From the IMG/VR virus record IMGVR_UViG_3300027833_001604, positions 1 to 64,000 of that record: a stretch of 64,000 nt of DNA; one strand, written 5' to 3'. The notes under the pieces were generated by a model. That model saw only the letters and a program-made list of their open reading frames with translations. It was not told the origin of the DNA and did no database searches. The translations under genes and the position numbers were made by a program. Positions 1-64,000 of this stretch are shown one piece after another. Source of the DNA: a virus. Within the stretch, counting starts at the first letter, position 1. Every line of letters begins with the position of its first letter.

Positions 1-3
1 TCT

Positions 4-1026
4 ATGACCATTGGTAAAGTAGGTTTTGCGTGTAAGTATTTGTATCACGACCAAACTAAGAAAAAGAAATTGCTAGAAGAAATTCAGCGTCCACTTACAG
101 AAAAATCTACAACTATTCGTTGGCTTAACAATCAAACACGTGAAGTAGCTGAACAACGTTTGTATGACATTATGGTCCACAATACACAAGCAGTTTACAA
201 CCTTGTTGAATTTGTAGGCAACTTACCCGAACATCAGCGTATGGTTAGACTAGGTAGCAATCAACTTCCTGCCGCAACACATCCAGACTGGCGTTACTTT
301 TGGCAACTGCCAGATATACGTAGCTATGCTGCTAAATATTATGGCAGAGCAGGTGAGCTTGCACGTGAACTAGGTGTGCGTGTTAGTATGCATCCAGGAC
401 AGTTTGTAGTGTTAGCAAGCGACACACCAGAAATTGTAGAACGCAGTATAGAGGAGTTCGAGTATCATGCGGATATCATCAGGTGGATGGGCTACGGTAA
501 AGAGTGGCAAGACTTCAAGTGTAACGTCCACATCTCAGGTAGACAAGGTCCAGCCGGTATCAAAGCCGCACTTCAACGATTGTCTCCAGAGGCACGAAAC
601 TGTATTACTATTGAAAACGACGAAAACAAGTGGGGTATCGATTCTAGCTTAGAACTAGAAAAAGATGTTGCACTGGTGCTAGACATACATCACCATTGGT
701 GTCACAGTGCAGGTGAATACATTAGCCCTAACGATGATAGAGTTAAGCGTGTTATTGATAGCTGGCGTGGTGTTAGACCTGCTATGCATTACAGTGTATC
801 ACGTGAAGATATACTTGTAGGCCATAGTGCTACAGAACTACCCGACTTTGGATCTTTGCTTGATCAGGGGTTTAAGAAAGCCAAATTGCGGGCACACAGC
901 GACTTTATGTGGAACACTGCCGTTAACGAGTGGGCAGGTGGATTCCGCAAAGACTTTGATATTATGGTAGAAGCTAAAGCAAAGAACTTGGCTAGTATAC
1001 CTTTTGAAGAAACTACAAATGACTAA
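4..1026 (+). CDS. uvsE: UV damage endonuclease, UvsE/UVDE family
   Basis: Predicted TIM-barrel endonuclease that nicks DNA 5' of UV photoproducts, starting an alternative excision repair pathway. Visible family motifs are MHPGQF (about residue 129), a histidine-containing NVHISGRQG (about 173), TIENDE (about 202) and the metal-binding DIHHHWCHSAGE region (about 227). The length of 340 residues is normal for the family. The start is the first ATG at the window edge. UvsE-type enzymes occur in several marine T4-like phages (family knowledge). A 31-residue membrane peptide and a phosphoesterase follow it closely. Nothing looks broken, and the assignment is firm. Confidence 0.95.
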   Translation: MTIGKVGFACKYLYHDQTKKKKLLEEIQRPLTEKSTTIRWLNNQTREVAEQRLYDIMVHNTQAVYNLVEFVGNLPEHQRMVRLGSNQLPAATHPDWRYFWQLPDIRSYAAKYYGRAGELARELGVRVSMHPGQFVVLASDTPEIVERSIEEFEYHADIIRWMGYGKEWQDFKCNVHISGRQGPAGIKAALQRLSPEARNCITIENDENKWGIDSSLELEKDVALVLDIHHHWCHSAGEYISPNDDRVKRVIDSWRGVRPAMHYSVSREDILVGHSATELPDFGSLLDQGFKKAKLRAHSDFMWNTAVNEWAGGFRKDFDIMVEAKAKNLASIPFEETTND

Positions 1027-1114
1027 ATTAATATTATTAGGTATGGTAGTATTTGCTGCAACCTATTTTATTATTGTATATAAACTAACTGAAAATAAAA
1101 ATAATGACAAATGA
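1019..1114 (+). CDS. small single-span membrane peptide, 31 aa
   Basis: A short reading frame starts in the last codons of the UV endonuclease gene and ends inside the start of the next gene. Residues 4-22 form one hydrophobic segment (LILLGMVVFAATYFIIVYK) followed by a polar Lys/Asn-rich tail, as expected of a one-span inner membrane peptide. Tight overlaps on both sides fit the compact layout here. I do not recognise a family. A chance frame is possible because AT-rich DNA often yields hydrophobic codons. Confidence 0.45.
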   Translation: MTKLILLGMVVFAATYFIIVYKLTENKNNDK

Positions 1115-1676
1115 CATATGGTTAATAAGCGATACACATTTCAATCAAGCAACTATGTTGGAGTTTACTGATTGGTCAGGTAAACAAACAAGACCAGGAT
1201 TCCGTGATGTAGAACACATGGACGACTTAATGATAGACAACTGGAATAGCGTGGTTAAGCCACATGATACAATATATCATTTAGGTGATTTAGTTGCAGG
1301 ACCAGATCCAGAAAAGTGGATGGTTCATAACTGGCATAGACTAAATGGTAATAAAAGGTTAGTAGTTGGCAATCACGATGATATAGAATTTCTAAGTGTT
1401 GGTGGCTTCTTTGAGAAAATTGAATACTGGAAGGTGTTAATAGAATTTGGTATTATATTATCACATGCACCATTGCATAGAGATGCACTAGTTCGACCTA
1501 AAGCAGAACATGGAGAACGAGCAGTAGATAAAAAGAACATGGACCTTTGGGCAGAAACAACAAACGTGCATGGACATGTGCATAGTAATCCTAGTCCAGA
1601 AGGACCTTATACATGTGTAAGTGTAGAACAAATAAATTATACACCTATACACATTGAAGAAGTGAGAACTACATGA
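1104..1676 (+). CDS. calcineurin-like metallophosphoesterase
   Basis: A 190-residue protein with the ordered metal-binding motifs of the calcineurin-like phosphoesterase superfamily: SDTH near residue 9, HLGDL near 60, VGNHDD near 88, LSHAPLH near 119 and HGHVH near 150. Such enzymes bind two metal ions and cleave phosphomono- or diesters. The small single-domain form is common in phages, where the substrate is usually unknown. The stop overlaps the next start (ATGA), so translation is probably coupled. The family is certain and the specific substrate cannot be read from sequence. Confidence 0.92.
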   Translation: MTNDIWLISDTHFNQATMLEFTDWSGKQTRPGFRDVEHMDDLMIDNWNSVVKPHDTIYHLGDLVAGPDPEKWMVHNWHRLNGNKRLVVGNHDDIEFLSVGGFFEKIEYWKVLIEFGIILSHAPLHRDALVRPKAEHGERAVDKKNMDLWAETTNVHGHVHSNPSPEGPYTCVSVEQINYTPIHIEEVRTT

Positions 1677-1915
1677 AACTTCCAACAGTAAAAGAACTCG
1701 CAGAGATTTCAATGGCTGCAGAAGAAGGTGATCCATTTGATTGGGGAACTTTAAATGTAAGTAAGCAAGTAGCATACGAAATGATGGCCAATCATGCATT
1801 ATCATTATACTCAACACAAGGAAACGATAGAGATATTATATTATTATCTGCATTAACAAAAGCAATTGTAGAAAATTTTGTATTAAATCTTAAACTAAAA
1901 CAATATGAAAAATAA
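1673..1915 (+). CDS. hypothetical protein, 80 aa
   Basis: Unrecognised small, probably helical, soluble protein. It starts in an ATGA overlap with the phosphoesterase gene and its last 11 bases overlap the following gene, so it belongs to the same transcription unit. No cysteine clusters, signal peptide or catalytic motif are visible. The real-gene call rests on the coupled start, on the absence of a competing frame and on the continuous gene order. Confidence 0.65.
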   Translation: MKLPTVKELAEISMAAEEGDPFDWGTLNVSKQVAYEMMANHALSLYSTQGNDRDIILLSALTKAIVENFVLNLKLKQYEK

Positions 1916-2555
1916 ACAAAGTAGTAAATATTTTCTTAATTGGACCAGTGGAACAGGTGGCGATTTCCTAATAGCAATGTTACATTTGCTATATCCATTC
2001 CCACATACAAGTGGTGTAAAAGTAGATGAACGCAACATGTGGGCTAGCACTAATACAGCTGAAGATAGATTGCGTATGTTTCATTGCGAAGATGTTAATC
2101 TTATTCAACAGTCATTAAATGATATGCTTCCAGGTGAATTGTTTCAATATCATGAATATTACACGAATCCATTAATTATTCCCAAAGACGTATTGTCAAT
2201 TAATCTCACTACAAGTGATATATATGAAGAATGTTTAGTAGCACATTTATATAATATTAAAGCCAGGCCACCAGAAAATGTTTTAAATAACGCTATAGTT
2301 AGACAAAGCACACATATACCTAGTGCGGTTAACATTGATTATAAAACATTATTTGATAAGCCTACTAATGATATTGTATATAATATACTTAATATGTTTG
2401 GAAGATCTGATGCATTTTCACCCGCAGTAGTAGAATGTTTAAAAGCATATCATCAACGTAATTTAGACTTATTAAACGAACAATTAAACGAGCTTGTTCC
2501 ATATAAAAAAGATATTAATACATTCCAAGAACTATGTGATCACTTTGAAATATAA
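1905..2555 (+). CDS. hypothetical protein with possible P-loop-like N-terminus
   Basis: A 216-residue protein of unknown function. Residues 11-25 (LNWTSGTGGDFLIAML) look like a strand, a Gly-rich loop and a helix, as at the start of sulfotransferase-like P-loop folds, but the loop lacks a clear Lys-Ser/Thr. Similar openings (strand, short G/S loop, W/F-rich helix) occur in the proteins at 29640-30413 and 30413-31087, so the three may be distant relatives. It is the last gene before a late promoter box at 2574. The fold is a guess; the reading frame itself looks real. Confidence 0.6.
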   Translation: MKNKQSSKYFLNWTSGTGGDFLIAMLHLLYPFPHTSGVKVDERNMWASTNTAEDRLRMFHCEDVNLIQQSLNDMLPGELFQYHEYYTNPLIIPKDVLSINLTTSDIYEECLVAHLYNIKARPPENVLNNAIVRQSTHIPSAVNIDYKTLFDKPTNDIVYNILNMFGRSDAFSPAVVECLKAYHQRNLDLLNEQLNELVPYKKDINTFQELCDHFEI

Positions 2556-2573
2556 CTCTTTTGTTCGGTAGGC

Positions 2574-2582
2574 ATAAATACT
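2574..2582 (+). promoter_or_regulatory. T4-type late promoter box
   Basis: ATAAATACT lies about 27 bases before the start of the 2609 gene. The T4 late promoter is a single box, TATAAATA, read by the phage late sigma factor with the sliding clamp. The spacing leaves room for a short leader and a ribosome site. It would drive the block of putative virion-cargo genes. Confidence 0.6.
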
Positions 2583-2608
2583 ACTAATAAGAAATATGGA
2601 GTTATACA

Positions 2609-3490
2609 ATGCGATTACACAATTTATTTGAATCAGACACACCAGAATCATTAACTGAAGATTATCTTGATATTGAGATTACTGAAGACTTTGCTATTGA
2701 AAGCAGAGTATTGGAATTCACAGAAGATGGTGGAGCAATTATTGAGCTTGATGAACAAGCACAAGAATTAGTCGATTTAGACGAAGAAACCCTTAATGAA
2801 TTTATACCATTAGCAATTGGTGCCGCTGCATTAGGCATGACAGCCTATGATGCTTATAGAAATTACAAGCAATATAAAGCAGGCGAAATTACAAAGGGTG
2901 ATCTAGCAAAGCGTGTAGGCATGGATGCTGCTATTGGAATTACAACAGGCGGTATTGGTAAACTTGCAAGCAAGGCATACAAAGGTGCTAAAGCCGGTAT
3001 TAAATCATTTAAGACAAACAGAGCGGCAGCTAAAATTGATACACCAACTACTCCAGTTGCAAAAACTACTCCGCCACCAGTTGCTAAAACTACAAAACCA
3101 AAAGGTAAAGGCAAAGGTAAAATTGCAAGAAAATTAGATAACCTTGTTCCAAATAGTTATGGTAGTAGATCATCATATGATAACCCATTACAAAGAGCGG
3201 TAAAGAACTTCTCATTTGAAGATGTAAACGAAGCAGAATACCAAGGACGTAAAGTTAAACTAAACAAACCTATGCAAGGTGATGTTAAAAAGTCAAAAGT
3301 ATATGTAAAGAACCCAAAAGGCAACGTAGTTAAAGTAAACTTTGGTCACGGCGGAAGCAGTGCTAAAGGTAAAACTATGAGTATTAAAAAGAATAACCCA
3401 GCACGTAGAAAATCATTTCGTGCTAGACATAACTGTAGTAATCCAGGACCAAAGCATAAAGCACGTTATTGGTCATGTAAAGCGTGGTAA
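2609..3490 (+). CDS. putative packaged/virion protein with capsid-targeting-like N-terminus
   Basis: A 293-residue protein. Its start, MRLHNLFES, resembles the T4 internal-protein targeting sequence, with LFE as a possible prohead-protease site (the T4 gp21 protease cuts after I/L-x-E). An acidic region with further L/I-x-E sites follows (residues 12-65), then a hydrophobic Gly/Ala-rich stretch (about 66-85 and 105-125), a Thr/Pro/Lys linker and a basic C-terminus with KSFRARHNC and ARYWSCKAW. The motif YDNPLQR (about 190) recurs in the protein at 6094-7938. The hydrophobic part suggests membrane interaction, perhaps during DNA entry. Packaging is an inference; the gene is clear and follows a late promoter. 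Confidence 0.7.
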   Translation: MRLHNLFESDTPESLTEDYLDIEITEDFAIESRVLEFTEDGGAIIELDEQAQELVDLDEETLNEFIPLAIGAAALGMTAYDAYRNYKQYKAGEITKGDLAKRVGMDAAIGITTGGIGKLASKAYKGAKAGIKSFKTNRAAAKIDTPTTPVAKTTPPPVAKTTKPKGKGKGKIARKLDNLVPNSYGSRSSYDNPLQRAVKNFSFEDVNEAEYQGRKVKLNKPMQGDVKKSKVYVKNPKGNVVKVNFGHGGSSAKGKTMSIKKNNPARRKSFRARHNCSNPGPKHKARYWSCKAW

Positions 3491-3494
3491 TCCT

Positions 3495-3803
3495 ATGTTC
3501 ATTAGGGAGATTACCGAAAACAAAGCAATAGAAATGAAAATTAGCGATTTGACTATCAGTGATGCTGGTATGGCAATCGCACAATCAGTAGGTGGCGGAA
3601 GTAGAACAGATGCTCCGTTGGCAGTTACAAAACTTCCATCAGGTCATGTATATCTTGTAAATGGGTATCATAGATTGGTAGATGCTATGCAGGCTGGTAA
3701 AGATACTGTATCAGTAAAATATGTTCCATATGAAAAAGTAGAAATACTTTGGAAACAAGAACGTGAACAAGATATCAAATACGGTAAACAGTTTAATGAA
3801 TAA
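3495..3803 (+). CDS. ParB/sulfiredoxin-like domain protein
   Basis: A 102-residue protein. I chose the ATG at 3495 over an upstream start inside the previous gene because it yields MFIREITEN, which matches the N-terminal pattern of its neighbours. Residues about 15-80 follow the ParB N-terminal/sulfiredoxin pattern: a short strand-rich segment, PLAVTKL, then VNGYHRLVDAMQAG resembling the phosphate-binding GxHR loop. Members range from partition factors to kinases and nucleases, so the activity is open. Its stop overlaps the next start. Confidence 0.55.
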   Translation: MFIREITENKAIEMKISDLTISDAGMAIAQSVGGGSRTDAPLAVTKLPSGHVYLVNGYHRLVDAMQAGKDTVSVKYVPYEKVEILWKQEREQDIKYGKQFNE

Positions 3804-4467
3804 GCTATTTGCATTTGGATGTAGTATGACGTCAGGCGCTGCGTTAGATGACGTATGGGATTTTGAAAATAATGTCCCGATTAATAAGCCAAGTAAGTTT
3901 GCATGGCCGCAACTGTTAGCAGATCAAATGAATTTAGAATGTGTTAACTTAGCAGTAAGTGGTTCTAGTAATAAAGAAATAAGCCATACAATAATTAATA
4001 CACCTAACATTACGTCAAATGATGTAGTGATTGTGCAATGGACAAATATAAATAGATGGTGCGTAATACAAGACGATTTATCTGTTAGGCAAATTGTTCC
4101 TAAAGACACAGGTGTAACAAAATTATACTACAGTAATTTGCATACAACCAGTGATTCATTATTTGATATAGAAATGAGACGCTCGTGGGCAGATTTATAT
4201 TTTAAAAATTTAGGTGTTACTATATATCATATACGCAGCAGAAGTGAACTTACAGATATAATGACGTTAAAAGACAGAGTAAATAGAACAATTGCAGAAT
4301 CTTCTATATTACATTTACAATCTAACGTTGAAGACATACAACAATCTTTAAAAACATCTGCCAATGATGCAGGTATAATGTTTAAAAAAGGCCATCCATG
4401 TAAAAACGCACATCGATTACATTCTTCTCAACTATTTGAACAAATAAAAGATATGGAGGTAGCATGA
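3796..4467 (+). CDS. SGNH/GDSL-like hydrolase
   Basis: A 223-residue protein, with the start set at the ATG overlapping the previous stop. Block I is FAFGCSMTSG (about residues 5-14), with Ser as the putative nucleophile. LAVSGSSNKE (about 53-62) supplies Gly/Asn block residues, and a GHPCKNAHRLHS segment near the C-terminus could supply the late His. SGNH enzymes remove acyl or acetyl groups from sugars, lipids or peptidoglycan. Related openings (GCSxxxG) occur in the proteins at 16203, 17012, 23018 and the C-terminal half of 25038. No signal peptide is seen, so a cytoplasmic role is likely. The substrate is unknown. Confidence 0.65.
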   Translation: MNKLFAFGCSMTSGAALDDVWDFENNVPINKPSKFAWPQLLADQMNLECVNLAVSGSSNKEISHTIINTPNITSNDVVIVQWTNINRWCVIQDDLSVRQIVPKDTGVTKLYYSNLHTTSDSLFDIEMRRSWADLYFKNLGVTIYHIRSRSELTDIMTLKDRVNRTIAESSILHLQSNVEDIQQSLKTSANDAGIMFKKGHPCKNAHRLHSSQLFEQIKDMEVA

Positions 4468-4715
4468 ACGTAAGTAAAGAAAACATTTGGCATTTCACTT
4501 GTGATCACTGCATGGGTTTTTGGAGTGTAGCAACCATGGATAACTGGAAGCCTACAAATTTATATTGCACTCATTGTGGTAAACAAAATAAAAATGACAT
4601 GTGTTCATGCGGGCACAAAATTGTAAATTGTGATTGTGCGCCTGGATGCAAGTGTGAATGTAACAAGCGTTACTTAGATTCCGAAACAAGTTTTGATATG
4701 GAGAAATACACATGA
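4464..4715 (+). CDS. cysteine-rich zinc-binding protein
   Basis: An 83-residue protein with fifteen cysteines. CDHC (about 14-17) and CTHCG (about 35-39) form a likely zinc ribbon. A second cluster, CSCG, CDC, then CKCEC, follows at about 48-65. The second cluster has the same spacing style as the N-terminal cluster of the protein at 13835-14866 (CKCGPDCEHCDC). It starts in an ATGA overlap with the SGNH-like gene. It could be a small DNA- or RNA-binding or transcription accessory protein, but nothing fixes the role. Confidence 0.65.
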   Translation: MNVSKENIWHFTCDHCMGFWSVATMDNWKPTNLYCTHCGKQNKNDMCSCGHKIVNCDCAPGCKCECNKRYLDSETSFDMEKYT

Positions 4716-4939
4716 CACAAGACGATATTTATAGATTACAATATCTTGCAGGTATCATAGACAAGCAAGGTGATACTATAAAACCAACTGATGAATCTAA
4801 TATAAGTATTGTTGGAAGTGCCAAAGGTGAATACATGCGTAAGCATAATGTTAAGCCAGGCACTGATGAATGGTTTAAATTATGGTTCAGTAGACCAAAG
4901 TTAACTGGCGAAGACCCTACACCAAAGCAAGGCGGATGA
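4712..4939 (+). CDS. hypothetical protein, 75 aa
   Basis: A small soluble protein that starts in an ATGA overlap. The C-terminal half contains EYMRKHNVKPGTDEWFKLWF, followed by a short Pro/Lys tail. I recall comparable GTxEWFxLWF segments in unnamed proteins of marine T4-like phages, but cannot check this here. The start MTQDDIYRLQYLAGI looks like a short amphipathic helix. It sits in the putative cargo block but lacks the I/L-x-E start of its neighbours. Confidence 0.6.
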   Translation: MTQDDIYRLQYLAGIIDKQGDTIKPTDESNISIVGSAKGEYMRKHNVKPGTDEWFKLWFSRPKLTGEDPTPKQGG

Positions 4940-4940
4940 C

Positions 4941-6089
4941 ATGTTAATCAACGAAGTTATAACTCTAAAGGAAGAAGCATTAGATATTAACTCTATTGTA
5001 ACACCTGCAATCAAATACTTGGATAAAGTATTTAAAGATAATAACTTTGAAATCCGCATAGTTGGCGGAGCAGTGCGTGACATTGCACTAAACAAATCAC
5101 CCAAAGATATTGACTTCGCCTCAGATGCAACACCAGATGAAATGATTGCTATGTTTGATAAAGAAGCAATCAAATACATTCCTACAGGTTTACAGCACGG
5201 AACAATTACCGCAGTTGTAAACGGAGAAGATTTTGAAATCACAACACTAAGAGCAGACAAAGAAACAGATGGTAGACATGCCGAAGTTGAGTTTGTTAAG
5301 AGTTGGGAAGAGGATGCTAAACGCAGAGACTTAACATACAATGCTATGAGCATGGATATCGATGGCGAGCTATACGATTACCACGATGGCATGGACGATC
5401 TACAAAACAAAGTAAGTAAATTTGTAGGTGATCCAGAACAAAGAATTACAGAAGATTATTTACGTATACTACGTTACTTCCGTTTCCAAGGCAGGTTAGC
5501 AGAGCCTACTTGGGATAAAGATACATTACAAGCAATTAAAAAACATGCTAAAGGACTATCTGGCGTAAGCGCCGAGAGAATATGGGCAGAAATGGGCAAA
5601 GCACTTTCAGGACAAAATGTTGCAAGTTTAGTATCTACAATGCACAAAACAGGTGTAGCACAAGTAATAGGATTAAACGTAAGCAATTTAAGTGTAATAA
5701 AAGATGGTGGCAATCCAATTATAGCATTGGCACAATTAGACAACAGTATAGATATTGCAAAGCGTTGGAAAATGAAAAACACAGAAGCAGAGTTATTGGG
5801 CTTTTTAGTTAAGCACAAAAACGATCCACTTGATCAAAAGAAAGTGGAAGATATGATTGCTGATGGTGTTAAGCGTGAGCTTATTACAGCACTAGCATCA
5901 ATGCAAAACAAAAACGTAAACATAGATGCAAAAGTTCCAGACTTTCCAGTTAGTGGCGCAGACTTAATTGCAACAGGCATGAAGCCAGGACCAGACTTAG
6001 GTAAGAAACTTGCACAACTAAAGCAACAATGGAAAGCTGGTAATTTTAAAGCCAGTAAGGAAGATTTGCTAAATACTAGCAAGGAGTAA
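4941..6089 (+). CDS. cca: class II CCA-adding enzyme / poly(A) polymerase family nucleotidyltransferase
   Basis: A 382-residue protein. The nucleotidyltransferase motif is VGGAVRD (residues 41-47) followed by DID (56-58), the two metal-binding aspartates. RRDLTYNAMSMD, the DYHDGMDDL region and EDYLRILRYFRFQ match the class II tRNA nucleotidyltransferase/poly(A) polymerase head and neck. These enzymes repair or build tRNA 3' CCA ends or add A tails. The N-terminus MLINEVITLKEE carries INE and LKE, like the possible capsid-targeting starts around it, so the enzyme could be injected with the DNA. That part is inference; the enzyme family is firm. Confidence 0.92.
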   Translation: MLINEVITLKEEALDINSIVTPAIKYLDKVFKDNNFEIRIVGGAVRDIALNKSPKDIDFASDATPDEMIAMFDKEAIKYIPTGLQHGTITAVVNGEDFEITTLRADKETDGRHAEVEFVKSWEEDAKRRDLTYNAMSMDIDGELYDYHDGMDDLQNKVSKFVGDPEQRITEDYLRILRYFRFQGRLAEPTWDKDTLQAIKKHAKGLSGVSAERIWAEMGKALSGQNVASLVSTMHKTGVAQVIGLNVSNLSVIKDGGNPIIALAQLDNSIDIAKRWKMKNTEAELLGFLVKHKNDPLDQKKVEDMIADGVKRELITALASMQNKNVNIDAKVPDFPVSGADLIATGMKPGPDLGKKLAQLKQQWKAGNFKASKEDLLNTSKE

Positions 6090-6093
6090 CACA

Positions 6094-7938
6094 ATGAGAA
6101 TTACAGAAGTAGACAACCCAGTAACACAGGCTGATATCGATCAGTTAGAAGTGTTCGCTGACCGTTTGTTTGCTAAAGTAGGCATTGATGTAGAATTTAC
6201 TCGACACTTTTTAGACAGAGTTAATGACGAACGTAATATAAAACAAATTACAATGTCAGAACTTACACGACTATTTAAACAAGAATACAAACGTTGGGGC
6301 AAGCCAATTGCACAACTAGGCCCAGATGCTGAAGCAGTAATGAAAGATATGGCAACAAATATTAACTTGCCATTTGCACTACGTTGGGATCATAAGAATA
6401 ATGAATTAGATCTTATTGCTAAAACAGTAATGCGTAAAGCAAACTTCACAACATCCAATCAAGAGTTTGCAGTAGAAGATGGATACAAGTCTATGTTTAG
6501 ACCAAGTGCATATGAGTTAGCTGCAGAAAGATTACACAGCGTATTACAACGTAAAGAAAAAGAAAACGGCGGTGTATTTAGACATGCGTTAGGTTGGTAT
6601 GCATCAAAGATTGCTGGTGGGTTTAAAAACATTGATACCAGAGAACTAATATCATTCTATCAAAAGAATTTTGATACAGTATTAAGTGAAAGTGATTTAC
6701 CTTATATTACAGAAGAAGCCGCATTTAAACTTGATTACGATCAATTAAGAATAAAAATACCTGCTAACGATAATTCTAAACCAATCAAAGGCGAAGTTAT
6801 TGATCTAAATGCTCGTAGAGCAGCAGCCAAAGAAGCACTCGGCAAAATGTCTGATGCAGAGAAAAAAGCCGCAAATGAATTTATTAAAAAGAACAAAACT
6901 CTACTACAAAGACTATCAGCAGTTGGAGCCAGATCAGCAGCAAGACATGGAATAGCAACAGTATCAAGTGCGGTAACAGGACCTGCAGCACCAGTTGTAG
7001 CAACAGTATTAAACGTTACATTGCTAGGGTGGGATTTAGTTGACGCAGGCATAGAAGTATGGAAGTGGGCAAGATCAAGCAATAGTAAAGACATTGGACA
7101 AGGTAATGCAAATAGAGAGTTTGGCAATGATTTTGCTTTAGAAATTCCAACATATCCTACAACGTGGCCAATGGATAGAACAGGCACAGTATTAAAAAGA
7201 AAACAATCAGAATGGATGAAAGAATTTGGTAATACACATTTACGTAATGGCAAACTTAATCCATCTGCAGGTTATCAAGATGCAATAATGAAAATTGCAC
7301 AAGCAAATGTTGATGCAAAAAATAAAGCAAGTGATAACGAGCTTATTAAAAAAGAACCAGAAAAAGAATTAGAAAAGGCTCCTGTTATTAACTTTACAGA
7401 AATTCCACCGTTGGAAGTACCAGAATTCAAACCAGGCGAAATTGAAATACCTAGGCCTGCAAAAGACCGAGAAATAGATATTGAAATTCCAAAGTTCCCT
7501 AATGCACCAAGCAAAGATAAACCATTTAAACAACCAGAGGCTCCAACAGGGCCTAAGATAGATCCAAACTACACCCCAAAACAACCAAAGAATCCAAACT
7601 ACGAACCGGATAATCCAGAGGTGCCGAACAGCACTCCATCTGATCAGCCAGATAAAATTCCACAGCCGCTTAACGCACCTCATAAGGATATACCATTCAT
7701 TCCAAATACAAATGTAACTGATCCAGAAATAGCATTTAAGAATGATCCAGCAGTAGTAGTTGTTCCTCCACCAGCTGCAGGCGGAAACGGGAAGAATCCA
7801 CCAGCCAATAAGAACAATAACAAACAAAAGAAACGCAAACAGAAAAAAGATTGGGGTTCTGGAGGCAGTAGTGAATATGATGATCCATTACAACGTTGGC
7901 AAAAGAAATATGGAACATGGGAGCCCACTGACAGATGA
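6094..7938 (+). CDS. large multi-region putative virion/internal protein
   Basis: A 614-residue protein starting MRITEVDN (possible protease site ITE). Residues about 15-130 form a helical domain with FTRHFLDRVNDERN, a type of segment I associate with unnamed T4-like phage proteins. A hydrophobic stretch follows at about 290-330 (SSAVTGPAAPVVATVL and beyond). Residues about 430-570 are a Pro/Lys/Asp-rich, low-complexity linker. The end is basic, then SSEYDDPLQRWQKKYG, sharing YDxPLQR with the protein at 2609-3490. The layout suggests a structural or membrane-interacting protein rather than a classical enzyme. Long frames on the opposite strand arise from the proline-rich codons and are not genes. 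Confidence 0.7.
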   Translation: MRITEVDNPVTQADIDQLEVFADRLFAKVGIDVEFTRHFLDRVNDERNIKQITMSELTRLFKQEYKRWGKPIAQLGPDAEAVMKDMATNINLPFALRWDHKNNELDLIAKTVMRKANFTTSNQEFAVEDGYKSMFRPSAYELAAERLHSVLQRKEKENGGVFRHALGWYASKIAGGFKNIDTRELISFYQKNFDTVLSESDLPYITEEAAFKLDYDQLRIKIPANDNSKPIKGEVIDLNARRAAAKEALGKMSDAEKKAANEFIKKNKTLLQRLSAVGARSAARHGIATVSSAVTGPAAPVVATVLNVTLLGWDLVDAGIEVWKWARSSNSKDIGQGNANREFGNDFALEIPTYPTTWPMDRTGTVLKRKQSEWMKEFGNTHLRNGKLNPSAGYQDAIMKIAQANVDAKNKASDNELIKKEPEKELEKAPVINFTEIPPLEVPEFKPGEIEIPRPAKDREIDIEIPKFPNAPSKDKPFKQPEAPTGPKIDPNYTPKQPKNPNYEPDNPEVPNSTPSDQPDKIPQPLNAPHKDIPFIPNTNVTDPEIAFKNDPAVVVVPPPAAGGNGKNPPANKNNNKQKKRKQKKDWGSGGSSEYDDPLQRWQKKYGTWEPTDR

Positions 7939-8126
7939 AGATAAAAGACATACTAAAGTTACCTAGTATTGAAATTGGAGACGAGATACTAGTTGGCAAA
8001 TTTAAAAATCGTAAAGCTACAGTAACTGGCTTTGCAACAGACGAGAATAACCAGCCTGTTTTAAAAACAACTAAAGGCGATCAAAAACTATTCAAACCAA
8101 GAATAGTTAAATTAATGGACAAGTAA
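7935..8126 (+). CDS. small protein of the cargo block, 63 aa
   Basis: A basic 63-residue protein starting MKIKDILKL in an ATGA overlap with the large gene before it. Residues 16-60 look beta-rich (GDEILVGKFKNRKATVTGF) and could form a small barrel such as an SH3-like fold. The opening resembles its neighbours, but no clean I/L-x-E site is present in the first ten residues. No function can be assigned. Confidence 0.6.
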   Translation: MKIKDILKLPSIEIGDEILVGKFKNRKATVTGFATDENNQPVLKTTKGDQKLFKPRIVKLMDK

Positions 8127-8127
8127 G

Positions 8128-9252
8128 ATGAAAATAAATGAAATTAGCTGTTGGGACGGTTACAAAAAACAAGGCACTAAAAAAGGCACTGGTAAAAACA
8201 AAGGCAAGCGTGTAAACAATTGCGTTAAAGAAGCCATAACAAGACCAGGCGATGATACAGATCCATCATTGTGGCAAAGAATTAAAAATTTATACAAAAT
8301 GAATCCATTAGGTACTGATGATAACAAATCTAGACGAAATAAATTAGATGATATTGAATCACGCAGAGCTGACAAAATTCAAAAACGTAATAAACAAGAT
8401 ACAGTTATTAGACAAAAGAATAAAATTAAAGGCGCAGAAGTTGATCAATTATTACGTAATAGGCGCAGAGAAAAAGATGCAGTTGAAGACATGATCGCTG
8501 ATGCAATTGCACAAGACAAATTTGGAAAAGATCATCATGAACTTGATGATCTAGATCGTAAAAATGTTATTAGAACTTCTAGACATCTAGCAAACGATAT
8601 AGAAGCATACCCTGATTTACTTGATGATCCAGATTATCAAGATGATTTTAAGAAAATATATCCACAAGGGTTAGTCCCACAACTTGGAAAAAAATTAGAT
8701 GGAACAGATGCAGATCCAGATTATAGTTGGATGAATCCCTCAAAACCTAAACAAGAATTCAAGCATCCAGCATTTATGACAGTGTATCAATATAACCAAG
8801 ATGGATATGATGATAACCAACAAACAAGACAAATACAAGATAAAAATTATACTCGATCAAAAGTAGCAAAAGATAATAACATAAACTTTGAACCACGACA
8901 AGACATTTACAATCTTGCCACATCACAAGCAAATAAAGAAATAGATGCAAGAATTGCCACTGGAAAAGCTAATATTAAAAATATAGAAATAAAAAGAAAA
9001 CTTAATAAAGCAACAACTACTCCTGCTCCTACTGATAACAGTCAGAAGAAATTTGCAAGAGAAATACAAAACGAAGACGGTGTTATAGTTCCAGGTGTTA
9101 ACACTACAGTAGATGTTAAACCAGGCGAAACTGAACGCCAAGCTGCAAAGTTTGGTAATGGTAAAATTAAGCCACTAATGCCTAAACGAGGCAAGTCACA
9201 AACAATGAATACACTGTATAATCTAGGCTTAGCCGAAAAAGCTTCTAAGTAA
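8128..9252 (+). CDS. putative internal virion protein, highly charged
   Basis: A 374-residue, very hydrophilic, Lys/Asp/Asn-rich protein. It opens with MKINEISCWDGYKKQG: INE could be a prohead-protease site, and CWDGYKKxG followed by a Gly/Lys run and NNCVKE is a motif I associate with proteins of marine T4-like phages. The rest appears helical or disordered, with repeated DD and RR stretches. High charge and the absence of hydrophobic segments fit a protein packed with DNA in the head. The packaging idea is inferred, not shown. Confidence 0.65.
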   Translation: MKINEISCWDGYKKQGTKKGTGKNKGKRVNNCVKEAITRPGDDTDPSLWQRIKNLYKMNPLGTDDNKSRRNKLDDIESRRADKIQKRNKQDTVIRQKNKIKGAEVDQLLRNRRREKDAVEDMIADAIAQDKFGKDHHELDDLDRKNVIRTSRHLANDIEAYPDLLDDPDYQDDFKKIYPQGLVPQLGKKLDGTDADPDYSWMNPSKPKQEFKHPAFMTVYQYNQDGYDDNQQTRQIQDKNYTRSKVAKDNNINFEPRQDIYNLATSQANKEIDARIATGKANIKNIEIKRKLNKATTTPAPTDNSQKKFAREIQNEDGVIVPGVNTTVDVKPGETERQAAKFGNGKIKPLMPKRGKSQTMNTLYNLGLAEKASK

Positions 9253-9272
9253 CCACAAAGGATATAGACGTA

Positions 9273-10496
9273 GTGTCTACACCAAGCGAAAATCTAATTA
9301 AAAAATACAACAAATCATTCTGTGTTAAACCATTCACAGAAATATCTAATTCTGCGGTTGGACATAGACAACTTTGTTGTAGAAGCGAAACAATAATTAA
9401 AACAAGTGATGTTAGTAGTTCTTCTATAACCGAAGACTTTTTTAACCACTCAAAGATGAATGAGATAAGAAGAAAAATGTTAGCAGGTGAAACTGTTGAC
9501 GAATGTTGGATGTGTGCAGAATCTGAAGCTATGAGAGGAACATCACATAGAACATTTATAATGCAAGACTTCGATCAAGCTGAAGTTGATGAAATATTTA
9601 AAACTGGTAAAGTAGAATTAAGATCTTTAGACATACGTTTTGGGACTAAATGTAACCTAGCATGTGTAATGTGTAGTCCTGGTAGCAGTAGTTTAATTGC
9701 AAAAGAAGAAGCTGATGATGAATATCAAGTAGTAGACTTAAATGATTTTTCATTAGATGCTATTAAAAAACATTCAAAAGGTATTGTGTTATTCAAAACA
9801 ACAGGTGGCGAACCTATGTTGTTGCCAGCATATAAGAAAACACTTGAGTTTTTTGTAGAGAAAGACCTTGCAAAGAATATAGAGTTTACAACTATTACAA
9901 ACGGCACAGTTGATTACAGCAACTTAATGCCGTTAATGAATCAGTTTAAACATTTTAAAATTAGTCATAGTATAGATGCTGCAGACGAGTCATATAATTA
10001 TGTTAGATGGCCTGGAAAAATGTCACGCATAGAGCGTATACATAAATGTGTCATAGAAAATGCTAAACCATATAAAAACATAAGACTTGAGTTTGGTGCA
10101 ACTATACATGTATTAAATGTAAATCAAGTAGTAAAGATTGCCAAATACTTAGCTGGATTAGATCAAATTGTTGAAGATAATTATGCAGTAGACATGGTAT
10201 ACGATCCAGACTATATGCAACCAGGGTTAGTTCCTAAACAAGTAATAGATGATTTAGAAAATGAATACCACGAATGGAGTAAGGTAGCTCCAACAGGATA
10301 CAGAGGACGAAAAGAATTGTTTGACTTTATTAAGGTTTTGCGTTATAATTATGATAAAATAAATAGTAATAAGGAACACAAACAAGAATTACTTGATCAA
10401 CTAGAAGCTAAAACAATATTTTGGAAAGCTAAAAGAAACCTAGATGTTCGTGATTATATTCCATATTATGAGGTGATGCAAACTAAATGCGAATAG
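9273..10496 (+). CDS. radical SAM protein with N-terminal twitch/SPASM-like cysteines
   Basis: A 407-residue protein with a GTG start preceded by an AAAGGA ribosome site. The radical SAM cluster motif CNLACVMC (C127, C131, C134) binds the [4Fe-4S] that cleaves S-adenosylmethionine, and TTGGEP (about 175) is the SAM-binding GGE motif. An N-terminal domain carries C17, C35-C36 and CWMC (C78, C81), placed like an N-terminal twitch or SPASM-type auxiliary cluster. The same architecture recurs at 33084, 53630, 55003, 59940 and 61175. A GNAT acetyltransferase overlaps its end by 10 bases, so the two probably act together. The substrate is unknown. Confidence 0.9.
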   Translation: MSTPSENLIKKYNKSFCVKPFTEISNSAVGHRQLCCRSETIIKTSDVSSSSITEDFFNHSKMNEIRRKMLAGETVDECWMCAESEAMRGTSHRTFIMQDFDQAEVDEIFKTGKVELRSLDIRFGTKCNLACVMCSPGSSSLIAKEEADDEYQVVDLNDFSLDAIKKHSKGIVLFKTTGGEPMLLPAYKKTLEFFVEKDLAKNIEFTTITNGTVDYSNLMPLMNQFKHFKISHSIDAADESYNYVRWPGKMSRIERIHKCVIENAKPYKNIRLEFGATIHVLNVNQVVKIAKYLAGLDQIVEDNYAVDMVYDPDYMQPGLVPKQVIDDLENEYHEWSKVAPTGYRGRKELFDFIKVLRYNYDKINSNKEHKQELLDQLEAKTIFWKAKRNLDVRDYIPYYEVMQTKCE

Positions 10497-10900
10497 TATT
10501 AAAAAGATTAACTACAAAAGACTTATATAAATTAACATCTATATTAGATTATGATACTGCTATATTGGCAAATATTGATTGGCCATTTAATAGAAGTGCA
10601 GCAATGCAATTTATTAATGATTATAATACATGGGGAGTTTGGGTTAACCAAGACACATTAGTAGGAGCTGTTGAAGTGAAAAACGATTTAGAAACAGCAT
10701 ATTTTATTAAAAAGGGCTGGCGAAACACAGGCGTAGGCACACGTGCCATCGAACTATGTGTTAAAGAATTTGGCGACCAACAATTATGGTGTGTTATTAA
10801 TCCAGACAATAAAGCAAGTTTAAAAGTAGCACAAAAAGGCGGTTTACGAGTAAAATTTATTGACAATGATAGTAAAGACGTAATTACTGTTGTAAAATAG
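10487..10900 (+). CDS. GNAT family N-acetyltransferase
   Basis: A 137-residue protein. RNTGVGTRAIELCV (about residues 78-91) fits GNAT motif A (R/Q-x-x-G-x-G/A), which binds the pyrophosphate of acetyl-CoA. It is followed by a strand and the NPDNKASLKVAQKGG helix typical of motif B. The length is that of a single GNAT domain. It overlaps the end of the radical SAM gene by 10 bases. A second radical SAM gene at 33084 is also followed by a GNAT-like gene, which suggests the acetyl transfer acts on a radical SAM product or carrier. Confidence 0.8.
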   Translation: MRIVLKRLTTKDLYKLTSILDYDTAILANIDWPFNRSAAMQFINDYNTWGVWVNQDTLVGAVEVKNDLETAYFIKKGWRNTGVGTRAIELCVKEFGDQQLWCVINPDNKASLKVAQKGGLRVKFIDNDSKDVITVVK

Positions 10901-10908
10901 AGAATGAT

Positions 10909-11166
10909 ATGGCTAATAAGAAGATTACCAAAGAAGATCAAACAGCTACAGAGGGTCCAATGAACAATGTAGCTAGTGAAGATGCAATGGTTTATGCTAA
11001 TGCTAACCCAGATAAACCGCTTGATGTTAAACGAAAACGTATTGTTGTAGCTAAAAAACAACAAATAAAGAAAAGTAGTAAGAAAGCAAACCGAAGAATT
11101 AATAACAGTTTGCTGAAAAATATAGATGAATTGCAAAAAGATAAGCAAAAGAAATCAAATAGATAA
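10909..11166 (+). CDS. lysine-rich small protein, 85 aa
   Basis: A very basic hydrophilic protein with runs such as KKQQIKKSSKKANRR in the second half. It could bind nucleic acid or be disordered. It follows the GNAT gene by eight bases. It lacks the I/L-x-E start of the surrounding cargo-like genes. No family is recognised. Confidence 0.55.
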   Translation: MANKKITKEDQTATEGPMNNVASEDAMVYANANPDKPLDVKRKRIVVAKKQQIKKSSKKANRRINNSLLKNIDELQKDKQKKSNR

Positions 11167-11171
11167 ATACT
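11163..11171 (+). promoter_or_regulatory. T4-type late promoter box abutting a start codon
   Basis: ATAAATACT is part of the 15-mer ATAAATACTAGTATG, whose last three bases are the start codon of the 11175 gene. The identical 15-mer occurs at 21647. If used as a late promoter, transcription would begin at or just after the start codon, so it may serve downstream genes or produce a nearly leaderless mRNA. Confidence 0.45.
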
Positions 11172-11174
11172 AGT

Positions 11175-11369
11175 ATGAAAATATATGACATCATAACAGA
11201 AGATGCTGAAGCAGGTTCTACAATGGCAGGTAATATTGCCAGTGTTTCTTTTCCATTATTTGGAAAAAAGAAGATGATCAGGCGTGCTGTTGATCCAAAA
11301 GGATATTTAGGTGACGGTAAGATTAAAAAACAATCTACTGGATACAATACGGAGGTTAAGTTAAAATGA
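11175..11369 (+). CDS. small putative packaged protein, 64 aa
   Basis: Starts MKIYDIITEDAEAGS with ITE as the possible prohead-protease site. A Gly/Ser/Ala segment (TMAGNIASVSFPLFGKKK) and a basic C-terminus follow. I recall similar AGAT/AG-rich segments in short proteins of marine T4-like phages. The gene ends in an ATGA overlap with the next one. A structural or DNA-associated role in the head is inferred from the N-terminus and the gene block. Confidence 0.6.
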   Translation: MKIYDIITEDAEAGSTMAGNIASVSFPLFGKKKMIRRAVDPKGYLGDGKIKKQSTGYNTEVKLK

Positions 11370-11665
11370 AGATTAACGAGATCAACGAATCAATATACCA
11401 GATGAATCCTGAAGAACCAATGAATCCTGAAGTCTTAATACAAGGTTATGGTAGATTAAATTTAAAGCAATTAGAAGATAAAGTAAGCAGAATGTTCGAA
11501 GAGCTTGCGGTTAGAGCCAAACAAGGCGATTGGGAAGGTGTGCAACACAACCTAAACAAAGGCCTAGTGCAGGAATTTATTAAAACCATCAATGTAGCAT
11601 ATGATGAGTTAGAACAAAAACGAAGACGCGGCGGTAAGAACAGTCGTGGCATCAATCAGAGGTAA
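11366..11665 (+). CDS. small putative packaged protein, 99 aa
   Basis: A 99-residue protein opening MKINEINES, which carries two INE sites. The rest is mostly helical (about residues 30-85) and ends in an Arg/Lys/Gly tail (KRRRGGKNSRG) that could contact DNA. It is coupled to the preceding gene by ATGA. No known family is recognised. Its similarity to its neighbours lies only in the first eight or so residues. Confidence 0.65.
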   Translation: MKINEINESIYQMNPEEPMNPEVLIQGYGRLNLKQLEDKVSRMFEELAVRAKQGDWEGVQHNLNKGLVQEFIKTINVAYDELEQKRRRGGKNSRGINQR

Positions 11666-11670
11666 CGACT

Positions 11671-12795
11671 ATGAGCAATAAAATTGACAACACATTTAGC
11701 AAAGCAGCAATCGAATTAGCTAAATTAGAAAAAGCATTTGCTGAGAATAGCAAATTAGAAAAAGCAGTTATGGAATCAAACGGAGATGTTTCAGTTATAG
11801 CTGAAGTTAGATCTCACATAGCACAAGCAATTAAATCATTAACACCACAAACTATTACAGAAGGTGTATTAGATGATGATGACGATGATGGGTTTATGGC
11901 CCGCAGTCAACTATACTTCTTAGCCAGAGATGCAATTAAGTTGCACAGCGTTATAGATGATAGAGATGACTTGGAGCCATGGGTTCAAAGTAAAATTGCT
12001 CAAGCTAGTAAAGACATGGATTCAGTTCGTCGTTACACTGAATACAATGCCATGAAAGCTCAAGTAGAACCAGAGATGCAGCCAGAAATGCAACCAGCGC
12101 CAGAAGTAGAATCATTAGAAGAAGATCCAGTAGATCGTAAAATGCAAGTAACAAATGCTGATAAAGAGGGAAACACTCCAGCATGGCAACGTTATAAAGC
12201 AGGTGATCCTAGATATGAATACAAAGCACCAGTAAAAGAGTTTGCCGGAGCAGATGGTCCAGGTAAAGCAAGTATGCCACAGGGCATTGCACTAGCAGGT
12301 GATAGCATTTGGTTAAACAGAGACGGAATGCAGTATGCAGATGACGTTGTAACAATTACAGATTACAAAGTTGAAGAAACTGACGGTATGATTGAAGTAT
12401 GGGTAGAACATAATGCTCCTTGGGAAATTTATACAGACTCAGGTTTTGCAAAAGGTATCAGCAGAATACTAGGTATTGATGTTGACTGGAGTGAACAAGG
12501 TATGCAAGCACAAGGTGTAGCACATTTAGAAGGCGACACTGACCTAGATGAAGCTATTCGTCCAGTAAGAAGTGCAGCTTCTAAACTAAACCAAATTGGA
12601 CAAGGCGTTCGTAATAAAACTAATGACGAAACACCAATGAAAGTTGGCGAACAGAAAAAGAAAAAGAAATACAAAGAAGCAGTTGCAGAAGAAACTAAGT
12701 TTGATGATAAGCCAGAGCACAGTGAATTAAAAACAGTTGCACAGGACATGTTTAAGAATGCATTAGCAAACGCTAAGAAAAAAGCGAGGAAATAA
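11671..12795 (+). CDS. hypothetical protein of the cargo block, 374 aa
   Basis: A large acidic protein of unknown function. Residues about 8-40 form a helix rich in LAKLEKAF and KLEKAV repeats. A DDDDDD tract lies near 71. Pro/Glu/Met repeats (PEMQPEMQPAPE) are at about 131-142, and a more ordered Trp-containing domain covers about 205-290. The C-terminus has a KKKKK run. The start MSNKIDN does not match the MKIxE pattern, although L-x-K/E motifs abound. It is likely part of the virion cluster by position only. Confidence 0.6.
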   Translation: MSNKIDNTFSKAAIELAKLEKAFAENSKLEKAVMESNGDVSVIAEVRSHIAQAIKSLTPQTITEGVLDDDDDDGFMARSQLYFLARDAIKLHSVIDDRDDLEPWVQSKIAQASKDMDSVRRYTEYNAMKAQVEPEMQPEMQPAPEVESLEEDPVDRKMQVTNADKEGNTPAWQRYKAGDPRYEYKAPVKEFAGADGPGKASMPQGIALAGDSIWLNRDGMQYADDVVTITDYKVEETDGMIEVWVEHNAPWEIYTDSGFAKGISRILGIDVDWSEQGMQAQGVAHLEGDTDLDEAIRPVRSAASKLNQIGQGVRNKTNDETPMKVGEQKKKKKYKEAVAEETKFDDKPEHSELKTVAQDMFKNALANAKKKARK

Positions 12796-12797
12796 TT

Positions 12798-13835
12798 ATG
12801 AAAGCTGATCAATTAAACGAGAAATTCGACAAAGCAGATTGGGATGAAAATGAATCGCATAACCTACATACTGAAAATGCAGTAGAGCTTGCTCATGCAT
12901 TTGGAACTCGAGACGAAGTAGAAGCTATGGAAAGAATAGCTGATCAGCATATGCGTAGAGGACACATTCTACCACACGAAATTGAAGAACGTAGTGCATT
13001 AATGAAGAAGTATTATAACATGTTAGAGAATGAAACAAATCCAACTGTTAGATCTAAAATGGAAGGCTACAAAGTTATGCCTCCAATGGATAGCAAGTAT
13101 GTAGCACGTAAAGGACTTGAAGGTCCTTTTACTACATTAAGCGGTAAGGTTGTTTATTACGATCCTAAAGAAGGAAAGTATTACGATCCAGACACAGACA
13201 TTTATCTTTCATACGATGAATTCCAACAGTATGATAACGATTACAGTGGCATAGGTGATGAAGAAGCAGATGATTTTGTTAAAGATATTGAACCAAAAGA
13301 AACTGTAAAAGGCCCAAGAGGTCATTTAAGTTCTATTGTAAATGCAGGCAAAGACATAGAAGATGAATCGTTTGAAGTTAACCCAAATGCAGGACACAGA
13401 GACCAAATGGCACATCCAGAAAATCAAATGGGCACAGGCCCAGGAATTAAAACTAAGCCAAAGTTACGTCCAGCACAACTTGGTAAGAAATTTCCAAAAA
13501 CTAAGCCAAAGTTACGCCCAGATAATTTAGGCGAAGCAGGCGGATATTATACACAACCAGTATATGATATGATTGAACAGCATGGTTATGAAAAAGTAAT
13601 GCACGAACTATTAACAAGTTTAGATGCAGATGTAATTCAAGACTTTTTACAACGTGCAGAGTTTGATGAATCAGTAAGTGAGACACTAAGTCCAGAAGAG
13701 AAAAAACTAGTTGCTAAAATGTATAACAAAGATGGCACACTAACTGATCTAGGCAAAAAAGTTATGAGAGAAGGCAAATACGTTAGCGATGCACAACGCA
13801 AAGCGGTTCATGCCTCAAAAGCGGAGAAAAAATAA
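12798..13835 (+). CDS. hypothetical protein with LNE start, 345 aa
   Basis: Opens MKADQLNEKFDKADWDENE with LNE as a possible prohead-protease site. Residues about 95-145 contain VYYDPKEGKYYDPDTDIYLSY-like tyrosine-rich text, a likely beta hairpin. A near repeat, TKPKLRPAQLGKKFP then TKPKLRPDNLGEAG, spans about 215-245. The C-terminal third is helical. No enzyme motif is visible. It lies one base before the next gene's start. Confidence 0.6.
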   Translation: MKADQLNEKFDKADWDENESHNLHTENAVELAHAFGTRDEVEAMERIADQHMRRGHILPHEIEERSALMKKYYNMLENETNPTVRSKMEGYKVMPPMDSKYVARKGLEGPFTTLSGKVVYYDPKEGKYYDPDTDIYLSYDEFQQYDNDYSGIGDEEADDFVKDIEPKETVKGPRGHLSSIVNAGKDIEDESFEVNPNAGHRDQMAHPENQMGTGPGIKTKPKLRPAQLGKKFPKTKPKLRPDNLGEAGGYYTQPVYDMIEQHGYEKVMHELLTSLDADVIQDFLQRAEFDESVSETLSPEEKKLVAKMYNKDGTLTDLGKKVMREGKYVSDAQRKAVHASKAEKK

Positions 13836-14866
13836 TGGGTATATTAAGCGATATAGTAAATGAAGATAAGGTAGAGATGTGCCCAGAAGCATGTTGTGGA
13901 AAGCCTATAACAGAATGCAAATGTGGACCAGATTGCGAACACTGTGATTGTCATTCAAAAAATGCAATAAACGAAGGCACACAAGGTTGTGCTGATTGCG
14001 AATGGATTAAAGACGAAACAGACGGCGACATCACTACATGTGATGATTGTGCTGCAGAAAAACGTGAAAAAACTAATGAAGCAGAAAAGCGTTGGAAACA
14101 AACTAGTATGTCTCCACAAGAAGCAATAGCAAAATACGGCAAACCAAACGTAAAAGTTAAAAAAGGTGCATTGCGTAATGGCGATGACATGGTAGAAGTA
14201 TTTGTTGAAGGTTATAAGATCCGTGACAAATCACGTGGATATGGCGTAGCAGATGCGACATATAAAACACGTAAAGCAGCCCAAGATGCGGCAATAATGA
14301 AAGCGGCTTCAAACGGCGGCGATTGGGAAGTATTTGTTGAATCATATTCACCAGGTGATGTAGCTGAACTAGTAGGTGATATACATTATTCTAACAATCA
14401 TTATGATAGAGATGAGAGAAAAAGCGAAATGCAGGCCGATGCAGCCAAGCTAATGATGGCAGCAAAAAGCACAGGTGACGAAGATATTATAGCCAGTGCA
14501 GAATCTGTAGAACATTTGTGTCATCACTATGATTATGATGAAGCCAAAGATATGTTAAACAATAAACTACAAGAACTTAATCAGTTAGTAGGTGGCAACG
14601 AATTAGAAGTAGAAGAATCATATTCACCAGGTGATGAAATGGAAGATGGCGTAGTAAGTAATTGCTGTGGTGCTCCATTAATGGACTACAATGATGGACA
14701 TGGTAGATGTAGTGATTGTAAAGAAATGGCAGCCGGTGAAACTGATGAAGAATACTACGAATCAAAAGTTATGCAAGCCAGAGAACAAATAGCTCAAGAA
14801 GAATCACCTGTAATCGAAGCGGATGCCGAACTACAAAGGATTCAAGACTTAGTTAAGTTTAGATAA
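13835..14866 (+). CDS. zinc-binding protein with two cysteine clusters
   Basis: A 343-residue acidic protein. The N-terminus MGILSDIVNED is followed by a dense cluster, CPEACCGK, CKCGPDCEHCDC (about residues 17-44), then CADC and CDDC pairs (about 53-73). Near the C-terminus, VSNCCGAPL and CSDCKE (about 275-297) form a classical zinc ribbon of a kind common in phage proteins. The middle carries two similar short segments ending in EVFVEG and EVFVES with SYSPGD after each. It probably binds several zinc ions; whether it is packaged or regulatory is open. Confidence 0.65.
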   Translation: MGILSDIVNEDKVEMCPEACCGKPITECKCGPDCEHCDCHSKNAINEGTQGCADCEWIKDETDGDITTCDDCAAEKREKTNEAEKRWKQTSMSPQEAIAKYGKPNVKVKKGALRNGDDMVEVFVEGYKIRDKSRGYGVADATYKTRKAAQDAAIMKAASNGGDWEVFVESYSPGDVAELVGDIHYSNNHYDRDERKSEMQADAAKLMMAAKSTGDEDIIASAESVEHLCHHYDYDEAKDMLNNKLQELNQLVGGNELEVEESYSPGDEMEDGVVSNCCGAPLMDYNDGHGRCSDCKEMAAGETDEEYYESKVMQAREQIAQEESPVIEADAELQRIQDLVKFR

Positions 14867-14877
14867 GGAATAATAAA

Positions 14878-15918
14878 ATGAGATTACACCATTTATTTGA
14901 AAAGTCAATTGATCCTAAGCAGGCTAAAAAGATGCAACGTATCTATGCCAAGATGCAAGAAAATCCAGCAGTTATTGACGAGCTATGGAAGACAGTATCA
15001 ACAATGACTGCCGCAGAGGGTGGTGAACTTAAAAATAGAATACTTGTAGCAGTAGATCCAAAAAATACAGGCAATGAACAAGACCAAACATATGCAGAAG
15101 GTTTTATCGAAGGCTTAGTTAATGCTATTGATAAAACAGAAGGCACCACTGAAGAACGCATTGCGTTTGCTAAAGGGCTAGGAAAAGTAAGTCATATCGA
15201 TTCAACTGCATTACTACAACCATTAGCTGGTTGGGGTGACTGGTTAACTGGTACTGATTTCAGTAAAAGACTATTTGAAACATTATTTCTTGACCCAGCG
15301 TTCTTACAAGCAAACAAAGGACCAGGTGAATTTGCACTTGCAATACTAAGTCCTGATATTTCACTTACTGGTGCTAAGGGCGATATTCAAGTCAAGGGTA
15401 AACCAATTGAAGTAAAGTCAGGAAAAACAAGTTCTGGTGGTAGATTAACACCAACTGATGGAACACTTGGACAGTTATACAAGAACAAAGAATTTTGGGC
15501 AGCTATTGCAGGTGAAGATGAAGCAAAAGCAGGACAGTTAGCAGGTGTTAATAAAGTTAATGCAAACAACTATGCACAATTCTTAGATCAATACAACTTA
15601 GGTCCTGAACAATCAACACAAATATTAAAAGCAATCTTTAAACACCCAGATGCAGCACCGATGGCACAGTCAATTGGTAGATCTGGAACAAATGTAACAG
15701 CAGCAGACTTAATTAAGTTGTCAGTAAAGAACTATGGTGCATCACAAGGTGACGATCATTTCCTAATCCTACAAAAAGACATTAGAGCAAGTTTATATTT
15801 TGATGTAGACAACTTAGATCCAGTGCTTAATAGACTATCCTTCTCATTACCATTAATTGATAGTGATGCAAGAAGCCAAGGTAAAGCACAAATTGGTATC
15901 TTAAAGAAATCAAGATAA
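14878..15918 (+). CDS. putative PD-(D/E)XK-like nuclease with capsid-targeting-like start
   Basis: A 346-residue protein opening MRLHHLFEKS, nearly the same as MRLHNLFES at 2609, with LFE as a possible protease site. Residues 148-181 contain a conserved-looking E151, then GD169 and IEVK (E178, K180), followed by SGKTSSGGR. This order matches the E...D...E-x-K core of PD-(D/E)XK endonucleases. The remainder is helical. If packaged, it would enter the host with the genome and could cut host DNA or act on ends. The nuclease call is by motif only, without structural confirmation. Confidence 0.55.
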   Translation: MRLHHLFEKSIDPKQAKKMQRIYAKMQENPAVIDELWKTVSTMTAAEGGELKNRILVAVDPKNTGNEQDQTYAEGFIEGLVNAIDKTEGTTEERIAFAKGLGKVSHIDSTALLQPLAGWGDWLTGTDFSKRLFETLFLDPAFLQANKGPGEFALAILSPDISLTGAKGDIQVKGKPIEVKSGKTSSGGRLTPTDGTLGQLYKNKEFWAAIAGEDEAKAGQLAGVNKVNANNYAQFLDQYNLGPEQSTQILKAIFKHPDAAPMAQSIGRSGTNVTAADLIKLSVKNYGASQGDDHFLILQKDIRASLYFDVDNLDPVLNRLSFSLPLIDSDARSQGKAQIGILKKSR

Positions 15919-15919
15919 T

Positions 15920-16195
15920 ATGTGGGATACTATTACACAACTGGCAACAGAAAGGTTGTGGATTTACACAGCATTAGCAGGAAGTATATTTGGTGCATTA
16001 TTCATTTACTGGATAAGAGACACATACATTGCCTTTTGGGCAATAAATAAGTGGGAAGCAATACTAGACTTCCTAGTCAATCGTTGGGGCTGGAGCTGGT
16101 TTAAACATAACCCAGACGCATGGAAGGCCGCTAACCCAAAACTTACAAAAAAGATAGAAGAACTAGAAGCTCGTATTAAAAAACTAGAAAAGTAA
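15920..16195 (+). CDS. small membrane protein with coiled-coil tail
   Basis: A 91-residue protein. Residues about 14-32 (IYTALAGSIFGALFIYWIR) form one membrane span, possibly followed by an amphipathic Trp-rich segment. The last 25 residues are a Lys/Glu coiled coil (KKIEELEARIKKLEK). One span plus a charged tail is compatible with a holin or lysis-regulating protein, but the endolysin gene is 6 kb away, so this is only one possibility. Confidence 0.6.
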   Translation: MWDTITQLATERLWIYTALAGSIFGALFIYWIRDTYIAFWAINKWEAILDFLVNRWGWSWFKHNPDAWKAANPKLTKKIEELEARIKKLEK

Positions 16196-16202
16196 GTATA
16201 AT

Positions 16203-16994
16203 ATGGATAAAGTATTAATAATAGGTTGTAGCTTTTCAGCAGGCTGGTATGAACTTCAGATTAAATATCCTCACATTTCAAAGGTTACGGAAGAAAAAGT
16301 ATTTCATGACTATGGATGGTATGACGAATTGCCTGACCATAATCAATATACAGTGTATGCACACCCAGGTGGTGGATATTTAAACTATGCTTACCTATTA
16401 TATCAACTTTATAACTCTGGAGAACTCCAGAAATATTCTAAATGTATAATACAAGAAACGTGGGAACCTCGTATTTCTTTGTATCAGACCGACAATTATT
16501 CGCTCGACAGAAAAGAAGAAAAAATACATTTTTATCTTAAACACTGCAAGTTAGAGTTTATAAAAAGTATGGCTCTTATGGAACAAGGTAACATAATTAA
16601 CACATTACAAACAACATTTGACGTAGAGCTAACCGTGCCGTGGAAAAATTACTTGACAGATATTGGAAATTCTATATACTTAGAGGCAGCAGTAGATAGT
16701 AGTGCATTAGCAATTGATCGTCTTTTACAAGATGCAAATATTCCTACTTATAGGTTTTGTGTCAACCTATCCAGTGTTGATAGATTCGACGATAGCATTA
16801 GTAACAATAAATGGCCACATATAAAACATATGAAACAGATGGATATGTTGAATGAAATGAGTGAAATATACAAACATCATTTATGCTGGCCAAAAGGAAC
16901 TCATTTCCCAGATGAAAGATCAGGCCATTTAACGAAGCATGGAACAATGTTACTTGGAAAACTAGTAGCAACTAAATTAACAGACTTTTTGTAA
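16203..16994 (+). CDS. SGNH-like hydrolase, first of a tandem pair
   Basis: A 263-residue protein beginning MDKVLIIGCSFSAGW, block I of an SGNH-type fold with Ser in GCSFS. A glycine-rich HPGGGYLNYA (about 59-68) and a C-terminal GHLTKHGTMLLG (about 241-252) correspond to later SGNH blocks, the latter carrying the candidate catalytic His. The next gene is a clear paralogue with nearly identical DNA across block I. No secretion signal is present. The chemistry is probably ester or acetyl hydrolysis; the substrate is unknown. Confidence 0.65.
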   Translation: MDKVLIIGCSFSAGWYELQIKYPHISKVTEEKVFHDYGWYDELPDHNQYTVYAHPGGGYLNYAYLLYQLYNSGELQKYSKCIIQETWEPRISLYQTDNYSLDRKEEKIHFYLKHCKLEFIKSMALMEQGNIINTLQTTFDVELTVPWKNYLTDIGNSIYLEAAVDSSALAIDRLLQDANIPTYRFCVNLSSVDRFDDSISNNKWPHIKHMKQMDMLNEMSEIYKHHLCWPKGTHFPDERSGHLTKHGTMLLGKLVATKLTDFL

Positions 16995-17011
16995 AGAGAT
17001 AGTGATATACA

Positions 17012-17782
17012 TTGAAAGATAAAGTATTAATAATAGGTTGTAGCTTTTCAGCAGGCTGGTGGACACTCGCAGAGAATCAAGGTAAAAAGAATACAAGTGC
17101 ATGCGAAGATTTACATGACGATTATGGATGGTATGATGAGCTTCCTAGCGAGGATGAATACACAATCTATTCACATCCAGCTGGTGGATATTTAAATTAT
17201 GCTCATCTAATTAATAAACTATCAGATTCTGGAGAGCTAAGTCAATATTCTAAATGTATAATACAAGAAACATGGGAACCACGTGTTTGTTTATTTGTGC
17301 ATGATGATTATATGCCTGTTTTATCCAGAGACAATATACATTTATATCAACAACGTGGTTTAAAATCATTTGTAAAGAATATGATATTACCAGGTAAAAG
17401 TGGATTAGTAGATGATATATCAAAAAGATGGTTTACTAGGTTTAGCGATGCTCAAAAAAACTACTTGACAGATATTGGAAACTCTGTATACTTAGATACA
17501 GCAATAGAAAGCAGTGCATTAGCAATTGATCGCATATTACAAAATGCAAATATTCCTGCTTATAGATTTAATGTTAGTGAAAAGCAAAATCATTTAGAAC
17601 TATCACATATAAGACACATAACTGAACTAGATATACACAAAGAAATGTTTACAATTTTTGATATACATAGAACTGGATCAGGATTGCCAGAACCACTTGG
17701 CACGTTAGGTGGACATCTAACAAAACAAGGAACAAAACTAATGGGCAAAGCAGTAGCCAATAAATTAAAGGATTTTTTGTGA
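17012..17782 (+). CDS. SGNH-like hydrolase, second of a tandem pair
   Basis: A 256-residue paralogue of the preceding protein with a TTG start. Shared features are VLIIGCSFSAGWW, DDYGWYDELP, HPAGGYLNYAHL, CIIQETWEPR, YLTDIGNSVYL, SSALAIDR and the C-terminal GGHLTKQGTKLMGKAV. The DNA over the first 36 or so codon-matched bases of block I is identical to that of the first copy while flanking parts have diverged, as expected after duplication with local conversion or strong constraint. It ends in a GTGA overlap with the next gene. Confidence 0.65.
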   Translation: MKDKVLIIGCSFSAGWWTLAENQGKKNTSACEDLHDDYGWYDELPSEDEYTIYSHPAGGYLNYAHLINKLSDSGELSQYSKCIIQETWEPRVCLFVHDDYMPVLSRDNIHLYQQRGLKSFVKNMILPGKSGLVDDISKRWFTRFSDAQKNYLTDIGNSVYLDTAIESSALAIDRILQNANIPAYRFNVSEKQNHLELSHIRHITELDIHKEMFTIFDIHRTGSGLPEPLGTLGGHLTKQGTKLMGKAVANKLKDFL

Positions 17783-18645
17783 AACAACTATACCTAGTAT
17801 GCACCCGTAGTGCGGTTACCGCCAGTGCATTAACATATATAATTAACTCAAGCCCAGACTTTTATAACATGTCACACAATAATCTGTGGCTAGAAGAAAA
17901 TAGTGAATGGTTTGGTAAAGCACACATCATTAATGATTGGTGGAATGTGCATGATAGTATTTCAAAAGCGTATGATCCAGATTTTAGAAACAACATAGAG
18001 TTATCAGAAGAAAAACTAATTGCAGTTGTTGATGCATGGAATGATTTTCCAAGCAATAAACATTTATGTCTGTTTACACATGCCCGTAACACAGCAGATA
18101 TTATGCACTATGCACAGAAGAACAATTTACCTGTTAAAGTAGTTACAACAATTATGGGCAACAATTCACATCATTTTATCAGTGCATTTTTACGCAGAGA
18201 ATATAATGATGAAATGAACTCATTTGATGATATATTTGAAATATGGAAATACATATACTATCAACTATCACATCAAGATGACGTATGGCAAGAATCATAT
18301 GACTATTGTTTCCAAATGTCAGACTGGTTACATAATCCAACAGACTTGTATACTACATTAGGTGTAGAAACATGTGCTGATATTAGCATATGGACTGATC
18401 AATACTTAAAATGGAATGATAGTGACTATCTTGTAGAACCAAAAGATACTATGTTTAATGATAACGTAGTAACACGTATGGAATTCCTCACCTGGGCATT
18501 TAACAATGCAACAAATCTAAATAACAGTTCAGAAAAGATTAAGTTTGCTATTTTATTATACACCATGTATAACGACCACTACACAAATACCCCACAACAA
18601 TTTATCAAAGATGCCCAGAAAACATTAGGCATTGACTTGACATAA
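17779..18645 (+). CDS. hypothetical protein, 288 aa
   Basis: A GTG-start gene overlapping the SGNH pair by four bases. The N-terminus KQLYLVCTRSAVTASALTY resembles a strand-loop-helix opening of a nucleotide-binding fold, with CTRSAVTAS in the loop position, and VVTTIMGNNSHHF follows mid-protein. The rest is rich in Trp and Tyr. I considered a sulfotransferase-like fold, but without a P-loop Lys or other signature this stays a guess. It is the last gene before a strong promoter at 18637. Confidence 0.6.
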   Translation: MKQLYLVCTRSAVTASALTYIINSSPDFYNMSHNNLWLEENSEWFGKAHIINDWWNVHDSISKAYDPDFRNNIELSEEKLIAVVDAWNDFPSNKHLCLFTHARNTADIMHYAQKNNLPVKVVTTIMGNNSHHFISAFLRREYNDEMNSFDDIFEIWKYIYYQLSHQDDVWQESYDYCFQMSDWLHNPTDLYTTLGVETCADISIWTDQYLKWNDSDYLVEPKDTMFNDNVVTRMEFLTWAFNNATNLNNSSEKIKFAILLYTMYNDHYTNTPQQFIKDAQKTLGIDLT

Positions 18646-18665
18646 CAGTTTAAACCTGTTATAAT
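18637..18665 (+). promoter_or_regulatory. sigma-70-type promoter
   Basis: TTGACA at 18637-18642 and TATAAT at 18660-18665 are separated by 17 bases, a consensus host-type promoter. The -35 overlaps the end of the preceding gene. The spacer holds an inverted repeat, AACAG then CTGTT, around TTTAAAC, which could bind a regulator. It would drive the DsbA-like and DNA polymerase genes. Confidence 0.85.
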
Positions 18666-18699
18666 ATATACAATTACACACAAACACAGAGGTAGTAAA

Positions 18700-18954
18700 A
18701 TGACATCATTTTCTGAAGCAGACGTAAACAAATTGAAGCATCTTATTAAAGAAGGCATTCAAGTAACACAAGAAGTAGAAACCTTGCGAGAAGGACTTCG
18801 CGATACAGTAAAAGCAATCGCAGAAGAGATGGATATTAAGCCATCAATTCTTAATAAAGCAGTAAAGGTTGCATATAAGGCAGAATTTGCCAAAGCACGT
18901 GATGAGTTCGATGAACTTGAAACAATCCTAACAACAGTGGGCCGTGATACTTAA
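18700..18954 (+). CDS. dsbA: DsbA-like double-stranded DNA-binding protein
   Basis: An 84-residue, helical, charged protein. The segment EGLRDTVKAIAEEMDIKP and the following LNKAVKVAYK match my memory of the DsbA-like proteins of marine T4-like phages. T4 DsbA binds double-stranded DNA near late promoters. It lies directly before the DNA polymerase gene in a stop/start overlap, as in some marine relatives. The assignment rests on recalled similarity and length, not on a catalytic motif. Confidence 0.65.
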   Translation: MTSFSEADVNKLKHLIKEGIQVTQEVETLREGLRDTVKAIAEEMDIKPSILNKAVKVAYKAEFAKARDEFDELETILTTVGRDT

Positions 18955-21647
18955 TGAGTTATGTAGACGGTTATTTTAATAGAGATAAAGATTGTCTACA
19001 CGTAGTAGAACGAGTTAATGGTGAACGAAAGTTTAAAGACTTTCCTGCACGTTATCAGTTTTACTATAAAGACCCACGTGGCAAATATACAAGTATATTT
19101 GGCGATAAACTTGATCGTGTTGTATGCAACACAAGTAAAAAGTTTAATACAGAGAAAAAGATTCACGGACATAAAAAGTTATTTGAAAGTGATCTTAATC
19201 CACTTTTTAGATGCTTTTCCGAGAACTATGATCCTACGGAAACACCAGAACTGCACACAGCATTTTTCGATATTGAGACAGATTTTGATATGGAAAAGGG
19301 CTTTGCGCCACCTGAAGATCCGTTTAATAGCATAACAGCAATCAGTTTACATTTAAGTTGGTTGACAAGAACTATCTGTCTTACAATTAAACCTAAAACA
19401 TTAACTAAAGAACAAGCACAGGCAACATGTGATAAGTTTGAAGATACAGTATTGTTTGATACCGAAGCAGGTATGCTTGAAGCATTTTTAGACTTAATAG
19501 ATGATGCAGATATTTTAACTGGTTGGAACAGCGAAGGCTTTGATATTCCATATACTGTTAATCGTGTAGCAAGAGTATTAAGCAAAAGCCATACTAGGCA
19601 GTTTTGTTTATGGGGGCAGTATCCTAAACGTAGAACATTTGAACGCTTTGGTGCAGAAAACGAAACATTTGATTTACTAGGCAGAGTTCATTTAGACTAC
19701 ATGCAATTGTATCGTAAGTATACATATCACGAAATGCATTCCTATAGTTTGGATGCAATTGGCGAATATGAACTTAATGAACGTAAAGTTGATTATGAAG
19801 GAACACTAGATCAGTTATATAACAATGACTTTGAAACTTTTATTGCATATTCTAGGCAAGACGTTGACTTGTTGGTAAGACTGGACGCTAAATTACAGTT
19901 TATTGACTTAGCTAATGTGTTAGCACACTCTAACACAGTGCTTCTGCAAACAACAATGGGTGCGGTTGCACAAACAGACCAAGCTATTGTTAACGAAGCA
20001 CATCAGCAAGGCTTTATTGTTCCCGATAAGAAGTTTGATAAAGACACTACACAAGCTGCAGGCGCCTATGTTGCAGATCCTAAACGTGGAATGCACAAGT
20101 GGATTGGTAGTATGGATTTAAACTCACTGTATCCTAGTATTATTCGTAGTTGTAATATGAGCACCGAGACTATTATTGGTCAAGTGCGTCATACATTTAC
20201 ACGTGACTTGCTAGACAAGGCAAAAACAATTCCAGAAGCATGGGAGGGTCGTTTTGCAACACCAGAGTATGAACTTGTTATGGACAAAGATACAACAGAG
20301 CTCATGCATATTGACTTTGAAAACGGCGATGCGTTTGAAGCCACTGGCGCAGAGATATATGAAATTGTGTTTAACAGTGGACAACCTTGGATTATTAGTG
20401 CTAACGGAACTATCTTTACATACGAGAAAAAAGGTATTATTCCTGGCTTGCTAGAGCGTTGGTATGCTGAACGTAAAGAACTGCAAGCAAAGGCAGTAGC
20501 GGCACGTGAAGAAGGTGGCGATAAGTTTGCGTTTTGGGATAAGCGACAGTTGGTTAAAAAGATTAACTTGAACAGTTTGTATGGTGCGTTACTTAATCCT
20601 GGCAGTAGATTCTTTGACAGTAGACTAGGACAATCAACTACACTTACAGGGCGTAGTATTGCACGACATATGGCTGCAAAGTGTAATGAGATTATGGCAG
20701 GCGAATATGATCATGTAGGCAAAAGCATTGTTTATGGTGATACTGACTCTACATACTTTAGTGCATATCCTATTCTCAAGCCTGAGATAGACAAAGGTGA
20801 AATACAATGGGATAAAGATACTATTACAAGTTACTATGAAGCAGTGTGTGAAGAAGTCAACAAAACATTTCCTAACTATATGAATAAAGCGTTCCATACT
20901 ACAGTAGAGTTGGGTGCAATTATTGCCGCTGGTAGAGAAATATCAGCACAGTCAGGATTGTTTATTACTAAGAAGCGTTATGCAGCATTAGTATATGACA
21001 ACGAAGGCAAGCGTGAAGATAAAGATGGTAAGCCAGGCAAGGTAAAAGCAATGGGCTTGGACTTGAAGCGTAGTGATACGCCGGCATTTATGCAAGAGTT
21101 CCTTAAAGAATTGTTAATGACTACACTAACAGACGGCACTGAAGAAGATGTTATCAAACGTATTATTGAATTCCGCAAAGAGTTTCGTAGTATGGATAGT
21201 TGGAAAAAAGGCACCCCAAAACGTGTTAATAATCTAACAAAGTTCCGTGGTATTGTTAATAACTATGATAAGACAAAGAATAAAGCTATTAGAGATGGAC
21301 GTAGTGCTAACGATGTTAAGAAACCTGCATTACCAGGACACGTTAGAGCCGCATTAAATTGGAATACCTTGCGTGACATCAATAATGACAAGTATAGTAT
21401 TGAAATTAATGATGGTATGAAAACTATTGTTTGTAAATTAAAAGATAATCCACTAGGCTACACAAGTGTTGGGTATCCTACAGATGAAACACGTTTACCT
21501 CAATGGTTTACTGAACTACCATTCGATGATGACTTAATGGAACATACTATTATTACTAAAAAGTTAGAAAACTTATTAGGTGTTTTAAAGTGGGATTTGG
21601 ATGCTGGTGCGGCACGTAATACGTTTGCTGATTTGTTTGATTTTTAA
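18954..21647 (+). CDS. 43: family B DNA polymerase (gp43-like)
   Basis: An 897-residue replicative polymerase of the T4 gp43 type. The 3'-5' exonuclease motif is FFDIETDFD (about 103-111), with the later exonuclease aspartates in TGWNSEGFDIP and the YSRQDVDLL region. Polymerase motif A is DLNSLYPSII (about 387), motif B is KKINLNSLYGALLN (about 535) and motif C is YGDTDST (about 594). All catalytic aspartates are present, so it should polymerise and proofread. It follows the DsbA-like gene immediately and shares its promoter at 18637. Confidence 0.98.
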   Translation: MSYVDGYFNRDKDCLHVVERVNGERKFKDFPARYQFYYKDPRGKYTSIFGDKLDRVVCNTSKKFNTEKKIHGHKKLFESDLNPLFRCFSENYDPTETPELHTAFFDIETDFDMEKGFAPPEDPFNSITAISLHLSWLTRTICLTIKPKTLTKEQAQATCDKFEDTVLFDTEAGMLEAFLDLIDDADILTGWNSEGFDIPYTVNRVARVLSKSHTRQFCLWGQYPKRRTFERFGAENETFDLLGRVHLDYMQLYRKYTYHEMHSYSLDAIGEYELNERKVDYEGTLDQLYNNDFETFIAYSRQDVDLLVRLDAKLQFIDLANVLAHSNTVLLQTTMGAVAQTDQAIVNEAHQQGFIVPDKKFDKDTTQAAGAYVADPKRGMHKWIGSMDLNSLYPSIIRSCNMSTETIIGQVRHTFTRDLLDKAKTIPEAWEGRFATPEYELVMDKDTTELMHIDFENGDAFEATGAEIYEIVFNSGQPWIISANGTIFTYEKKGIIPGLLERWYAERKELQAKAVAAREEGGDKFAFWDKRQLVKKINLNSLYGALLNPGSRFFDSRLGQSTTLTGRSIARHMAAKCNEIMAGEYDHVGKSIVYGDTDSTYFSAYPILKPEIDKGEIQWDKDTITSYYEAVCEEVNKTFPNYMNKAFHTTVELGAIIAAGREISAQSGLFITKKRYAALVYDNEGKREDKDGKPGKVKAMGLDLKRSDTPAFMQEFLKELLMTTLTDGTEEDVIKRIIEFRKEFRSMDSWKKGTPKRVNNLTKFRGIVNNYDKTKNKAIRDGRSANDVKKPALPGHVRAALNWNTLRDINNDKYSIEINDGMKTIVCKLKDNPLGYTSVGYPTDETRLPQWFTELPFDDDLMEHTIITKKLENLLGVLKWDLDAGAARNTFADLFDF

Positions 21648-21655
21648 TAAATACT
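21647..21655 (+). promoter_or_regulatory. T4-type late promoter box abutting a start codon
   Basis: ATAAATACT, again as ATAAATACTAGTATG, overlaps the polymerase stop codon and runs into the ATG of the 21659 gene. The same 15-mer occurs at 11163. The late box could serve the small membrane protein before the terminator at 21902. Confidence 0.45.
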
Positions 21656-21658
21656 AGT

Positions 21659-21868
21659 ATGGAATATATTGGAATAATAACAACAGTAGTTTTCCTATCT
21701 ATATTATGGTTCTTTATAGTGCTATTAGTATGTAAGAAAATGAATATCAAAAAAGATGCACCTTTTTCTAAGATCATGTGCTGTCTTATTGTAATGGGAC
21801 CCATTGGTTGGAGTCTTCTTTTAGTGGCAATTGCCTACGAATTAGTGGATAAACTCACTAAAAAGTAG
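21659..21868 (+). CDS. small two-span membrane protein, holin-like
   Basis: A 69-residue protein with two hydrophobic segments, about 4-25 (IGIITTVVFLSILWFFIVLL) and 38-60 (IMCCLIVMGPIGWSLLLVAI), a Lys-rich loop and a Lys-rich tail. Two spans plus a positive tail is a common holin layout. It lies just upstream of the metalloprotease and the secreted cell wall hydrolase. A terminator follows directly, so it forms a short unit of its own. A holin role is possible but not shown. Confidence 0.6.
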   Translation: MEYIGIITTVVFLSILWFFIVLLVCKKMNIKKDAPFSKIMCCLIVMGPIGWSLLLVAIAYELVDKLTKK

Positions 21869-21901
21869 TAAAATTACATAAAAATAATCAAAAAAACTTA
21901 T

Positions 21902-21929
21902 AAACCCTTGCATTTCAAGGGTTTTTTTA
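21902..21929 (+). terminator. Rho-independent terminator
   Basis: An AAACCCTTG arm, five-base loop CATTT and CAAGGGTTT arm followed by a T run. The hairpin ends the DsbA/polymerase/small membrane protein unit and precedes the promoter at 21942. Confidence 0.9.
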
Positions 21930-21941
21930 TGCCTATAAAGG

Positions 21942-21970
21942 TTGACAACCAAGACATCTTATCGTATAAT
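21942..21970 (+). promoter_or_regulatory. sigma-70-type promoter with conserved AAGACATCTT spacer
   Basis: TTGACA at 21942-21947 and TATAAT at 21965-21970, 17-base spacer. The spacer contains AAGACATCTT, also found in the same place in the promoters at 47864 and 48329. It drives the metalloprotease, cell wall hydrolase and downstream genes. Confidence 0.88.
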
Positions 21971-21999
21971 ATATGTATAAGTTAAGAAAAGAGGGTTAA

Positions 22000-22473
22000 A
22001 TGACAGTTGTAGTTAACATCAAAGGCGGAAGCAAAACACAAAAGAAACATACTAGAACAATGGTAGAGTTTTGTGTTAATATGCTTATGCCACGTATGAA
22101 AACACTAGAAATTAATGTTCATATTAAAGACTTCAAAGAAGATGATTCTTATGGATACGCTATTGCAACAAATGAGGCATGTGATGTTCGTCCTAGAGAG
22201 TTTGATGTTGATATAAATAAACACACTAGGTTACGTAGACTACTTGAAACAGTAGCACACGAAATGGTGCATGTAAAACAGTTTGCACGTGGTGAATTAT
22301 ACCAGAGTTCAATGACAGCAAAGCATCGTTGGCAGGGTAAATGGCAACGTGGTGAAAAACATTATTATGATTTACCTTGGGAGATTGAGGCTCACGGTAG
22401 AGAAATTGGTCTATTCGTAAGATGGGCAGAACAGTTTGGCCATGCCAACAAAGCATGGACACAAGAAGACTAA
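22000..22473 (+). CDS. zinc metallopeptidase-like protein (HExxH)
   Basis: A 157-residue protein with VAHEMVHVKQ (about residues 86-95), the HExxH zinc site of gluzincin or SprT-like folds. A downstream Glu in WEIEAHGRE (about 127-135) may serve as third ligand. Such short HExxH proteins are common in phages with unclear targets. It has its own strong promoter and precedes the secreted cell wall hydrolase, so a role in lysis or host protein cleavage is possible. Activity is likely if the third ligand is correct. Confidence 0.75.
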   Translation: MTVVVNIKGGSKTQKKHTRTMVEFCVNMLMPRMKTLEINVHIKDFKEDDSYGYAIATNEACDVRPREFDVDINKHTRLRRLLETVAHEMVHVKQFARGELYQSSMTAKHRWQGKWQRGEKHYYDLPWEIEAHGREIGLFVRWAEQFGHANKAWTQED

Positions 22474-22496
22474 ATTTAACAAGAGCAGGAAATACT

Positions 22497-23018
22497 ATGA
22501 TAAAACTTATTACTTCTTTAGTCCTAATAATTGGATTGTCAACTACAACTAGAGCAGATAGTCAAACATTTGCATTTGATCAAAAAGACTTCCCAGAAGT
22601 GCATTGTTTGGCACTTAATATCTATTACGAAGCACGTGGTAGTAACTTTGCAGATCAAGTTGGTGTAGCAGACGTTGTATTAAATCGTGTAAACGACAGA
22701 CGTTATCCAGACTCAGTATGTGGCGTTGTTCAGCAAGGGAAGAAAACGCCTAGTTGGAAAGATTCTAGCGTAATGATTATGGTTCGTAACATGTGTCAGT
22801 TCAGCTGGTATTGTGATGGTAAGGCTGACAATCCACACCAAGGTGATGCATGGGTTAATGCACAAACAGTAGCATGGCGAATTATGCAGTTTGGTGAGTT
22901 CCGTGGTATAAGCGAAGGCGCAACACATTATCATGCAACATATGTAGATCCTAATTGGGCAGGATCATTGCAAATGGTAGGAACAATAGGCAAGCATATC
23001 TTCTACAGGTGGAATTAA
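22497..23018 (+). CDS. secreted SleB-type cell wall hydrolase (candidate endolysin)
   Basis: I set the start at 22497 because it follows an AGCAGGA ribosome site and gives a signal peptide, MIKLITSLVLIIGLSTTTRA, on a 173-residue protein. LALNIYYEARGSN (about 36-48) is the SleB hydrolase motif with its catalytic Glu, and VADVVLNRVND and THYHATYVDPNW (about 141-152) are conserved later segments. SleB enzymes are lytic glycosylases of peptidoglycan. A Sec-exported form could act as a signal-peptide endolysin. The next gene begins inside its stop codon (TAATG). Confidence 0.9.
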   Translation: MIKLITSLVLIIGLSTTTRADSQTFAFDQKDFPEVHCLALNIYYEARGSNFADQVGVADVVLNRVNDRRYPDSVCGVVQQGKKTPSWKDSSVMIMVRNMCQFSWYCDGKADNPHQGDAWVNAQTVAWRIMQFGEFRGISEGATHYHATYVDPNWAGSLQMVGTIGKHIFYRWN

Positions 23019-23689
23019 TGAATCACAAAGACTTTAAAGAACCACAATATCTAAAGAGTAAATTCTTCAAAGAGTTTACACTAGGAGTAGATGAACCTGG
23101 TCGCTATAATTGGATAGAAAAAGGCGAGAAAGAATTGGGATGTGCATTAGGATATACTGAAACTTGTGTAGAATATTTTATCAACAGTTGGCGTTATAGA
23201 GGACAACTACTTCCAGAAGAAGGTGCAGATGCAGCATTTGGTTGCAGTTATACATTTGGATACGGAGTTAATGTTAGTTGGCCAGCACTAATGGGTGTTG
23301 TAAATTGTGGACAAAGCGGTGTAAGTAATGATGCAATTGCTAGACTGGCAATCACATATTGTAAAACATTTAATCCTAAAAATATATATGTAATGTGGAC
23401 GTTTGCAGGCAGGCGAGAACATGCAAATGGAACAGGTGTAGAGCGTTTCAAATTAAAACCTGGCAATAAAATTTTTGATGCATATACTATACTATCAAAT
23501 GACGGATCTGATTTATATAATACACAAAAGAATCAGTTACTACTAGAAAGCTTCTGTGAAGCAAATGACATTAATTTACATCAATTAACTGTTAACTATT
23601 TTAACAAAGATGAGTATCCTTTAGCTAGAGATAATATGCATCCAGGACCAGATTGGCATTTAAATGTTAGCTCATCACTCTCAACTTAA
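23018..23689 (+). CDS. SGNH/GDSL-like hydrolase
   Basis: A 223-residue protein whose start overlaps the cell wall hydrolase stop. Block I is AFGCSYTFGYGV (about 69-80), NCGQSGVSNDAIAR (about 92-105) is the Gly/Asn block, and DNMHPGPDWH (about 206-215) is a classic DxxH block with the catalytic Asp and His. This is the most complete SGNH signature of the five in the window. Such enzymes de-esterify glycans or lipids. No signal peptide is visible. Confidence 0.8.
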   Translation: MNHKDFKEPQYLKSKFFKEFTLGVDEPGRYNWIEKGEKELGCALGYTETCVEYFINSWRYRGQLLPEEGADAAFGCSYTFGYGVNVSWPALMGVVNCGQSGVSNDAIARLAITYCKTFNPKNIYVMWTFAGRREHANGTGVERFKLKPGNKIFDAYTILSNDGSDLYNTQKNQLLLESFCEANDINLHQLTVNYFNKDEYPLARDNMHPGPDWHLNVSSSLST

Positions 23690-24467
23690 AGATTGGTTTG
23701 ACAAACACAACGAACTTGGCGGCTATGTCGCTAGTTGTTATGTTGACTGGAATATAGTAACCAGTCCTTTGTATGAATTTATAAAGTTATTAGAAGCATA
23801 TAAAAAAATTGAATATCTTGATATAGAAGATTTTGCACAATCTGAGGTGATGGATAATACTATGCCTGATAGATGGATAATGGAAGATATCAGTAAAATT
23901 AAATATCTTACCGAAGAAATAATGGCAGATTCACTATTATTTCATCCACAGATTATACACGAACCATGGTTTGATAGATATAGAGTTCATCCGGGCAGTG
24001 GCAGAGCAATAGCATTATGGTTATGTGGATATAAACAGTTTAAAACAATATACACACACTTTGATGAGGCAGGGTTTGCTCCACCAGGTCACACTATAAA
24101 ATTAGACAGTTGGGAAAGTTTAGCCAAGGAGATTATTTGCACAGGACCCGCAAACAGTTTTCGCAGTGCATATGATGTAGAGACGTTTAGAGCCTTTCCA
24201 AAATTACACAAAGATATAAAACATACCAGACAAAAAGACATTGAATGGGCTCCGAATTTTACTAGCAGTAAACCTTGGGAGTTCTTGATATATAGCGAAG
24301 GTAAGGAATTCTTACACTTTAAACGAGAATGGCGTTCACACAGTTATGACATGTATACTGACTTACAACACAGTATTACTCAAATAGGTAGGACTATTTT
24401 TGAGTTTAAAAAAGATAAAGTAGTGCGAGTAATTAGAGGCGATGAAACATATAATATCGTTGACTAA
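23664..24467 (+). CDS. hypothetical protein, 267 aa
   Basis: An unrecognised soluble protein that overlaps the SGNH-like gene by 26 bases. A central segment, YRVHPGSGRAIALWLCGYK (about 111-129), has the look of a ligand or nucleotide-binding loop, and the C-terminus is beta-rich. No later ATG gives a sensible protein, so the overlapping start is likely real. A role linked to the SGNH neighbour is possible by position. Confidence 0.6.
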   Translation: MLAHHSQLKDWFDKHNELGGYVASCYVDWNIVTSPLYEFIKLLEAYKKIEYLDIEDFAQSEVMDNTMPDRWIMEDISKIKYLTEEIMADSLLFHPQIIHEPWFDRYRVHPGSGRAIALWLCGYKQFKTIYTHFDEAGFAPPGHTIKLDSWESLAKEIICTGPANSFRSAYDVETFRAFPKLHKDIKHTRQKDIEWAPNFTSSKPWEFLIYSEGKEFLHFKREWRSHSYDMYTDLQHSITQIGRTIFEFKKDKVVRVIRGDETYNIVD

Positions 24468-24500
24468 ATTACTGTTTTAATGTATAATAAATTTAATTAC

Positions 24501-24509
24501 ATAAATACA
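24501..24509 (+). promoter_or_regulatory. T4-type late promoter box
   Basis: ATAAATACA lies 70 bases before the QueD-like gene and 15 bases before a short upstream reading frame. Core ATAAATA is intact. It could start the mRNA for the QueD-like and dehydrogenase-fusion genes. Confidence 0.4.
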
Positions 24510-24523
24510 TACGAGGACTTAAA

Positions 24524-24595
24524 ATGGATCGACCCTCTCTAAATACTCCGCTCCTAGCAAACATTAAAGGAGAAGAATATGCCAAATTATTTTAG
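24524..24595 (+). CDS. possible leader peptide, 23 aa
   Basis: A short frame (MDRPSLNTPLLANIKGEEYAK and two more residues) with its own GAGG ribosome site overlaps the start of the QueD-like gene in another frame. Within it, CTCCT (24551-24555) can pair with the AGGAG ribosome site (24568-24572) of the downstream gene. Translation of the leader would open that hairpin, so coupled control is possible. The stem is only five pairs, so this is tentative. Confidence 0.3.
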   Translation: MDRPSLNTPLLANIKGEEYAKLF

Positions 24596-25028
24596 CACAA
24601 AAAGATACGGACACAACATCGGATTATCCGCAGTGTTCCGTCAACCAAATGCAGAGCATTCGCATTGCCATTTGTTGCATGGTTACAGTTTAGCATTTAA
24701 ATTTACATTTGCTTGTGATGAACTTGATAACAAAAACTGGGCAGTTGACTTTGGTGGACTAAAGCCACTAAAGAAATGGTTGGAAGATAACTTTGATCAT
24801 AAGACAGTTATTGACAGAGAAGATCCATTCTTATATAAGTTCGCAGAACTTGAGAACATGGGATTAGCAGAAATTGTAGTAATGGATGGAGTAGGCGCAG
24901 AAAAGTTTGCCGAACATGCATTTAACTTTGCAAATAACTTAATTAAAGAAAAGAGTAATGGGCGTTGTTGGTGTGTAGAGGCTGAAGTTGCCGAACACGG
25001 TGCCAACTCAGCAATCTACAGAGGATAA
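24579..25028 (+). CDS. queD: 6-pyruvoyltetrahydropterin synthase / QueD-like protein
   Basis: A 149-residue T-fold protein. HSHCHLLHGYSL (about 27-38), NWAVDFGGLKPLKKWL (about 54-69) and DHKTVI (about 73-78) match the QueD/PTPS family, which makes 6-carboxytetrahydropterin, a precursor of queuosine and related 7-deazaguanines. In place of the usual zinc motif HGH it has HGY; I recall this in a phage and environmental subfamily, so activity may differ from QueD. The C-terminus has EVAEHGANSAIYRG. No other deazaguanine pathway gene is in the window. Confidence 0.8.
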   Translation: MPNYFSTKRYGHNIGLSAVFRQPNAEHSHCHLLHGYSLAFKFTFACDELDNKNWAVDFGGLKPLKKWLEDNFDHKTVIDREDPFLYKFAELENMGLAEIVVMDGVGAEKFAEHAFNFANNLIKEKSNGRCWCVEAEVAEHGANSAIYRG

Positions 25029-25037
25029 TAAATTAAT

Positions 25038-26882
25038 ATGAGAATAGCAGTAATTGGTTGCGGCTTTGTCGGCAGCACAGTAGCTAACTTCTTGGAGAAG
25101 AATGGCAGCAATGATGGCATAGAAATTGTTAGAATTGATCCTAAAATTGAAGGTGCACCAACCATTGAGGAAGTAAACGATTTAGATGCAGCTATCTTAT
25201 GTTTAAATGCACCCACCAATGAGTTTAACTCAATAGTTGAGGTTGGTTTAACTAGGTTATATGTTGATACTATTCAAGCACAGTTTGGCAACATACCTGT
25301 TATGATTAAAAGCACTATGCCTATGTTTACTGATTTTAAAAATATAGGTAATGAGTGGGCGAATCACGTAGTTTACAATCCTGAGTTTTTAACTGCTGCA
25401 AATGCCGAAGAAGATTTTGCAAATCAACAGTTGTTTGTTTTAGGAATTGATCCATCTGTTATAACACATGATTCACCAGCAGAAGAAAACAAAGATGCAA
25501 GGTTTTGGACAAATATATTTGCACCTAGTTTACCAAACACTGAGTTCATTTACACAGATAGAGAAACAGCAATAATGGTCAAGTATACACACAATGCTTG
25601 GTTGGCTACAAAGATTACATTTTTTCATTCGTTAAGCCAACTCATGCCAGGAGTATCCAACTACGAAGAAATGACTAATATACTAGCTAAGTTTCCTAAC
25701 ATAGGACCTAGTCATATGAAGGTTCCTAATGCAATTGGTGGACTTGGATATGAAGGATTTTGTTTTCCAAAAGATATGAAAGCATTAGAAGGTATAACAC
25801 AGTCAACATTGTTAGATGCAATAATACATGAAAATCATCTATTAGCTGCTACACAGAAACCTAAAAATAATATAGAATCATCTCTTCAAAAAAAAATTCC
25901 AAAAAATGACTTCATAATAGTTCTAGGAACTAGTCATACATTTGGTGAATGTAATAGTATTAGAATTCCTTCTTATGTAAAAACATTACAGTCGCACATT
26001 GACATGGACATAGTCGAAGTTGGAAACTCAGGAGCAAGGAATATAGATTTAATTGCAACGCTAACCGAATTAAACGATCTAGGTTTCCTTAATGAGCGTT
26101 GTAAACTTGTGTTAGTAGAGCCACGTGTAAAAGATCCAGTAATATCTACATCAATTGATACCATTATTGGTGAAAAACAGATGCGTAAGCTACTAGTTGC
26201 AGAGAATAATCGAACAATAAATCTTTGTAGAACTTCACTTGGATTTGATGATGATAGCTATGGTAAACCAATTAAATGGCCGGTTACTACTAGAGAGTCT
26301 ATAGGAATAAAATCAGGGCCTGGAAACTTACATAATGCTAAAGAAAGATTAGATGGTAGACTTGGGCTATCTGCACACACAGATGCAGATAAAAAACAAC
26401 TGGTAAAAGATATATGGGAAAAGAATGATGCATTTGGTGGAGATAATTCAGTTAATGAGTGGTTAACTAGTGCAACACATGAGATAACTACTACAGCAGA
26501 GGGTATGTTAAACCTGTTAAATGATTTAACTTTAATAGAATCTATGGCAGCTATAGTAAAAAACAAAGGTATTGGATTTAGGTGGTTTGTAATGGACGAC
26601 AGAGATAAAGAAATAAGTATGTTACAGTTTTTAAATAGCAAGACGTCTGACATATTTAAAGACAGATTATTAAGCAAATCAATTCAACGATTAATGCTTG
26701 ACTTGTTACCCCATAAAAAACCGACACAGTTTCATGAAGCTTTAAGCTTCAATGAAGCTTATAACCATTTATTATGTGATTGTGGACATTATTCAGAAAC
26801 AGGTAACCAATACATTGCAAACAATATTATTGGACCAGCAGTAAGTAAGACATTAAATAAAATTTCTAGGAGAGAAAAGTGA
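25038..26882 (+). CDS. nucleotide-sugar dehydrogenase fused to SGNH-like domain
   Basis: A 614-residue two-domain protein. Residues 1-285 are a UDP-glucose/GDP-mannose dehydrogenase: [12 protein letters not shown] Rossmann loop at 4-15, [14 protein letters not shown] near 113, [13 protein letters not shown] near 181 and [12 protein letters not shown] with the catalytic Cys near 242. The usual third, nucleotide-sugar-binding domain is missing. Instead, residues about 290-614 carry SGNH features: LGTSHTFGE near 296, [11 protein letters not shown] near 325 and CDCGHYSE near 580. It may oxidise a sugar and remove or add an ester on it. A GTGA overlap couples it to the ferredoxin gene. Confidence 0.8.
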
Positions 26883-27238
26883 CATATGTAGTAAAAGACG
26901 ATTGTATCAAATGCAAATACACTGATTGTGTCGCAGTATGCCCAGTGGATTGTTTCTATGAAGGCGAAAACTTTCTAGTTATTAATCCAGAAGAGTGCAT
27001 TGACTGTGGTGTATGCGAACCAGAATGTCCAGCAGGTGCTATTGTGCCTGATACAGCATTAGATAAGAACGATCCAATAGATTGGGTTGCAGTAAATCAA
27101 AAGTATGCAGATATGTGGCCAGTGATTACCGAACAAATTGACCCTATGCCTGATGCAGATAAGTTCAATCCCAAAGAGGGATATGATGGTCCTAACAAGT
27201 TTAGTGAGTTAAGTGAAAAGCCCGGAGAGGGAAATTAG
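26879..27238 (+). CDS. fdxA: ferredoxin, FdxA-like (two iron-sulfur clusters)
   Basis: A 119-residue GTG-start protein with two cysteine groups: C9, C12, C17, C21, C25 and C40, C43, C46, C50 ([11 protein letters not shown]). This is the pattern of 7Fe or 8Fe bacterial ferredoxins, and the acidic tail with DWVAVN and YADMWPVI is like FdxA. It is a soluble electron donor. Radical SAM enzymes need a reduced cluster, so a phage ferredoxin could feed the nine radical SAM loci in this window. That link is inferred. It opens the iron-sulfur module ending at 28652. Confidence 0.93.
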
Positions 27239-27259
27239 AATATAAGCCAGGAGGCAAAG

Positions 27260-27394
27260 ATGGGTAAAAGGAATATACCGTTTATAGCAAGCAAACGTGG
27301 ACAACCACAAGCAAAGAAAAACATGAGTCATGGAACGTTTAAAGTTAAACGTAAACCAAATAGTAAAAGAGTTACTAACGGCTCAATGAAATAA
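27260..27394 (+). CDS. small basic protein, 44 aa
   Basis: A short gene with a strong ribosome site (CCAGGAGGC) between the ferredoxin and Nfu-like genes. It is rich in Lys/Arg with IASKRGQPQAKKN and FKVKRKPNSKR. No cysteine is present, so it is not a cluster carrier. The ribosome site and spacing (22 bases before, 12 after) support a real gene. The function is unknown. Confidence 0.6.
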   Translation: MGKRNIPFIASKRGQPQAKKNMSHGTFKVKRKPNSKRVTNGSMK

Positions 27395-27405
27395 AGGAGC
27401 AAAAA

Positions 27406-27735
27406 ATGCCAGATAAAACAATGCAAGAAATACTAAAGCAAGTTGAAGAAGTAATGGAAAAATATGTGAATCCAAATGTAGCAATGCATGGTGGTAAAAT
27501 TAACATAATCAAATTTGATGAAACGACTGGATTTTTACACACACAAATGAGTGGAAGTTGTAGTGGATGTGCTAGTAGCACAGAAACACTTAAAATGGGT
27601 GTAGAAAATACACTAATGCATTTTATTCCAGAAATCAATGGCGTTACAAGTGAGGATGATCCAATGTTTAATGACCCATACTATGTAGCCGATCATGGAA
27701 TGATGGACGACTTCCCGCCAATGGACAATGATTAA
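27406..27735 (+). CDS. nfuA: NifU C-terminal / Nfu-type iron-sulfur scaffold
   Basis: A 109-residue protein of the Nfu domain type. VNPNVAMHGGKINI (about 21-34) and the cluster motif CSGC (C52, C55) followed by TLKMGVENTL are conserved. Nfu proteins accept and hand over [4Fe-4S] clusters. The last 30 residues are an acidic extension (DDFPPMDND) not usual for the core domain. It lies between the ferredoxin and IscA-like genes, a module that can serve radical SAM enzymes. The assignment is strong. Confidence 0.93.
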   Translation: MPDKTMQEILKQVEEVMEKYVNPNVAMHGGKINIIKFDETTGFLHTQMSGSCSGCASSTETLKMGVENTLMHFIPEINGVTSEDDPMFNDPYYVADHGMMDDFPPMDND

Positions 27736-28251
27736 GTGAACATCAAAGATTACATAAGAACAGTTCCAGATTATCCTATCGAGGGTGTGAACTTTTATGA
27801 TGTTAACAGCTTGTTTGCTAGTAACTTATGGACAAGCGAAGTAGAAGATATTGCAAAAAGAATACAAGACAGTATTGAGTTTCTGCCAACACATATTGTT
27901 GGTATTGAAAGCCGAGGTTTTGTATTAGGTGCAGCATTATCACAAGAATTAGATATACCCTTTGTTATGATAAGGAAGAAAGGTGCTAAATACCCAGGTA
28001 AGCTGCTCGAAGAAAGCTACGAACTTGAGTATGGGACCGATACACTTACACTACAAGAGGGTATATTAGGTCATACAAGCAGAGTTCTTATAGCAGACGA
28101 CTTAGTTGCTACAGGGGGAAGTATGAACGCTAGTAAACTCTTATGTGAGCAAACTGGTGCAATAGTATTAGGTGGAGTTACGATAGTTAACTTAAAATAC
28201 CTAAACGGAGAAGAGATGGAACTCTTGTCCTCAGTGGAGATAGAACAATGA
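27736..28251 (+). CDS. apt: adenine phosphoribosyltransferase
   Basis: A 171-residue GTG-start protein. VPDYPIEGVNFYDV is the family N-terminus, GIESRGFVLGAAL and IRKKGAKYPG lie mid-protein, and VLIADDLVATGGSM (about 115-128) is the PRPP-binding loop. It converts adenine and PRPP to AMP, saving purine for the phage. Together with DeoD (40414), which frees bases, and MazG-like (28664) it forms nucleotide salvage and control. It starts one base after the Nfu stop and overlaps the IscA start (ATGA). Confidence 0.95.
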   Translation: MNIKDYIRTVPDYPIEGVNFYDVNSLFASNLWTSEVEDIAKRIQDSIEFLPTHIVGIESRGFVLGAALSQELDIPFVMIRKKGAKYPGKLLEESYELEYGTDTLTLQEGILGHTSRVLIADDLVATGGSMNASKLLCEQTGAIVLGGVTIVNLKYLNGEEMELLSSVEIEQ

Positions 28252-28652
28252 TAGAAGTTAGCCAAAAAGCAAAAGAATATATGAAGGGTATTGCAGACGC
28301 AGACGCCACACCAGGCAAAGTAGTATTCCTTGGAATTAAAGGTGGTGGTTGTTCAGGGTTCAGTTACGATTGGTCGTTAAAAACAGAAGAAGAACTTGAT
28401 GAATATTCAGATGAGATTATTGATCTGGAAAACGGCACTAAACTTGCAATTGATGGAACAAGTTTAATGTATCTATATGGTAGTCAAATTAATCTAAAGC
28501 AAGATTTGTTTGGCACTACATTAGAGATATCAGCGCCATCAACAGCAAGCTCATGTGGATGTGGAGAAAGCATCAACTTTGATATGACAAAAGTTGAAGG
28601 CAATATGGACTTAATTAAAGAATTAAAAATACCTACAGAACAAAAAGCATAA
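28248..28652 (+). CDS. iscA: A-type iron-sulfur carrier (IscA/ErpA/HesB)
   Basis: A 134-residue protein with KGGGCSGFSY (C35) and the C-terminal SSCGCGES (C103, C105), the three cysteines that hold the cluster in IscA-type carriers. HesB/IscA-like genes are known from marine phages. The carrier passes clusters to apo-proteins such as radical SAM enzymes. It overlaps the apt gene by ATGA and completes a ferredoxin-Nfu-IscA set within 1.8 kb. The assignment is firm. Confidence 0.95.
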   Translation: MIEVSQKAKEYMKGIADADATPGKVVFLGIKGGGCSGFSYDWSLKTEEELDEYSDEIIDLENGTKLAIDGTSLMYLYGSQINLKQDLFGTTLEISAPSTASSCGCGESINFDMTKVEGNMDLIKELKIPTEQKA

Positions 28653-28663
28653 AGGAAAATAAA

Positions 28664-29077
28664 TTGACTAATAAAGTAGACTTAAACGCATATAACGACT
28701 TTGTAAAAGAAGTAACTAGTAATGAATCAATGGATTCAGTAGCAATGTATGAACGTATTATTGACATCGAAAAAACAAGCGGAGTCAATATGGCTTCACT
28801 ACTAACAGGCTCGATTGGAATGGCGAGCGAAGGAGGAGAGTTCAGTGAAATTGTTAAAAAATGTGTATTTCAAGGTAAACCAATGGATGATGCAACAATC
28901 TTTCATGCCAAACGAGAACTTGGCGATATTATTTGGTATTGGATTACTGCTTGTCGGGCGCTCAATTTAGACCCTAATGAAGTAATCGAAGAGAATGTGA
29001 ATAAACTGAAGTCACGCTATCCTGGTGGAGACTTTGATGTTCACTATAGTGAAAACAGGAAAGACGGAGATCTATGA
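28664..29077 (+). CDS. mazG: MazG-like nucleotide pyrophosphohydrolase
   Basis: A 137-residue TTG-start protein. MASEGGEFSEIVKK (about 52-65) and KRELGDIIWYW (about 86-96) supply the paired Glu/Asp metal ligands of the MazG fold (EExxE...ExxD pattern). MazG enzymes hydrolyse nucleoside triphosphates, and marine phage versions have been linked to nucleotide pool or (p)ppGpp control. An AAAGGA ribosome site precedes the TTG. The next gene starts in an ATGA overlap. Confidence 0.88.
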   Translation: MTNKVDLNAYNDFVKEVTSNESMDSVAMYERIIDIEKTSGVNMASLLTGSIGMASEGGEFSEIVKKCVFQGKPMDDATIFHAKRELGDIIWYWITACRALNLDPNEVIEENVNKLKSRYPGGDFDVHYSENRKDGDL

Positions 29078-29247
29078 CAGACAAAGAATACTCAGAATAT
29101 GGGTATAGAGGATTAGAAGAAGTTTTAGCCAAAGATGCAGAAATCAAAGAACTTAAAAAAGAGATTTCTGAGTTAAAGATGAAACTGCAACAAGCAGAAA
29201 ATCAAAACAACAATCTTATGGCAACAGCTAACTTACCTAAATACTAA
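29074..29247 (+). CDS. small coiled-coil protein, 57 aa
   Basis: A short protein starting in an ATGA overlap with the MazG-like gene. Residues about 18-45 form heptad-like text (AEIKELKKEISELKMKLQQ), a probable coiled coil. The tail is polar. It ends two bases before the next gene. The function is unknown; perhaps it is an oligomerisation partner. Confidence 0.6.
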   Translation: MTDKEYSEYGYRGLEEVLAKDAEIKELKKEISELKMKLQQAENQNNNLMATANLPKY

Positions 29248-29248
29248 T

Positions 29249-29650
29249 ATGATCGAATATAAAGGCAAAGCCTACACTGAATTAAACTTCAATGAATGCA
29301 TTGAGTTTGAAAAAGAACTATTGAAAAAAGTTATTGCTGCCGGCAGGGCTGGTATGGGTGATGAATTAATCCACCAACTAAACGTTTTTATTGATTTGCT
29401 ACGAGACCAAAAGGCAGAGGCAATTAGGAAAGAGATGAAGCAAAAAGGTGACGACAAAGAAGACGGTATTGTATTAGATACTTCTCCACCTGAATTAGAG
29501 ATTATAGAACCTGAGCCAGAATATCCAAAAATGAAGAAAACACAAGTCGAATTAACTAGATCAGATAAGTTAAAAATAGCAGACATGTATAAGCCATCAA
29601 TTGATCCAGAAGCAGTTAAATTAGCAGAGACATACAAAAATGAAAAATAA
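29249..29650 (+). CDS. hypothetical protein, 133 aa
   Basis: A charged protein with a helical N-terminal half (about 10-70), a Pro/Glu-rich linker (PPELEIIEPEPEYP, about 79-92) and a short helical C-terminus. No catalytic signature is visible. It overlaps the following gene by 11 bases. A scaffold or adaptor role is possible but not supported by any motif. Confidence 0.6.
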   Translation: MIEYKGKAYTELNFNECIEFEKELLKKVIAAGRAGMGDELIHQLNVFIDLLRDQKAEAIRKEMKQKGDDKEDGIVLDTSPPELEIIEPEPEYPKMKKTQVELTRSDKLKIADMYKPSIDPEAVKLAETYKNEK

Positions 29651-30413
29651 CATATTTGGAATATGGTATGAGCCAGGTGATATCGGAACTTGGTTTGCAT
29701 GGTTTATTAATCAACATCATGGTTATTCAAAACCAGACATTGAAATTAGATATGATGCCGAGGGCGATAAGTTTAATCATATTGCCACCGATTATTGCTG
29801 CAATAAAATTTCATGGTATATCCCAGCCGGATTACATGCCATACCGCCTCGCTCACATAAATTTATCAAATCATTTGATGAATTTCATAAATTAGCAGGT
29901 GGTGGCGATCTAGCCTACAAAATAATTCCTTGGCATAATCCGTTTCAGACCAATTCAGAAGAAATGCCTGACGGAATGTCACCAACTCAAGTGTGTAAAC
30001 AACTGTTAGAAGAAACTAATACTGATGCAATTATCATTCCACAAGTAGAAGTAAGCTATAAATTGTTTGCAAAAAGGCTTGCATTTATTAGGCCTAGATT
30101 TACAGTAGAAGAAACTGAAAAATATTACAGACAGCGAATGGAAAAAGGCTACAACAACACGTTAACACAGATGCGTGAAGCTATTCCAGGTATAAAAATT
30201 CACACAATAGCAATAGATAAATTAATTCTACAAAATGATGTCAGCGAGTATCAGAAACTGTTAGATATATTAAAAGTTCCTGCATTAGATAATTGGACAT
30301 CACATACAAATAACTATTACGAAAAGATATTTGCTCCGTGGGAACATATTAAGTCTGAAGAATTAAATATCAGACCAGAAACACTTAATGCTATCAAAGA
30401 AAACCCATATTAA
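29640..30413 (+). CDS. hypothetical protein, paralogue of the next gene
   Basis: A 257-residue protein. The N-terminus GIWYEPGDIGTWFAWFINQH (about 6-25) aligns with SNGLSGTWLTWFINQH in the next protein, and the C-terminal DVSEYQKLLDILKVPALDNW with NDSEYQTLIQTLKVPELNNW. The strand-G/S loop-helix opening and the late Leu-Pro-helix are arranged like small sulfotransferase-type P-loop proteins, but the loop lacks a clear Lys. Function unassigned. It ends in a TAATG overlap. Confidence 0.65.
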   Translation: MKNNIFGIWYEPGDIGTWFAWFINQHHGYSKPDIEIRYDAEGDKFNHIATDYCCNKISWYIPAGLHAIPPRSHKFIKSFDEFHKLAGGGDLAYKIIPWHNPFQTNSEEMPDGMSPTQVCKQLLEETNTDAIIIPQVEVSYKLFAKRLAFIRPRFTVEETEKYYRQRMEKGYNNTLTQMREAIPGIKIHTIAIDKLILQNDVSEYQKLLDILKVPALDNWTSHTNNYYEKIFAPWEHIKSEELNIRPETLNAIKENPY

Positions 30414-31087
30414 TGAATACTTATTGTGTGTTATTCAGTAATGGATTAAGTGGAACATGGCTAACATGGTTTATTAACCAACACAAAGACTTTCCAGATA
30501 GACTAGAACTTGATCCTGCACATAGTGATCCTGAACATCCGGATCGTATAACTGATTACAGCACACAACCAAACTGGTGGCATGCTGAACAGAGTTGGGA
30601 AGATTTTATGGTATATTGTGAAAGACAAGATCATCCAAACGAACGTGAAAATGAACCAGATATAAGATGGGGGTTTAGTAACTTAGCATTTAAGGTGCAG
30701 CCATATCATGAATTCTTTGGACCAGATATGAACTCTGATCAGTCTAAAGAAGCCTGTAAGTTTGTATTAGATAAAAGTAATTGTAAACAAGTAATAGTGC
30801 CAGTATGCAACGAAGTGTTATATAAACCAATATATAACAGATTAATTGCAATTAGACACTATTATACCGTTGACAAAGACCCAAAAAAGTGGTATAATAG
30901 TATATTGTATGAGTATATACAACAGGAACTAAAAGTGCCGTTGTTATATTTAGACATAGGAAAGATACTAAGTGGAAATGATTCAGAGTATCAAACGTTA
31001 ATACAAACACTTAAAGTTCCTGAATTAAACAATTGGAAAGAACTTGTAAATGACTGCAGACGAGAAATATATGATAATTACAAGTAA
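30413..31087 (+). CDS. hypothetical protein, paralogue of the previous gene
   Basis: A 224-residue protein sharing ends with the preceding one: GTWLxWFINQH at about 15-25 and SEYQTLIQTLKVPELNNW at about 188-205. Mid-protein segments differ, so the pair is an old tandem duplication. The arrangement could be a sulfotransferase-like fold acting on sugars or proteins. The evidence is weak and I give no enzyme name. Confidence 0.65.
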   Translation: MNTYCVLFSNGLSGTWLTWFINQHKDFPDRLELDPAHSDPEHPDRITDYSTQPNWWHAEQSWEDFMVYCERQDHPNERENEPDIRWGFSNLAFKVQPYHEFFGPDMNSDQSKEACKFVLDKSNCKQVIVPVCNEVLYKPIYNRLIAIRHYYTVDKDPKKWYNSILYEYIQQELKVPLLYLDIGKILSGNDSEYQTLIQTLKVPELNNWKELVNDCRREIYDNYK

Positions 31088-31601
31088 GTATGATATGAAG
31101 CAAAATCAACATGGACAGACAATAGTAAACGAAGTAGATTTAATCGACAGTTGGCTATCTGGTAAGCATGTTAGTGATGTAATTATGGATGATGTAGAGC
31201 CGATAAATATATACAACAACTGGTGTAATATGTATGACAACAAAGACGTTATTACTGCACAGCCAGAATATAAGAAAGATGATTACATTGAAAAATGTAT
31301 GAGTAATTGGGCAATGCCTGAAGAATATAAAGAACTTGATGTGGTTAGATTTATTAATAATAGAGAGCTAACATATCAAGAGCGTGATAGAGTGCATTTA
31401 GAAATTGAAATGTATCGTGAACGTGGCTTAATTCCAGTGCTAAGATTTTTAGTTTACTTAGTGGATTTATGCAAACAAAATAACATTGTATTAGGTGTTG
31501 GACGTGGATCAAGTGTAGCAAGTTATGTATTATATTTGTTAGGAGTTCACAAAGTAAACAGCATTAAATATGATTTAGACATAAAGGAGTTTTTGAAATG
31601 A
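31071..31601 (+). CDS. DnaE (DNA polymerase III alpha) palm-domain fragment protein
   Basis: I prefer the ATG at 31071 (176 residues) to the one at 31050 because it overlaps the previous gene less. The C-terminal third, VLGVGRGSSVASYVLYLLG then VNSIKYDLDIKEFLK, matches the start of the bacterial replicase palm (GRGSAAGSLVAYLLxITxxDPxxxxLxFERFLN). In full DnaE, the catalytic aspartates (PDIDxDF) follow just after this point, and here the protein stops. It is thus a free-standing partial palm without the catalytic residues, overlapping the next gene by ATGA. It could bind DNA or nucleotide or be a remnant kept for another use. Confidence 0.7.
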   Translation: MIITSKYDMKQNQHGQTIVNEVDLIDSWLSGKHVSDVIMDDVEPINIYNNWCNMYDNKDVITAQPEYKKDDYIEKCMSNWAMPEEYKELDVVRFINNRELTYQERDRVHLEIEMYRERGLIPVLRFLVYLVDLCKQNNIVLGVGRGSSVASYVLYLLGVHKVNSIKYDLDIKEFLK

Positions 31602-32011
31602 AAACAGTTAAAACAGCAAAAGGTAGAATGCTAGACATGGGTGCGTTAGCAGCCCAAAACGAGGAAACTCGTGCTATCAGTAATGTGCCTATAAACGCAA
31701 GAGGCGATATCATTGATAACCGTGGAAACGTTAAAATTTCACGTGAAGATATTTCTAAAGAATTTTATAAAGAAACTGTTCCAGGAAATGTCGTAGAGCA
31801 AGGTATCAAAGAAGAAACTATACTAACACCTGTTGAACAGCCAGAACCAAAACAAGAACCAGTGCAAAAAGAAGCAATAGTCGATGATGGTCCAGTTGAA
31901 ATCTCACGTAAAGAACGTGAGCGTAAAGACGGTAGTAAATACTTTGAAATAGAGTATATGGATGGCAGCATGGAAGAAGTTGATATTCCCCAAAACAAAA
32001 ACAAGAAATAG
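31598..32011 (+). CDS. conserved-looking phage hypothetical protein, 137 aa
   Basis: A basic N-terminus, VKTAKGRMLDMGALAAQNE then SNVPINARGDIIDNRGN (about 4-50), is of a type I recall from several T4-like phages with no known function. A Pro/Glu/Gln linker follows at about 78-96 and a beta-rich end, KYFEIEYMDGSMEEVDI. It starts in an ATGA overlap with the DnaE-fragment gene and precedes the co-chaperonin gene by nine bases. Confidence 0.7.
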   Translation: MKTVKTAKGRMLDMGALAAQNEETRAISNVPINARGDIIDNRGNVKISREDISKEFYKETVPGNVVEQGIKEETILTPVEQPEPKQEPVQKEAIVDDGPVEISRKERERKDGSKYFEIEYMDGSMEEVDIPQNKNKK

Positions 32012-32019
32012 GATATAAA

Positions 32020-32421
32020 ATGAGCCTTAAAGTAAAAGCAATGCGTAATAAGATCTTAGCAGAAATGATTGATGATCCAGGTGATGAAATAACAACAGCC
32101 GGTGGTATTATTCTTATATCAAAAGATGGAACTGAATCCGCAGTTAGACCACGTTGGTTTCAAGTATACAGTGTAGGCGATGACATTGATTGGTTAACAG
32201 AAGGCGCATATGTGCTAGTTGATCATGGACGTTGGAGCAATGGCATGAAAGTAGACAACGACTTGAAAATCTATCTATTAGATAATAAAGATTGTTTAAT
32301 GGTATCAGATGACAATCCAATGTTAAATGCTAATATCATGATTGGTAGTAAACCAGTCGCCAGGCGTCCATCCGATGATGCAAGTAGACATGGTGTAACA
32401 ACAGGCTACGTCCCAAATTAA
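32020..32421 (+). CDS. 31: GroES-like co-chaperonin (gp31-like)
   Basis: A 133-residue protein with the GroES beta-barrel pattern: NKILAEMIDDPGDEITTAGG (about 10-29, including the mobile-loop region before GGI), PRWFQVYSVGDDI (about 44-56) and GAYVLVDHGRWSNGMKV (about 62-78). T4 gp31 replaces GroES to fold the major capsid protein with host GroEL. The polypeptide has an extra tail of about 30 residues. A protease gene of ClpP type follows. Confidence 0.75.
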   Translation: MSLKVKAMRNKILAEMIDDPGDEITTAGGIILISKDGTESAVRPRWFQVYSVGDDIDWLTEGAYVLVDHGRWSNGMKVDNDLKIYLLDNKDCLMVSDDNPMLNANIMIGSKPVARRPSDDASRHGVTTGYVPN

Positions 32422-32443
32422 ATCTAAAAGGAAATTAATAATA

Positions 32444-33082
32444 ATGAAAAAATTAACAGGCGTTATTCCTGAACCTAAAGAAGTGCCTACACCACCTCCT
32501 GCTCCACCAATGCCTACTCCACCAATTCCGCCTAAACAACCAGGCGACTATTTGCGTGAGAATGGTATCTTGCATATGGACAAAGAGTTTAATCAAGAGA
32601 ATTGTATGCCGTTGGTTAAGATGATTATGGAATATAATCTTATGCCTGACCTTAAAGCACCTGAAGTTATTCACCTATATATTAATTCACCAGGTGGGTA
32701 TGTTGACAGTTGTATGCACTTAATTGATATTATTAAACAGTCACGCATTCCAGTTTATACATACGGAATGGGCTCAATTGCATCGTGTGGCGTTATGCTT
32801 ATGATGGCAGGCGTTAAAGGACATAGATACCTCACACAAAATACGGCAGTTATGAGTCACGAATTTAGTGGCGGAACAAAAGGCCAATATCATGATATGG
32901 TAGAAAGCCGTAAGCACATGGACTGGACAAATCAAAAATTAATGGAACACTACGTTAAATGCACAGGCAAAAAAGAACCTTACATTCGTAAGCATTTGCT
33001 TGCACCTAAAACTGATCATTGGTTAACACCCGAAGAAGCAGTTAAACATGGCATTGCAGATTTAGTTATAGAGTCTTACTAA
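32444..33082 (+). CDS. clpP: ClpP-like serine protease
   Basis: A 212-residue protein. INSPGGYVDSCMHLID, YGMGSIASCGVM (catalytic Ser about 112), VMSHEFSGG (catalytic His about 138) and TDHWLTPEEAVKHGIAD (the Asp region about 188-204) match ClpP. Most ClpP proteases work with a Clp ATPase; none is encoded here, so it may use the host partner or act in head maturation. Residues 7-30 are an unusual Pro-rich leader (EVPTPPPAPPMPTPPIPP). It follows the co-chaperonin gene closely. Confidence 0.92.
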   Translation: MKKLTGVIPEPKEVPTPPPAPPMPTPPIPPKQPGDYLRENGILHMDKEFNQENCMPLVKMIMEYNLMPDLKAPEVIHLYINSPGGYVDSCMHLIDIIKQSRIPVYTYGMGSIASCGVMLMMAGVKGHRYLTQNTAVMSHEFSGGTKGQYHDMVESRKHMDWTNQKLMEHYVKCTGKKEPYIRKHLLAPKTDHWLTPEEAVKHGIADLVIESY

Positions 33083-33083
33083 A

Positions 33084-34460
33084 ATGGGTCAACTGAGAAA
33101 TCCTAATCTCGAAACTATGAAGCGAGAACTTGATGAAATGGGATTTAACTCAGAGACATTTTGCACGGCTCCATATCTTAACATTGACTTAGATCAAGAC
33201 GGAGCAATATATACCTGTTATCGTGGTAAAACTAATGTAGGTGACTGGAAAAAAGAAAGCCTGAAAGATAGTTTTAATGGACCACAGATGCAAAAGATTC
33301 GTAAAGATCTTTACGAAGGTAGACAAAACAAAAACTGTCGTAGTTGTTGGGCCGCAGAGAAAAAAGGTAGTAACAGTCCTAGAGTGCATTTTTATTATGA
33401 TTTTATGGATCAATATTATGAAGATAATCCAGAAGGCGCCCAAGAATATTTAGATAAAATTAAAGCAGACTATATAAAAGGCAAGATAGCAGACATAAAG
33501 CGTGGCGAACTAAGACCAAGTAGTTTATGTAATCTACGTTGTATGCATTGTGGTCCACATAGTAGCACTAAGTGGGTAGAAACACTAACCAAAGGTGACA
33601 ATGCAAAAGTTTATATGGAAAACGAAGGCTTAATGGAAAACGGCAATGGTATTATTAATCATAACATTATTGACACAGGCCTAACAACATACTATAAAAA
33701 TACATTAACAAGTGACACAGATTACGAAGAAGATCTATTAGAAGTTTTAGATTCACTTGAGCATATAAGTTTTACAGGTGGCGAGCCGTTGCTTACACCA
33801 GAACACCCACGTTACTTACAACATTTTATCGACAGTGGAAATGCTAAAAATATGTATTTGGAATACAATACAAATCTAAATATCAAAAACATTGAAAAGT
33901 TCTTTCCATTATGGGAGAATTTTAAGCACTTACATATTAGAGCAAGTATTGATGCTAGTTTTGACACTTACGAATACTTTAGAACATACGGTAAAATTGA
34001 TCTACTTAAAGATTGTCTACAAAAAATACAAAAATTCCGTTTAGAAAAAATGGGTGGCAAAAGACGTATGAAAATCAATGCTACTGTAACACACAATTTG
34101 TTTAGTGCGTTACGTTGGAAAGATCTCACAAGAGATTGGACTACACATGGCGTAGCATTTCACGTAAGTCTAATTATTGACCATCCTATAAGTGTTATAT
34201 ACATGCCAAAAGAATTGCGTGAAAAAGCAGTTGCGGAGATGCAGTGGTGTTATGACAATATAGAGCAATTCACAGACGACGAAGATTATATAGATATATA
34301 CAGACATCACACAGAACAGTGTATCAAATACACAGCAGAACAAAATCACGAAAGTGATAAGTTCCCTGAACAAACTATAAAGTATATTGAGTTCTGTGAC
34401 AAAACAAGTGGTAAAAGCTACAAAGATTATTTTCCAGAATTAATAAAATATTTAGAATAA
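33084..34460 (+). CDS. radical SAM protein with N-terminal twitch/SPASM-like domain
   Basis: A 458-residue protein. N-terminal FCTAPYLNI (C27), C45 and CRSC (C85, C88) are followed by the cluster motif CNLRCMHC (C149, C153, C156) and SFTGGEPLL (about 231). Residues 105-140 form an insert absent from the sibling at 53630. The barrel continues to about 350 with a helical C-terminus. It starts one base after the ClpP gene. A GNAT-like gene follows, as also at 9273-10900, which suggests a paired function. The radical SAM call is firm; the reaction is unknown. Confidence 0.92.
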   Translation: MGQLRNPNLETMKRELDEMGFNSETFCTAPYLNIDLDQDGAIYTCYRGKTNVGDWKKESLKDSFNGPQMQKIRKDLYEGRQNKNCRSCWAAEKKGSNSPRVHFYYDFMDQYYEDNPEGAQEYLDKIKADYIKGKIADIKRGELRPSSLCNLRCMHCGPHSSTKWVETLTKGDNAKVYMENEGLMENGNGIINHNIIDTGLTTYYKNTLTSDTDYEEDLLEVLDSLEHISFTGGEPLLTPEHPRYLQHFIDSGNAKNMYLEYNTNLNIKNIEKFFPLWENFKHLHIRASIDASFDTYEYFRTYGKIDLLKDCLQKIQKFRLEKMGGKRRMKINATVTHNLFSALRWKDLTRDWTTHGVAFHVSLIIDHPISVIYMPKELREKAVAEMQWCYDNIEQFTDDEDYIDIYRHHTEQCIKYTAEQNHESDKFPEQTIKYIEFCDKTSGKSYKDYFPELIKYLE

Positions 34461-34471
34461 CGGAGTTACAA

Positions 34472-34963
34472 TTGAAATCAATCAAAGATACCTATGCAGA
34501 TTTTTTCAAATGGGTTAAGGGCACAGAGCTTGTAGAACTAGAAAATATTAATGTAGAAGAAGATCCAGTAAGACCAGAACTAAGTTTAGAATGGCGTAAG
34601 GCTAATGGTCGTAAGATTTACGGACTAAAATATCAAGACACAATAGAAGGTATCGTGTGCGTAGCATTTACCAATGACATACCTACTACTGTTAAAGAAC
34701 TAGAACTTATGAGTGAGAATGCTAGTTTAAAAAATGATTTCAATACCGCAGTTGCATATACTGTATGGTCACGTAAGCGTGGCGCAGGTAAAGAGATAAT
34801 ACATAAACTATTAACCCATGTTAAAACAAACGAAGAGATTAAGACAGTAGTTACTCTATCGCCATTAACACCAATGGCAACACACTTTCATATTAAGAAC
34901 GGTGCTAAACTAAAGAAAATTAGTGCTGAAACACAAAACTTTGAATACAAGATTAATACTTGA
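34472..34963 (+). CDS. GNAT-like acetyltransferase
   Basis: A 163-residue TTG-start protein. YTVWSRKRGAGKEIIHKLL (about 92-110) occupies the place of GNAT motif A with its G-x-G loop, and VTLSPLTPMATHFHIKNGA (about 128-146) the strand-helix of motif B with an xxFHxxNGA end common to GNATs. It pairs with the upstream radical SAM gene. A promoter for the clamp loader overlaps its stop codon. Confidence 0.65.
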   Translation: MKSIKDTYADFFKWVKGTELVELENINVEEDPVRPELSLEWRKANGRKIYGLKYQDTIEGIVCVAFTNDIPTTVKELELMSENASLKNDFNTAVAYTVWSRKRGAGKEIIHKLLTHVKTNEEIKTVVTLSPLTPMATHFHIKNGAKLKKISAETQNFEYKINT

Positions 34964-34987
34964 CAAATGAGTAATATCGTATATAAT
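34960..34987 (+). promoter_or_regulatory. sigma-70-type promoter
   Basis: TTGACA at 34960-34965 and TATAAT at 34982-34987, 16-base spacer. The -35 overlaps the end of the GNAT-like gene. It drives the clamp-loader gene. Confidence 0.8.
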
Positions 34988-35019
34988 AGTAGAATAAAGA
35001 AAGAAACACGGAGAATAAC

Positions 35020-35943
35020 TTGAAAGACTTATGGGTAGAAAAGTATCGTCCAACTAATGTTGGCGAATATGTATTTAAAGATGATTCACAGCGTAAGCAA
35101 GTGCAAAACTGGATTGACGACAAAGGTATTCCACACTTGTTATTCAGCGGTAGCCCAGGCACTGGCAAAACTACACTAGCAAAAGTTTTGATTGCAGAAC
35201 TAAGTGTAGAAAAAGCAGACGTGCTTTATATTAATGCTAGTAGAGATAATGGCGTTGAAATGATTCGTAAGCGTATTAGTGCATTTAGTGAAACTATGCC
35301 TTGGGGTGATTTTAAAGTTATCTTGCTAGACGAAGCAGACCATATTAGTCCTGAAGGACAAGCAGCATTACGTGGGGTTATGGAACAGTATCATGCAAGT
35401 GTGCGTTTTATTTTAACGTGTAACTATCCTAACATGATTATTCCTGCACTACACAGCAGATGTCAAGGCTTCCACATTGAAGAACTTGACCATACCGATT
35501 TCACAGTGCGTGTAGGAGAGATCCTGGCACAAAACGCAGTTCAATTTGATATTGAGACCTTAGACGCAATGGTCCGTGCAAATTATCCTGACTTACGTAA
35601 AACTATTAACACAGTGCAAATGACCATTGTGGATAATATACTTGCTATGCCCGATGACGGTGGCAGCACAAGCGAGTGGCGATTAGCAATGGTAGAGCTA
35701 TTTCGCAGTGGTAAGATACAGGATGCACGTAAACTCATAATCAAATCTGCACGTGCTGATGAGTATAATGATATATTTACTTGGCTTTACAAGAACTTAG
35801 ATCTTTATACAAAGAATGACTTTCAATATGATAGTTGCGTATTAGCAATTAGAGAAGGCATGATTAAGCACACTCAAGTAGCAGATCCTGAGATTAATCT
35901 TAGTGCTACAATGATTGAGTTGGCAAGAACTCTAAATGAGTAG
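35020..35943 (+). CDS. 44: clamp-loader large subunit (gp44-like AAA+ ATPase)
   Basis: A 307-residue TTG-start protein. KYRPTNVGEYVF at the N-terminus, Walker A GSPGTGKTT (about 43-51), Walker B LLDEADH (about 103-109), TCNYPNMI sensor 1 and SRC arginine finger are all present. It loads the sliding clamp at primer ends for the gp43 polymerase. In T4-like genomes gene 62 usually follows gene 44; here an unrelated-looking 352-residue protein follows. Eight-base overlap with that gene. Confidence 0.95.
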   Translation: MKDLWVEKYRPTNVGEYVFKDDSQRKQVQNWIDDKGIPHLLFSGSPGTGKTTLAKVLIAELSVEKADVLYINASRDNGVEMIRKRISAFSETMPWGDFKVILLDEADHISPEGQAALRGVMEQYHASVRFILTCNYPNMIIPALHSRCQGFHIEELDHTDFTVRVGEILAQNAVQFDIETLDAMVRANYPDLRKTINTVQMTIVDNILAMPDDGGSTSEWRLAMVELFRSGKIQDARKLIIKSARADEYNDIFTWLYKNLDLYTKNDFQYDSCVLAIREGMIKHTQVADPEINLSATMIELARTLNE

Positions 35944-36994
35944 GTTAGAAAACCTATTACTTCCAGTTACATTTAACAATTGGAATACTTACTCGTATAG
36001 TCCAAGGGTTAATACACTAATGAGTCTTAGTTTTAGTATGGGTGCAATGCCCAAGCCATTAGCATATGTTTCAACTTCACCTGATTACTTTTTTGATGAC
36101 AACGGCAACGTAGTTAATTTGCTTGATCAGTGTAAAGCAATAGACGGCAGTGAAACACTAGAACAAGACATAATAGATATGCTGCAAGATGTAAAAGATA
36201 TTGAGAATGAGCCTATACTAGATTCAAACTTTAAATTTACATTGCCGTATGCATTTCAATATGCCCAAGCAAAAGATATTACATGTAAAAAATTCCATAC
36301 ACACTACGCAGATAGTTTATGGATGGGATTACTTGAGTATAAGACCAACGAACGATTTGATCCTGATGTCGTAAACTTTACATATAAAAGTAACTTAGCA
36401 GACATTGACTTAATGTTGAATTCATATCTTAATGAACACATTAATCTAGCAGGTGCTGACAATTATCTGTTGGCTATTATAGATGAAATAGCATTACGTA
36501 GAAATGAAGAAGTTAACGTGGGTGATGCATGTGATTACTTCTTAAACAAGCCTTTTAGAATGTTATTATTAGCTGTTGACAATGGCCTAAACCATATTAT
36601 GGAAAACGGTTATGAAGTATACAGAGATCAATTAATTGCTGGTTACCAAATTACACGACCAAAGCGTGAAGAAGTTCCGTTTGTTTATTCAACAAGATTG
36701 TTTGACCATAACTATATTGAAAAGTCATCAATTTCATATGAAGTAACGTGTGAACGAGTTGATATACAACCTAATTATAATCTGTTTGAAGAATGGCATT
36801 ACTATAATTTTAAGGGCTGTAACACCCATGAAGATAATCTAGTAAATACTATTGTTAGGATATCCACAGGATATGATTTCACTCTTGCTAACTGGAACTA
36901 TTTCCAACAAGCAGTATTTGAAGTAGGATGTAAGCAATATACAGATGAAGCCAGCAATAGCATTTTTAAGACATGGATCGACAGTCGAAGGTAG
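35936..36994 (+). CDS. hypothetical protein in the gp62 position, 352 aa
   Basis: A soluble protein of unknown type coupled to the clamp-loader ATPase by ATGAGTAG. It is much longer than T4 gp62 (about 190 residues) and I see no resemblance. It is rich in Asn, Tyr and Asp without Cys clusters or a P-loop. The tight coupling suggests a replication-linked role or simply shared expression. It could be a diverged clamp-loader partner; a structure prediction would test this. Confidence 0.6.
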   Translation: MSRLENLLLPVTFNNWNTYSYSPRVNTLMSLSFSMGAMPKPLAYVSTSPDYFFDDNGNVVNLLDQCKAIDGSETLEQDIIDMLQDVKDIENEPILDSNFKFTLPYAFQYAQAKDITCKKFHTHYADSLWMGLLEYKTNERFDPDVVNFTYKSNLADIDLMLNSYLNEHINLAGADNYLLAIIDEIALRRNEEVNVGDACDYFLNKPFRMLLLAVDNGLNHIMENGYEVYRDQLIAGYQITRPKREEVPFVYSTRLFDHNYIEKSSISYEVTCERVDIQPNYNLFEEWHYYNFKGCNTHEDNLVNTIVRISTGYDFTLANWNYFQQAVFEVGCKQYTDEASNSIFKTWIDSRR

Positions 36995-37187
36995 AGAAGT
37001 ATTCCTAGTAACAATGCTAGGCAAAGCCTTTATAGACTTAGATTTAGACACCGCAGTAATCGTTCCACGTGGTAATATTACTACAACAAGCGAACAATAT
37101 CTATTAGAAAAAACAACCCAATTAGTTTCCGCTTACATTTTTCTAGATGAAAAAGAAGCCATGCTGTTTAGGATTAAGTATACATAA
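36945..37187 (+). CDS. hypothetical protein, 80 aa, start uncertain
   Basis: A small soluble protein. The start at 36945 overlaps the previous gene by 50 bases; an alternative ATG at 37014 gives 57 residues (MLGKAFIDLDLDTAVIVPRG). Neither has a clear ribosome site. The middle is beta-rich and the tail helical. No family is recognised. Confidence 0.5.
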   Translation: MKPAIAFLRHGSTVEGREVFLVTMLGKAFIDLDLDTAVIVPRGNITTTSEQYLLEKTTQLVSAYIFLDEKEAMLFRIKYT

Positions 37188-37206
37188 TAGTAGAGCACAA
37201 AACGGC

Positions 37207-37215
37207 ATAAATAAG
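37207..37215 (+). promoter_or_regulatory. possible late promoter box in intergenic stretch
   Basis: ATAAATAAG at 37207 lies in the 159-base gap before the ExbB-like gene. The gap also holds TATAAT-like text near 37262 and 37326 without clean -35 boxes. The last of these could be a weak promoter just before the ribosome site AAGGATGG. Confidence 0.35.
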
Positions 37216-37346
37216 TATAGCAATGAAAAGTAAAGAATGAATATTACACACTGCAATAGAGTATAATATACCGCATTGAAGTAGACAACAGCAAACTACA
37301 ACATGGTCGAGACTTTTCCTAAGATATAATATAAGGATGGATTACG

Positions 37347-37790
37347 ATGAATACTCGGTTTATGATATGGTGGCTGGCCACCGTTATACAGATTATTGGT
37401 GTAGGTCTTGCTATTAACTTTGGAGCAATTTCTTTTTTACTAGAAGCAGATCAAACATATTTAAGCTTCGTAACAACTGGACTATGGATTATTGGCTCAA
37501 TAACAATTGGCTATCTTGCATGGAAAAAAGAAACAGATTATGACACACCTTGGTTTATTGCGGAAAGCTGCATAAGCGTAGGTATGATTGGAACACTAAT
37601 TGGCTTTATGCTAATGTTGGGTTCCAGCTTAGGCGATGTAGACCCAAGCAATATGCAATCAATGAAGCAAGTAATTAGTGACATGGCAAGTGGTATGAGT
37701 ACCGCACTTGTTACAACATTATCAGGATTAGTATTCAGCTTATTCCTGAAGATACAAATTACAATTCAAGAACATAAAATGGTAGAGTAA
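37347..37790 (+). CDS. ExbB/TolQ/MotA-like membrane channel subunit
   Basis: A 147-residue protein with four hydrophobic segments at about 5-30, 36-58, 71-93 and 116-136. The third and fourth, FIAESCISVGMIGTLIGFML and ASGMSTALVTTLSGLVFSL, have the composition and small-residue spacing of the TolQ/ExbB/MotA core (xxLGLLGTVxGM ... GIxxALxTTxxGL). Partner genes of this family lie next to each other, and the next gene has an ExbD-like N-terminus. Together they could form a proton- or ion-driven complex in the inner membrane. The assignment is by pattern and pairing. Confidence 0.6.
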   Translation: MNTRFMIWWLATVIQIIGVGLAINFGAISFLLEADQTYLSFVTTGLWIIGSITIGYLAWKKETDYDTPWFIAESCISVGMIGTLIGFMLMLGSSLGDVDPSNMQSMKQVISDMASGMSTALVTTLSGLVFSLFLKIQITIQEHKMVE

Positions 37791-37793
37791 CAC

Positions 37794-38432
37794 ATGGCAC
37801 GTAGACGCAGCGGGAATCAGCTCGCATTCAACGATATGCTATTTAATATATTACTAGGATTTGTTGTCCTATTTGTTATTGCATTTTTGTTGATCAACCC
37901 TATAACTAAAAAACAAGATGTGCCGTCAAAGGCAGAAGCTATGATCATAATGGAATGGGCTGATAACAGCTACACCGATATGGATTTATGGATTCAACGT
38001 GACGACAATAGCCCTGTGGGATTCAACAATAAATCAGGACAAGGCATGAACTTAGAACGTGATGACCTAGGCTCTACAAATGATAGATTTTATGTAGATG
38101 GGCAAGTGTCAATTGTTAAAACAAACAGAGAAGTTGTTAATGTTAGAGGTATTGTTCCTGGTAATTATTATCCAAATGTGCATACTTATAATTGGAGTGA
38201 TACAGAACCTTTAGAAATTACAATAACAGTAGTAGACATTAATCCAGTATATAGAGAAATATATTCTATAAAAGTAATAGTAAGTAAAAGAGGTGATGTT
38301 GTAAGACTACCTGGATTTGTAATAGATGCTGAAGGTCGTATAGGCAATGTGTTTAATCACACAAAAACCGTAGTTCCAAACCGAGGTAGAGTCGGCGATA
38401 CACAAGGCACCAACTTTCAAAGTAATGAGTAA
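37794..38432 (+). CDS. ExbD/TolR/MotB-like single-span partner
   Basis: A 212-residue protein. After a short basic cytoplasmic head (MARRRSGNQLAFNDM), one span at about 14-37 (FNILLGFVVLFVIAFLLI) follows an Asp in the position of the proton-carrying Asp of ExbD/MotB proteins. The remaining 170 residues are predicted periplasmic and beta-rich, without a recognisable peptidoglycan-binding motif. It starts three bases after the ExbB-like gene. Phage use could be energised envelope change or exclusion of other phages; this is conjecture. Confidence 0.55.
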   Translation: MARRRSGNQLAFNDMLFNILLGFVVLFVIAFLLINPITKKQDVPSKAEAMIIMEWADNSYTDMDLWIQRDDNSPVGFNNKSGQGMNLERDDLGSTNDRFYVDGQVSIVKTNREVVNVRGIVPGNYYPNVHTYNWSDTEPLEITITVVDINPVYREIYSIKVIVSKRGDVVRLPGFVIDAEGRIGNVFNHTKTVVPNRGRVGDTQGTNFQSNE

Positions 38433-39687
38433 TATGCAATACATTGTTAATAACATAAAAAATGCAAATTCCAGAATAATAAATGATATAAAAATCCTAG
38501 AGTTTGAAAACTTCTTCCCTCCAGAACATTTAGAAAAAATGATGTGGGCTACACAGCAGGTTCACTTAATAGACAGTTCTGAGCCTGTTAGTGGATTAAA
38601 GCCAAGTGCGTTTTGCATTAGTGCATTAACCAAAGACCATTTTTTTAGAGATATTAATGCAGAGTTCAAAACAACAGAATTTAAAACAGAATTATTAAAT
38701 AGATTTGGACTGAATAATGTAGATTATTTAATGCAATATTTAGACATTGATATAAGCATACACACAGATCAAGGACATCAATTTGATGATGCACACTCCG
38801 ATCAAAAGAATAACTTATTCTCATTAACCTTACAAATATACCTGCCCGAAACAGATGAAAATGCTGAATACGGAACTATATTTTTTGACAACAAAGGCAA
38901 TGAATTACATACAGTAGAGTTTAGAAAAAATACAGGTTATTGTTTCTTATCACACAACAACAGTTGGCATGCCGGAAAGCCAGGTATAAAGCGTAATAGC
39001 TTCTTTATAAGAATGGACATTAAACCACACTATGAATTTACTTCTAGTGTATTCAATTATGATTCTAATATAGATACATGCTATCTTATATGGGACAAGT
39101 ATATGGAAGTTCCACGTCATTACACAGACTATTTGCTACAAGTATCTATGCTAAATGCACAAGAGCTTGGTATTGAAAACGTTGTAGTTTCACAAGATCC
39201 GTGGAAAAACAAGTGTGCATTGTTACACAAACTAAAAGAACTTGGCTTTAAAAAGGCGTTTATAGTGCTAGGTGGGGTGCATTGGAATACAAAACAAGCA
39301 GGCACATATGCACAAGAATTAGACTTAACTGTTACTGTATGTGGCAGATCTAACTCAGATAGTCCTACGCATTTACTAAGACAGTATGCAGTAATAGATA
39401 TAAATAAAGTTATAGAATTCGAAACAACTCTTCCAGCATATTTTCCAAATACAGAACGTTACTTTGGTGAATGTGTTGATAAAAATGATTTCATCGAAAT
39501 AGATGATGATTTAGCAGACATACAACAGTTCTATCACATGGACGAAGATATAGATGAATGTGATACATTTACAGCATGGGTTAGATGGTCTGATACATAC
39601 GAACACGACGATATTAAATATCTCGAAGCATATAAAGAAAACAATAGGCATTTGACAGGACTAACAAAGTCAATGCACAAAGGATAA
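38425..39687 (+). CDS. 2OG-Fe(II) oxygenase-like domain fused to unknown C-terminal domain
   Basis: A 420-residue protein. Residues about 95-195 carry DAHSD (H-x-D iron ligands), a strand-rich core with LTLQIYLPE and GTIFFDN, then NSWHAGKPGIKRNSFFIRM with the distal His and the Arg for 2-oxoglutarate, as in prolyl-hydroxylase-like folds. The C-terminal half, with LHKLKELGFKKAFIVLGGVHW, resembles the GYxxAxxWFxGxWP region of the long paralogues at 56707 and 58185. It would hydroxylate a substrate, perhaps one presented by the second domain. It overlaps the ExbD-like gene by eight bases. Confidence 0.7.
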   Translation: MSNMQYIVNNIKNANSRIINDIKILEFENFFPPEHLEKMMWATQQVHLIDSSEPVSGLKPSAFCISALTKDHFFRDINAEFKTTEFKTELLNRFGLNNVDYLMQYLDIDISIHTDQGHQFDDAHSDQKNNLFSLTLQIYLPETDENAEYGTIFFDNKGNELHTVEFRKNTGYCFLSHNNSWHAGKPGIKRNSFFIRMDIKPHYEFTSSVFNYDSNIDTCYLIWDKYMEVPRHYTDYLLQVSMLNAQELGIENVVVSQDPWKNKCALLHKLKELGFKKAFIVLGGVHWNTKQAGTYAQELDLTVTVCGRSNSDSPTHLLRQYAVIDINKVIEFETTLPAYFPNTERYFGECVDKNDFIEIDDDLADIQQFYHMDEDIDECDTFTAWVRWSDTYEHDDIKYLEAYKENNRHLTGLTKSMHKG

Positions 39688-39690
39688 ATT

Positions 39691-40341
39691 ATGGTTTACT
39701 TAGCTACAGCATTAATTTTTATAACAAGTGTAATTACACTTTACGCTCTTATTTTAAATAGAAAAAACCCACTCATATTAATGGTGCTAATTCCTGCACT
39801 ATTAACATCTGGTATATATACAGGCTACTCAATATATGCATTACAAGGAACACCTATTTCAACAGGTTTACCAACTAATACACAAGTTGAAATTGTATGG
39901 ATGGAACCTGCTAAGCCAGTTATACGTTTATTACTAAGAATAGAAGGAGATGAAGCTCCTACATATTATAGTATAGATTATACAGAAAAGAATATGGAAG
40001 AATTAAACAAAGCAATTGCACAAGCAGCCGCTCAAGGCAAAGAAGGTGTAGATGGCGAATTTAAACCAAACAATGGTGGTGAAGAAACTGGTGGTGAATT
40101 CTTCTTTGTGCAAAAACCTAAATCATTAGGACCTGTAAAAAAACAACAAGATAAAACACCAGGTTTCTACAGTGAACCAAGACGACCAAATGGTCCTGGC
40201 AGTGATGCAGAAGATAGTGCTGATGCTGACCGTAACGGAATAGGCACTGGATTTGCTAATCCTATCTTTGATAGCTATAAAGGACTTATACTTGAAGAAG
40301 ATCTACACGCATGCGATACACACTTTGGATGCGGTCCATAG
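39691..40341 (+). CDS. membrane protein with disordered tail, 216 aa
   Basis: Two hydrophobic segments at about 3-24 (YLATALIFITSVITLYALIL) and 29-50 precede a soluble domain and a Gly/Glu/Pro-rich disordered region (about 125-185). The C-terminus DLHACDTHFGCGP carries two cysteines. It completes the membrane gene cluster starting at 37347. Function unknown; perhaps a third component of that complex. Confidence 0.6.
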   Translation: MVYLATALIFITSVITLYALILNRKNPLILMVLIPALLTSGIYTGYSIYALQGTPISTGLPTNTQVEIVWMEPAKPVIRLLLRIEGDEAPTYYSIDYTEKNMEELNKAIAQAAAQGKEGVDGEFKPNNGGEETGGEFFFVQKPKSLGPVKKQQDKTPGFYSEPRRPNGPGSDAEDSADADRNGIGTGFANPIFDSYKGLILEEDLHACDTHFGCGP

Positions 40342-40359
40342 TATTACCCCAAAAAGTCA

Positions 40360-40387
40360 TTGACAACACTAATATGTGTGTTACAAT
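40360..40387 (+). promoter_or_regulatory. sigma-70-type promoter
   Basis: TTGACA at 40360-40365 and TACAAT at 40382-40387, 16-base spacer. The spacer holds AACAC then GTGTT, an inverted repeat. It drives the deoD-folA-thyA run. Confidence 0.75.
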
Positions 40388-40413
40388 AAAGAAGTAACAC
40401 TAGAGGATAAATT

Positions 40414-41091
40414 GTGACCCCACATATAGAAGCTAAAAAAGGAGATTATGCTCCTACTGTATTAATGCCTGGCGACCCTTTGCGAGCTAAATGGATTGCT
40501 GAAACATTTTTAGAAGATTGTAAACAAGTTAATGGTATAAGAAATTGCTTAGGCTATACTGGTTACTATAATGGAACTAGAGTAAGTGTTCAAGCAAGTG
40601 GTATGGGACAAGCAAGTTTAGGAATTTATACACATGAGCTATATAATTTTTATGATGTAGAAACTATTATAAGAGTAGGTAGTTGCGGTGGAATGGCAGA
40701 ACATATTAATGTGGGTGATATAGTTGTTGCAATGACGGCTCACAATGAAAGCATTGTAAAGCCTTCAGCCTGGCCTTGTGCTAATATTGAATTGTTAAAT
40801 AAACTTGTTGACAACATACCAGAAGAAAAAGTTCACCATGTGGGACCAATCGTAAGCACAGATCAATTCTATAATGTAAACAAAGACTGGTGGAAACCTT
40901 TAGCTGCTAATGGTATTCTTGCAGTTGAAATGGAAGCTCACTTGTTATATAAGTTAGCTATAAGATTTAACAAAAAAGCACTTGCTGTTTGCACAGTTAG
41001 TGACTTATTAAATAGAAAAGAAAGTATGTCACCGGTTGAACGAGAAACTGGTTTTAGTGACATGATTAACATAGTATTGGACACTATATGA
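40414..41091 (+). CDS. deoD: purine-nucleoside phosphorylase, DeoD type
   Basis: A 225-residue GTG-start protein. VLMPGDPLRAKWIA (about 16-29), SGMGQASLGIYTHEL, VGSCGGM and VEMEAHLLY near 171 are signatures of the hexameric phosphorylase family. It splits purine (deoxy)nucleosides to base and sugar phosphate. With Apt (27736) it forms a purine salvage route, nucleoside to base to AMP. It begins a run of nucleotide genes. Confidence 0.95.
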   Translation: MTPHIEAKKGDYAPTVLMPGDPLRAKWIAETFLEDCKQVNGIRNCLGYTGYYNGTRVSVQASGMGQASLGIYTHELYNFYDVETIIRVGSCGGMAEHINVGDIVVAMTAHNESIVKPSAWPCANIELLNKLVDNIPEEKVHHVGPIVSTDQFYNVNKDWWKPLAANGILAVEMEAHLLYKLAIRFNKKALAVCTVSDLLNRKESMSPVERETGFSDMINIVLDTI

Positions 41092-41363
41092 AAAACGTAA
41101 TTAAATTTTTTAAGAAAAGCTATGCAACTGACCGCACGGCTTTTTATGCAGAAATAGTAGAAACAACATTGCTAATAGTTGCAAGTGCAGTATTGAGTTT
41201 TACAATACTTGATCCTGCAACAAAGATATTTGTTCCACTGTATCTAATAGGCAGTATACTTGCTGTCTTTAGCACATACAGGCGAGGCAGTAGTGCTATT
41301 GTGCTATGTGCTTGGTTTACTGTTATGAACAGTTGGGCATTCTTGCAGTTGTTTGTGCTATGA
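41088..41363 (+). CDS. small membrane protein, 91 aa
   Basis: Three hydrophobic segments at about 23-42, 46-64 and 70-90 after a basic head (MKNVIKFFKKSY). It overlaps deoD by ATGA and the DHFR gene by four bases. It might be a transporter fragment or holin-like protein, but no signature is visible. Confidence 0.65.
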   Translation: MKNVIKFFKKSYATDRTAFYAEIVETTLLIVASAVLSFTILDPATKIFVPLYLIGSILAVFSTYRRGSSAIVLCAWFTVMNSWAFLQLFVL

Positions 41364-41836
41364 TTAAAGCAATACTGGCATGTGATGATGCGTGGGGCAT
41401 AGGTAAAGACGGAACGCTACCTTGGCCGCACAATGCTGCAGATCAGAAATGGTTTGCACAAACAACAAAGGGTGGTGTTGTTGTAATGGGTAGCACAACA
41501 TGGAAAGATCCAGATATGCCAAAGCCACTGCCAGGACGATATAATGTTGTGGTATCACGTGGTGTAGCCGATGAGGCGCATTGTGTAGTTCCTATGAGTG
41601 AAGTTGAAAAACTATTAGTAGAAGATTTAGAACAGGAAGATGTTTGGATTATTGGCGGGGCTAAACTTGTAAAAGCATTGATGCCAATAATTGATCAATT
41701 GTGGTTAAGTAGAATAACAGGCGTATACGATTGTGATACACACTTACCAGAAGATAATATATTAAAAAACTACAAACTAGTTGATGTTGATACTAGTATC
41801 GATACGTTAAGTATTGAAACATGGAGTAAATTATGA
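41360..41836 (+). CDS. folA: dihydrofolate reductase
   Basis: A 158-residue enzyme. I use the ATG at 41360 because it overlaps the previous stop and gives the canonical start MIKAILACDDAWGIGKDG. TLPWP, WFAQTTKGGVVVMGSTTW and VWIIGGAKLVKAL match folate- and NADPH-binding segments. It regenerates tetrahydrofolate after the ThyA reaction. Next gene thyA overlaps by ATGA, so the two are expressed together. Confidence 0.95.
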   Translation: MIKAILACDDAWGIGKDGTLPWPHNAADQKWFAQTTKGGVVVMGSTTWKDPDMPKPLPGRYNVVVSRGVADEAHCVVPMSEVEKLLVEDLEQEDVWIIGGAKLVKALMPIIDQLWLSRITGVYDCDTHLPEDNILKNYKLVDVDTSIDTLSIETWSKL

Positions 41837-42714
41837 AAACATATTTAAATGCACTAGGGCATATCCTAGCAAATGGCAAAGAAAAAGGTGACAGAACAGG
41901 AACTGGCACCAAAGGCGTGTTTGGTTATCAAATGCACTTTGATTTAGAAAAAGGATTTCCTGCCGTAACAACCAAAACACTTGCATGGAAAAGTGTTGTA
42001 AGTGAACTGTTATGGTTATTAGAAGGTAGCACAGATGAACGTAGGCTTGCAGAATTACGCTACGGCTTACCACGTGAGGAGTTAGTAGACAAGACTACTA
42101 TTTGGACTGCTAATGCAGATGCACAGGGTGTAGCACTTGGTTATGAAAATACAGATACCGTCAAAGAACTAGGACCAGTATATGGTAAACAATGGCGTGG
42201 ACGCGATACTCGATTCCACATATCAACACACCAAGGCGTGGATCAAATAGCACAAATCATTGAACAAATTAAAACAGACCCAGACAGTAGACGCATTATA
42301 TTAAATGCATGGAACGTCGGCGAAATAGATAAAATGGCATTACCACCATGTCATGCACTTGCACAATTTTATGTAGTAGAAGGCAAACTAAGTTGTCAAC
42401 TGTATCAACGTAGTGCAGATATGTTCTTGGGTGTTCCATTTAATATTGCTAGCTATAGTCTACTTACTCATATGCTTGCACAAATTTGTAATTTAAAAGT
42501 AGGCGAGTTTGTATGGACAGGTGGCGACTGTCACATATATCAAAACCATATGCCACAGGTATTGCAACAGCTTTCACGTAAACCTGCTAAATCACCTGTA
42601 TTAGTTATGCCAGAATTTGCTTCACTTGAAGAAGTGTTAAATAGTAGTATAGAGGATTATGTATTAGAAAACTATGCACCTCTACCTACAATTAAGGCAG
42701 AAATGGCAGTATAA
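41833..42714 (+). CDS. thyA: thymidylate synthase
   Basis: A 293-residue enzyme. GDRTGTGTKGVFG near 20, GPVYGKQWR near 117, PPCHALAQFYV with the catalytic Cys near 174 and QRSADMFLGVPFNIASY near 195 are diagnostic. It makes dTMP from dUMP using methylene-tetrahydrofolate. The length and all key residues are normal. It lies after folA in a coupled pair. Confidence 0.98.
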   Translation: MKTYLNALGHILANGKEKGDRTGTGTKGVFGYQMHFDLEKGFPAVTTKTLAWKSVVSELLWLLEGSTDERRLAELRYGLPREELVDKTTIWTANADAQGVALGYENTDTVKELGPVYGKQWRGRDTRFHISTHQGVDQIAQIIEQIKTDPDSRRIILNAWNVGEIDKMALPPCHALAQFYVVEGKLSCQLYQRSADMFLGVPFNIASYSLLTHMLAQICNLKVGEFVWTGGDCHIYQNHMPQVLQQLSRKPAKSPVLVMPEFASLEEVLNSSIEDYVLENYAPLPTIKAEMAV

Positions 42715-42715
42715 T

Positions 42716-43246
42716 ATGGATAAAGAGATTAGAGACAAATACTTTGGTAATAATTGGAATCCCAATTATGATCATTACAAATACAGTGGATGGGCGTTAC
42801 TTGATAAAGTTGAACCCGAAGAAGAAGTATTGGATATTGGTTGCGGCTTTAATCTATTTAAAGATGCGTTTGGCGACAGACTACATGGCATAGATCCTGC
42901 AAATACAAAGGCCGATGAACTTGTTGGTATTATGGAGTTTGAAACAGATAAGCAATGGGACGTTGCATTTGCTTTAGGTAGTTTAAACTTTGGAACAGCA
43001 GAAGAGGTGGAGCCACAAGTAGAAAAAGCAATTAGTTTACTAAAACCAGGTGGACGTATTTACTGGAGGCAAAATCCAGGACTAGGTGACCATCCATGGA
43101 AAGGAATGGAAGAAATTGTTTTCTTCCCATGGAGCATGCAACTTAACTATGAATGGGCAGACAAATTTAAATGTGTAGTAGTTGAATGTAAATGGGATGC
43201 GGAAAGCGATCGAATTTATGCTGAATGGAAGAAATCAACTGTATGA
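42716..43246 (+). CDS. SAM-dependent methyltransferase
   Basis: A 176-residue class I methyltransferase. The start at 42716 follows thyA by one base. EVLDIGCGFNLFKDAFG (about 39-55) is motif I, LHGIDPANT motif II, WDVAFALGSLNFG motif IV-like and LLKPGGRIYWRQ a late strand. The next gene, a radical SAM/SPASM protein, overlaps by ATGA, so the two may modify the same substrate. Confidence 0.85.
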   Translation: MDKEIRDKYFGNNWNPNYDHYKYSGWALLDKVEPEEEVLDIGCGFNLFKDAFGDRLHGIDPANTKADELVGIMEFETDKQWDVAFALGSLNFGTAEEVEPQVEKAISLLKPGGRIYWRQNPGLGDHPWKGMEEIVFFPWSMQLNYEWADKFKCVVVECKWDAESDRIYAEWKKSTV

Positions 43247-44235
43247 ATTGGTTAGATAAATTTAATAGTATTAAGGTTGAAATTACTTCGCATTGTAATG
43301 CAAAGTGTCCAGGTTGCACTCGCAACATAACTGGCGGTAAAAATGTTTCAGATTTAAAATTAGATCATATGCCATATGAACTATGGCATAGAGTTATGCA
43401 CGAAGATACCAAAGGCATGGAAATAGTAGAAGTATTGTTTGACGGCAATGTAGGTGATTTCTGTATGAATCCTAAAGCTATTGACTTTATTAAAACGGCC
43501 CATGAAGCACACCCTGATATGTTTATACAAATTAATACCAATGGTGGTGCTAGAACAGAAGAATGGTGGGCAGAGTTTGGCGAGGTTATTGCTGAAATTC
43601 CACATAGAGTAAACTTTGCAATTGATGGATTAGAAGATACACATCATATACACAGACGTTCAACAACATATGAGATAGTTGTGCGTAATATGAAAGCATT
43701 TGTTTCAAAGGGTGGAAATGCTAACTGGATATTTACATACTTTGACCATAACTTACATCAAGTAGACGAAGCAAGAAAACGTGCAATTGATTATGGTTGC
43801 TACTGGTTTCAAACTAGATGGAGTTGTATACCAGGCGAAGATTTGTATGTGAAAACTGACACAGAAGAATACGAAATTGGCACTGAGAACATATATGAAA
43901 TGGAAGAATACATGGATCATATAAGACCTCTAAAACATATGCAACCAGAGTTTGAAGAAGGTGAACATATGTGTCCAGCATATACACAAGGACAGATTAC
44001 TATTGACTTCAGAGGTATATTATGGCCATGCAGTTACATATATTCTACAGAAGTTAGAACACAAGAGTTTGCCAGTCCTTTTCGCATAGAAATGCAACAC
44101 CCCGGCGAAACAATAAGTTTACATAAACACGCATTACCAGATATACTTTCTAATACTTTCTTTAAGGACCAATTACCAGATGCAATAACTAATAAAAAGT
44201 TGAGCATTTGTAACATGTGGTGCTTTAACGACTAA
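43243..44235 (+). CDS. radical SAM protein with C-terminal SPASM-like domain
   Basis: A 330-residue protein (start at the ATG overlapping the methyltransferase stop). CNAKCPGC (C18, C22, C25) binds the radical SAM cluster, very near the N-terminus. The C-terminus has CPAYTQGQITIDFRGILWPCS and ends CNMWCFND, cysteines typical of SPASM auxiliary clusters. It is the intact counterpart of the split pair at 49805/49456, which has the same order. Unlike the 9273-type proteins it has no N-terminal cluster domain. Confidence 0.92.
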   Translation: MNWLDKFNSIKVEITSHCNAKCPGCTRNITGGKNVSDLKLDHMPYELWHRVMHEDTKGMEIVEVLFDGNVGDFCMNPKAIDFIKTAHEAHPDMFIQINTNGGARTEEWWAEFGEVIAEIPHRVNFAIDGLEDTHHIHRRSTTYEIVVRNMKAFVSKGGNANWIFTYFDHNLHQVDEARKRAIDYGCYWFQTRWSCIPGEDLYVKTDTEEYEIGTENIYEMEEYMDHIRPLKHMQPEFEEGEHMCPAYTQGQITIDFRGILWPCSYIYSTEVRTQEFASPFRIEMQHPGETISLHKHALPDILSNTFFKDQLPDAITNKKLSICNMWCFND

Positions 44236-44251
44236 TCCTAAACAGTTATAG

Positions 44252-44260
44252 ATAAATACT
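44252..44260 (+). promoter_or_regulatory. T4-type late promoter box
   Basis: ATAAATACT 27 bases before the GTG of the HtrA-like gene, the same spacing as at 2574/2609. A short intergenic gap surrounds it. Confidence 0.55.
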
Positions 44261-44286
44261 TATAACTAAAATAGGATGGAATACTA

Positions 44287-45564
44287 GTGAAAAGTTTGAA
44301 AAAAATCACGTTGCTTATGCTTGCAACGGTAATTCTTAGTGTCGTTATCAACTCACACTATAGAAGCATACAAGAAACATTACACGAAGGAATAAGTTGG
44401 GTTTGGAAACAAAACGAAACAGTTGGAGAAGCCCTATATGATACAAATGCATTTCTATTTAACGGCGATGCTTTTGATCATGAACGTAGAATAAAAGATT
44501 ACATCTATAGTTCATTTCCTAGCGTTGTAATGATAAATGTTTTTCCTAACGAACAATCCCAAAATAACCCATTAGTTCAACGCAAGGCTGGACGAGGCAC
44601 TGGATTTTTCGTGTCTGTAGATGATGAATCAGCAACTATAATGACTAACTATCATGTTATAGAAGGTTACATAGGTTCTGAAAATTTACTAGATCTTAAA
44701 ATCAATACTGCAATAGATATGTGGGTATACGAAGCCACAATCATTGGGTATGACATAGTGGCAGACATTGCCCTTATTAAAATACTTAAAAAAGATAACG
44801 AAAAATGGGAAGCACTAGAGTTTGCAGATCCAGAAGAAATCAGCGAAGGCGATCCTGTTGTAGTTATTGGTCATGGTATGAGCTTACCTTGGAACAGCAC
44901 ACAGGGTATTGTTACATATGACGGCAGATTTGGACAACGTCCTTATTCATTAATGCTACAAGTTGATGCAGTTATTAACCAAGGTAACAGTGGCGGACCT
45001 GTTATAGGCACTGACCGTAAAGTATATGGAGTTGCACAATCAATACTAAGCCCAGGTAGAGCAATACCAGGTTGGGATGGTGTAGGATTAGCAGTTGGCT
45101 CCAGACAAGCAAAACGTAGCATGGATTATATTCTATCTGATGCATACGCAGAAAAAGGTTATGTTCCATATTCAGACTTATTGTTTAATACAAAAAACTT
45201 TGAAATAAAAAGTGTTATCGACACTAAACGCGAAGATAGACACATGTCATACTTTAATATACTAGAACCTGATCTAGATGTAAAAGCACCAACTATGGAA
45301 GTTGAACCAGTAAAACTAAATGCAGGACAGATTGCCGGAATGCAAGAAGGTGATATCATACTAGAGTTAAACGGTAAAAGTGTTTATACAGCATTTAAAA
45401 TATTCATCGAAACTATGTATGCAATACCAGGCGACACAGCAACGATTAAAGTATTACGTGGCGAAGAAGAATTAGAGTTTACTTTAGTTTACCAAGAAAT
45501 AGACTTTCAAAAACTAAAAAAATCTATCGAAGACCGTAATAAGTTGCAAAGAGGCGGCAAATAA
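44287..45564 (+). CDS. HtrA/DegP-like serine protease with PDZ domain
   Basis: A 425-residue GTG-start protein. Residues 6-22 form a signal anchor (ITLLMLATVILSVVI). The trypsin-like domain has TNYHVIEG (His about 122), ADIALIKI (Asp about 160) and NQGNSGGP (Ser about 235). A PDZ domain at about 335-410 includes AGMQEGDIILELNGK. It probably acts in the periplasm, anchored in the inner membrane, cleaving host or phage envelope proteins. A late box precedes it. The catalytic triad is complete. Confidence 0.95.
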   Translation: MKSLKKITLLMLATVILSVVINSHYRSIQETLHEGISWVWKQNETVGEALYDTNAFLFNGDAFDHERRIKDYIYSSFPSVVMINVFPNEQSQNNPLVQRKAGRGTGFFVSVDDESATIMTNYHVIEGYIGSENLLDLKINTAIDMWVYEATIIGYDIVADIALIKILKKDNEKWEALEFADPEEISEGDPVVVIGHGMSLPWNSTQGIVTYDGRFGQRPYSLMLQVDAVINQGNSGGPVIGTDRKVYGVAQSILSPGRAIPGWDGVGLAVGSRQAKRSMDYILSDAYAEKGYVPYSDLLFNTKNFEIKSVIDTKREDRHMSYFNILEPDLDVKAPTMEVEPVKLNAGQIAGMQEGDIILELNGKSVYTAFKIFIETMYAIPGDTATIKVLRGEEELEFTLVYQEIDFQKLKKSIEDRNKLQRGGK

Positions 45565-45568
45565 TAGG

Positions 45569-45597
45569 TTGACATAACCAAGAGTTCTTGTTATAAT
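45569..45597 (+). promoter_or_regulatory. sigma-70-type promoter with spacer dyad
   Basis: TTGACA at 45569-45574 and TATAAT at 45592-45597, 17-base spacer. CAAGA-GT-TCTTG in the spacer is an inverted repeat. It drives the secreted lyase-like gene. Confidence 0.85.
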
Positions 45598-45631
45598 ATA
45601 GTTTATATACAATATAACTATGGAGAACAAG

Positions 45632-47023
45632 ATGAAATACCTATCGCTATTGCTAGTGTTCATGACATCAGCATGCGTTGTAGCTGAAACAACCCCTCAG
45701 TTACGACCAGCTTCTTTTCAAACTACACAAAATACACTGCCGCTGATGCAATCATCAGGTGCAATTGACCATTCTTATTACGCAAAATCAGATTTTGTAA
45801 ATTTAACAATTCCTGAAGACTTTCAATTTGTTAACACAGTAAAACTTAAATATTTACTATCAACTGGTAAATGGCGAGATTATGCATTATTCAGTCACCA
45901 AGTAAGAAAGTTTAAAACTAGTTACAACTGTAAGGCTAGATTAAAAGATTTTGGTATTACATCTCAGACTAAAATGGTTGAGACTAGAAAAGAAGATTAT
46001 GCAGATGCTGCCAAAGCCGGATTTCGAAAGATAATAATATGTGCTGAAGACGTGGGTGGATTGATTCATTTAGATTATCCATGGATAACCGAACAAATGG
46101 CAGAGATTATCTTATATCATGCAACAGAACGTAATGTTATTGAAGATGGCGTAACACATATGCCTAGTCAAGTGCAATATGCAAAGTATATGGTAATGGC
46201 ACAGGACGCTGAGTTCTACGCTTATTTCAAGGATTTGATGCCTTTAACCCCACCAGAACATGCGACTATTACTGCATACTTTGATGAAATATTCATGGGT
46301 AATATATTCCATCCACAACAACGCAGACAACAGTGTAATGTAAACTATCCAAGCCTAATTGCATCAACTGGTGAACATGGACAACACGGTTGCGGCACCA
46401 ATGGAACAGCCATGCTTCAGGCCTCATTAGCGTATGCATTGTCTACAAATAACAATAAACTATTTGAACGTGCAAAAGCAAACTTAACATATTGGTTAGG
46501 CACATTTGACAATGACGGAATACATGTATTACAAGCATCACGTGGAGCGGCATTAGGATATCATAAAGATATTAGTATTCGTTTAGGGTCTATAACTGAA
46601 GTTATGCAAACAATAGATTATGATTTCTTAGAACACACAATGCCACGTAGTGGAATTAAAGTTCATGAAGTATTAGATACACATTTCGAAATTCTAAACA
46701 ATCATAAACTAGTTGGAAAGTATGCAAAATATAATAATGGAGTATGGGATAAATGGTCGTCAATTTCAAACTTATCAACTGAAGCGGCAAACCGTAAAAT
46801 CAGTGGATTTGGTTGGTGGCATATTGCAAACGCTAATAGACGTTATGTAATAAACTACAGAAAACAACCCACTATGATGCGAGGTAAACTTATAGATTGG
46901 CAAGAATGGATTAAGAAAGATCTAAATACAGGACCACAAGATAGATGGGATGCAGCAGGTGAATTTTGGAAACATGCACTAATACCTGCTCAATATATGT
47001 ATGAAATTAACGAATCTAGGTAG
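45632..47023 (+). CDS. secreted lipoprotein resembling alginate/polysaccharide lyases
   Basis: A 463-residue protein. I take ATG 45632, preceded by GGAGAACAAG, rather than 45620. MKYLSLLLVFMTSAC is a lipoprotein signal with a lipobox ending at Cys15. Residues about 235-320 hold HGQHGCGTNGTAMLQASLAYAL and LQASRGAALGYHKD, arranged like the alpha/alpha toroid of alginate lyases (NNHxx then R-G/AxxxxYH). A lyase on an anionic polysaccharide would help release or spread virions. The key Asn-His and Tyr-His residues need alignment; the fold call is moderate. Confidence 0.5.
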   Translation: MKYLSLLLVFMTSACVVAETTPQLRPASFQTTQNTLPLMQSSGAIDHSYYAKSDFVNLTIPEDFQFVNTVKLKYLLSTGKWRDYALFSHQVRKFKTSYNCKARLKDFGITSQTKMVETRKEDYADAAKAGFRKIIICAEDVGGLIHLDYPWITEQMAEIILYHATERNVIEDGVTHMPSQVQYAKYMVMAQDAEFYAYFKDLMPLTPPEHATITAYFDEIFMGNIFHPQQRRQQCNVNYPSLIASTGEHGQHGCGTNGTAMLQASLAYALSTNNNKLFERAKANLTYWLGTFDNDGIHVLQASRGAALGYHKDISIRLGSITEVMQTIDYDFLEHTMPRSGIKVHEVLDTHFEILNNHKLVGKYAKYNNGVWDKWSSISNLSTEAANRKISGFGWWHIANANRRYVINYRKQPTMMRGKLIDWQEWIKKDLNTGPQDRWDAAGEFWKHALIPAQYMYEINESR

Positions 47024-47034
47024 TTAACATACAC

Positions 47035-47081
47035 TATATAGTGCCATTAAACGCTAACTAATTGGTGATTGGCACTATATA
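47035..47081 (+). repeat. inverted repeat, perfect 12-bp arms
   Basis: TATATAGTGCCA (47035-47046) and TGGCACTATATA (47070-47081) with a 23-base loop lie between the lyase-like gene and the promoter at 47093. There is no T run after it, so it is a weak terminator candidate. It could also bind a regulator or protect a 3' end. Confidence 0.6.
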
Positions 47082-47092
47082 TTGTTAAAAGG

Positions 47093-47121
47093 TTGACAAT
47101 ATCAACTAAATATCTTATAAT
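47093..47121 (+). promoter_or_regulatory. strong sigma-70-type promoter
   Basis: TTGACA at 47093-47098 and TATAAT at 47116-47121, 17-base spacer. It starts an mRNA with a leader of about 105 bases before the small membrane protein at 47232. Confidence 0.88.
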
Positions 47122-47144
47122 AGTGTAGTAATAAAAAAATTAAG

Positions 47145-47212
47145 GTTAGTGAAAGGGATGGGATCAGTTGTGACCGCTGAAGCTCACACTAACATAACAA
47201 AATCGGTCACGA
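47145..47212 (+). ncRNA. structured leader RNA, possible H-type pseudoknot
   Basis: Two perfect 7-base complementary pairs interleave: GTTAGTG (47145-47151) with CACTAAC (47187-47193) and GTGACCG (47170-47176) with CGGTCAC (47204-47210); the second can extend by a T-G and a T-A pair. The order a-b-a'-b' fits an H-type pseudoknot or two exclusive hairpins. The element ends just before the AGGAG ribosome site of the 47232 gene. Several riboswitch classes are pseudoknots; I do not recognise this sequence as one of them. Confidence 0.5.
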
Positions 47213-47231
47213 AAACGTAGGAGAAATAACT

Positions 47232-47453
47232 ATGTTAGATAAAATCAAAGGTGTAGTAGCTGGCGGTGTTGATATTGGTGTAATGCTAATTGGACTTGCT
47301 ATCGTGCTACAAATAGTATTTGGTGGATCTGTGCCTTTCTTAGGTGGAGATGTTATCGGAACTGTTATTGGAATAGTTGGACAACTTGGTTCAGCTGGAC
47401 TAACTGGTCTTATTGCCGCAGCAGTTTTGTGGAAACTATTTGATCGTGACTAA
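47232..47453 (+). CDS. small two-span membrane protein, single-gene unit
   Basis: A 73-residue hydrophobic protein with spans at about 10-30 (GGVDIGVMLIGLAIVLQIVF) and 41-68 and a short basic/acidic end (WKLFDRD). A consensus promoter, structured leader, strong ribosome site (GTAGGAG) and a terminator immediately downstream mark a highly expressed independent unit. Possible roles are holin, superinfection exclusion or membrane remodelling. I cannot choose among these. Confidence 0.75.
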   Translation: MLDKIKGVVAGGVDIGVMLIGLAIVLQIVFGGSVPFLGGDVIGTVIGIVGQLGSAGLTGLIAAAVLWKLFDRD

Positions 47454-47480
47454 GATATATTACTAGTAATATATTTACTT

Positions 47481-47512
47481 AAAACCCATGTATTTTTTAC
47501 ATGGGTTTTTTT
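47481..47512 (+). terminator. Rho-independent terminator
   Basis: AAAACCCATGTA and TACATGGGTTTT arms around a T-rich loop, followed by more T. It ends the one-gene unit at 47232. Confidence 0.9.
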
Positions 47513-47593
47513 ATGACTAATGTAAATAAAGGTAGACCTTAGTATGTAATAAATGTTATAATAGCTACATACATTAAAACGAAGAGAAAGATT

Positions 47594-47845
47594 ATGATTA
47601 AATATAAAATTGCAGTATTAGAGCGTATGATCGAGCATTACACAAAGAACATTGAGATGTTTTCAACCCTTCCCCCAACTAATACAGTGCTTGACAGTAT
47701 GGCAGAAATGGTTGCTGCTCGCAGAGTAGTAGCAAGTTTTATTGAAAACGATGGTGTGCCTACAATTCCGCCAGGTTGGCACAATGGTAATGTTCACTTT
47801 GATGGTATGGTAAATGCCGCTGCAAGTGGAGTAGAAATATTTTAA
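47594..47845 (+). CDS. hypothetical protein, 83 aa
   Basis: A soluble small protein with a helical N-terminal half and a Pro/Gly/Asn-rich end (TIPPGWHNGNVHFDG). A TATAAT box lies upstream at 47547-47552, with no good -35. An AAGAGAAAG ribosome site precedes the ATG. Unknown function; it is the first of four small early-type genes. Confidence 0.6.
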   Translation: MIKYKIAVLERMIEHYTKNIEMFSTLPPTNTVLDSMAEMVAARRVVASFIENDGVPTIPPGWHNGNVHFDGMVNAAASGVEIF

Positions 47846-47863
47846 AAAAGATGCATTATTCGG

Positions 47864-47892
47864 TTGACAACCAAGACATCTTACTGTATACT
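47864..47892 (+). promoter_or_regulatory. sigma-70-type promoter with conserved AAGACATCTT spacer
   Basis: TTGACA at 47864-47869 and TATACT at 47887-47892, 17-base spacer. The stretch GGTTGACAACCAAGACATCT is shared letter for letter with the promoter at 21942. The match continues after the -10 as TATGTATAAGTTAA. Confidence 0.85.
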
Positions 47893-47926
47893 GTATGTAT
47901 AAGTTAATAAAAAGTAGGAGTAATAC

Positions 47927-48130
47927 ATGAATATAAAATTTAATGATGTAACAAACATAGAACTAGGTGGCGTTGATATGAACGACTATCCAGATTTTTG
48001 TGATGCATATGTAGAAAGTGCAGAAAAGTTAGATGGAACACCACTAACTGATGTTGAACTAGAAGCGTTTAGCGAACTAGACGAAACAGCATCTTATATT
48101 AATGAGAATGCATACGAAAGTTTATTTTAA
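47927..48130 (+). CDS. acidic small protein, 67 aa
   Basis: A strongly acidic protein (DYPDFCDAYVESAEKLDG, TDVELEAFSELDETA) without known motif. Small acidic early proteins of phages often bind and inhibit host proteins, and its strong promoter suits that; no direct evidence is available. A ribosome site (GTAGGAG) precedes the ATG. Confidence 0.65.
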   Translation: MNIKFNDVTNIELGGVDMNDYPDFCDAYVESAEKLDGTPLTDVELEAFSELDETASYINENAYESLF

Positions 48131-48143
48131 AAAGGACTACATT

Positions 48144-48323
48144 ATGAAAACATTTACATTTGAAAATCATTTAGGTGAAACGTTTACTGCAAAAGCAGAA
48201 AAAGGTTTAGACGTAATGGAAGATGCAAACAAGGCTATATTGTGGCCTACTTGGAAAGACGGAATGTGGCAACAAGTAAGCGATACAAAATTTGTTTGGG
48301 TTTTAGGTAACTTTTTTAATTAA
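48144..48323 (+). CDS. hypothetical protein, 59 aa
   Basis: I set the start at 48144, after AAAAGGACT, since the upstream ATG at 48102 lies inside the previous gene. The peptide is beta-rich and Trp-rich (LWPTWKDGMWQQV, KFVWVLGNFF). It shares the promoter at 47864. No family is recognised. Confidence 0.6.
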   Translation: MKTFTFENHLGETFTAKAEKGLDVMEDANKAILWPTWKDGMWQQVSDTKFVWVLGNFFN

Positions 48324-48328
48324 AAAGG

Positions 48329-48357
48329 TTGACAAGTAAGACATCTTGCCGTATAAT
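48329..48357 (+). promoter_or_regulatory. sigma-70-type promoter with conserved AAGACATCTT spacer
   Basis: TTGACA at 48329-48334 and TATAAT at 48352-48357, 17-base spacer, and again AAGACATCTT inside it. It is the third promoter with this spacer. Confidence 0.87.
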
Positions 48358-48397
48358 ATAAGTATAAACACTAAAAAATTAACTACTGGAGAATAAT

Positions 48398-48745
48398 ATG
48401 AATTTAGAATATGATGTAAATGAACTTAAAACAATTGTTGCTCAAGCTAAGAAGGCAGCATATGAGGCCGCTAGTGATTACTTTATGGAAAAACTAGATG
48501 GTAAAGACAATTATCCTTGTGGATTTGCATGGGTTAAGATTCATGGTATTAAAGGTAATACTAAATTAGGTCGTGCTATGAAACAAGCTGGTATTGAACA
48601 AGACTATACTAAAGCATTTCAAATTTACAACCCTTCAGGTGTTAACGTGCAAAACGTTGATGTTAAAGAAGTTGGCGCAATGGCGGCAGCTAATGTTTTT
48701 GAATCGTTTGGTTTCAAAGCATATGCAGGAAGTAGGTTAGACTAA
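48398..48745 (+). CDS. hypothetical protein, 115 aa
   Basis: A soluble alpha/beta protein. The segment CGFAWVKIHGIKGNTKLGRAM (about 42-62, cited in part) and a later FQIYNPSG then NVDVKEVGAMAAANVF look conserved, and I recall comparable proteins in other large phages. No catalytic motif. Its stop overlaps the next start by one base. Confidence 0.65.
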   Translation: MNLEYDVNELKTIVAQAKKAAYEAASDYFMEKLDGKDNYPCGFAWVKIHGIKGNTKLGRAMKQAGIEQDYTKAFQIYNPSGVNVQNVDVKEVGAMAAANVFESFGFKAYAGSRLD

Positions 48746-48912
48746 TGGTAGATGTTTTAAAAGATATCGAAGTGCTAGAATCTGCACTTATTAATATCCA
48801 AGAAGGTGCAAGCGATGAAGTATACGCTGCACTATGGAGCTTGGAAAAGCTCTTACTAGAAAAGAAAGACATGGTTGCTGCGTTTGAAGATGACATGGCA
48901 CCAAAGTTATAA
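48745..48912 (+). CDS. small acidic helical protein, 55 aa
   Basis: A short gene starting in a TAATG overlap. The protein (VLKDIEVLESALINIQEG, LWSLEKLLLEKKD) should form two amphipathic helices, possibly a dimer. It ends as the late box TATAAATA begins. Function unknown. Confidence 0.6.
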   Translation: MVDVLKDIEVLESALINIQEGASDEVYAALWSLEKLLLEKKDMVAAFEDDMAPKL

Positions 48913-48917
48913 ATACT
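48908..48917 (+). promoter_or_regulatory. T4-type late promoter box
   Basis: TATAAATACT, a full match to the T4 late consensus TATAAATA, 21 bases before the thermonuclease start. It overlaps the preceding stop codon. Confidence 0.6.
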
Positions 48918-48937
48918 CTAACGGGAGGTTAGACTAC

Positions 48938-49405
48938 ATGAGAAATAATGAAAACGTTGGCAGAGGATTAATTGTTATAGCAATTTTACTTGTTGGCTTT
49001 ATAATTGCAAATCCAATATTTGCTAAAGACGTAGATATGGAAGTCTATGACTTTCCTATTACACGAATTATCGACGGCGACACAGTTGCCTTTGAAGCAG
49101 AATTTTTACCAGATCCACTTAAAAAAGAATTAAGCATTCGTGTATACGGTGTTGATACTCCAGAAAAAAGTTGGAGAGGTGAATGCGACAGTGAAAAAGA
49201 ACTAGGAGAAAAAGCTAGTAAGTTCACTAAAAAACTAATCGATGAAGCAGTTGACGTTCAGGTTGCAATTTACAAATGGGATAAGTTTGGCGGGCGTGTA
49301 TTGGGTGATATAATTATTGATGGGAAGAGTTTGAGATATGCTCTTATCGAAAAAGGTTATGCACGTGAATATTACGGTGATAAAAAGGAGAGCTGGTGTG
49401 AATAA
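48938..49405 (+). CDS. secreted staphylococcal-nuclease-like thermonuclease
   Basis: A 155-residue protein starting at 48938 after CGGGAGG. Residues about 11-29 are a signal peptide (LIVIAILLVGFIIANPIFA). IIDGDTV, IRVYGVDTPEKS (catalytic Arg about 68) and FGGRVLGDI (catalytic Arg about 121) match the SNase OB-fold nuclease. Export suggests it degrades DNA outside the cytoplasm, such as released host DNA or competing phage genomes, or scavenges nucleotides. A late box precedes it. Confidence 0.9.
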   Translation: MRNNENVGRGLIVIAILLVGFIIANPIFAKDVDMEVYDFPITRIIDGDTVAFEAEFLPDPLKKELSIRVYGVDTPEKSWRGECDSEKELGEKASKFTKKLIDEAVDVQVAIYKWDKFGGRVLGDIIIDGKSLRYALIEKGYAREYYGDKKESWCE

Positions 49406-49451
49406 CGCTAGTTAATGGTAGGCAGAGAAACGCCTTAACTGGCGTTTTTTT
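49404..49451 (+). terminator. Rho-independent terminator at the convergence point
   Basis: AACGCTAGTTAA (49404-49415) and TTAACTGGCGTT (49435-49446), one G-T pair, then a T run to 49451. It overlaps the thermonuclease stop and separates the plus block from the minus block. It has no T run for the minus direction. Confidence 0.85.
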
Positions 49452-49455
49452 GTGA

Positions 49456-49812
49456 CTAATTATTGCTACAGTTGTTAACACATACCTTAGGCGGCATGTC
49501 ACTTTTCCAACCTTCGTAGTAAACATGAGTTTGAAATATTTCATGTGCAATGATTTCTTCAAGGCTATGATGTTCTAAATTATTCCAATTTGGATCATTT
49601 TCCATTAGTGTCATTATGCGTGTATCTTCTTTTAAGTCTTTGGTATCTTTTTCTACAAGTTGACCACTACCATCTTTTTTGTATACATTTCGCATATCCC
49701 ATGCATTACTAAAGAAGCAACAAGGCCACACTATGCCTTCGGGTGTTACTTCCCAACGTCTTACATCATTGTGATAATCAATTGCTTTACATTTAATATC
49801 ACACTTAGGCAT
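49456..49812 (-). CDS. SPASM-like domain protein, C-terminal half of a split radical SAM
   Basis: A 118-residue protein. MPKCDIKCKAID and EGIVWPCCFFSNAW near the N-terminus and CVNNC at the end are SPASM-type cysteines. The text matches the C-terminal part of the protein at 43243 (RGILWPCSYIY and CNMWC). It starts inside the last codons of the 49805-50458 gene (ATGCCTAA overlap), which carries only the barrel. Either the ancestral gene was broken by a one-base change and works as two chains, or the assembly has an error. Confidence 0.8.
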   Translation of the reverse strand: MPKCDIKCKAIDYHNDVRRWEVTPEGIVWPCCFFSNAWDMRNVYKKDGSGQLVEKDTKDLKEDTRIMTLMENDPNWNNLEHHSLEEIIAHEIFQTHVYYEGWKSDMPPKVCVNNCSNN

Positions 49813-50458
49813 AATTGTAACCTATATTAATCTCATTGTCGGCACATAGTTTATCACATGCTTGCATATTTGTATCTGTAATTAATCCATAAGAACGATC
49901 ATTGTAACGGAATATAATATTAACATTCATGTCATCTGCTAGTTGTTTAGCTAATGTAACCTGTTGCCAATTCCAATCAAATATTAGATATAACCAATTA
50001 GTATTGCCACCGTTACTAGAAAATGCTTTCATATTATCAATTGCTCGGTCAAAGTCAACGCCTTCTCTATACAACCAGTTAACATCATGTGTGGCGCCAT
50101 CTATTGCAAAGTCTATCTTTAATCTTTGCTTATACTTTTGTGCAATTGTTTCATACCAATCTGGTGTGCGTAGTCCACCGTTTGTTGATATACTAACCAT
50201 TGGAGCATAATCCAATGCAGTTTGTATAAAGGTATCAACTTGTGGATGCATCATAGGATCGCCAAACTCTCCACAAAATTCAATGTCGTCAAGTTCTACA
50301 GTTTTAAGATTTGATAGTCTGCGTTTAAATACTTCTAGGTCCATGTGCTTTAATTTGACCCATTCATTCTTTTCGCCAGTTTCTTCATTGGTTCTAGCAC
50401 AACTACGACATTTGGCTTGACAATAAGTTGTAAGTGCAAAGTCAAAAGAATGTTTCAT
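49805..50458 (-). CDS. radical SAM barrel protein, N-terminal half of a split enzyme
   Basis: A 217-residue protein. TYCQAKCRSC (C13, C17, C20) is the radical SAM motif; EFCGEFGDPMMHP stands at the SAM-binding strand, with GEFGDP in place of GGEP. It lacks a C-terminal cluster domain; that lies in the next gene downstream. The protein resembles the one at 43243 (GNVGDF in the same place). It overlaps the oxygenase gene upstream by four bases. Confidence 0.85.
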   Translation of the reverse strand: MKHSFDFALTTYCQAKCRSCARTNEETGEKNEWVKLKHMDLEVFKRRLSNLKTVELDDIEFCGEFGDPMMHPQVDTFIQTALDYAPMVSISTNGGLRTPDWYETIAQKYKQRLKIDFAIDGATHDVNWLYREGVDFDRAIDNMKAFSSNGGNTNWLYLIFDWNWQQVTLAKQLADDMNVNIIFRYNDRSYGLITDTNMQACDKLCADNEINIGYNYA

Positions 50459-51090
50459 CTCTCTCGTAACCGCTCTTGTATAAATCTAATGCTATCGTCT
50501 GTTACTTGTGCATTAACTACTAACCAAATGCTATCGTGTGATGTGCTGCAATTAAATAATGTGTGTTGCTTTGTTGTATTGACTACATAACACTCGCCAT
50601 AATCAAAGTGAAGTGTGTTATTTTCTAACATGAATCTACAATGAGGTGCGTTACAATTTTCTAATGCCCATATAAGTCTAAAACTAGTTTGCTCACCCCA
50701 TACATGATCTCTATGTGGTGGAAAGTATCCACCTGGTGGTAGTCTTAGGAAGTGTGATCTAACACTCCAGTCTAACATAGGTCCTACTACTCGTTGTAAC
50801 TCAGAGCTGGTATGATATAATTCTGTAGGAACATTAAAATCTTCTTCTTGGAAGTTTGTTCCATACTCTCTATTCCATTCACCTAAACTATCTAGTGCTG
50901 GTCCTGGGCCACACTTACCACTTTCATTAATAATACACAAGCCGTGACGTTTAATCCAATCTTTGCGTGGATTATACTTTGCCCACTTGTCATCATGCAC
51001 TGAGACTTCGCCAAGCAATTTGTCTATATCAAATTCGGCGCCAATCTGATAAAAGTCACCGAACTGCGTAATTTTTGAAATATCATTCAA
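50455..51090 (-). CDS. non-haem iron oxygenase, aspartyl/asparaginyl hydroxylase-like
   Basis: A 211-residue protein. LPPGGYFPPHRDHVWG (about 115-130) has the H-x-D iron ligands, TSFRLIWAL follows, and CYVVNTTKQHTLFN (about 166-179) has the distal His. This arrangement matches aspartyl/asparaginyl beta-hydroxylase-like enzymes using 2-oxoglutarate. The neighbour is the split radical SAM. A similar oxygenase-radical SAM pair is found at 55003-56707, which suggests consecutive oxidation steps on one substrate. Confidence 0.8.
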   Translation of the reverse strand: MNDISKITQFGDFYQIGAEFDIDKLLGEVSVHDDKWAKYNPRKDWIKRHGLCIINESGKCGPGPALDSLGEWNREYGTNFQEEDFNVPTELYHTSSELQRVVGPMLDWSVRSHFLRLPPGGYFPPHRDHVWGEQTSFRLIWALENCNAPHCRFMLENNTLHFDYGECYVVNTTKQHTLFNCSTSHDSIWLVVNAQVTDDSIRFIQERLRER

Positions 51091-51099
51091 TTTGATTTC

Positions 51100-51936
51100 C
51101 TACTCGTCGTGTGTGTTGACATAGTTCTGTTTGAACGATGTCTGCGGATTCTCTCCGCCATTTACACGGTTGTTTAGATGTTTTACATATTGGACCATGT
51201 TATGATCGGAAAATGAATCTAATTTACCTTTAAACAATCCTCTAATAATACCACGCCACACATCTTTGACTCGTTGCCATCCTGTTAAGTTTCTAAGGTT
51301 ACCATAGTGATTAAAGTATTGGCATTGTCCATGATGAACATAACCAAATATTATAAATGGAACTCTAGCTACTATGTCTGCGTTGTTAAGCCAACGATAA
51401 TGTGTAAAAGGAAAATTGTCAAGGTAAGTTCTCCAACCTACTCTTGGTGATCCAAATGTATGTAATTCTTTAGGATTATATAATGCACTGTCGCCTCTGC
51501 AACGACTTGCTACTATAGTTGACATAGCTGCACCAAGTGAATGTCCACATAACCAAATGTGACGTTTTGCTTGTTCTCTAACTAGGTCTTCTTTGATTAA
51601 ATCCCATAGTTTGTCTACTTCACCTTTAAACCCACCATGCACTCTGCCCACTGTTTCTGCAACAACTGGAAATGCTCTGGCGTCTGCTTTAATATCATTG
51701 TATTGTGTTGGCTGTGTGCCTCTGCATGCAATCACTAAATCATGTTTATTCATAAAGCGATATGCTTCTGCACCATCTATGTTATAAAACTCAACAGTAG
51801 TGAATCCTAATTTCCTTGCTAGTTTTTTAACCTCACTTGCTTCATAATAAGCAATTTGGGCCAGTTCTGCAAATAATAAGGCTCGTTCATTACCTGATAG
51901 TAATTCTATTTTAGTTTTTAGTTTTGTGCTAAACAT
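51100..51936 (-). CDS. class 3 lipase
   Basis: A 278-residue alpha/beta hydrolase. IACRGTQ (about 69-75), GHSLGAA with the nucleophile Ser133, NNADIVARVP with Asp187 and SDHNM with His245 form the triad pattern of class 3 lipases. No signal peptide is present, so the enzyme would act from the cytoplasmic side, perhaps on host membrane lipids at lysis. A late box TATAAATA lies just upstream. It interrupts the radical SAM run and may be expressed separately. Confidence 0.92.
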   Translation of the reverse strand: MFSTKLKTKIELLSGNERALLFAELAQIAYYEASEVKKLARKLGFTTVEFYNIDGAEAYRFMNKHDLVIACRGTQPTQYNDIKADARAFPVVAETVGRVHGGFKGEVDKLWDLIKEDLVREQAKRHIWLCGHSLGAAMSTIVASRCRGDSALYNPKELHTFGSPRVGWRTYLDNFPFTHYRWLNNADIVARVPFIIFGYVHHGQCQYFNHYGNLRNLTGWQRVKDVWRGIIRGLFKGKLDSFSDHNMVQYVKHLNNRVNGGENPQTSFKQNYVNTHDE

Positions 51937-51944
51937 AGTTGTAT

Positions 51945-53075
51945 TTATACCTTACGTTTAGGTATCTTACTATCTGCACTTGAAACACATGCTTTTGTTG
52001 TGCATATTGTAGGTTTATCAAACAATTTAAACCCTGTTTCAATATTACCTAACGGTTGATCACCACAACTATAACTACGTTTTATACTTCCGTCTGGCTC
52101 ACGTATGATAATACCTTGGTATCCACTGTTACACATCCAGCCTTTGAAGTTATTAAACTCAAATGCATTAAAACGTTCCGCTTGGTCCATATACCATTTT
52201 TTGCCTTTAGAGTCTGTAAACTCTACTTGCATGTTCCACGGAACACTAGCATCGTTTCTACCAATAGTATACTCTGGCATTTCAAAACTTGGCTTAGGAC
52301 GTTCAACTACTCTTGCTTCTGCAGCTTTTTGTTCTGTATAACTACGCTGTGGCATTCCATTGTGTAATTTCTTTTTCATCTCAGGTGTATAACCATCTAC
52401 TACTCTACTTGCAGTTGGATCTGACTGAGGTTTTAGTGTAACGTTAATACCTTGTTTATGAAAGAACAATGCATTATCATAATATGTATCAAACAGCTCA
52501 GGCACCATAACCATGTTAATAGTTATTTGCACATCATGTTCTTGACAAAGTATTAGTTTATCTGCAAGGTCTTGCATCTTCTCTGGTGTGTCAACATGCT
52601 CGATATGTAAACTACATGTAATACTAGCTCTATGAAAATGCTTTACGTAATCAACATACGTTTCAAACCATTTCATTGGCCTACTACAATTGCTTGTCAT
52701 ATGCACACTTGTATAGTTTGTGTTATGCACATCATCTGCTAGATGTTTTAACATATCTAAGTAACCAGGATGGAATGTAGGCTCGCCTCCACTTAAACTA
52801 AAATGGAAACTATTGAATCCGTTTTGTCTTGCTTGGCGTTTTATCTCGTCTATTGTTTTTAAGTTAAGTTCAGTAGGACGATGGTCCTTGCGATCACTAC
52901 GAGCATAAGGCCAGCAATAAGAACATCTGTAGTTACAGAATCTTCCTAGTAACCAACTAACTGTAAATAAATCACGATACAATAAAGTCCGTTGACCAAC
53001 TTGAACTAAATCATCAAATGGTATTTTTGTAAAATCATAATTTGACCACTTTAAGTCGTCTGTATCATTGCTCAT
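51945..53075 (-). CDS. radical SAM protein with C-terminal SPASM-like cysteines
   Basis: A 376-residue protein. GRFCNYRCSYCWPY (C47, C51, C54) and LSGGEPTFHP (about 103-112) are the canonical motifs. The C-terminal part has GWMCNSGYQGI, SYSCGDQPLGNI and CTTKACVSS, consistent with auxiliary cluster ligands. It differs from its neighbours by a longer barrel and no N-terminal cysteine domain. It overlaps the dehydrogenase-like gene by 11 bases. Confidence 0.93.
   Translation of the reverse strand: MSNDTDDLKWSNYDFTKIPFDDLVQVGQRTLLYRDLFTVSWLLGRFCNYRCSYCWPYARSDRKDHRPTELNLKTIDEIKRQARQNGFNSFHFSLSGGEPTFHPGYLDMLKHLADDVHNTNYTSVHMTSNCSRPMKWFETYVDYVKHFHRASITCSLHIEHVDTPEKMQDLADKLILCQEHDVQITINMVMVPELFDTYYDNALFFHKQGINVTLKPQSDPTASRVVDGYTPEMKKKLHNGMPQRSYTEQKAAEARVVERPKPSFEMPEYTIGRNDASVPWNMQVEFTDSKGKKWYMDQAERFNAFEFNNFKGWMCNSGYQGIIIREPDGSIKRSYSCGDQPLGNIETGFKLFDKPTICTTKACVSSADSKIPKRKV
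51952..51959 (-). promoter_or_regulatory. T4-type late promoter box, minus strand
   Basis: The minus strand reads TATAAATAC, then AACT, then the ATG of the lipase gene. This is a full late consensus, so close to the start codon that the mRNA would be nearly leaderless. Confidence 0.5.
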
Positions 53076-53637
53076 CTTTGTTTCCTATTTGTAATGGATC
53101 CACGCTTAGTTCATTAACTGATAAATGCTCTGGCATATTAATTACGTATTCAATTAAGTCTACGGCTTCGTCTAGTGTCATTGTTTTACGTCCTGGGTGC
53201 TTGTGTGCATTGTTCTCTAATGTGCCAAATGTAACATAACTTACCTTAGGACCACCTGACCAAATGCTTTTTAGACCCATTGCATTGCTTGTGCTACGTA
53301 GGGCCTTCTTTTCTTGTTGATAAAGCCAATCGCTACCCTTTGTAGCTCTGTCAGTTGTGGAGCCTAAATTAACTATATGTAGTCGTTTAAGGTGTCTTAA
53401 AGCGTCTTTATAGACTACATCTAGCACCAGTGTTTGATTGAAGCGCCATAATGCACTAGAGTTAATAAAAACGTCAAAGTTAAGAGCCTTTTCTGCAAGC
53501 TTCTCTCTATAGCCATTTTCAGTTAAATCGTAGCCCCATGTAGTTCTACCAACAAATACTGTATCAGGCCATCTTTTGGCAATAGCACTTGCTAAACCTT
53601 TTTCTGGATTACCTGTGCATAGTATTGTTTTAGACAT
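53065..53637 (-). CDS. short-chain dehydrogenase/reductase-like protein
   Basis: A 190-residue protein; I use the ATG at 53637, which overlaps the preceding gene by eight bases, and reject a longer frame starting inside it. TILCTGNPEKGLASAIAKRW is a variant Rossmann entry loop, FINSSALW stands for the NAG strand, and YQQEKKALR supplies the Y-x-x-x-K pair. It is shorter than typical SDRs (about 250). It could oxidise or reduce an intermediate of the surrounding radical SAM cluster. Confidence 0.7.
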   Translation of the reverse strand: MSKTILCTGNPEKGLASAIAKRWPDTVFVGRTTWGYDLTENGYREKLAEKALNFDVFINSSALWRFNQTLVLDVVYKDALRHLKRLHIVNLGSTTDRATKGSDWLYQQEKKALRSTSNAMGLKSIWSGGPKVSYVTFGTLENNAHKHPGRKTMTLDEAVDLIEYVINMPEHLSVNELSVDPLQIGNKDEQ

Positions 53638-54856
53638 CAATGTATCCTTCAAACTCAGGACATGCTTCAAGTAGTTTACCACGTTGCAGTTCATCCATTT
53701 TGAGATTGTAATCAACAAACTGTTGCCATAAATCTTCGTGCCAATCTTCAGCTGTCATATACTTTAGTGTGTCCATTACTTTAGGCCACTTTTGGTATGG
53801 TAGTAAATTTAATGCTGCTTTTTCTTTTAATGCCACAGGTAATACACGTATGTTCATACAATCTGGATGATTAAGAATATTAAGATACACTTGATCACCT
53901 TCCAATCCACGTGACTCTGCAAAGTCCAATAGTTCATGTAATGCACATATGTTAAGTGCTTGAACTGTGCAATGTATTTGAATATCTACATTATCAAACG
54001 TGCTTAATTCATCAAAGTTTTTCTCTACTTTTTCCCAACTACTTGGATAACGAATATATCTATCACGATGTCCAACTGCATCAATACTACAGTTAAGTTG
54101 CACACGTTTAAACTTACTCCAGTATTCAATCATCTTAGGTGGAATATTAGTTAGGTTAGTATTATATTTTAGTTTAATTCCACCTGCTAAATCATTTTCA
54201 ATACAATAGTCAAGTAATTTATATTGTGATGTAGCTAGTGTAGGCTCACCACCTGTTAAGTATATCTCTTGAACTGTATGTGCAATGTCTTGGAAGTTTA
54301 GCCCTGTCTTTTTAAAGTCTGGCCATTCAGTCATTACGTTCATAAACTTTAAAGTCTCACCTGTAAGTTCTACTGGTGGATCTAATTTCGCTGTTGGAAC
54401 TACTGCATTCCAATCTTTAACCCACATGCTACTTGCCCAAGGATTACACATTCTGCATTTTAAATTACATAGGTTGCCTAAACGTAAATCAACATAACGC
54501 ACATCCACTGGAATCTTAGTATCTACTTTAACATCATCTGTCCACCACTTTTCATTAAAGCCTGCACGTGGGCTACGAATGCCTGCGTCTTCTTCACGGA
54601 AACAACGAACACACATCTCTGGCTTTTCACCATTGAGAAACTCTTCTCTGATTTTTGTGTATGTAGGACTGTTCCATACTTCTTCTAAGTCATGTTTATA
54701 AATTTTAAACGGCTTGTCTGTTTCAGGGTTTACAATTTGATTTGTATTAGGATTACTGTTACAACACACCCTAAAGCTACCCGCAGCATTTGTTGCCACA
54801 TGCATAAACGGTAGCACACAAAATGTCTTACTTGGTAATGGTTTATCTGTTTTCAT
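53630..54856 (-). CDS. radical SAM protein with N-terminal twitch/SPASM-like domain
   Basis: A 408-residue protein. FCVLPFMHV (C13), RVCCN (C31, C32) and CVRC (C82, C85) make the N-terminal cluster domain; GNLCNLKCRMCNPW (C130, C134, C137) is the radical SAM motif and LTGGEPTLA the GGE motif. The layout is nearly that of the protein at 59940, so the two are paralogues. A 38-residue peptide gene precedes it by two bases. Confidence 0.93.
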   Translation of the reverse strand: MKTDKPLPSKTFCVLPFMHVATNAAGSFRVCCNSNPNTNQIVNPETDKPFKIYKHDLEEVWNSPTYTKIREEFLNGEKPEMCVRCFREEDAGIRSPRAGFNEKWWTDDVKVDTKIPVDVRYVDLRLGNLCNLKCRMCNPWASSMWVKDWNAVVPTAKLDPPVELTGETLKFMNVMTEWPDFKKTGLNFQDIAHTVQEIYLTGGEPTLATSQYKLLDYCIENDLAGGIKLKYNTNLTNIPPKMIEYWSKFKRVQLNCSIDAVGHRDRYIRYPSSWEKVEKNFDELSTFDNVDIQIHCTVQALNICALHELLDFAESRGLEGDQVYLNILNHPDCMNIRVLPVALKEKAALNLLPYQKWPKVMDTLKYMTAEDWHEDLWQQFVDYNLKMDELQRGKLLEACPEFEGYIDV

Positions 54857-54858
54857 TA

Positions 54859-54975
54859 TTATTCTCGTTTTGATAGTTTGGATTGTTTGTTTTTACCTGA
54901 CAGGTAACGGACCTCATCTGGCTCTCCAAACAGTTTTGTCCACCACTTTGTGATTAAGGCTTCCAGTTTTTTCAT
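54859..54975 (-). CDS. small peptide gene between two radical SAM genes, 38 aa
   Basis: A short frame, MKKLEALITKWWTKLFGEPD then VRYLSGKNKQSKLSKRE. It lies two bases before one radical SAM gene and 27 bases after another, with a late-type box upstream. A paired Trp and Lys-rich tail is of interest because some radical SAM enzymes link Trp and Lys in small peptides. A peptide substrate role is conjecture; it may just be a small protein. Confidence 0.5.
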   Translation of the reverse strand: MKKLEALITKWWTKLFGEPDEVRYLSGKNKQSKLSKRE

Positions 54976-54994
54976 ATGTTTCTCATAACGTTAC

Positions 54995-55001
54995 TATTTA
55001 T
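54995..55001 (-). promoter_or_regulatory. possible late promoter box, minus strand
   Basis: The minus strand reads ATAAATAGT about 20 bases before the 38-residue gene. It matches the late core but not the TATAAATA first base. It could start an internal mRNA for the radical SAM genes downstream. Confidence 0.35.
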
Positions 55002-55002
55002 T

Positions 55003-55974
55003 TTAAATAAAGTCTTGGTAGTTAGTACCATGTATCTCATCCATAATTTCGCTTTGTTCTATTAATATCTTTCTTAGTATTCCATCTTGCATTGCGTCAG
55101 GCGACATAAATGCTGGTTTTATTACAGGAGTTGATTGAAAGTAGTTTATTTTATTACTGTCACACCAATCTATTATTTCATCTAAGTTGTTTCTATTAAA
55201 CACCATAGGAAGTATAGTCACAGTCATATGTGTGTTCTTAGGTTTTTGCTTATTAAATATAACAGCATTTTCACTAGTTGTCAACCAGCTAGAACCAGGG
55301 CGTATGTATTCATAACGTTCACCTACTGCTTCTATGCTTATGTTTATTTCTACTCTTCTAAACTTCTCAAACAAATGATTCCATGCTGTCATGTCATAGC
55401 TTCCATTTGTTATTAAGTGTAATTCAATTGCAGATGCAACATCTTCGTCAATTAGACGTTGTATTATTTTCTTTACTTGTGGTATCATAAATGGTTCACC
55501 ACCTGTAAATTTTACAATCTTTGCATCTAACATAAGATGACTGAACTCTACTGCCTGCTTTGCCCAACGTGTATTAGGTTTATTATCATATTGCTTAGAC
55601 CAATTTTTATCTTGGTTATCTCTAACTATATTTGCCCATGTGCTACTGCTTGTCATATTACACATTCTACAAGCAAAATTACAAGTGTTGTTTATCTTTA
55701 AATCCCAATGCTTAATTCCTACTTCGTTTTCAAATTGCTTGTTATATGTTGTGCGTAAACTATCTCCTGTGAGTTCTTCACTTAGTTTACATTCAGCACA
55801 TTCATCTAGCCATTCAGTTTCACTACGCTTTCCCCATTCAGCATGACGTGTTTGCCAGTCGTCGGTCCAGAACAGGTTTTGTGTTCCTTGTTTTACTTCA
55901 AATGCACAACATGGCCTTACTGCTCCAGTAGGTCCTATTGTTACACCGTTTTTAAATATCGAACATCTTGGCAT
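55003..55974 (-). CDS. radical SAM protein with N-terminal twitch/SPASM-like domain
   Basis: A 323-residue protein, the shortest of its type. C4, PCC (C22, C23) and CAEC (C59, C62) form the N-terminal cluster domain, CNFACRMC (C98, C102, C105) binds the SAM cluster and FTGGEPFMIP is the GGE motif. The C-terminus is shorter than in paralogues. It overlaps the upstream oxygenase by 23 bases, so the two are strongly coupled. Confidence 0.92.
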   Translation of the reverse strand: MPRCSIFKNGVTIGPTGAVRPCCAFEVKQGTQNLFWTDDWQTRHAEWGKRSETEWLDECAECKLSEELTGDSLRTTYNKQFENEVGIKHWDLKINNTCNFACRMCNMTSSSTWANIVRDNQDKNWSKQYDNKPNTRWAKQAVEFSHLMLDAKIVKFTGGEPFMIPQVKKIIQRLIDEDVASAIELHLITNGSYDMTAWNHLFEKFRRVEINISIEAVGERYEYIRPGSSWLTTSENAVIFNKQKPKNTHMTVTILPMVFNRNNLDEIIDWCDSNKINYFQSTPVIKPAFMSPDAMQDGILRKILIEQSEIMDEIHGTNYQDFI

Positions 55975-56707
55975 AATTTTTGTTTACTATTCTCTTAAAA
56001 TCGTCAGTTGGTCCACCATCGAATATCATATGTATACGTGGCTCTTCGCTACGATTCCATACTGCATGATAATGGCCAGTGTTAATCTTCATTGCCAGTC
56101 CAGGCTCAAATGGCATAGTGCCGTAATCTTGTATAACTAGTTTGCACCCATCTGGATTATTAATGGCTACATTAGTTGCACCTAGTCCTGTCATTCGTTC
56201 TCTGTCTTGATGTGGTCTAATCCAACCGCCTGGTAGTAGTGCCATAAATCTAACACGACTAAAGTTTTCGTATAGCATTTCATCTTGCATCCATTCTTTA
56301 GTAATTGGTGTAAATTTACTAATGTCTGTCCAGTCACTTAATTCATGTTCTGCTTCGTCTGGCATTCCGTAATCTTCTGGACAATTAGTATGCACACTAC
56401 TCATACCATGCACACATAAACTTAACCAGCCACCGCCGCTGTTTGCTCTGTGTAAACTAAAGCATTCAGTTTCTAGCAAGTGTATTGCTTCTGCATGTAT
56501 TTCTTTCCATGGCACATTAATATCTGGTAATGCTACCCATGGGACTCTTGTGTTATCACCAACGTCATTTAAATCTTCTGGTATAATTTGTTCTTTGTCA
56601 GCACTACCGGGCGAGCGTTGTGAATGTTTACGTTCGTTAGCGTAGAACCACTCCTTTGACTCTTCGTCAATTTCTTCCCAATATGCTAAACGTTTATAAT
56701 CTTTCAT
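55952..56707 (-). CDS. non-haem iron oxygenase, aspartyl/asparaginyl hydroxylase-like
   Basis: A 251-residue protein. LLPGGWIRPHQDRERMTG (about 163-180) holds the H-x-D ligands, GCKLVIQDYG a core strand and INTGHYHAVWNRSEEPRIHMIFDGG (cited in parts, about 208-232) the distal His and the Arg for 2-oxoglutarate. It is the second such enzyme next to a radical SAM gene. Its start overlaps the stop of the long unknown gene by one base. Confidence 0.82.
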   Translation of the reverse strand: MKDYKRLAYWEEIDEESKEWFYANERKHSQRSPGSADKEQIIPEDLNDVGDNTRVPWVALPDINVPWKEIHAEAIHLLETECFSLHRANSGGGWLSLCVHGMSSVHTNCPEDYGMPDEAEHELSDWTDISKFTPITKEWMQDEMLYENFSRVRFMALLPGGWIRPHQDRERMTGLGATNVAINNPDGCKLVIQDYGTMPFEPGLAMKINTGHYHAVWNRSEEPRIHMIFDGGPTDDFKRIVNKNYAKMFDI

Positions 56708-58185
56708 TATATTATTCCTGGTAACAATCTCATGTTTTGATACTCGTAGTATTCACCACCTGGTGTATCACCTGAGAAATATATAGTTTTGTTATTTTGC
56801 AATAACTCGTTGAATAGATCAACGAATGCCGCTTGTGCATTAAAGTTTGGTGAGTTAATATAATTGATTTCATATTGCCAGATATTACTTAGTTGTAACA
56901 ATGCTATACGATCTTTTCCAATTAGACTTGATAAACGTTTCCATTCTTTTACTATGTCAATTTTAATAAATTGATGATCCAGTGTTCTAATAAAATCCCA
57001 ATGCTCTAACCAATCTTCTTCGCTGTCATAACTTTCAATAAAGGCTAATGCATTTTCTTTGTCATACCAGATAAACTCATCACTTGGTAATCCCAAGTCA
57101 GTAATCACATGGAAGTTATCTTTATAGAACTTATCAAAGTCTAATCCATCCCAATGTTTTAATAGATGTTCTGTCCAGCCAATACCAAACGGACTAAAGT
57201 CTGTCCATAATATACGCTTGAGTGTATCACGTTGATGACTGATGTGCTTAAACTGATGTAACCCACTACACGGAACTACAAGTGTATCAATGCCCAGTGG
57301 GTCACCACCTGGAACATGTTCTGTATTAGTAACATACATAATATGTGTGTCCATTACTTTATATTGAAATAGTTCACGCTTGTCATCATTTACTAAATTA
57401 TATCCGTAACTACGACTTTCGTCAAGGCTAAGTCTTGTGTTAAAGTCATAATCAAAAAACCATTCTTTTGTAAATTCTAAATCATCTTCTACATAGCAAC
57501 ATATCTTATGATTACGTATATCGTAATCTAAGTTATGTATTGTTAAACCATTTAAAAATGCTAACGGAAATAACGTATTAAAAAAGTCATCATTAAAATC
57601 TTCTGGCTTATCAATTATTTCGCTGTCACCGTCAAACACTGCATCTTTGGCAGATACCCATGTAGGGGTGTAGTTATCATGCATATGTTCAGTTGATGAT
57701 CTATAGCTTGGATGTTGTTGTAACTGATCACCAATATTCTCTAAACTTTCAAACTGTGATAATAAAGGTTCAAATGCTTTAAGGTTAAGAACAATGCATT
57801 GCTCATGCCACTTAGGAGCCTGTCCTACATAGTCTATAATATGACCAGCTGCTAACCAATCAGTTTTGTTCCACTTGTTATCTATTGCATTTATTACTTC
57901 CTCGTCAAACTCTGTTTCGCCTGGCCAATTCCCATCAAACCAAATCACAGCATTTTGATATCCAAGAATACATAGATGTCTAATAGCATCTCCAAAAAAT
58001 CCTTCACGATATCTATCACAATGCAAGAAAGAATATTCTGTGCTGTTGTTAATATTGATTTGCATAAGTTTTTTTAGTTTGCCTGCATAAGCATCTTCTT
58101 CTTTTAAAGCAGGATGCAATACTTCATTGAAGAACACATGAACTATCTTATTATCTTTTAACTCTGGTTTTATTTTTAAATACAT
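56707..58185 (-). CDS. large protein of unknown family, paralogue of next
   Basis: A 492-residue protein. Landmarks are LCILGYQNAVIWFDGNWPGE (about 79-98), MYVTNTEHVPGGDPLGID (about 283) and a C-terminal TLKRILWTDFSPFGIGWTEH then KHWDG. The next protein shares WFEGVWPDT, VNTEPSSP and TIKHWNGEDFPKW at matching places. The two are probably glycan- or nucleotide-related enzymes of one fold, but I cannot name it. The C-terminal half of the protein at 38425, fused there to an oxygenase, looks distantly related. Tight coupling to the oxygenase suggests a common substrate. Confidence 0.6.
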   Translation of the reverse strand: MYLKIKPELKDNKIVHVFFNEVLHPALKEEDAYAGKLKKLMQININNSTEYSFLHCDRYREGFFGDAIRHLCILGYQNAVIWFDGNWPGETEFDEEVINAIDNKWNKTDWLAAGHIIDYVGQAPKWHEQCIVLNLKAFEPLLSQFESLENIGDQLQQHPSYRSSTEHMHDNYTPTWVSAKDAVFDGDSEIIDKPEDFNDDFFNTLFPLAFLNGLTIHNLDYDIRNHKICCYVEDDLEFTKEWFFDYDFNTRLSLDESRSYGYNLVNDDKRELFQYKVMDTHIMYVTNTEHVPGGDPLGIDTLVVPCSGLHQFKHISHQRDTLKRILWTDFSPFGIGWTEHLLKHWDGLDFDKFYKDNFHVITDLGLPSDEFIWYDKENALAFIESYDSEEDWLEHWDFIRTLDHQFIKIDIVKEWKRLSSLIGKDRIALLQLSNIWQYEINYINSPNFNAQAAFVDLFNELLQNNKTIYFSGDTPGGEYYEYQNMRLLPGII

Positions 58186-59636
58186 TATTCGAATCCTATT
58201 CCTCTATTATCTGTTGCACTAAGAATTGCACTAGCAGGACACATTAAATCATTATCATTTATATCTGTTCCACTAAACCAACTATCTTCGTGTGTGTTAC
58301 ATACTCGTTCTATCATTTGTGTAAAACTTGTTTCAAGTGCAAACGGCTTTGCCATTAGTTTTGGTGTGATATAGCTATATATGTTACTACTCCAAAATAA
58401 TGTTTTGCTGTCATCCATTTGTTTAAACATATCATCGTGGTCGTATATTAGATCAATGTTAAAATATTGATGATTACACTGCTTTACTTTATTCCAAAAC
58501 TCTAACCACTTTACTGGGCCATCAAAGTAATCAATTACTCTCGACCAACGTTCGTGTGCCATTGCTACTAAACGGTCATTACAACCTGGGTGTGCGTGAA
58601 CCCACATGTCTACCCATTTTGGAAAGTCTTCTCCGTTCCAATGCTTTATTGTATCACGTTTAAACTGAACACTATCAGCGTCAAAGTCAAACCATACAAA
58701 ACGTGTATTCTCTGTCATTCCATACTTGTAAGCATAGTATAGAAGCTTAAAACCAGCCGTAGCGCCTACGTATTGCTCAAAGTTAGTATCTAGTGCTTGT
58801 TGTGAAATACTTGGGCTACTAGGCTCTGTATTAACGAAATAGATAGGGCTAGTTGGCCCATGTATTCTACTGATTAATCTATTGCCTTGATTAGATACAA
58901 CGCTATTATTGTATTCTTGTCCTGTAATACCCTTTTCAAATTCTGTTGTTCCCATGTGTGCTTTAGGCGTAAAAACATGTTCCATTAGGTTATCTGATAA
59001 TCCCCACACTGTAAGATTTTGAATGAAACTAAGTTGCATCCAATTGGAACCAAAGTTATGTTGATTTGAAAAATGCTCAGGACGAGGATCTGTAAACTTC
59101 CAATCAGGGTGAACATTAAGTCTGTAGTCACTGTCCTCGTAATTTAAACTTGTATCATAGTTTATACATTCTGGGTGATGTTCTGATTCCCAATATGGAC
59201 TTATGCTGTTATGTTTAATCCATTGTGGTATGTTTATTACTAGTAAAGTTCTTTCAAAGTAAGGATACTTGTCATTACCAGTTCGAAGTTGTCCACTAAT
59301 GATCCAATTTGGATCTTCTTTATTATTACGATCTATTTCATTTAGTAATGTTAAATTAAAATCCATTGTATCAGGCCATACACCTTCAAACCACAAACAT
59401 GCATATTTGTATCCTAATTTGTTCATAGCTGTTAGCCATGTTGCATCATATTGATTGTATACATTAACAATACCACCACGTAAATGATTGTTACATTCTA
59501 CATCTTGCAATACACTAAGTTTTTGTTTTAATATAGGTGTGTCATTGAGTTCTTTGTCAAGTGGCAAAAATGCATTAACGATAGGCCAGCTACCATCCAC
59601 ATGATTATATTCCCAACTTTGTTGACCTTGCTTCAT
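58185..59636 (-). CDS. large protein of unknown family, paralogue of previous
   Basis: A 483-residue protein with the same landmarks: NKLGYKYACLWFEGVWPD (about 74-91), IYFVNTEPSSPS (about 268), TRFVWFDFDADSVQFKRD and HWNGEDFPKWVDMW later. FDFDAD has a D-x-D look as in some glycosyltransferases, but this is a weak clue. It overlaps the gene before it by ATGA and the paralogue by one base. Function unassigned. Confidence 0.6.
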   Translation of the reverse strand: MKQGQQSWEYNHVDGSWPIVNAFLPLDKELNDTPILKQKLSVLQDVECNNHLRGGIVNVYNQYDATWLTAMNKLGYKYACLWFEGVWPDTMDFNLTLLNEIDRNNKEDPNWIISGQLRTGNDKYPYFERTLLVINIPQWIKHNSISPYWESEHHPECINYDTSLNYEDSDYRLNVHPDWKFTDPRPEHFSNQHNFGSNWMQLSFIQNLTVWGLSDNLMEHVFTPKAHMGTTEFEKGITGQEYNNSVVSNQGNRLISRIHGPTSPIYFVNTEPSSPSISQQALDTNFEQYVGATAGFKLLYYAYKYGMTENTRFVWFDFDADSVQFKRDTIKHWNGEDFPKWVDMWVHAHPGCNDRLVAMAHERWSRVIDYFDGPVKWLEFWNKVKQCNHQYFNIDLIYDHDDMFKQMDDSKTLFWSSNIYSYITPKLMAKPFALETSFTQMIERVCNTHEDSWFSGTDINDNDLMCPASAILSATDNRGIGFE

Positions 59637-59767
59637 TTAGCTGCTTGCTCCAACAGTTGATTTAATTTAATTCGTAACTTGTCTAAATGCTTGTCGCTAA
59701 TTTTTTCAGCCTCGCATACACTTATACGTTCTTTTATGATTTCAATTTCTTTTAGAATATCTTTCAT
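59633..59767 (-). CDS. small coiled-coil protein, 44 aa
   Basis: A short gene in ATGA overlaps at both ends. The protein (ILKEIEIIKERISVCEAEK, LDKLRIKLNQLLEQAAK) is a probable coiled coil with one Cys. It may be an oligomerisation helper for the large paralogue it is coupled to. Overlaps on both sides argue for a real gene. Confidence 0.6.
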   Translation of the reverse strand: MKDILKEIEIIKERISVCEAEKISDKHLDKLRIKLNQLLEQAAK

Positions 59768-59943
59768 TCAATTTTCCTCCAATGATGTGTGTCTTGTTCA
59801 GTTGGCAGTTGGCCAATATATTCTTCACCTGTTTCCATATCTATTAGTTTCCATTTGCTTGGACATTTAGTCTTTACTTTTAATGTTATTGCTACATCAT
59901 AAGCAGGCACTTCTGCACCACTGACTCTTAACTTACGGTTCAT
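59764..59943 (-). CDS. small protein, 59 aa
   Basis: A short gene joined by ATGA overlaps to the radical SAM gene upstream and the coiled-coil gene downstream. The protein is beta-rich (VPAYDVAITLKVKTK, KWKLIDMETGEEYIGQL) and ends with HHWRKIE. It could be a small ligand-binding or partner domain. No family is recognised. Confidence 0.6.
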   Translation of the reverse strand: MNRKLRVSGAEVPAYDVAITLKVKTKCPSKWKLIDMETGEEYIGQLPTEQDTHHWRKIE

Positions 59944-61175
59944 TTACTTTGTCTTTCGTTTTCCTGTGCTACAATGTCCATACCCTCAAGTGGCATATTC
60001 AAATAAGTCTTAACCATTTTCTTTAGGTTTATATCTTGTTTATAACGTTCTTCTATATCACGTGTATACTTTCGCATACGAGCATATATCATATAATCGC
60101 TTTGATTGTTTTCCATGTAGGTTGCAAACCTTTTCATCTCTGGATGTTCGTGTTGGTTAGCTCGTAACTTTCTAATAATAGCATCTCTGTAGTCGCCTTG
60201 CCAGATTGCTGGAGACAAATACTTAGGGGTATGTAGTATGTTGGCTGTAATAAACTTTAGGTCAACTGGGCTGTCTTTCCAAAACTGAAAGAACTCTGGC
60301 ATTTGATATATGTTGTGTGCTTGCACTGTAATACCAGCGGCAACATCAATTCCAGGTTCATTGTTTAGTGCCATCATGTTAGCGTAAACTGTATCCCAAT
60401 TGCCGTCTTGTCTAATGTAATTGTATACATCATCAATACCGTCCATACTTACTTTAATGTTTACGTGTTTAAATTCATTCCATATTTTAATTAAGTCATA
60501 CTTCTTAAACTTAATATAACTTAGATTAGTAGCATAACGTAATTTTATTTTCTTCTTAAGATCCTGTGGTATTCCAGCTAACAAGTCGTAGTGTTCTTTA
60601 TTAATGATAGGCTCACCGCCAGTAAACTGTAGTGTATGCACTGTGTCCCATAGTTCAGGCCATTCATTTAAACTAGCAAACAAATCAGTTGGACGCAACA
60701 AACGTGTTTCATATCCATCTTTAGTATACTTGCTAATGATGTCTAAGTCTGCTACACGCTTGTAAGAACTGTGTGTGCTACACATAATACACTTTAGGTT
60801 ACAGAAGTTACTTACTTTAAGTTCCACCCAGTAAGGCGGGTTGTTGACGCTGTAATCGTCATTTACGCTTATCTTATCTGCAAATGTATCCCAATTATCT
60901 TTTTCCCATTGTATGCGGTTGCTAACGATTCCACTGTCCTCGTTGTGCCAGCACACTTCACAGCGTTCTGGTCTTTCGTCATTTGCTAAGGCCCGTCTTA
61001 GCTCTTTATAGTTGTCGTTATTCCAGCTCTCAAGTGCTGACTCGCCTGGGTTATTCAATGGGACTTCTTGTGCTTCGCAACATGGAACCATGTCACCACC
61101 AGCACTGCCATAGATATGCATATACGGTAGCATGCAAAAACTTTTGCTATTTTTGAGTTTGTCTTTGTTAATCAT
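59940..61175 (-). CDS. radical SAM protein with N-terminal twitch/SPASM-like domain
   Basis: A 411-residue protein. FCMLPYMHI (C14), MVPCCEAQ (C32, C33) and CEVC (C72, C75) are the N-terminal cluster ligands; FCNLKCIMCS (C125, C129, C132) is the radical SAM motif and FTGGEPII the GGE motif. It is closest in layout to 53630-54856. It overlaps the next gene upstream by one base. Confidence 0.93.
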   Translation of the reverse strand: MINKDKLKNSKSFCMLPYMHIYGSAGGDMVPCCEAQEVPLNNPGESALESWNNDNYKELRRALANDERPERCEVCWHNEDSGIVSNRIQWEKDNWDTFADKISVNDDYSVNNPPYWVELKVSNFCNLKCIMCSTHSSYKRVADLDIISKYTKDGYETRLLRPTDLFASLNEWPELWDTVHTLQFTGGEPIINKEHYDLLAGIPQDLKKKIKLRYATNLSYIKFKKYDLIKIWNEFKHVNIKVSMDGIDDVYNYIRQDGNWDTVYANMMALNNEPGIDVAAGITVQAHNIYQMPEFFQFWKDSPVDLKFITANILHTPKYLSPAIWQGDYRDAIIRKLRANQHEHPEMKRFATYMENNQSDYMIYARMRKYTRDIEERYKQDINLKKMVKTYLNMPLEGMDIVAQENERQSK

Positions 61176-62383
61176 TAGTAAGGTATATACTCTATTTTAT
61201 CTTTATACTCTGCTTCACACAAAGTTTTTAATCTGCGTATGCATGGCTCGTTAAAATCAAAGCCACGTATTTTCCAAATATGTTTTAGGTTAGCCAAATA
61301 AGCTGCACTGAAATCTTCAGCACCGTTTGGCTTACACATATCTTCTACTAGTTTTTTCATCTTGTTAACACGGTTAGGATTGATAACCGTTTCATTATAC
61401 TGATAACGAAATGCGTCTAGTAGTTTTTCTTTAAACCAATCAGGCCAGTGTGTAACACTAAGGTTGTTTGGTTCGTATACTGTTTGTAGTATAACATTAT
61501 TTACTTTCTTTACACTGCGGGCCCAAACAACAAAGTCAAACAAGTATAGTATATTCATAATACTAATTGTGCATGCTATATTAACTTTAACTTTGTCTGG
61601 ATACTCTTGCTTAAATGCCAGCCACTTGTCTAGTGTATCTTCTATCTTTTCCCACTTGCTAGGATAACGTATCATGTCATTAAGTTTACCATGTGCGTCA
61701 ATACTCATGCTAAGTGTAAGTTCTTTGAATTGAAACAATGCATCATATTCTGCTTTCTTTGGCCAAAATGTGCAATTGCTAAAAATTTCCATATGTATCT
61801 GTGGAGCCAATCCTGCGTCTGCAAGTCTTAAAACAAACTTCATAAACTGTGGATGCAAGAATGGTTCACCACCTGTAACTTTCATATGCTTTAGATGTTT
61901 TAATGCATCCAAGTCAATTGAATCAAAATCTACAACTTGATTCTTTTTTAGTTTAGTAATCAAGTCAATTGCTGCTTGTGAGTTTTTGTTAAACTTCAAG
62001 TAGTCGTCATCCCAATTGTGACTAAACTCTGGTCCACATGTTTGACATGTTAAGTTGCATAATCTACCCACTGTAATTTCTAAATACTCTAAACGCACCT
62101 CATCAGTAAAGTCTGTAAAGAACTCATCTGCTTCAGTTCTCATACTGCTACCTTTGGTTTCCTCATCAGCTTTACATTTGTAGCAACCAGGGTGCCATTC
62201 ATTACGCATCATAGTTTCACGTATGTCAGTGAACATCTCACCATACACGTTAACATGTTCCTTGTCGCTTTCTTCTAGAAACCTATCATGGAATCTACAA
62301 CAAGGTGTAGTTGGAACACCATGCATAATCATACCCGCTTTAAACGGATATGCACATGCGTTTTTAGGTAGTTGTTTAGACAT
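61175..62383 (-). CDS. radical SAM protein with N-terminal twitch/SPASM-like domain
   Basis: A 402-residue protein. ACAYPFKAG (C10), TTPCCRF (C28, C29) and CYKC (C67, C70) lie at the N-terminus, then GRLCNLTCQTCGPE (C109, C113, C116) and VTGGEPFLHP. The first base overlaps the stop of the aminotransferase-like gene, so the two are coupled. Its substrate may be the product of that aminotransferase. Confidence 0.93.
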   Translation of the reverse strand: MSKQLPKNACAYPFKAGMIMHGVPTTPCCRFHDRFLEESDKEHVNVYGEMFTDIRETMMRNEWHPGCYKCKADEETKGSSMRTEADEFFTDFTDEVRLEYLEITVGRLCNLTCQTCGPEFSHNWDDDYLKFNKNSQAAIDLITKLKKNQVVDFDSIDLDALKHLKHMKVTGGEPFLHPQFMKFVLRLADAGLAPQIHMEIFSNCTFWPKKAEYDALFQFKELTLSMSIDAHGKLNDMIRYPSKWEKIEDTLDKWLAFKQEYPDKVKVNIACTISIMNILYLFDFVVWARSVKKVNNVILQTVYEPNNLSVTHWPDWFKEKLLDAFRYQYNETVINPNRVNKMKKLVEDMCKPNGAEDFSAAYLANLKHIWKIRGFDFNEPCIRRLKTLCEAEYKDKIEYIPY

Positions 62384-63369
62384 TAAAGCCAGGTACCCTT
62401 TTGTTTGTAGTTTTTAAGTGCATGTCTAATGTTTACTCTATTATACACGCCATCTTTTTTAAATCGTTTCCATTGTTCCGCCTCTGGTGCTTGTGCAATG
62501 TGTATTGTATTAGTTGGCTCAAGTCCGTAGTGTTCACATAGTTCTACGTGTTCTTTCATATACTTCTTAGGCATAGTGTCAGGGCTAAAATTTCTCATAA
62601 GCTCGTTTGCAATGCATACGTTTAAGTGAATACCATGCTTCCATTCTGTTTGCACTGCTAATGCGCCTTCGTTTAGTTTACTGAATACGATACCTGCACG
62701 CCAGTTACCACAGCTAAGACCTTTTGTAGTGCTGAATGCAACCATCTTAATACACTTTCTATCAAGGTTAATTTCAATACCGTGACATGTTCCAAACCAA
62801 GCCATGTCTACAAATACAGGAATGTCGTTTGCATCACAGAAGTCTAACGACTCTTCCATCTTGCTATGCTTTGCACCAGTGCCACTAAATGGCAAACTAA
62901 TAAGCAATGCATCGCCTTTTTGCAATGGAGTGTCATCAATGTAACGATGGCTTAACCATTCTTCGCCTAGGATTGCGTCTCTATTGTATGGATACTCTCC
63001 ACGGAACATACGGAACTCACGTCCATTTTGTAAACACCAGTAGTGCCACCAATCCATTCCTTGTGTAGTTCCTAGGCTTACAAACCTATTTGGATAACTA
63101 CGTAAGCCTTCAATTTTATTTAACTTACTGCTTTCAATCCAATCTGGATACAATTCTAAATATGCATCACATTCGTCTTGCATACTAAAGATATCCATGT
63201 TGCCAAACACATGTTCAACTACATGATCATAAAACGGCATATTCCAAATACTGTTGCCGTTTGTTTCAAAAATTTCAGTTAGCTTTTTTGCTTCTTCTAC
63301 ATTAAGATGATCGAACGGACTATAGTGCGGTGTCATCTCGGTTCTGCTTGTTACTTTTTCATTCTTCAT
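62383..63369 (-). CDS. PLP-dependent aminotransferase-like protein
   Basis: A 328-residue protein of fold type I. SLGTTQGMDWW (about 98-108) is in the phosphate-binding place, VFVDMAWFG has the pyridine-binding Asp188, and FSTTKGLSCGNWRAGIVF has the Schiff-base Lys216 and a conserved Arg224. This is the class I/II aminotransferase pattern. The small domain seems short. It sits between a radical SAM gene and a possible tail protein, and may make an amino sugar or amino acid for the system. It overlaps the gene before it by 11 bases. Confidence 0.8.
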   Translation of the reverse strand: MKNEKVTSRTEMTPHYSPFDHLNVEEAKKLTEIFETNGNSIWNMPFYDHVVEHVFGNMDIFSMQDECDAYLELYPDWIESSKLNKIEGLRSYPNRFVSLGTTQGMDWWHYWCLQNGREFRMFRGEYPYNRDAILGEEWLSHRYIDDTPLQKGDALLISLPFSGTGAKHSKMEESLDFCDANDIPVFVDMAWFGTCHGIEINLDRKCIKMVAFSTTKGLSCGNWRAGIVFSKLNEGALAVQTEWKHGIHLNVCIANELMRNFSPDTMPKKYMKEHVELCEHYGLEPTNTIHIAQAPEAEQWKRFKKDGVYNRVNIRHALKNYKQKGTWL

Positions 63370-63946
63370 AATCTAAATCCCTTAATAAAACTTCTTTCCA
63401 ACGCTCACCGTCAAAGAATAATAATTTTGCACGAGTTGAATTGACTTCCATATAAGAAGCTAGTGTTCCTGCTCCTACGGAATGATCCATTTTATCAGCA
63501 TTGTATATGTTATGTAATCGCACCGGTGCATTAATATCTACCTGTTTTGCGGATGCATTAACAACTACTTTAACATCTCTGTCGTTAAGTGATTTTGGAG
63601 TTCCAACCACAAGTTGAGCTTCGTGATATTTACTTGTTCTATATACACCTCTAAAAGCTGCGGTTGTAACTGTAATACTTTTCTCATTGTCTACTTCAAG
63701 TGAGTTTGATATACCAAAGTATATTTGTTGTCCTACATTATCTTCAAAGTTTCCGTTAATTGCTGAATAGTCATGTAATATTCCTCTAAACAAATCTTCA
63801 TTGTTTTCACTTGGAATTTTATCCCATCGCATATTTGTTTGTAATGGGTAATCAAACGAGTTAAAATCGGTTTTATGGTTCTCAAACTTTTCTATATCAA
63901 CTGGCTTAATTTTTTTGTGTGTGTGACGTGCTGGTGTAAAATTCAT
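63359..63946 (-). CDS. possible tail- or fibre-associated structural protein
   Basis: A 195-residue protein that appears beta-rich, with AFRGVYRTSKYHEAQLVVG and a C-terminal GTLASYMEVNSTRAKLLFFDGERWKEVL. Endings of the type A-x-LLFFDGxxWKxV recall terminal domains of fibre or neck proteins in T4-like marine phages. If so, the radical SAM block lies next to the tail genes. The call is by style only, without a firm family match. Confidence 0.45.
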   Translation of the reverse strand: MNFTPARHTHKKIKPVDIEKFENHKTDFNSFDYPLQTNMRWDKIPSENNEDLFRGILHDYSAINGNFEDNVGQQIYFGISNSLEVDNEKSITVTTAAFRGVYRTSKYHEAQLVVGTPKSLNDRDVKVVVNASAKQVDINAPVRLHNIYNADKMDHSVGAGTLASYMEVNSTRAKLLFFDGERWKEVLLRDLDYEE

Positions 63947-64000
63947 TTGTAATTCTTCATTTCTGGTATACTGTTAAATGTATCGGTGTTTCTAAGTCTG
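63943..64000 (-). CDS. partial CDS, C-terminal 18 residues at window edge
   Basis: The minus strand enters the window in a reading frame ending RLRNTDTFNSIPEMKNYK, with the stop overlapping the next start (ATGA). The rest lies outside, so nothing more can be said. The overlap style matches the minus-strand run. Confidence 0.5.
   Translation of the reverse strand, partial: RLRNTDTFNSIPEMKNYK

Follow-up and report, generated by a model that had tools for sequence, protein, structure and literature searches.

What could be the common purpose of a run of phage genes whose products all begin with a short segment ending in I/L/V-x-E and then continue as quite different proteins? Such a block occupies positions 2609 to 15918 of the window (the whole 64,000-nucleotide stretch of viral DNA analyzed here; Table 1). 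The preliminary description had listed ten starts of this kind (2609, 3495, 4941, 6094, 8128, 11175, 11366, 12798, 13835 and 14878), and all ten proved to be open frames at these coordinates. The [ILV]-x-E motif with the glutamate at residues 4-10 is present in 10 of the 18 block genes vs 13 of the 133 genes elsewhere in the record (Fisher p = 2e-5; 151 script-called genes of at least 50 aa, after removal of 11 doubtful calls and manual addition of 3). When residues 2-40 of the block genes were shuffled, the motif appeared in 2.2 genes on average, and none of the 5000 shuffles reached 10. The radical SAM, GNAT and Lys-rich genes (9273, 10487 and 10909) are indeed devoid of the label, as noted before, and so are five further block genes (3826, 4464, 4712, 7935 and 11671). 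For the MxIxE starts, the end of the label is ambiguous (3495, E5/E8, the latter in I-T-E; 4941, E5/E11; 11366, with I-N-E at 8), E5 being the sole label site in 6094 and 8128, and 13835 fits the short [LI]-x-E propeptide criterion only via V-N-E. Because [ILV]-x-E is short and common, lone instances prove nothing; the weight of the label evidence lies in position, register and conservation.

Table 1. Features of the block (coordinates in the window)
Feature	Coordinates	Strand	Length (aa)	N-terminal label	Content
CATAAATACTA, T4-late-promoter-like	2573..2583	+			~35 nt ahead of ATG 2609
2609	2609..3490	+	293	MRLHNLFE	C-terminal module phrog_7595
3495	3495..3803	+	102	MFIREITE (E5 or E8)	weak ParB-like match after the label
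4941	4941..6089	+		MLINEVITLKE (E5/E11)	CCA-adding enzyme / tRNA nucleotidyltransferase (PF01743, phrog_2244)
6094	6094..7938	+	614	MRITE	phrog_23027 module at 11-123
7935	7935..8126	+	63	starts MKIKDILK	possibly decayed label
8128	8128..9252	+	374	MKINE	CWDGY module; C-terminal DVKPGET module
9273	9273..10496	+		none	radical SAM protein (PF04055)
10487	10487..10900	+		none	GNAT acetyltransferase (PF13302)
10909				none	Lys-rich
11175	11175..11369	+	64	MKIYDIITE	
11366	11366..11665	+	99	MKINEINE	
11671	11671..12795	+	374	none	many internal [ILV]xE sites
12798	12798..13835	+	345	MKADQLNE	OCRE-like stretch (below Pfam cut-off); AGGYYTQP module
13835	13835..14866	+	343	MGILSDIVNE	Cys-rich CPEACCGKPITEC module
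14878	14878..15918	+	346	MRLHHLFE	predicted PD-(D/E)XK-like nuclease

The position and register of the motif stand out in a survey of 84 related loci, in which protein clusters rather than sequences were counted. With the glutamate at 4-10, the motif is found in 29 of the 76 clusters upstream of the DNA polymerase vs 17 of the 141 downstream (p 1.2e-5), with peaks at positions 5 and 8 that are absent downstream (E8 class, 11/76 vs 0/141; E5 class, 13/76 vs 2/141), and K/R occupies residue 2 in 24 of the 29 tagged clusters vs 42 of the 188 others (p 4e-10); these cluster tests are not fully independent because the clusters stem from related lineages. The N-terminus of one mosaic relative reads MKTFTEYLKE, and that of T4 IPIII and IPII reads MKTYQEFIAE. 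Could the motif be explained simply by the composition of the N-termini or by the shared descent of a few genes? The ubiquity of [ILV]xE, the related lineages and the ordinary density of internal sites in the tagged proteins (593 vs 597 expected) are compatible with such an origin, but the confinement of the two peaks to the upstream proteins, the outcome of the shuffling and the counting by clusters leave it hardly credible. As for a second targeting signal, the terminal motif LAG[IL] is unsupported in this role (1/76 vs 1/141 clusters). This motif is common to the scaffold protein gp22 (75/79) and the 4712 family.

Conservation of the label over a varying payload is seen at the 14878 spot, where M-[RK]-L-x-x-L-F-E is kept in 23 proteins. 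In distant pairs (payload <35% identity; 203 of the 253 pairs), the label is 80% identical vs 18% for the payload and only 15% for residues 9-16. Of the 30 distinct proteins found before the anchor gene, 8 from other families were excluded from the identity count; judged by eye, five of these (L051, L054, L055, L056 and L057) have label-like starts and three (L065, L081 and L102) do not. In the alignment of 20 of the 23 proteins, the invariant columns are M1, L3, L6, F7 and E8, and the next one is G148 (20 rows). In three loci with DNA polymerases 93-94% identical, the proteins at this spot are only 25-29% identical under the shared MRLHHLFE. The same payload also occurs under other labels ending in L-x-E, MRAYEFLTE in L013 and MRFKDFRLVE in L011, both of which lie outside the 30 proteins for lack of an anchor match. 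One could suppose that the motif serves some other sorting, for example to a phage-made compartment or a membrane site, with the glutamate being no protease site; the MxIxE starts of 6094 and 8128, which lack a second site, would fit such a role, the targeting function of the label being a prediction. The motif nevertheless matches the T4 labels and the gp23 L-x-E sites, conservation drops immediately after the glutamate and the same motif recurs at internal borders, which makes this explanation very improbable.

What kind of payload is carried at this spot? The PD-(D/E)XK active-site motif is defined as D-x(n)-E-x-K, and D169, E178 and K180 of 14878, invariant in the alignment together with E151, form such a motif. 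Comparison of the domain model yielded HinP1I (Z 4.1, rmsd 5.4, 154 aligned residues) and PvuII (Z 3.0, rmsd 5.1, 113 aligned) as best rows, all with Z <5; with the whole-protein model, PvuII appears at Z 2.8 amid unrelated rows. Foldseek searches of PDB returned nothing at E <0.001 for either the domain or the whole-protein model, and a search of the protein in 'phages' gave no match. Among viral predictions, the domain model matches two uncharacterized phage proteins (E 1.2e-9 and 3.1e-7). In a PDB sequence search with the alignment, two hits (E 0.04-0.05) were to chains without evident link and were set aside. We predict that 14878 is a PD-(D/E)XK-like nuclease.

If the labels are of the T4 kind, a prohead protease should be found in these phages. 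The preliminary description had called for a search for a gp21-like protease; in the record itself, a fragment, there was no gp21 or gp23 match, and one of the 15 records searched, that of the relative G005 (DNA polymerase 59% identical), has both a gp21-family protease and gp23. L-x-E is present in all 70 scored gp23 sequences out of 73, the other 3 not being scored by the pattern used. The element ahead of 2609, CATAAATACTA, is called T4-late-promoter-like by comparison with the T4 late consensus. All five copies of ATAAATACT in the record sit 12-35 nt upstream of a same-strand called gene start; their number is not above chance (5 vs 3.3 expected), and the placement alone favors the promoter reading. 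ATAAATA within 160 nt was found for 3 of the 73 gp23 genes. Taken together, the enrichment, the E5/E8 register, the basic residue 2, the conserved and swapped labels, the late-promoter-like motif, and the protease and gp23 sites of the relative give good support, at the level of sequence, to the capsid targeting that had been proposed for the tagged proteins; as regards the rest of that proposal, the packaging and injection of the set, we can only infer it.

The claim that the proteins are unrelated beyond their labels holds only in part: only some of the other parts match a family, many are modules that recur in shuffled order in the relatives, and the block proteins of the relatives are mosaics. 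This polyprotein-like build was not part of the earlier reading. In G005, a single polypeptide of 1184 residues contains nucleotidase (NT5C), ParB-like and CCA-enzyme domains; in the window, 4941 is a single enzyme, with L-K-E at 11 as the second possible label site, and the mosaics other than 4941 consist mostly of unknown modules. From residue 9 on, the 3495 protein is 97% identical to a 618-aa protein of L081 from its residue 469 onward, and the latter has its own N-terminus MKITDFINE; no ribosome-binding-site-like sequence was found ahead of the 3495 start. In some relatives, 11366 corresponds to the C-terminal module of a tagged protein of greater length, and in others of this family the motif is missing (MRVDQLES, MRADQLES, MRESQLAKEE). 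The phrog_23027 module of 6094 is common to Methylophilales phage Melnitz, Sinorhizobium phage phiM12 and Flavobacterium phage immuto, and the ADKxxNT module of 11671 has a match (E 2.4e-4) in SSCSM1_89, which is a virion protein of cyanophage S-SCSM1. The 2609 homologue in L095 begins with MRVHNLFTE; homology of 2609 with G005 L101:1916 was considered and rejected. Because the relatives of 7935 grade from MKIKD[IV] in the close ones to MKINEIVE or MKISEIVE in the more distant ones, its start may be a decayed label. The AGNIASV stretch of 11175 is similar to the gp23 arm of relatives, and an alternative start is possible at residue 17, but this Met is absent from L046 and L047. PADLOC matched nothing at E 0.01 among the 8 proteins submitted.

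Do the junctions of the modules carry the same sites? In the de-redundant set, hydrophobic-x-E occurs at 46 of 308 module starts vs 21.1 expected and at 51 of 302 module ends vs 20.3, in a +1..+4 window that was picked after inspection of the profile; windows set in advance give z of only 1.3-2.0 for starts and 4.0-5.7 for ends. There is no significant rise of [ILV]xD/K/Q/N at the borders. In the head-locus control, the counts are 8/113 vs 7.9 at starts and 11 vs 5.2 at ends, the latter alongside general enrichment of E. Glutamate also shows some excess at the borders when ILV is absent from P3 (starts 157 vs 129, ends 150 vs 109), as it does in the absence of any hydrophobic P3 (68 vs 61 and 76 vs 62), and the border signal extends to untagged proteins. 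Among the shuffled modules compared across contexts, which were chosen by eye, GYYTQP fits in 4 of 6 contexts, and the held-out loci added AKTNE followed by AGG, which fails [ILV] at P3. The coincidence of borders with hydrophobic-x-E is more than chance, and the 1184-residue protein of G005 is an example of it.

The hypothesis that appears to accommodate these findings best, and that we hold to be quite probable, is that the block is the locus for internal (cargo) proteins in a T4-like phage known from sequence alone, its products being targeted to the capsid, trimmed by protease, in part as polyproteins, and injected. The N-terminal label of 5-11 residues on each tagged protein would bind the prohead core, and a gp21-type prohead protease would then cut after hydrophobic-x-E and remove it. 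The mosaic proteins might, with less assurance, be cut between modules as well, one precursor yielding several separate domains in the head. The products, including the CCA-adding enzyme and the predicted PD-(D/E)XK nuclease, would be carried into the host with the DNA and have tRNA, nucleic acid and defenses as their targets at the onset of infection. The payloads appear to be swapped between phages, with labels of one kind and the cut sites retained, so that labels and swappable parts joined at possible cut sites may let such phages bring varying sets of enzymes into the host. Alternatively, the labels could serve head assembly by bringing their carriers to the prohead core, the tagged proteins being core or scaffold helpers rather than injected effectors: in T4, according to the accessible text of PMC9026906, head form is influenced by IPIII and the core proteins gp22 and gp67 are further substrates of gp21, and 6094 and 2609 contain proline- or acid-rich parts. 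The CCA-adding enzyme and the PD-(D/E)XK-like payload found here, and the nucleotidase, cytidyltransferase and peptidoglycan-binding domains of the relatives, would nonetheless be odd scaffolds, and the payloads differ between close relatives, so we regard this alternative as unlikely.

More tentatively, and with rather less than even confidence, we suggest a cargo grammar that combines an exchangeable capsid label with prohead-protease sites at domain borders: a precursor would be packaged once, cut in the head and injected as many domains, i.e. a polyprotein system driven by capsid maturation, with nucleotidase, ParB-like, CCA-adding enzyme, nuclease and other domains. Such a protease-cut polyprotein, if real, would unite the T4 internal proteins with the polyvalent proteins and explain how a mosaic precursor could reach the cell as small domains. 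If the cargo reading is true, a simple label helps to read the virion-borne proteins of uncultured phages from sequence, and enzymes for tRNA repair, nucleotide cleavage and nucleic acid cutting (the nuclease) are predicted to be delivered before phage gene expression.

Cyanophage S-SCSM1 allows a comparison with proteins noted in virions. Of the 48 virion-noted proteins, 7 have the motif at 4-10, vs 17 of the 173 others (p 0.24; 221 of the 282 CDS, the 61 excluded being mostly short; the record notes 48 virion CDS and the accessible text of the paper gives 45), with p 0.14 and 0.083 at limits of 12 and 14. Among the virion proteins of its block, the counts are 2/7 (p 0.16), 3/7 at limit 12 (p 0.046) and 3/7 at limit 14 (p 0.084). 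On its own, the motif is not a clear guide to which proteins of this phage are in the virion, and its use for this purpose is weakened.

How does the block relate to known systems? We found no description of a tagged mosaic cargo system in the open-access literature searched. The NMNAT of S-SCSM1, reportedly detected in virions by mass spectrometry (PMC9602691, as far as accessible), is likewise an enzyme encoded in a virion-protein block, before the primase and nrd genes, and has the label-like N-terminus MKSFLQFLKE; cytidyltransferases are reported from cyanophage virions (PMC10665884), and the accessible parts of the two accounts (PMC9602691, PMC10665884) do not mention a label. In SPN3US, judging by the available text of PMC10052503, ejection proteins of the head are similarly trimmed after x-x-E by the prohead protease, but the motif is A-x-E, the propeptides are mostly long (two of 20-24 residues) and most head proteins are uncut. 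A close likeness is to IPI-III and Alt of T4, which share with the block a short label at the N-terminus with [LI]-x-E as its end, the basic residue 2, the constancy of the label over unrelated payloads and the gp21 family, present here in a relative; T-even internal proteins are described as highly diverse, the CTS alone being conserved (PMC3012670, in part). The block differs from them in having more array genes, other registers (MRxxxLxE, MKIxEI), enzymes as cargo and mosaic multi-module precursors with border sites, and its labels of five residues (MKINE) do not reach the length of the T4 propeptides, given as 7 residues for Alt and 10-19 for IPs in the accessible text of PMC9026906. Finally, the polyvalent proteins (Iyer et al. 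2017, PMC5512222, as far as the text is accessible) are also multi-domain and predicted to be injected, and their listed ParB-like, Pol-beta NTase and peptidase domains recall the 1184-residue protein of G005; processing by zincin-like metallopeptidases has been proposed for them, whereas the lineage of the block is distinguished by an N-terminal T4-type label and border sites of the prohead-protease type.

The window comprises bases 1-64,000 of its parent virus record, which spans 109,013 bases, and the nearest named phages to the DNA polymerase of the window are very large (Sinorhizobium phage Phosso, 49%; Agrobacterium phage Atu_ph07, 48.5%). The ten starts within the gene run at 2609-15918 (hereinafter the block) that the preliminary description named are real open reading frames: a ribosome-binding-site-like sequence is present at 8 of the 10, with none at 3495, and 11175 is not among the genes called by the ribosome-binding-site script. 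The preliminary description was also right about label-like N-termini, given that a short segment ending in [ILV]xE opens 10 of 18 block genes vs 13 of the 133 others in the record (p 2e-5; 0 of 5000 shuffles).

The 4941 protein matches PF01743 (E 1.1e-34), which identifies it as a CCA-adding enzyme; the pieces of the record yielded a single tRNA gene (Arg, TCT; L003:438-514, about 104,438-104,514 of the record), and yet this enzyme is encoded. In the 14878 family, E151, D169, E178 and K180 are invariant, and the best structural matches of the domain model (pLDDT 79) are restriction and homing endonucleases, all weak (HinP1I, Z 4.1; PvuII, 3.0; I-Ssp6803I, 2.9). Phages Melnitz, phiM12 and immuto have a module in common with 6094 (15 records). 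This single phage fragment encodes six radical SAM proteins (PF04055; window 9273-10496, 33084-34460, 43225-44235, 53630-54856, 59940-62383), three of which have SPASM; of the six, one scores below the Pfam cut-off and another at it. At 16203-17782, two adjacent, similar proteins start with MDKVLIIGCSFSAGW and MKDKVLIIGCSFSAGW, the first without a match in a Pfam search.

Is the label placed in a fixed register? The comparison took in 84 loci with a related DNA polymerase, some of which overlap as parts of one contig; their 773 plus-strand genes preceded by a ribosome-binding-site-like sequence fell into 217 clusters. The motif with its Glu at residues 4-10 occurs in 29 of 76 clusters upstream of the polymerase vs 17 of 141 downstream (p 1.2e-5, an approximate value because the clusters still have common lineage). 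The upstream profile peaks at residue 5 (18.4%) and residue 8 (15.8%), with 0-6.6% at the remaining positions, whereas no downstream position exceeds 5.7%; the residue-8 class comprises 11 upstream vs 0 downstream clusters, and the residue-5 class 13 vs 2. Lys or Arg at residue 2 marks 24 of 29 tagged upstream clusters, 9 of 47 untagged ones and 33 of 141 downstream.

The label is conserved over strongly diverged proteins. A single, highly diverged family supplies 23 proteins at the spot ahead of conserved gene 15920 (the 14878 protein and 22 others), all of which start with M-[RK]-L-x-x-L-F-E, and in the 203 of 253 pairs with payload identity below 35%, mean identity is 80% in the label, 15% in residues 9-16 and 18% in the payload. 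In the family alignment (20 rows), M1, L3, L6, F7 and E8 are invariant, the next invariant column being only G148. Three loci (L017, L020, L022) with polymerases 93-94% identical to that of the window are only 25-29% identical at this spot and retain MRLHHLFE. Conversely, labels are swapped: the 14878-family payload carries MRAYEFLTE in L013, where it is 62% identical, and MRFKDFRLVE in L011, where it is 69% identical, and the 11366 family carries MKINEINE or MRIEYITE, as well as MRVDQLES and MRADQLES, in which the motif is missed at P3. The 3495 module recurs inside an L081 protein that has another label, with 97% identity from residue 9, directly past the 3495 label.

In homology searches, domains are seen to move between labelled proteins. 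For four modules chosen by eye, the start lies directly or a few residues past [ILV]xE in 9 of 10 (DVKPGET, the exception being the window's own context, EIQNE), 6 of 6 assessable (CCGKPI), 5 of 5 (CWDGY) and 4 of 5 (GYYTQP) contexts; a further, held-out GYYTQP context does not fit. In an unpicked test, alignment borders between mosaics in 663 proteins were set against randomly drawn positions of those proteins, giving z 1.3-2.0 for starts and 4.0-5.7 for ends in pre-set windows. Alignments begin near P3, and in the +1 to +4 window, picked post hoc from this profile, starts number 94 of 570 vs 38.3 expected; with similar contexts removed, starts are 46 of 308 vs 21.1 and ends 51 of 302 vs 20.3. 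In the same test [ILV]xD, xK, xQ and xN show no significant rise, [FYM]xE is raised (41 vs 19.8; 36 vs 16.0), and E without a hydrophobic P3 rises only slightly (68 vs 61.3; 76 vs 62.1). Among 442 head-locus control proteins, border starts are at expectation (8 of 113 vs 7.9), and ends (11 of 105 vs 5.2) accompany a general E enrichment (38 vs 18.4). The border signal is seen in untagged proteins as well.

Architecture of the 1184-residue protein of the related record G005 (L102:13904-17455)
Feature	Residues	Remark
Label MKFKDIKVKE		followed by DVKPGET module
HELIH metallopeptidase-like stretch	97-148	Pfam below cut-off
NT5C nucleotidase	210-354	
ParB-like	571-608	wider methyltransferase-family match 517-610
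CCA-adding enzyme	645-908	sub-threshold match to 991; basic tail after

The motif recurs in this protein at 10, 69, 186, 203, 371, 461, 535, 560, 617, 780, 838, 995 and 1126. Sites 203, 371, 617 and 995 lie outside a named domain, at most about 30 residues off its edge, and the peptidase-like stretch has sites 69 and 186 on either side; two sites (535, 560) fall within the wider match around the ParB-like part and two more (780, 838) within the CCA enzyme. Another protein (L094:5066-6910) combines the CCA-enzyme and nucleotidase domains with a tail like that of the 1184-residue protein. Such proteins could be cargo polyproteins cut by a protease, a tentative proposal to which we give slightly less than even credence.

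The gp21 protease of T4 cleaves after L/I-x-E and incorporation of IPIII needs only its first ten residues (PMC9026906). T4 IPIII and IPII start with MKTYQEFIAE, and IPI with MKTFKEF, with I-T-E at 19; four related loci (L201, L202, L204, L205) encode a mosaic of the same modules as related block proteins, starting with MKTFTEYLKE, close to the IPIII label. Neither a gp21-like protease, which the preliminary description proposed to seek in the rest of the genome, nor gp23 gave a match in the virus's own record, a fragment, searched with PF03420 and PF07068; both matched in 1 of 15 records searched, the 165-kb G005, where a comparable labelled block occurs (starts including MKIFEITE and MRFSEIIAE) and the DNA polymerase has 59% identity to that of the window. 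Among relatives of this protease locus, all 70 gp23 proteins that were scored have L-x-E at the presumed T4-like cut, with P2 being S in 58, A in 11 and I in 1. Past its label, the 11175-11369 protein continues as AGSTMAGNIASV, which is close to AGATSAGNVATL, a stretch that follows the presumed cut in gp23 of relatives; the protein could be a mimic of the shell protein. A small protein family (window 4712-4939; 12 loci) has the opening ..LAGI, similar to R-L-A-G-I/L, with which gp22-like scaffolds end (75 of 79); this motif type shows no overall enrichment.

A virion proteome exists for cyanophage S-SCSM1 (PMC9602691), in which virion-noted proteins 89-93, 95 and 97 lie in one block. Its NMNAT (91) starts with MKSFLQFLKE, protein 89 has L-S-E at 11 and protein 90 V-A-E at 6, and proteins 92, 93, 95 and 97 lack the motif in their first 14 residues. 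The motif does not separate virion-noted proteins from others (7 of 48 vs 17 of 173, p 0.24) and is thus neither necessary nor sufficient for virion presence in this phage. One module is common to protein 89 and the 11671 protein, which has no label (64% over 25 residues, E 2.4e-4). Taken together, this comparison makes packaging of block-type cargo plausible; the authors of another study (PMC10665884) caution that such proteins may not have been separated from virions during purification.

The T4-late-promoter-like motif ATAAATACT has 5 copies in the record, each 12-35 nt ahead of a called gene start on the same strand, including 2609 and 11175. In the G005 head/tail region it lies 12, 25, 37 and 94 nt ahead of called genes, and none precedes gp23. 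The preliminary description took the block for packaged, injected proteins; its targeting component is likely right, and, judging by sequence, the label probably directs block proteins to the capsid. Register, label swapping, promoter and module borders, together with the cargo-polyprotein reading, go beyond that description. The block appears to be a variant of the T4 internal-protein scheme, and this arrangement overlaps with that of polyvalent proteins.

Follow-up and report, generated by a model that had tools for sequence, protein, structure and literature searches.

The window analysed here, the first 64 kb of a 109,013-base (109-kb) virus record, contains a minus-strand block of radical SAM (rSAM) genes that we tentatively interpret as a phage-borne pathway making or tailoring an unusual glycoconjugate, most likely on the infected-cell surface or the virion. 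The comparisons below establish family-level gene identities, gene order, selection, catalytic motifs and cofactor-support genes. Phages with 11–12 rSAM genes have already been published; a cluster of this kind, conserved and with support for its cofactors, seems not to have been described in the literature searched. That a virus keeps some nine rSAM enzymes in one conserved cluster, together with its own supply of SAM and Fe-S clusters, implies bulk radical chemistry during infection, and offers a common testable hypothesis for the marine and Campylobacter phages that carry many unexplained rSAM genes.

Extent and composition of the block

The initial annotation, made from the letters alone, described a block of six rSAM genes ending at 62,383. 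The six genes are real, but the block runs on beyond the window end, to about 74.8 kb (record position 74,791), and comprises about 25 genes, ten of them rSAM genes, of 13 in the record (Table 1); the part that is conserved holds at least nine rSAM enzymes. The genes are tightly packed, with the start/stop overlaps reported earlier, and the CxxxCxxC motifs described in the genes at 49,805, 51,945, 53,630, 55,003, 59,940 and 61,175 are all present, Pfam Radical_SAM reaching its cut-off in each (exactly so in rS5, 29.5 bits). This motif occurs in 14 of the 75 record proteins of at least 200 aa, where shuffled proteins gave 0.13 on average, and 10 of its carriers are among the 23 block proteins (hypergeometric P 6e-4). 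The lipase-like gene and the three plus-strand rSAM genes outside the block were absent from the initial annotation.

Table 1. Features of the rSAM block and related genes; positions count from the first base of the record, which is also that of the window.
Feature	Position	Strand	Description
Extra rSAM, outside block	9273–10496	+	N-terminal twitch rSAM; NF033640 238.6 bits
A-type Fe-S carrier	28248–28652	+	IscA/SufA-like; PF01521 41.7 bits, cut-off 26.3
Extra rSAM, outside block	33084–34460	+	N-terminal twitch rSAM; NF033640 251 bits
Extra rSAM	43225–44235	+	rS7-like; PF04055 E 1e-10; NF033640 28.9 bits
rS0b	49456–49812	-	118-aa partner of split rSAM, SPASM-like C-terminal part; Pfam SPASM E 4e-4, just below cut-off
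rS0a	49805–50458	-	217-aa rSAM core of conserved two-gene enzyme; PF04055 E 5e-10; NF033640 32.5 bits
AspHydA	50455–51090	-	Asp/Asn beta-hydroxylase-like 2OG oxygenase, H126xD; PF05118 25.3 bits, cut-off 22.6
Lipase (class 3)-like	51100–51936	-	alpha/beta hydrolase; PF01764 E 1e-17
rS1	51945–53075	-	rSAM without N-terminal twitch; PF04055 E 8e-14; NF033640 50.5 bits
SDR-like dehydrogenase	53065–53718 (likely start 53634)	-	profile match to PDB short-chain dehydrogenases, E 1e-6
rS2	53630–54856	-	N-terminal twitch rSAM; NF033640 374.7 bits
rS3	55003–55974	-	N-terminal twitch rSAM; NF033640 184.3 bits
AspHydB	55952–56707	-	Asp/Asn beta-hydroxylase-like 2OG oxygenase, H166xD; PF05118 E 1e-10
UnkA	56707–58185	-	predicted N-terminal GT-A-like and C-terminal class I methyltransferase-like folds
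UnkB	58185–59636	-	paralogue of UnkA
59-aa ORF	59764–59943	-	directly downstream of rS4
rS4	59940–61175	-	N-terminal twitch rSAM; NF033640 313.0 bits
rS5	61175–62383	-	N-terminal twitch rSAM; NF033640 235.7 bits
PLP enzyme	62383–63369	-	PLP-dependent aminotransferase-like; PF00155 19.5 bits, cut-off 19.7
u195	63359–63946	-	fast-evolving accessory gene of unassigned family; dN/dS 0.37–0.50
rS6	63943–65196 (3' end in window, 63943–64000)	-	NF033640 261 bits
rS7	65186–66250		rSAM; NF033640 30.7 bits
Amidinotransferase	66254–67342		profile matches HsvA, StrB1, SxtG, AGAT
Kdo-hydroxylase-like	67482–68318	+	PF11004 17.5 bits, below cut-off 25
rS8	70162–71436		rSAM; NF033640 295 bits
MTAN-like	71436–71987		MTA/SAH-nucleosidase-like; PF01048 51 bits, PNP_UDP_1 fold
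rS9	71984–73417		rSAM; NF033640 419 bits
2OG-like	73427–74131
u219	74132–74791

rSAM enzymes

Most of the rSAM proteins belong to one subfamily and not to unrelated ones: seven of the ten in the block (rS2–rS6, rS8 and rS9), and the two outside it at 9,273 and 33,084, pass the curated 170-bit, whole-model cut-off of NCBIfam NF033640 (N-terminal twitch rSAM), while rS0a, rS1, rS7 and the gene at 43,225 miss it and can be called generic rSAM only. The name of this family says nothing of function. N-terminal to the core, rS2–rS5, rS8 and rS9 carry five cysteines and rS6 three, as for an auxiliary cluster. Although the block paralogues separated at an early time, every one of them is conserved, CxxxCxxC being kept in every orthologue of all ten (for instance 4/4 for rS0a, 12/12 for rS2 and 14/14 for both rS4 and rS5). 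Profile comparison of the rSAM and PLP proteins with solved structures gave no convincing match.

The gene at 49,805 had been described as split, and there are indeed two genes; however, a frameshift or assembly error is ruled out and the gene is not broken, because the two-gene form recurs in contigs G001–G003, where rS0b has reciprocal best matches. Split pairs of 240 + 120 aa also occur in other records and in bacteria.

Partner enzymes and cofactor supply

The partner enzymes proposed from the sequence hold up: both H-x-D...H oxygenase-like genes belong to PF05118, AspHydB keeping HxD...H in 13/13 orthologues; the SDR-like gene has a conserved YxxEK with Y133 and K137 invariant; and K216, D188 and R224 are invariant columns of the PLP enzyme. 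The amidinotransferase matches profiles of HsvA, the streptomycin (inosamine-phosphate) enzyme StrB1, SxtG and AGAT (E 1e-31 to 3e-18), pentein-fold relatives with catalytic Cys and His, and both GGxHCxT (here GGIHCLT) and HxDG are found in 13/13. In the MTAN-like protein, whose substrate is predicted, the ME..A and D.AD signature is kept in 12/12 orthologues. The Kdo-hydroxylase-like gene shows the HxD...H pattern, as searched, in 0/13.

The phage encodes its own SAM synthetase (MetK), with PF00438, PF02772 and PF02773 all above cut-off. Of 14 records, 11 have MetK, and in the other three the contig or cluster ends before the MetK region; in the comparison set it occurs in 135 of the 50,697 phage records. 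The A-type Fe-S carrier is likewise found in five related records.

The two long genes at 56,707 and 58,185, described as paralogues, are truly so (21% identity, BLASTP E 3e-17), and have no sequence match in Pfam, PHROG or PDB. In an AlphaFold2 model of UnkA (pLDDT 91.3, pTM 0.89), Foldseek searches with the N-terminal domain alone retrieved mostly GT-A transferases and nucleotidyltransferases at modest TM-scores (0.3–0.43), including the PBCV-1 capsid glycosyltransferase 2p6w/2p72, GT8, COLGALT1 and SpsA, and the C-terminal half matched NNMT-type methyltransferases; the putative GT-A assignment thus rests on fold similarity. D329, at the end of a central strand, is the sole invariant column in 50 homologues.

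Conservation in other viral contigs

Reciprocal best matches showed that 13 other IMG/VR contigs, representing about nine distinct lineages, share the gene order of the core (SDR, rSAMs, Asp/Asn-hydroxylase-like oxygenase, UnkA/UnkB, PLP enzyme, amidinotransferase and MTAN-like gene), which also recurs in further contigs beyond these; wherever a related contig is long enough to include them, the genes are together and in order. The dN/dS of cluster genes is mostly 0.05–0.25, and nearly every enzyme tested has its catalytic motifs intact in all of its orthologues. The set could instead be a loose pile-up of metabolic genes taken from hosts, unrelated and each with its own role, consistent with the accessory genes (lipase, u195, u338, SGNH-like and extra rSAM genes) that differ between records: the lipase-like gene adjoins the cluster in G001 only, and u195 occurs in G001 and G013 only. 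However, this reading is largely refuted because gene order is conserved, and purifying selection across divergent contigs and the retention of each old rSAM paralogue also count against it.

Megablast of the whole region gave no match, and in public phage genomes rS5, rS9 and UnkA had weak Vibrio-phage and single-cell marine matches, or none. The initial annotation spoke of T4-like phages, a label that fits only loosely; the DNA polymerase has its nearest relatives in Atu_ph07/Rak2-type jumbo phages (43–49% identity), and T4 capsid Gp23 had no match in eight partial records, in which the control was silent too.

Homologues of the rSAM genes number 4 to 20 per genome in Bdellovibrionota, rS1 being 57–63% identical to Bdellovibrionota proteins, and GT2 glycosyltransferases are the commonest family adjoining these homologues (10 of 68 neighbours). 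In the rS9 tree the phage sequences group in a single clade (100/100), and moderately supported nodes (92/92, 94/93) put this clade among Bdellovibrionota, which suggests gene exchange without proving the host. The literature searched on NF033640 or rSAM in Bdellovibrio held nothing direct. The cluster ties phages with many unexplained rSAM genes to the genomes of Bdellovibrionota, and draws attention to enzymes still uncharacterised, NF033640 and the GT-A/methyltransferase fusions.

Proposed pathway and alternatives

The proposal of a biosynthetic or tailoring pathway is well supported. Of the targets suggested for it, an envelope or virion glycan is favoured by four features: GT-A-like folds, an amidinotransferase, GT2 genes next to the bacterial homologues, and a setting in tail-fibre modules; tail-fibre protein is possible. 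Phages alter cell surfaces by glycosyltransferases. No gene of the block reaches a Pfam/NCBIfam glycosyltransferase cut-off, and sugar-nucleotide pathway genes are absent inside it, a UDP-glucose dehydrogenase and a nucleotide-sugar epimerase lying elsewhere in the record.

What the pathway acts on (a glycan), in which order and to what benefit is inferred, as follows. UnkA and UnkB would transfer and methylate sugars, and the twitch rSAMs would act on the sugar or its carrier by radical dehydrogenation, epimerisation or coupling. An amine, perhaps introduced by the PLP enzyme, would be converted to a guanidino group by the amidinotransferase, the 2OG oxygenases hydroxylating and the SDR setting carbonyl/alcohol states. 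The phage MetK would supply SAM and the A-type carrier Fe-S clusters, and the MTAN-like enzyme would clear 5'-deoxyadenosine, MTA and SAH. The likely benefit would be a changed receptor surface, excluding competing phages, or an altered adhesin. A bolder version, in which a virus-specific rSAM pathway made self-sufficient by its own MetK, Fe-S carrier and nucleosidase yields a new kind of surface glycan, guanidinylated and radically modified, with gene exchange between marine phages and predatory Bdellovibrionota, is rather unlikely as a whole.

SPASM/twitch rSAMs are best known as peptide maturases, commonly acting on peptides and proteins, and PF05118 oxygenases often act on proteins. The main rival is that rSAMs and hydroxylases modify a phage or host protein (tail fibre, adhesin) or a RiPP-like peptide, the paralogues acting at different residues; mini-clusters of UnkA/UnkB-AspHydB(-rSAM) among tail-fibre-like genes in L075, L081 and L097 agree with it. 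However, the tightly overlapping genes include no short ORF common to all clusters in the gaps examined. Two intergenic gaps yielded the accessory 59-aa ORF alone, which is 76–88% identical in a minority of contigs (G002, G010/G011 and L065) and absent from G001 and others, and general Pfam matches included no PqqD-like recognition element. The amidinotransferase and GT-A-like genes would not be required either. Protein modification, for which a remote fibre target is possible, seems somewhat unlikely.

Less probable again is a diffusible guanidino metabolite, aminoglycoside- or alkaloid-like, produced by the block and acting as antibiotic, toxin or signal during infection. Relatives of the amidinotransferase (StrB1, SxtG, HsvA) come from natural-product or virulence pathways, and related records also encode a tryptophan halogenase and AMP-binding enzymes; secondary-metabolite clusters have also been proposed in jumbo cyanophages (PMC7824862). 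However, the block has no recognisable gene for an exporter, a carrier protein or self-resistance, and the bacterial homologues adjoin glycosyltransferases.

DNA bases were a further suggested target. Hypermodification of the thymidine or 7-deazaguanine type by rSAM, PLP and oxygenase chemistry would fit the thymidylate synthase (41,833–42,714) and GTP cyclohydrolase (phrog_2197) of the record and QueC in related freshwater contigs. It is disfavoured, and highly improbable: HMUDK_hel (5-hmdU kinase) and aGPT-Pplase3 had no match in nine records, where the control was silent too, and the rSAM/UnkA/UnkB set has cellular homologues, in bacterial MAG contigs of up to about 0.9 Mb.

Relation to known systems

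The virulent Campylobacter myoviruses CP220 and CPt10 carry 11–12 rSAM genes and an interchangeable 10–12-gene module with five rSAMs and a glycine amidinotransferase (PMC2853527). In CP220 this amidinotransferase, 27% identical to that of the block (E 7e-25), adjoins rSAMs and two nucleotide-diphospho-sugar transferases; however, the rSAM similarity is weak (22–31% over short stretches), and the stretch compared has no UnkA/UnkB, MTAN, PLP or PF05118 set. In cyanophage S-SCSM2R, the amidinotransferase adjoins an rSAM, a PLP enzyme, a 2OGc homologue (41%) and several glycosyltransferases.

In pelagimyophages, the host-recognition cluster has a hypervariable island following VrlC, with cassettes of rSAM genes and with glycosyltransferases (PMC7029224). 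The pelagiphage-like contig L075 likewise has UnkA, AspHydB and an rSAM in that island, downstream of a VrlC 61% identical to that of Pelagibacter phage Mosig, whereas the block described here is much larger, strongly collinear and not adjoining recognised tail fibres. For gene clusters of jumbo cyanophages with 2OG oxygenases, methyltransferases, a halogenase and glycosyltransferases, decoration of surface polysaccharide or synthesis of a metabolite has been proposed, but their description includes no radical SAM core, nor the word 'radical' anywhere (PMC7824862).

The T4-like marine viral genome TARA_ERS488813_N000010 (183 kb) has 12 rSAM genes and an A-type Fe-S carrier, and the passage of PMC5332604 concerned reads the rSAM genes as Fe-S metabolism, with no mention there of cluster order, amidinotransferase, MTAN, MetK or GT-A/methyltransferase paralogues. 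Contig G012 is of similar size (183.8 kb), also has an A-type carrier and holds 25 NF033640 matches, the highest number in one contig; TARA_ERS488813_N000010 possibly belongs to the same group as the cluster-bearing phages.

Extent and composition of the block

The initial annotation described an overlapping minus-strand block with six radical SAM (rSAM) genes, two oxygenase-like genes, an SDR-like gene, a PLP enzyme and two long paralogues; all of these genes are present, and their Pfam and NCBIfam matches agree with the assignments. The window comprises bases 1-64000 of a 109,013-base IMG/VR virus record (G000), and the block runs past its end to record position 74,791. This extension holds a further four rSAM genes together with an amidinotransferase, an MTA/SAH nucleosidase (MTAN)-like gene, a gene with weak likeness to Kdo hydroxylases, a 2OG-like gene and unknowns. 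The CxxxCxxC motif occurs in 14 of the 75 G000 proteins of at least 200 aa, versus 0.13 expected from shuffling; one of them, 13835, is simply Cys-rich. The rSAM total in G000 is 13, comprising 12 matches to the N-terminal twitch family NF033640 plus the gene at 49805 (rS0a), the core of a conserved enzyme split over two genes (rS0a/rS0b). Seven rSAMs of the block exceed the curated NF033640 cut-off, which classes them as N-terminal twitch enzymes, and their auxiliary cysteines lie upstream of the core.

The long genes, UnkA and UnkB, are paralogues. The predicted structure of UnkA (pLDDT 91.3; 87.6 for the N-terminal domain modelled alone) matches mostly GT-A glycosyltransferases and nucleotidyltransferases in its N-terminal domain and class I methyltransferases in its C-terminal half. 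The sole invariant column among 50 UnkA homologues is D329, which sits at the end of the strand that usually binds the SAM ribose. The amidinotransferase has HsvA, StrB1, SxtG and AGAT as relatives, the PLP gene retains Lys216, Asp188 and Arg224, and the SDR gene matches solved SDR structures.

Conservation among viral contigs

G000 is a genome fragment whose viral character shows in a B-family DNA polymerase (phrog_262, E 2e-195), together with a clamp loader, thymidylate synthase and tRNA nucleotidyltransferase. The closest public relatives of the polymerase (43–49%) come from jumbo phages, among them Agrobacterium phage Atu_ph07 and Sinorhizobium phage Phosso. Gp23 had no match in G000 or its relatives, in a search whose control was also silent.

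Each of 13 further contigs contains 9–25 NF033640 matches. Reciprocal best hits and gene order on stretches of the related contigs define a collinear core: SDR, rS2, rS3, AspHydB (an Asp/Asn beta-hydroxylase-like oxygenase), UnkA, UnkB, rS4, rS5, PLP, rS6, rS7, amidinotransferase, Kdo-hydroxylase-like, rS8, MTAN, rS9, 2OGc, u219 and then small conserved genes. Because several contigs are near-duplicates (G005/G006, G007/G012, G008/G009, G010/G011), about nine distinct lineages are represented; others with the core include L061, L063, L065 and L068. Extra rSAMs at one cluster end are variable. For nearly all enzymes tested, catalytic motifs are retained in all orthologues, and dN/dS against three relatives is mostly 0.05–0.25, except for block gene u195 (0.37–0.50). 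UnkA, UnkB and rS3 diverge faster, falling to 32–37% identity between lineages, whereas most rSAMs show about 45–88%.

The slot between rS4 and UnkB is a variable cassette position, occupied in G010/G011 and G007/G012 by a 93–94-aa protein resembling, by eye, a small ABM-type monooxygenase, and in G013 by a nitroreductase-like gene of 238 aa.

Putative cofactor supply

Catalysis by rSAM enzymes consumes SAM and requires 4Fe-4S clusters, and MTAN removes 5'-deoxyadenosine, MTA and SAH. Since G000 encodes a full-length SAM synthetase (MetK), an A-type Fe-S carrier and, between rS8 and rS9, the MTAN-like gene, these may together form a support system for the rSAMs. MetK, whose family is listed in PHROG as of unknown function, is rare among phages (135 of 50,697 phage records) and is conserved in 11 of the 14 records; in the other three the contig or cluster ends before that region. 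An extra aminotransferase class-V protein in G012 reads as a cysteine desulfurase.

Cellular relatives

Among 84,980 species genomes scanned, the best cellular relatives came from Bdellovibrionota MAGs, with rS1 (57–63%) and rS9 (54–65%) homologs side by side with rS7-like genes. The Bdellovibrionota cluster in L112/L113 combines many rSAMs with UnkA, UnkB, AspHydB and the Kdo-hydroxylase-like gene. Five Bdellovibrionota genomes contain 4–20 NF033640 matches each. Of the unassigned genes next to the rSAM homologs, more belong to GT2 than to any other family (10 of 68). Multi-copy twitch rSAM clusters, often with GT2, occur in Bdellovibrionota stretches L112, L113, L116–L119, L122, L124–L126 and L129. 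A Pacearchaeota-binned, possibly viral contig (L130) carries two adjacent twitch rSAM-like genes (28–31%).

Related phage clusters and possible function

Freshwater viral contigs (L079–L107) carry scrambled versions of the cluster, with rS9 (41–46%), PLP, amidinotransferase, 2OGc (28–59%) and UnkA, near sugar-nucleotide enzymes, epimerases, tryptophan halogenases, QueC and AMP-binding genes. In L075–L078, a set of UnkA, AspHydB and rSAM lies downstream of VrlC, in the island named the host-recognition cluster in PMC7029224. Amidinotransferase, rSAM and sugar-transferase genes also occur together in Campylobacter phage CP220 and in cyanophage S-SCSM2R.

What recurs across these settings is rSAMs together with PF05118/2OG oxygenases and an amidinotransferase or a GT-like enzyme, located beside glycosyltransferases or within modules for host recognition. 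The simplest interpretation is that the block tailors a surface glycoconjugate, although no glycosyltransferase family model matches UnkA and a protein would be an equally plausible substrate for the twitch rSAMs. The gaps between genes hold no universal short ORF across clusters, which disfavours a cluster-encoded RiPP and is compatible with a distant protein target.

Phages with multiple rSAMs are already known: 11–12 rSAMs and an interchangeable amidinotransferase module have been remarked on (PMC2853527), a 183-kb T4-like genome has 12 rSAMs and Fe-S genes (PMC5332604), and jumbo cyanophages have clusters proposed to decorate a polysaccharide or make a metabolite (PMC7824862). Compared with the open-access full-text literature, what appears to be new is the conserved order of 20-plus genes and its NF033640 identity, the Bdellovibrionota link, the pair of GT-A/methyltransferase-like paralogues, and the joint conservation of MetK, the Fe-S carrier and MTAN.

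Positions of individual features in G000 and the related contig G012
Feature	Location	Remark
Tandem proteins with SGNH-like N-terminus	window 16203-16994, 17012-17782	by eye only; N-termini of the tandem and separate proteins include IIGCSFSAGW and FIGTSHTFG
Separate protein with SGNH-like N-terminus	record 69312-70181	by eye only
A-type Fe-S carrier	G000 28248-28652	
Staphylococcal-nuclease-like protein	window 48875-49405	directly adjoins block; conserved in G001, G012, G013
WYL_2 + CDGSH-like protein	record 82167-82541	
SAM synthetase (MetK)	record 85128-86219 (L025:5128-6219)	phrog_1569
QueE-looking protein	L025:7955-8851	by eye, no Pfam hit; possible 7-deazaguanine pathway
GTP cyclohydrolase	L026:2406-3104	phrog_2197; possible 7-deazaguanine pathway
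Tryptophan halogenase fused to WYL_2 Sm-like domain	G012 44007-45452 (L049:8007-9452)
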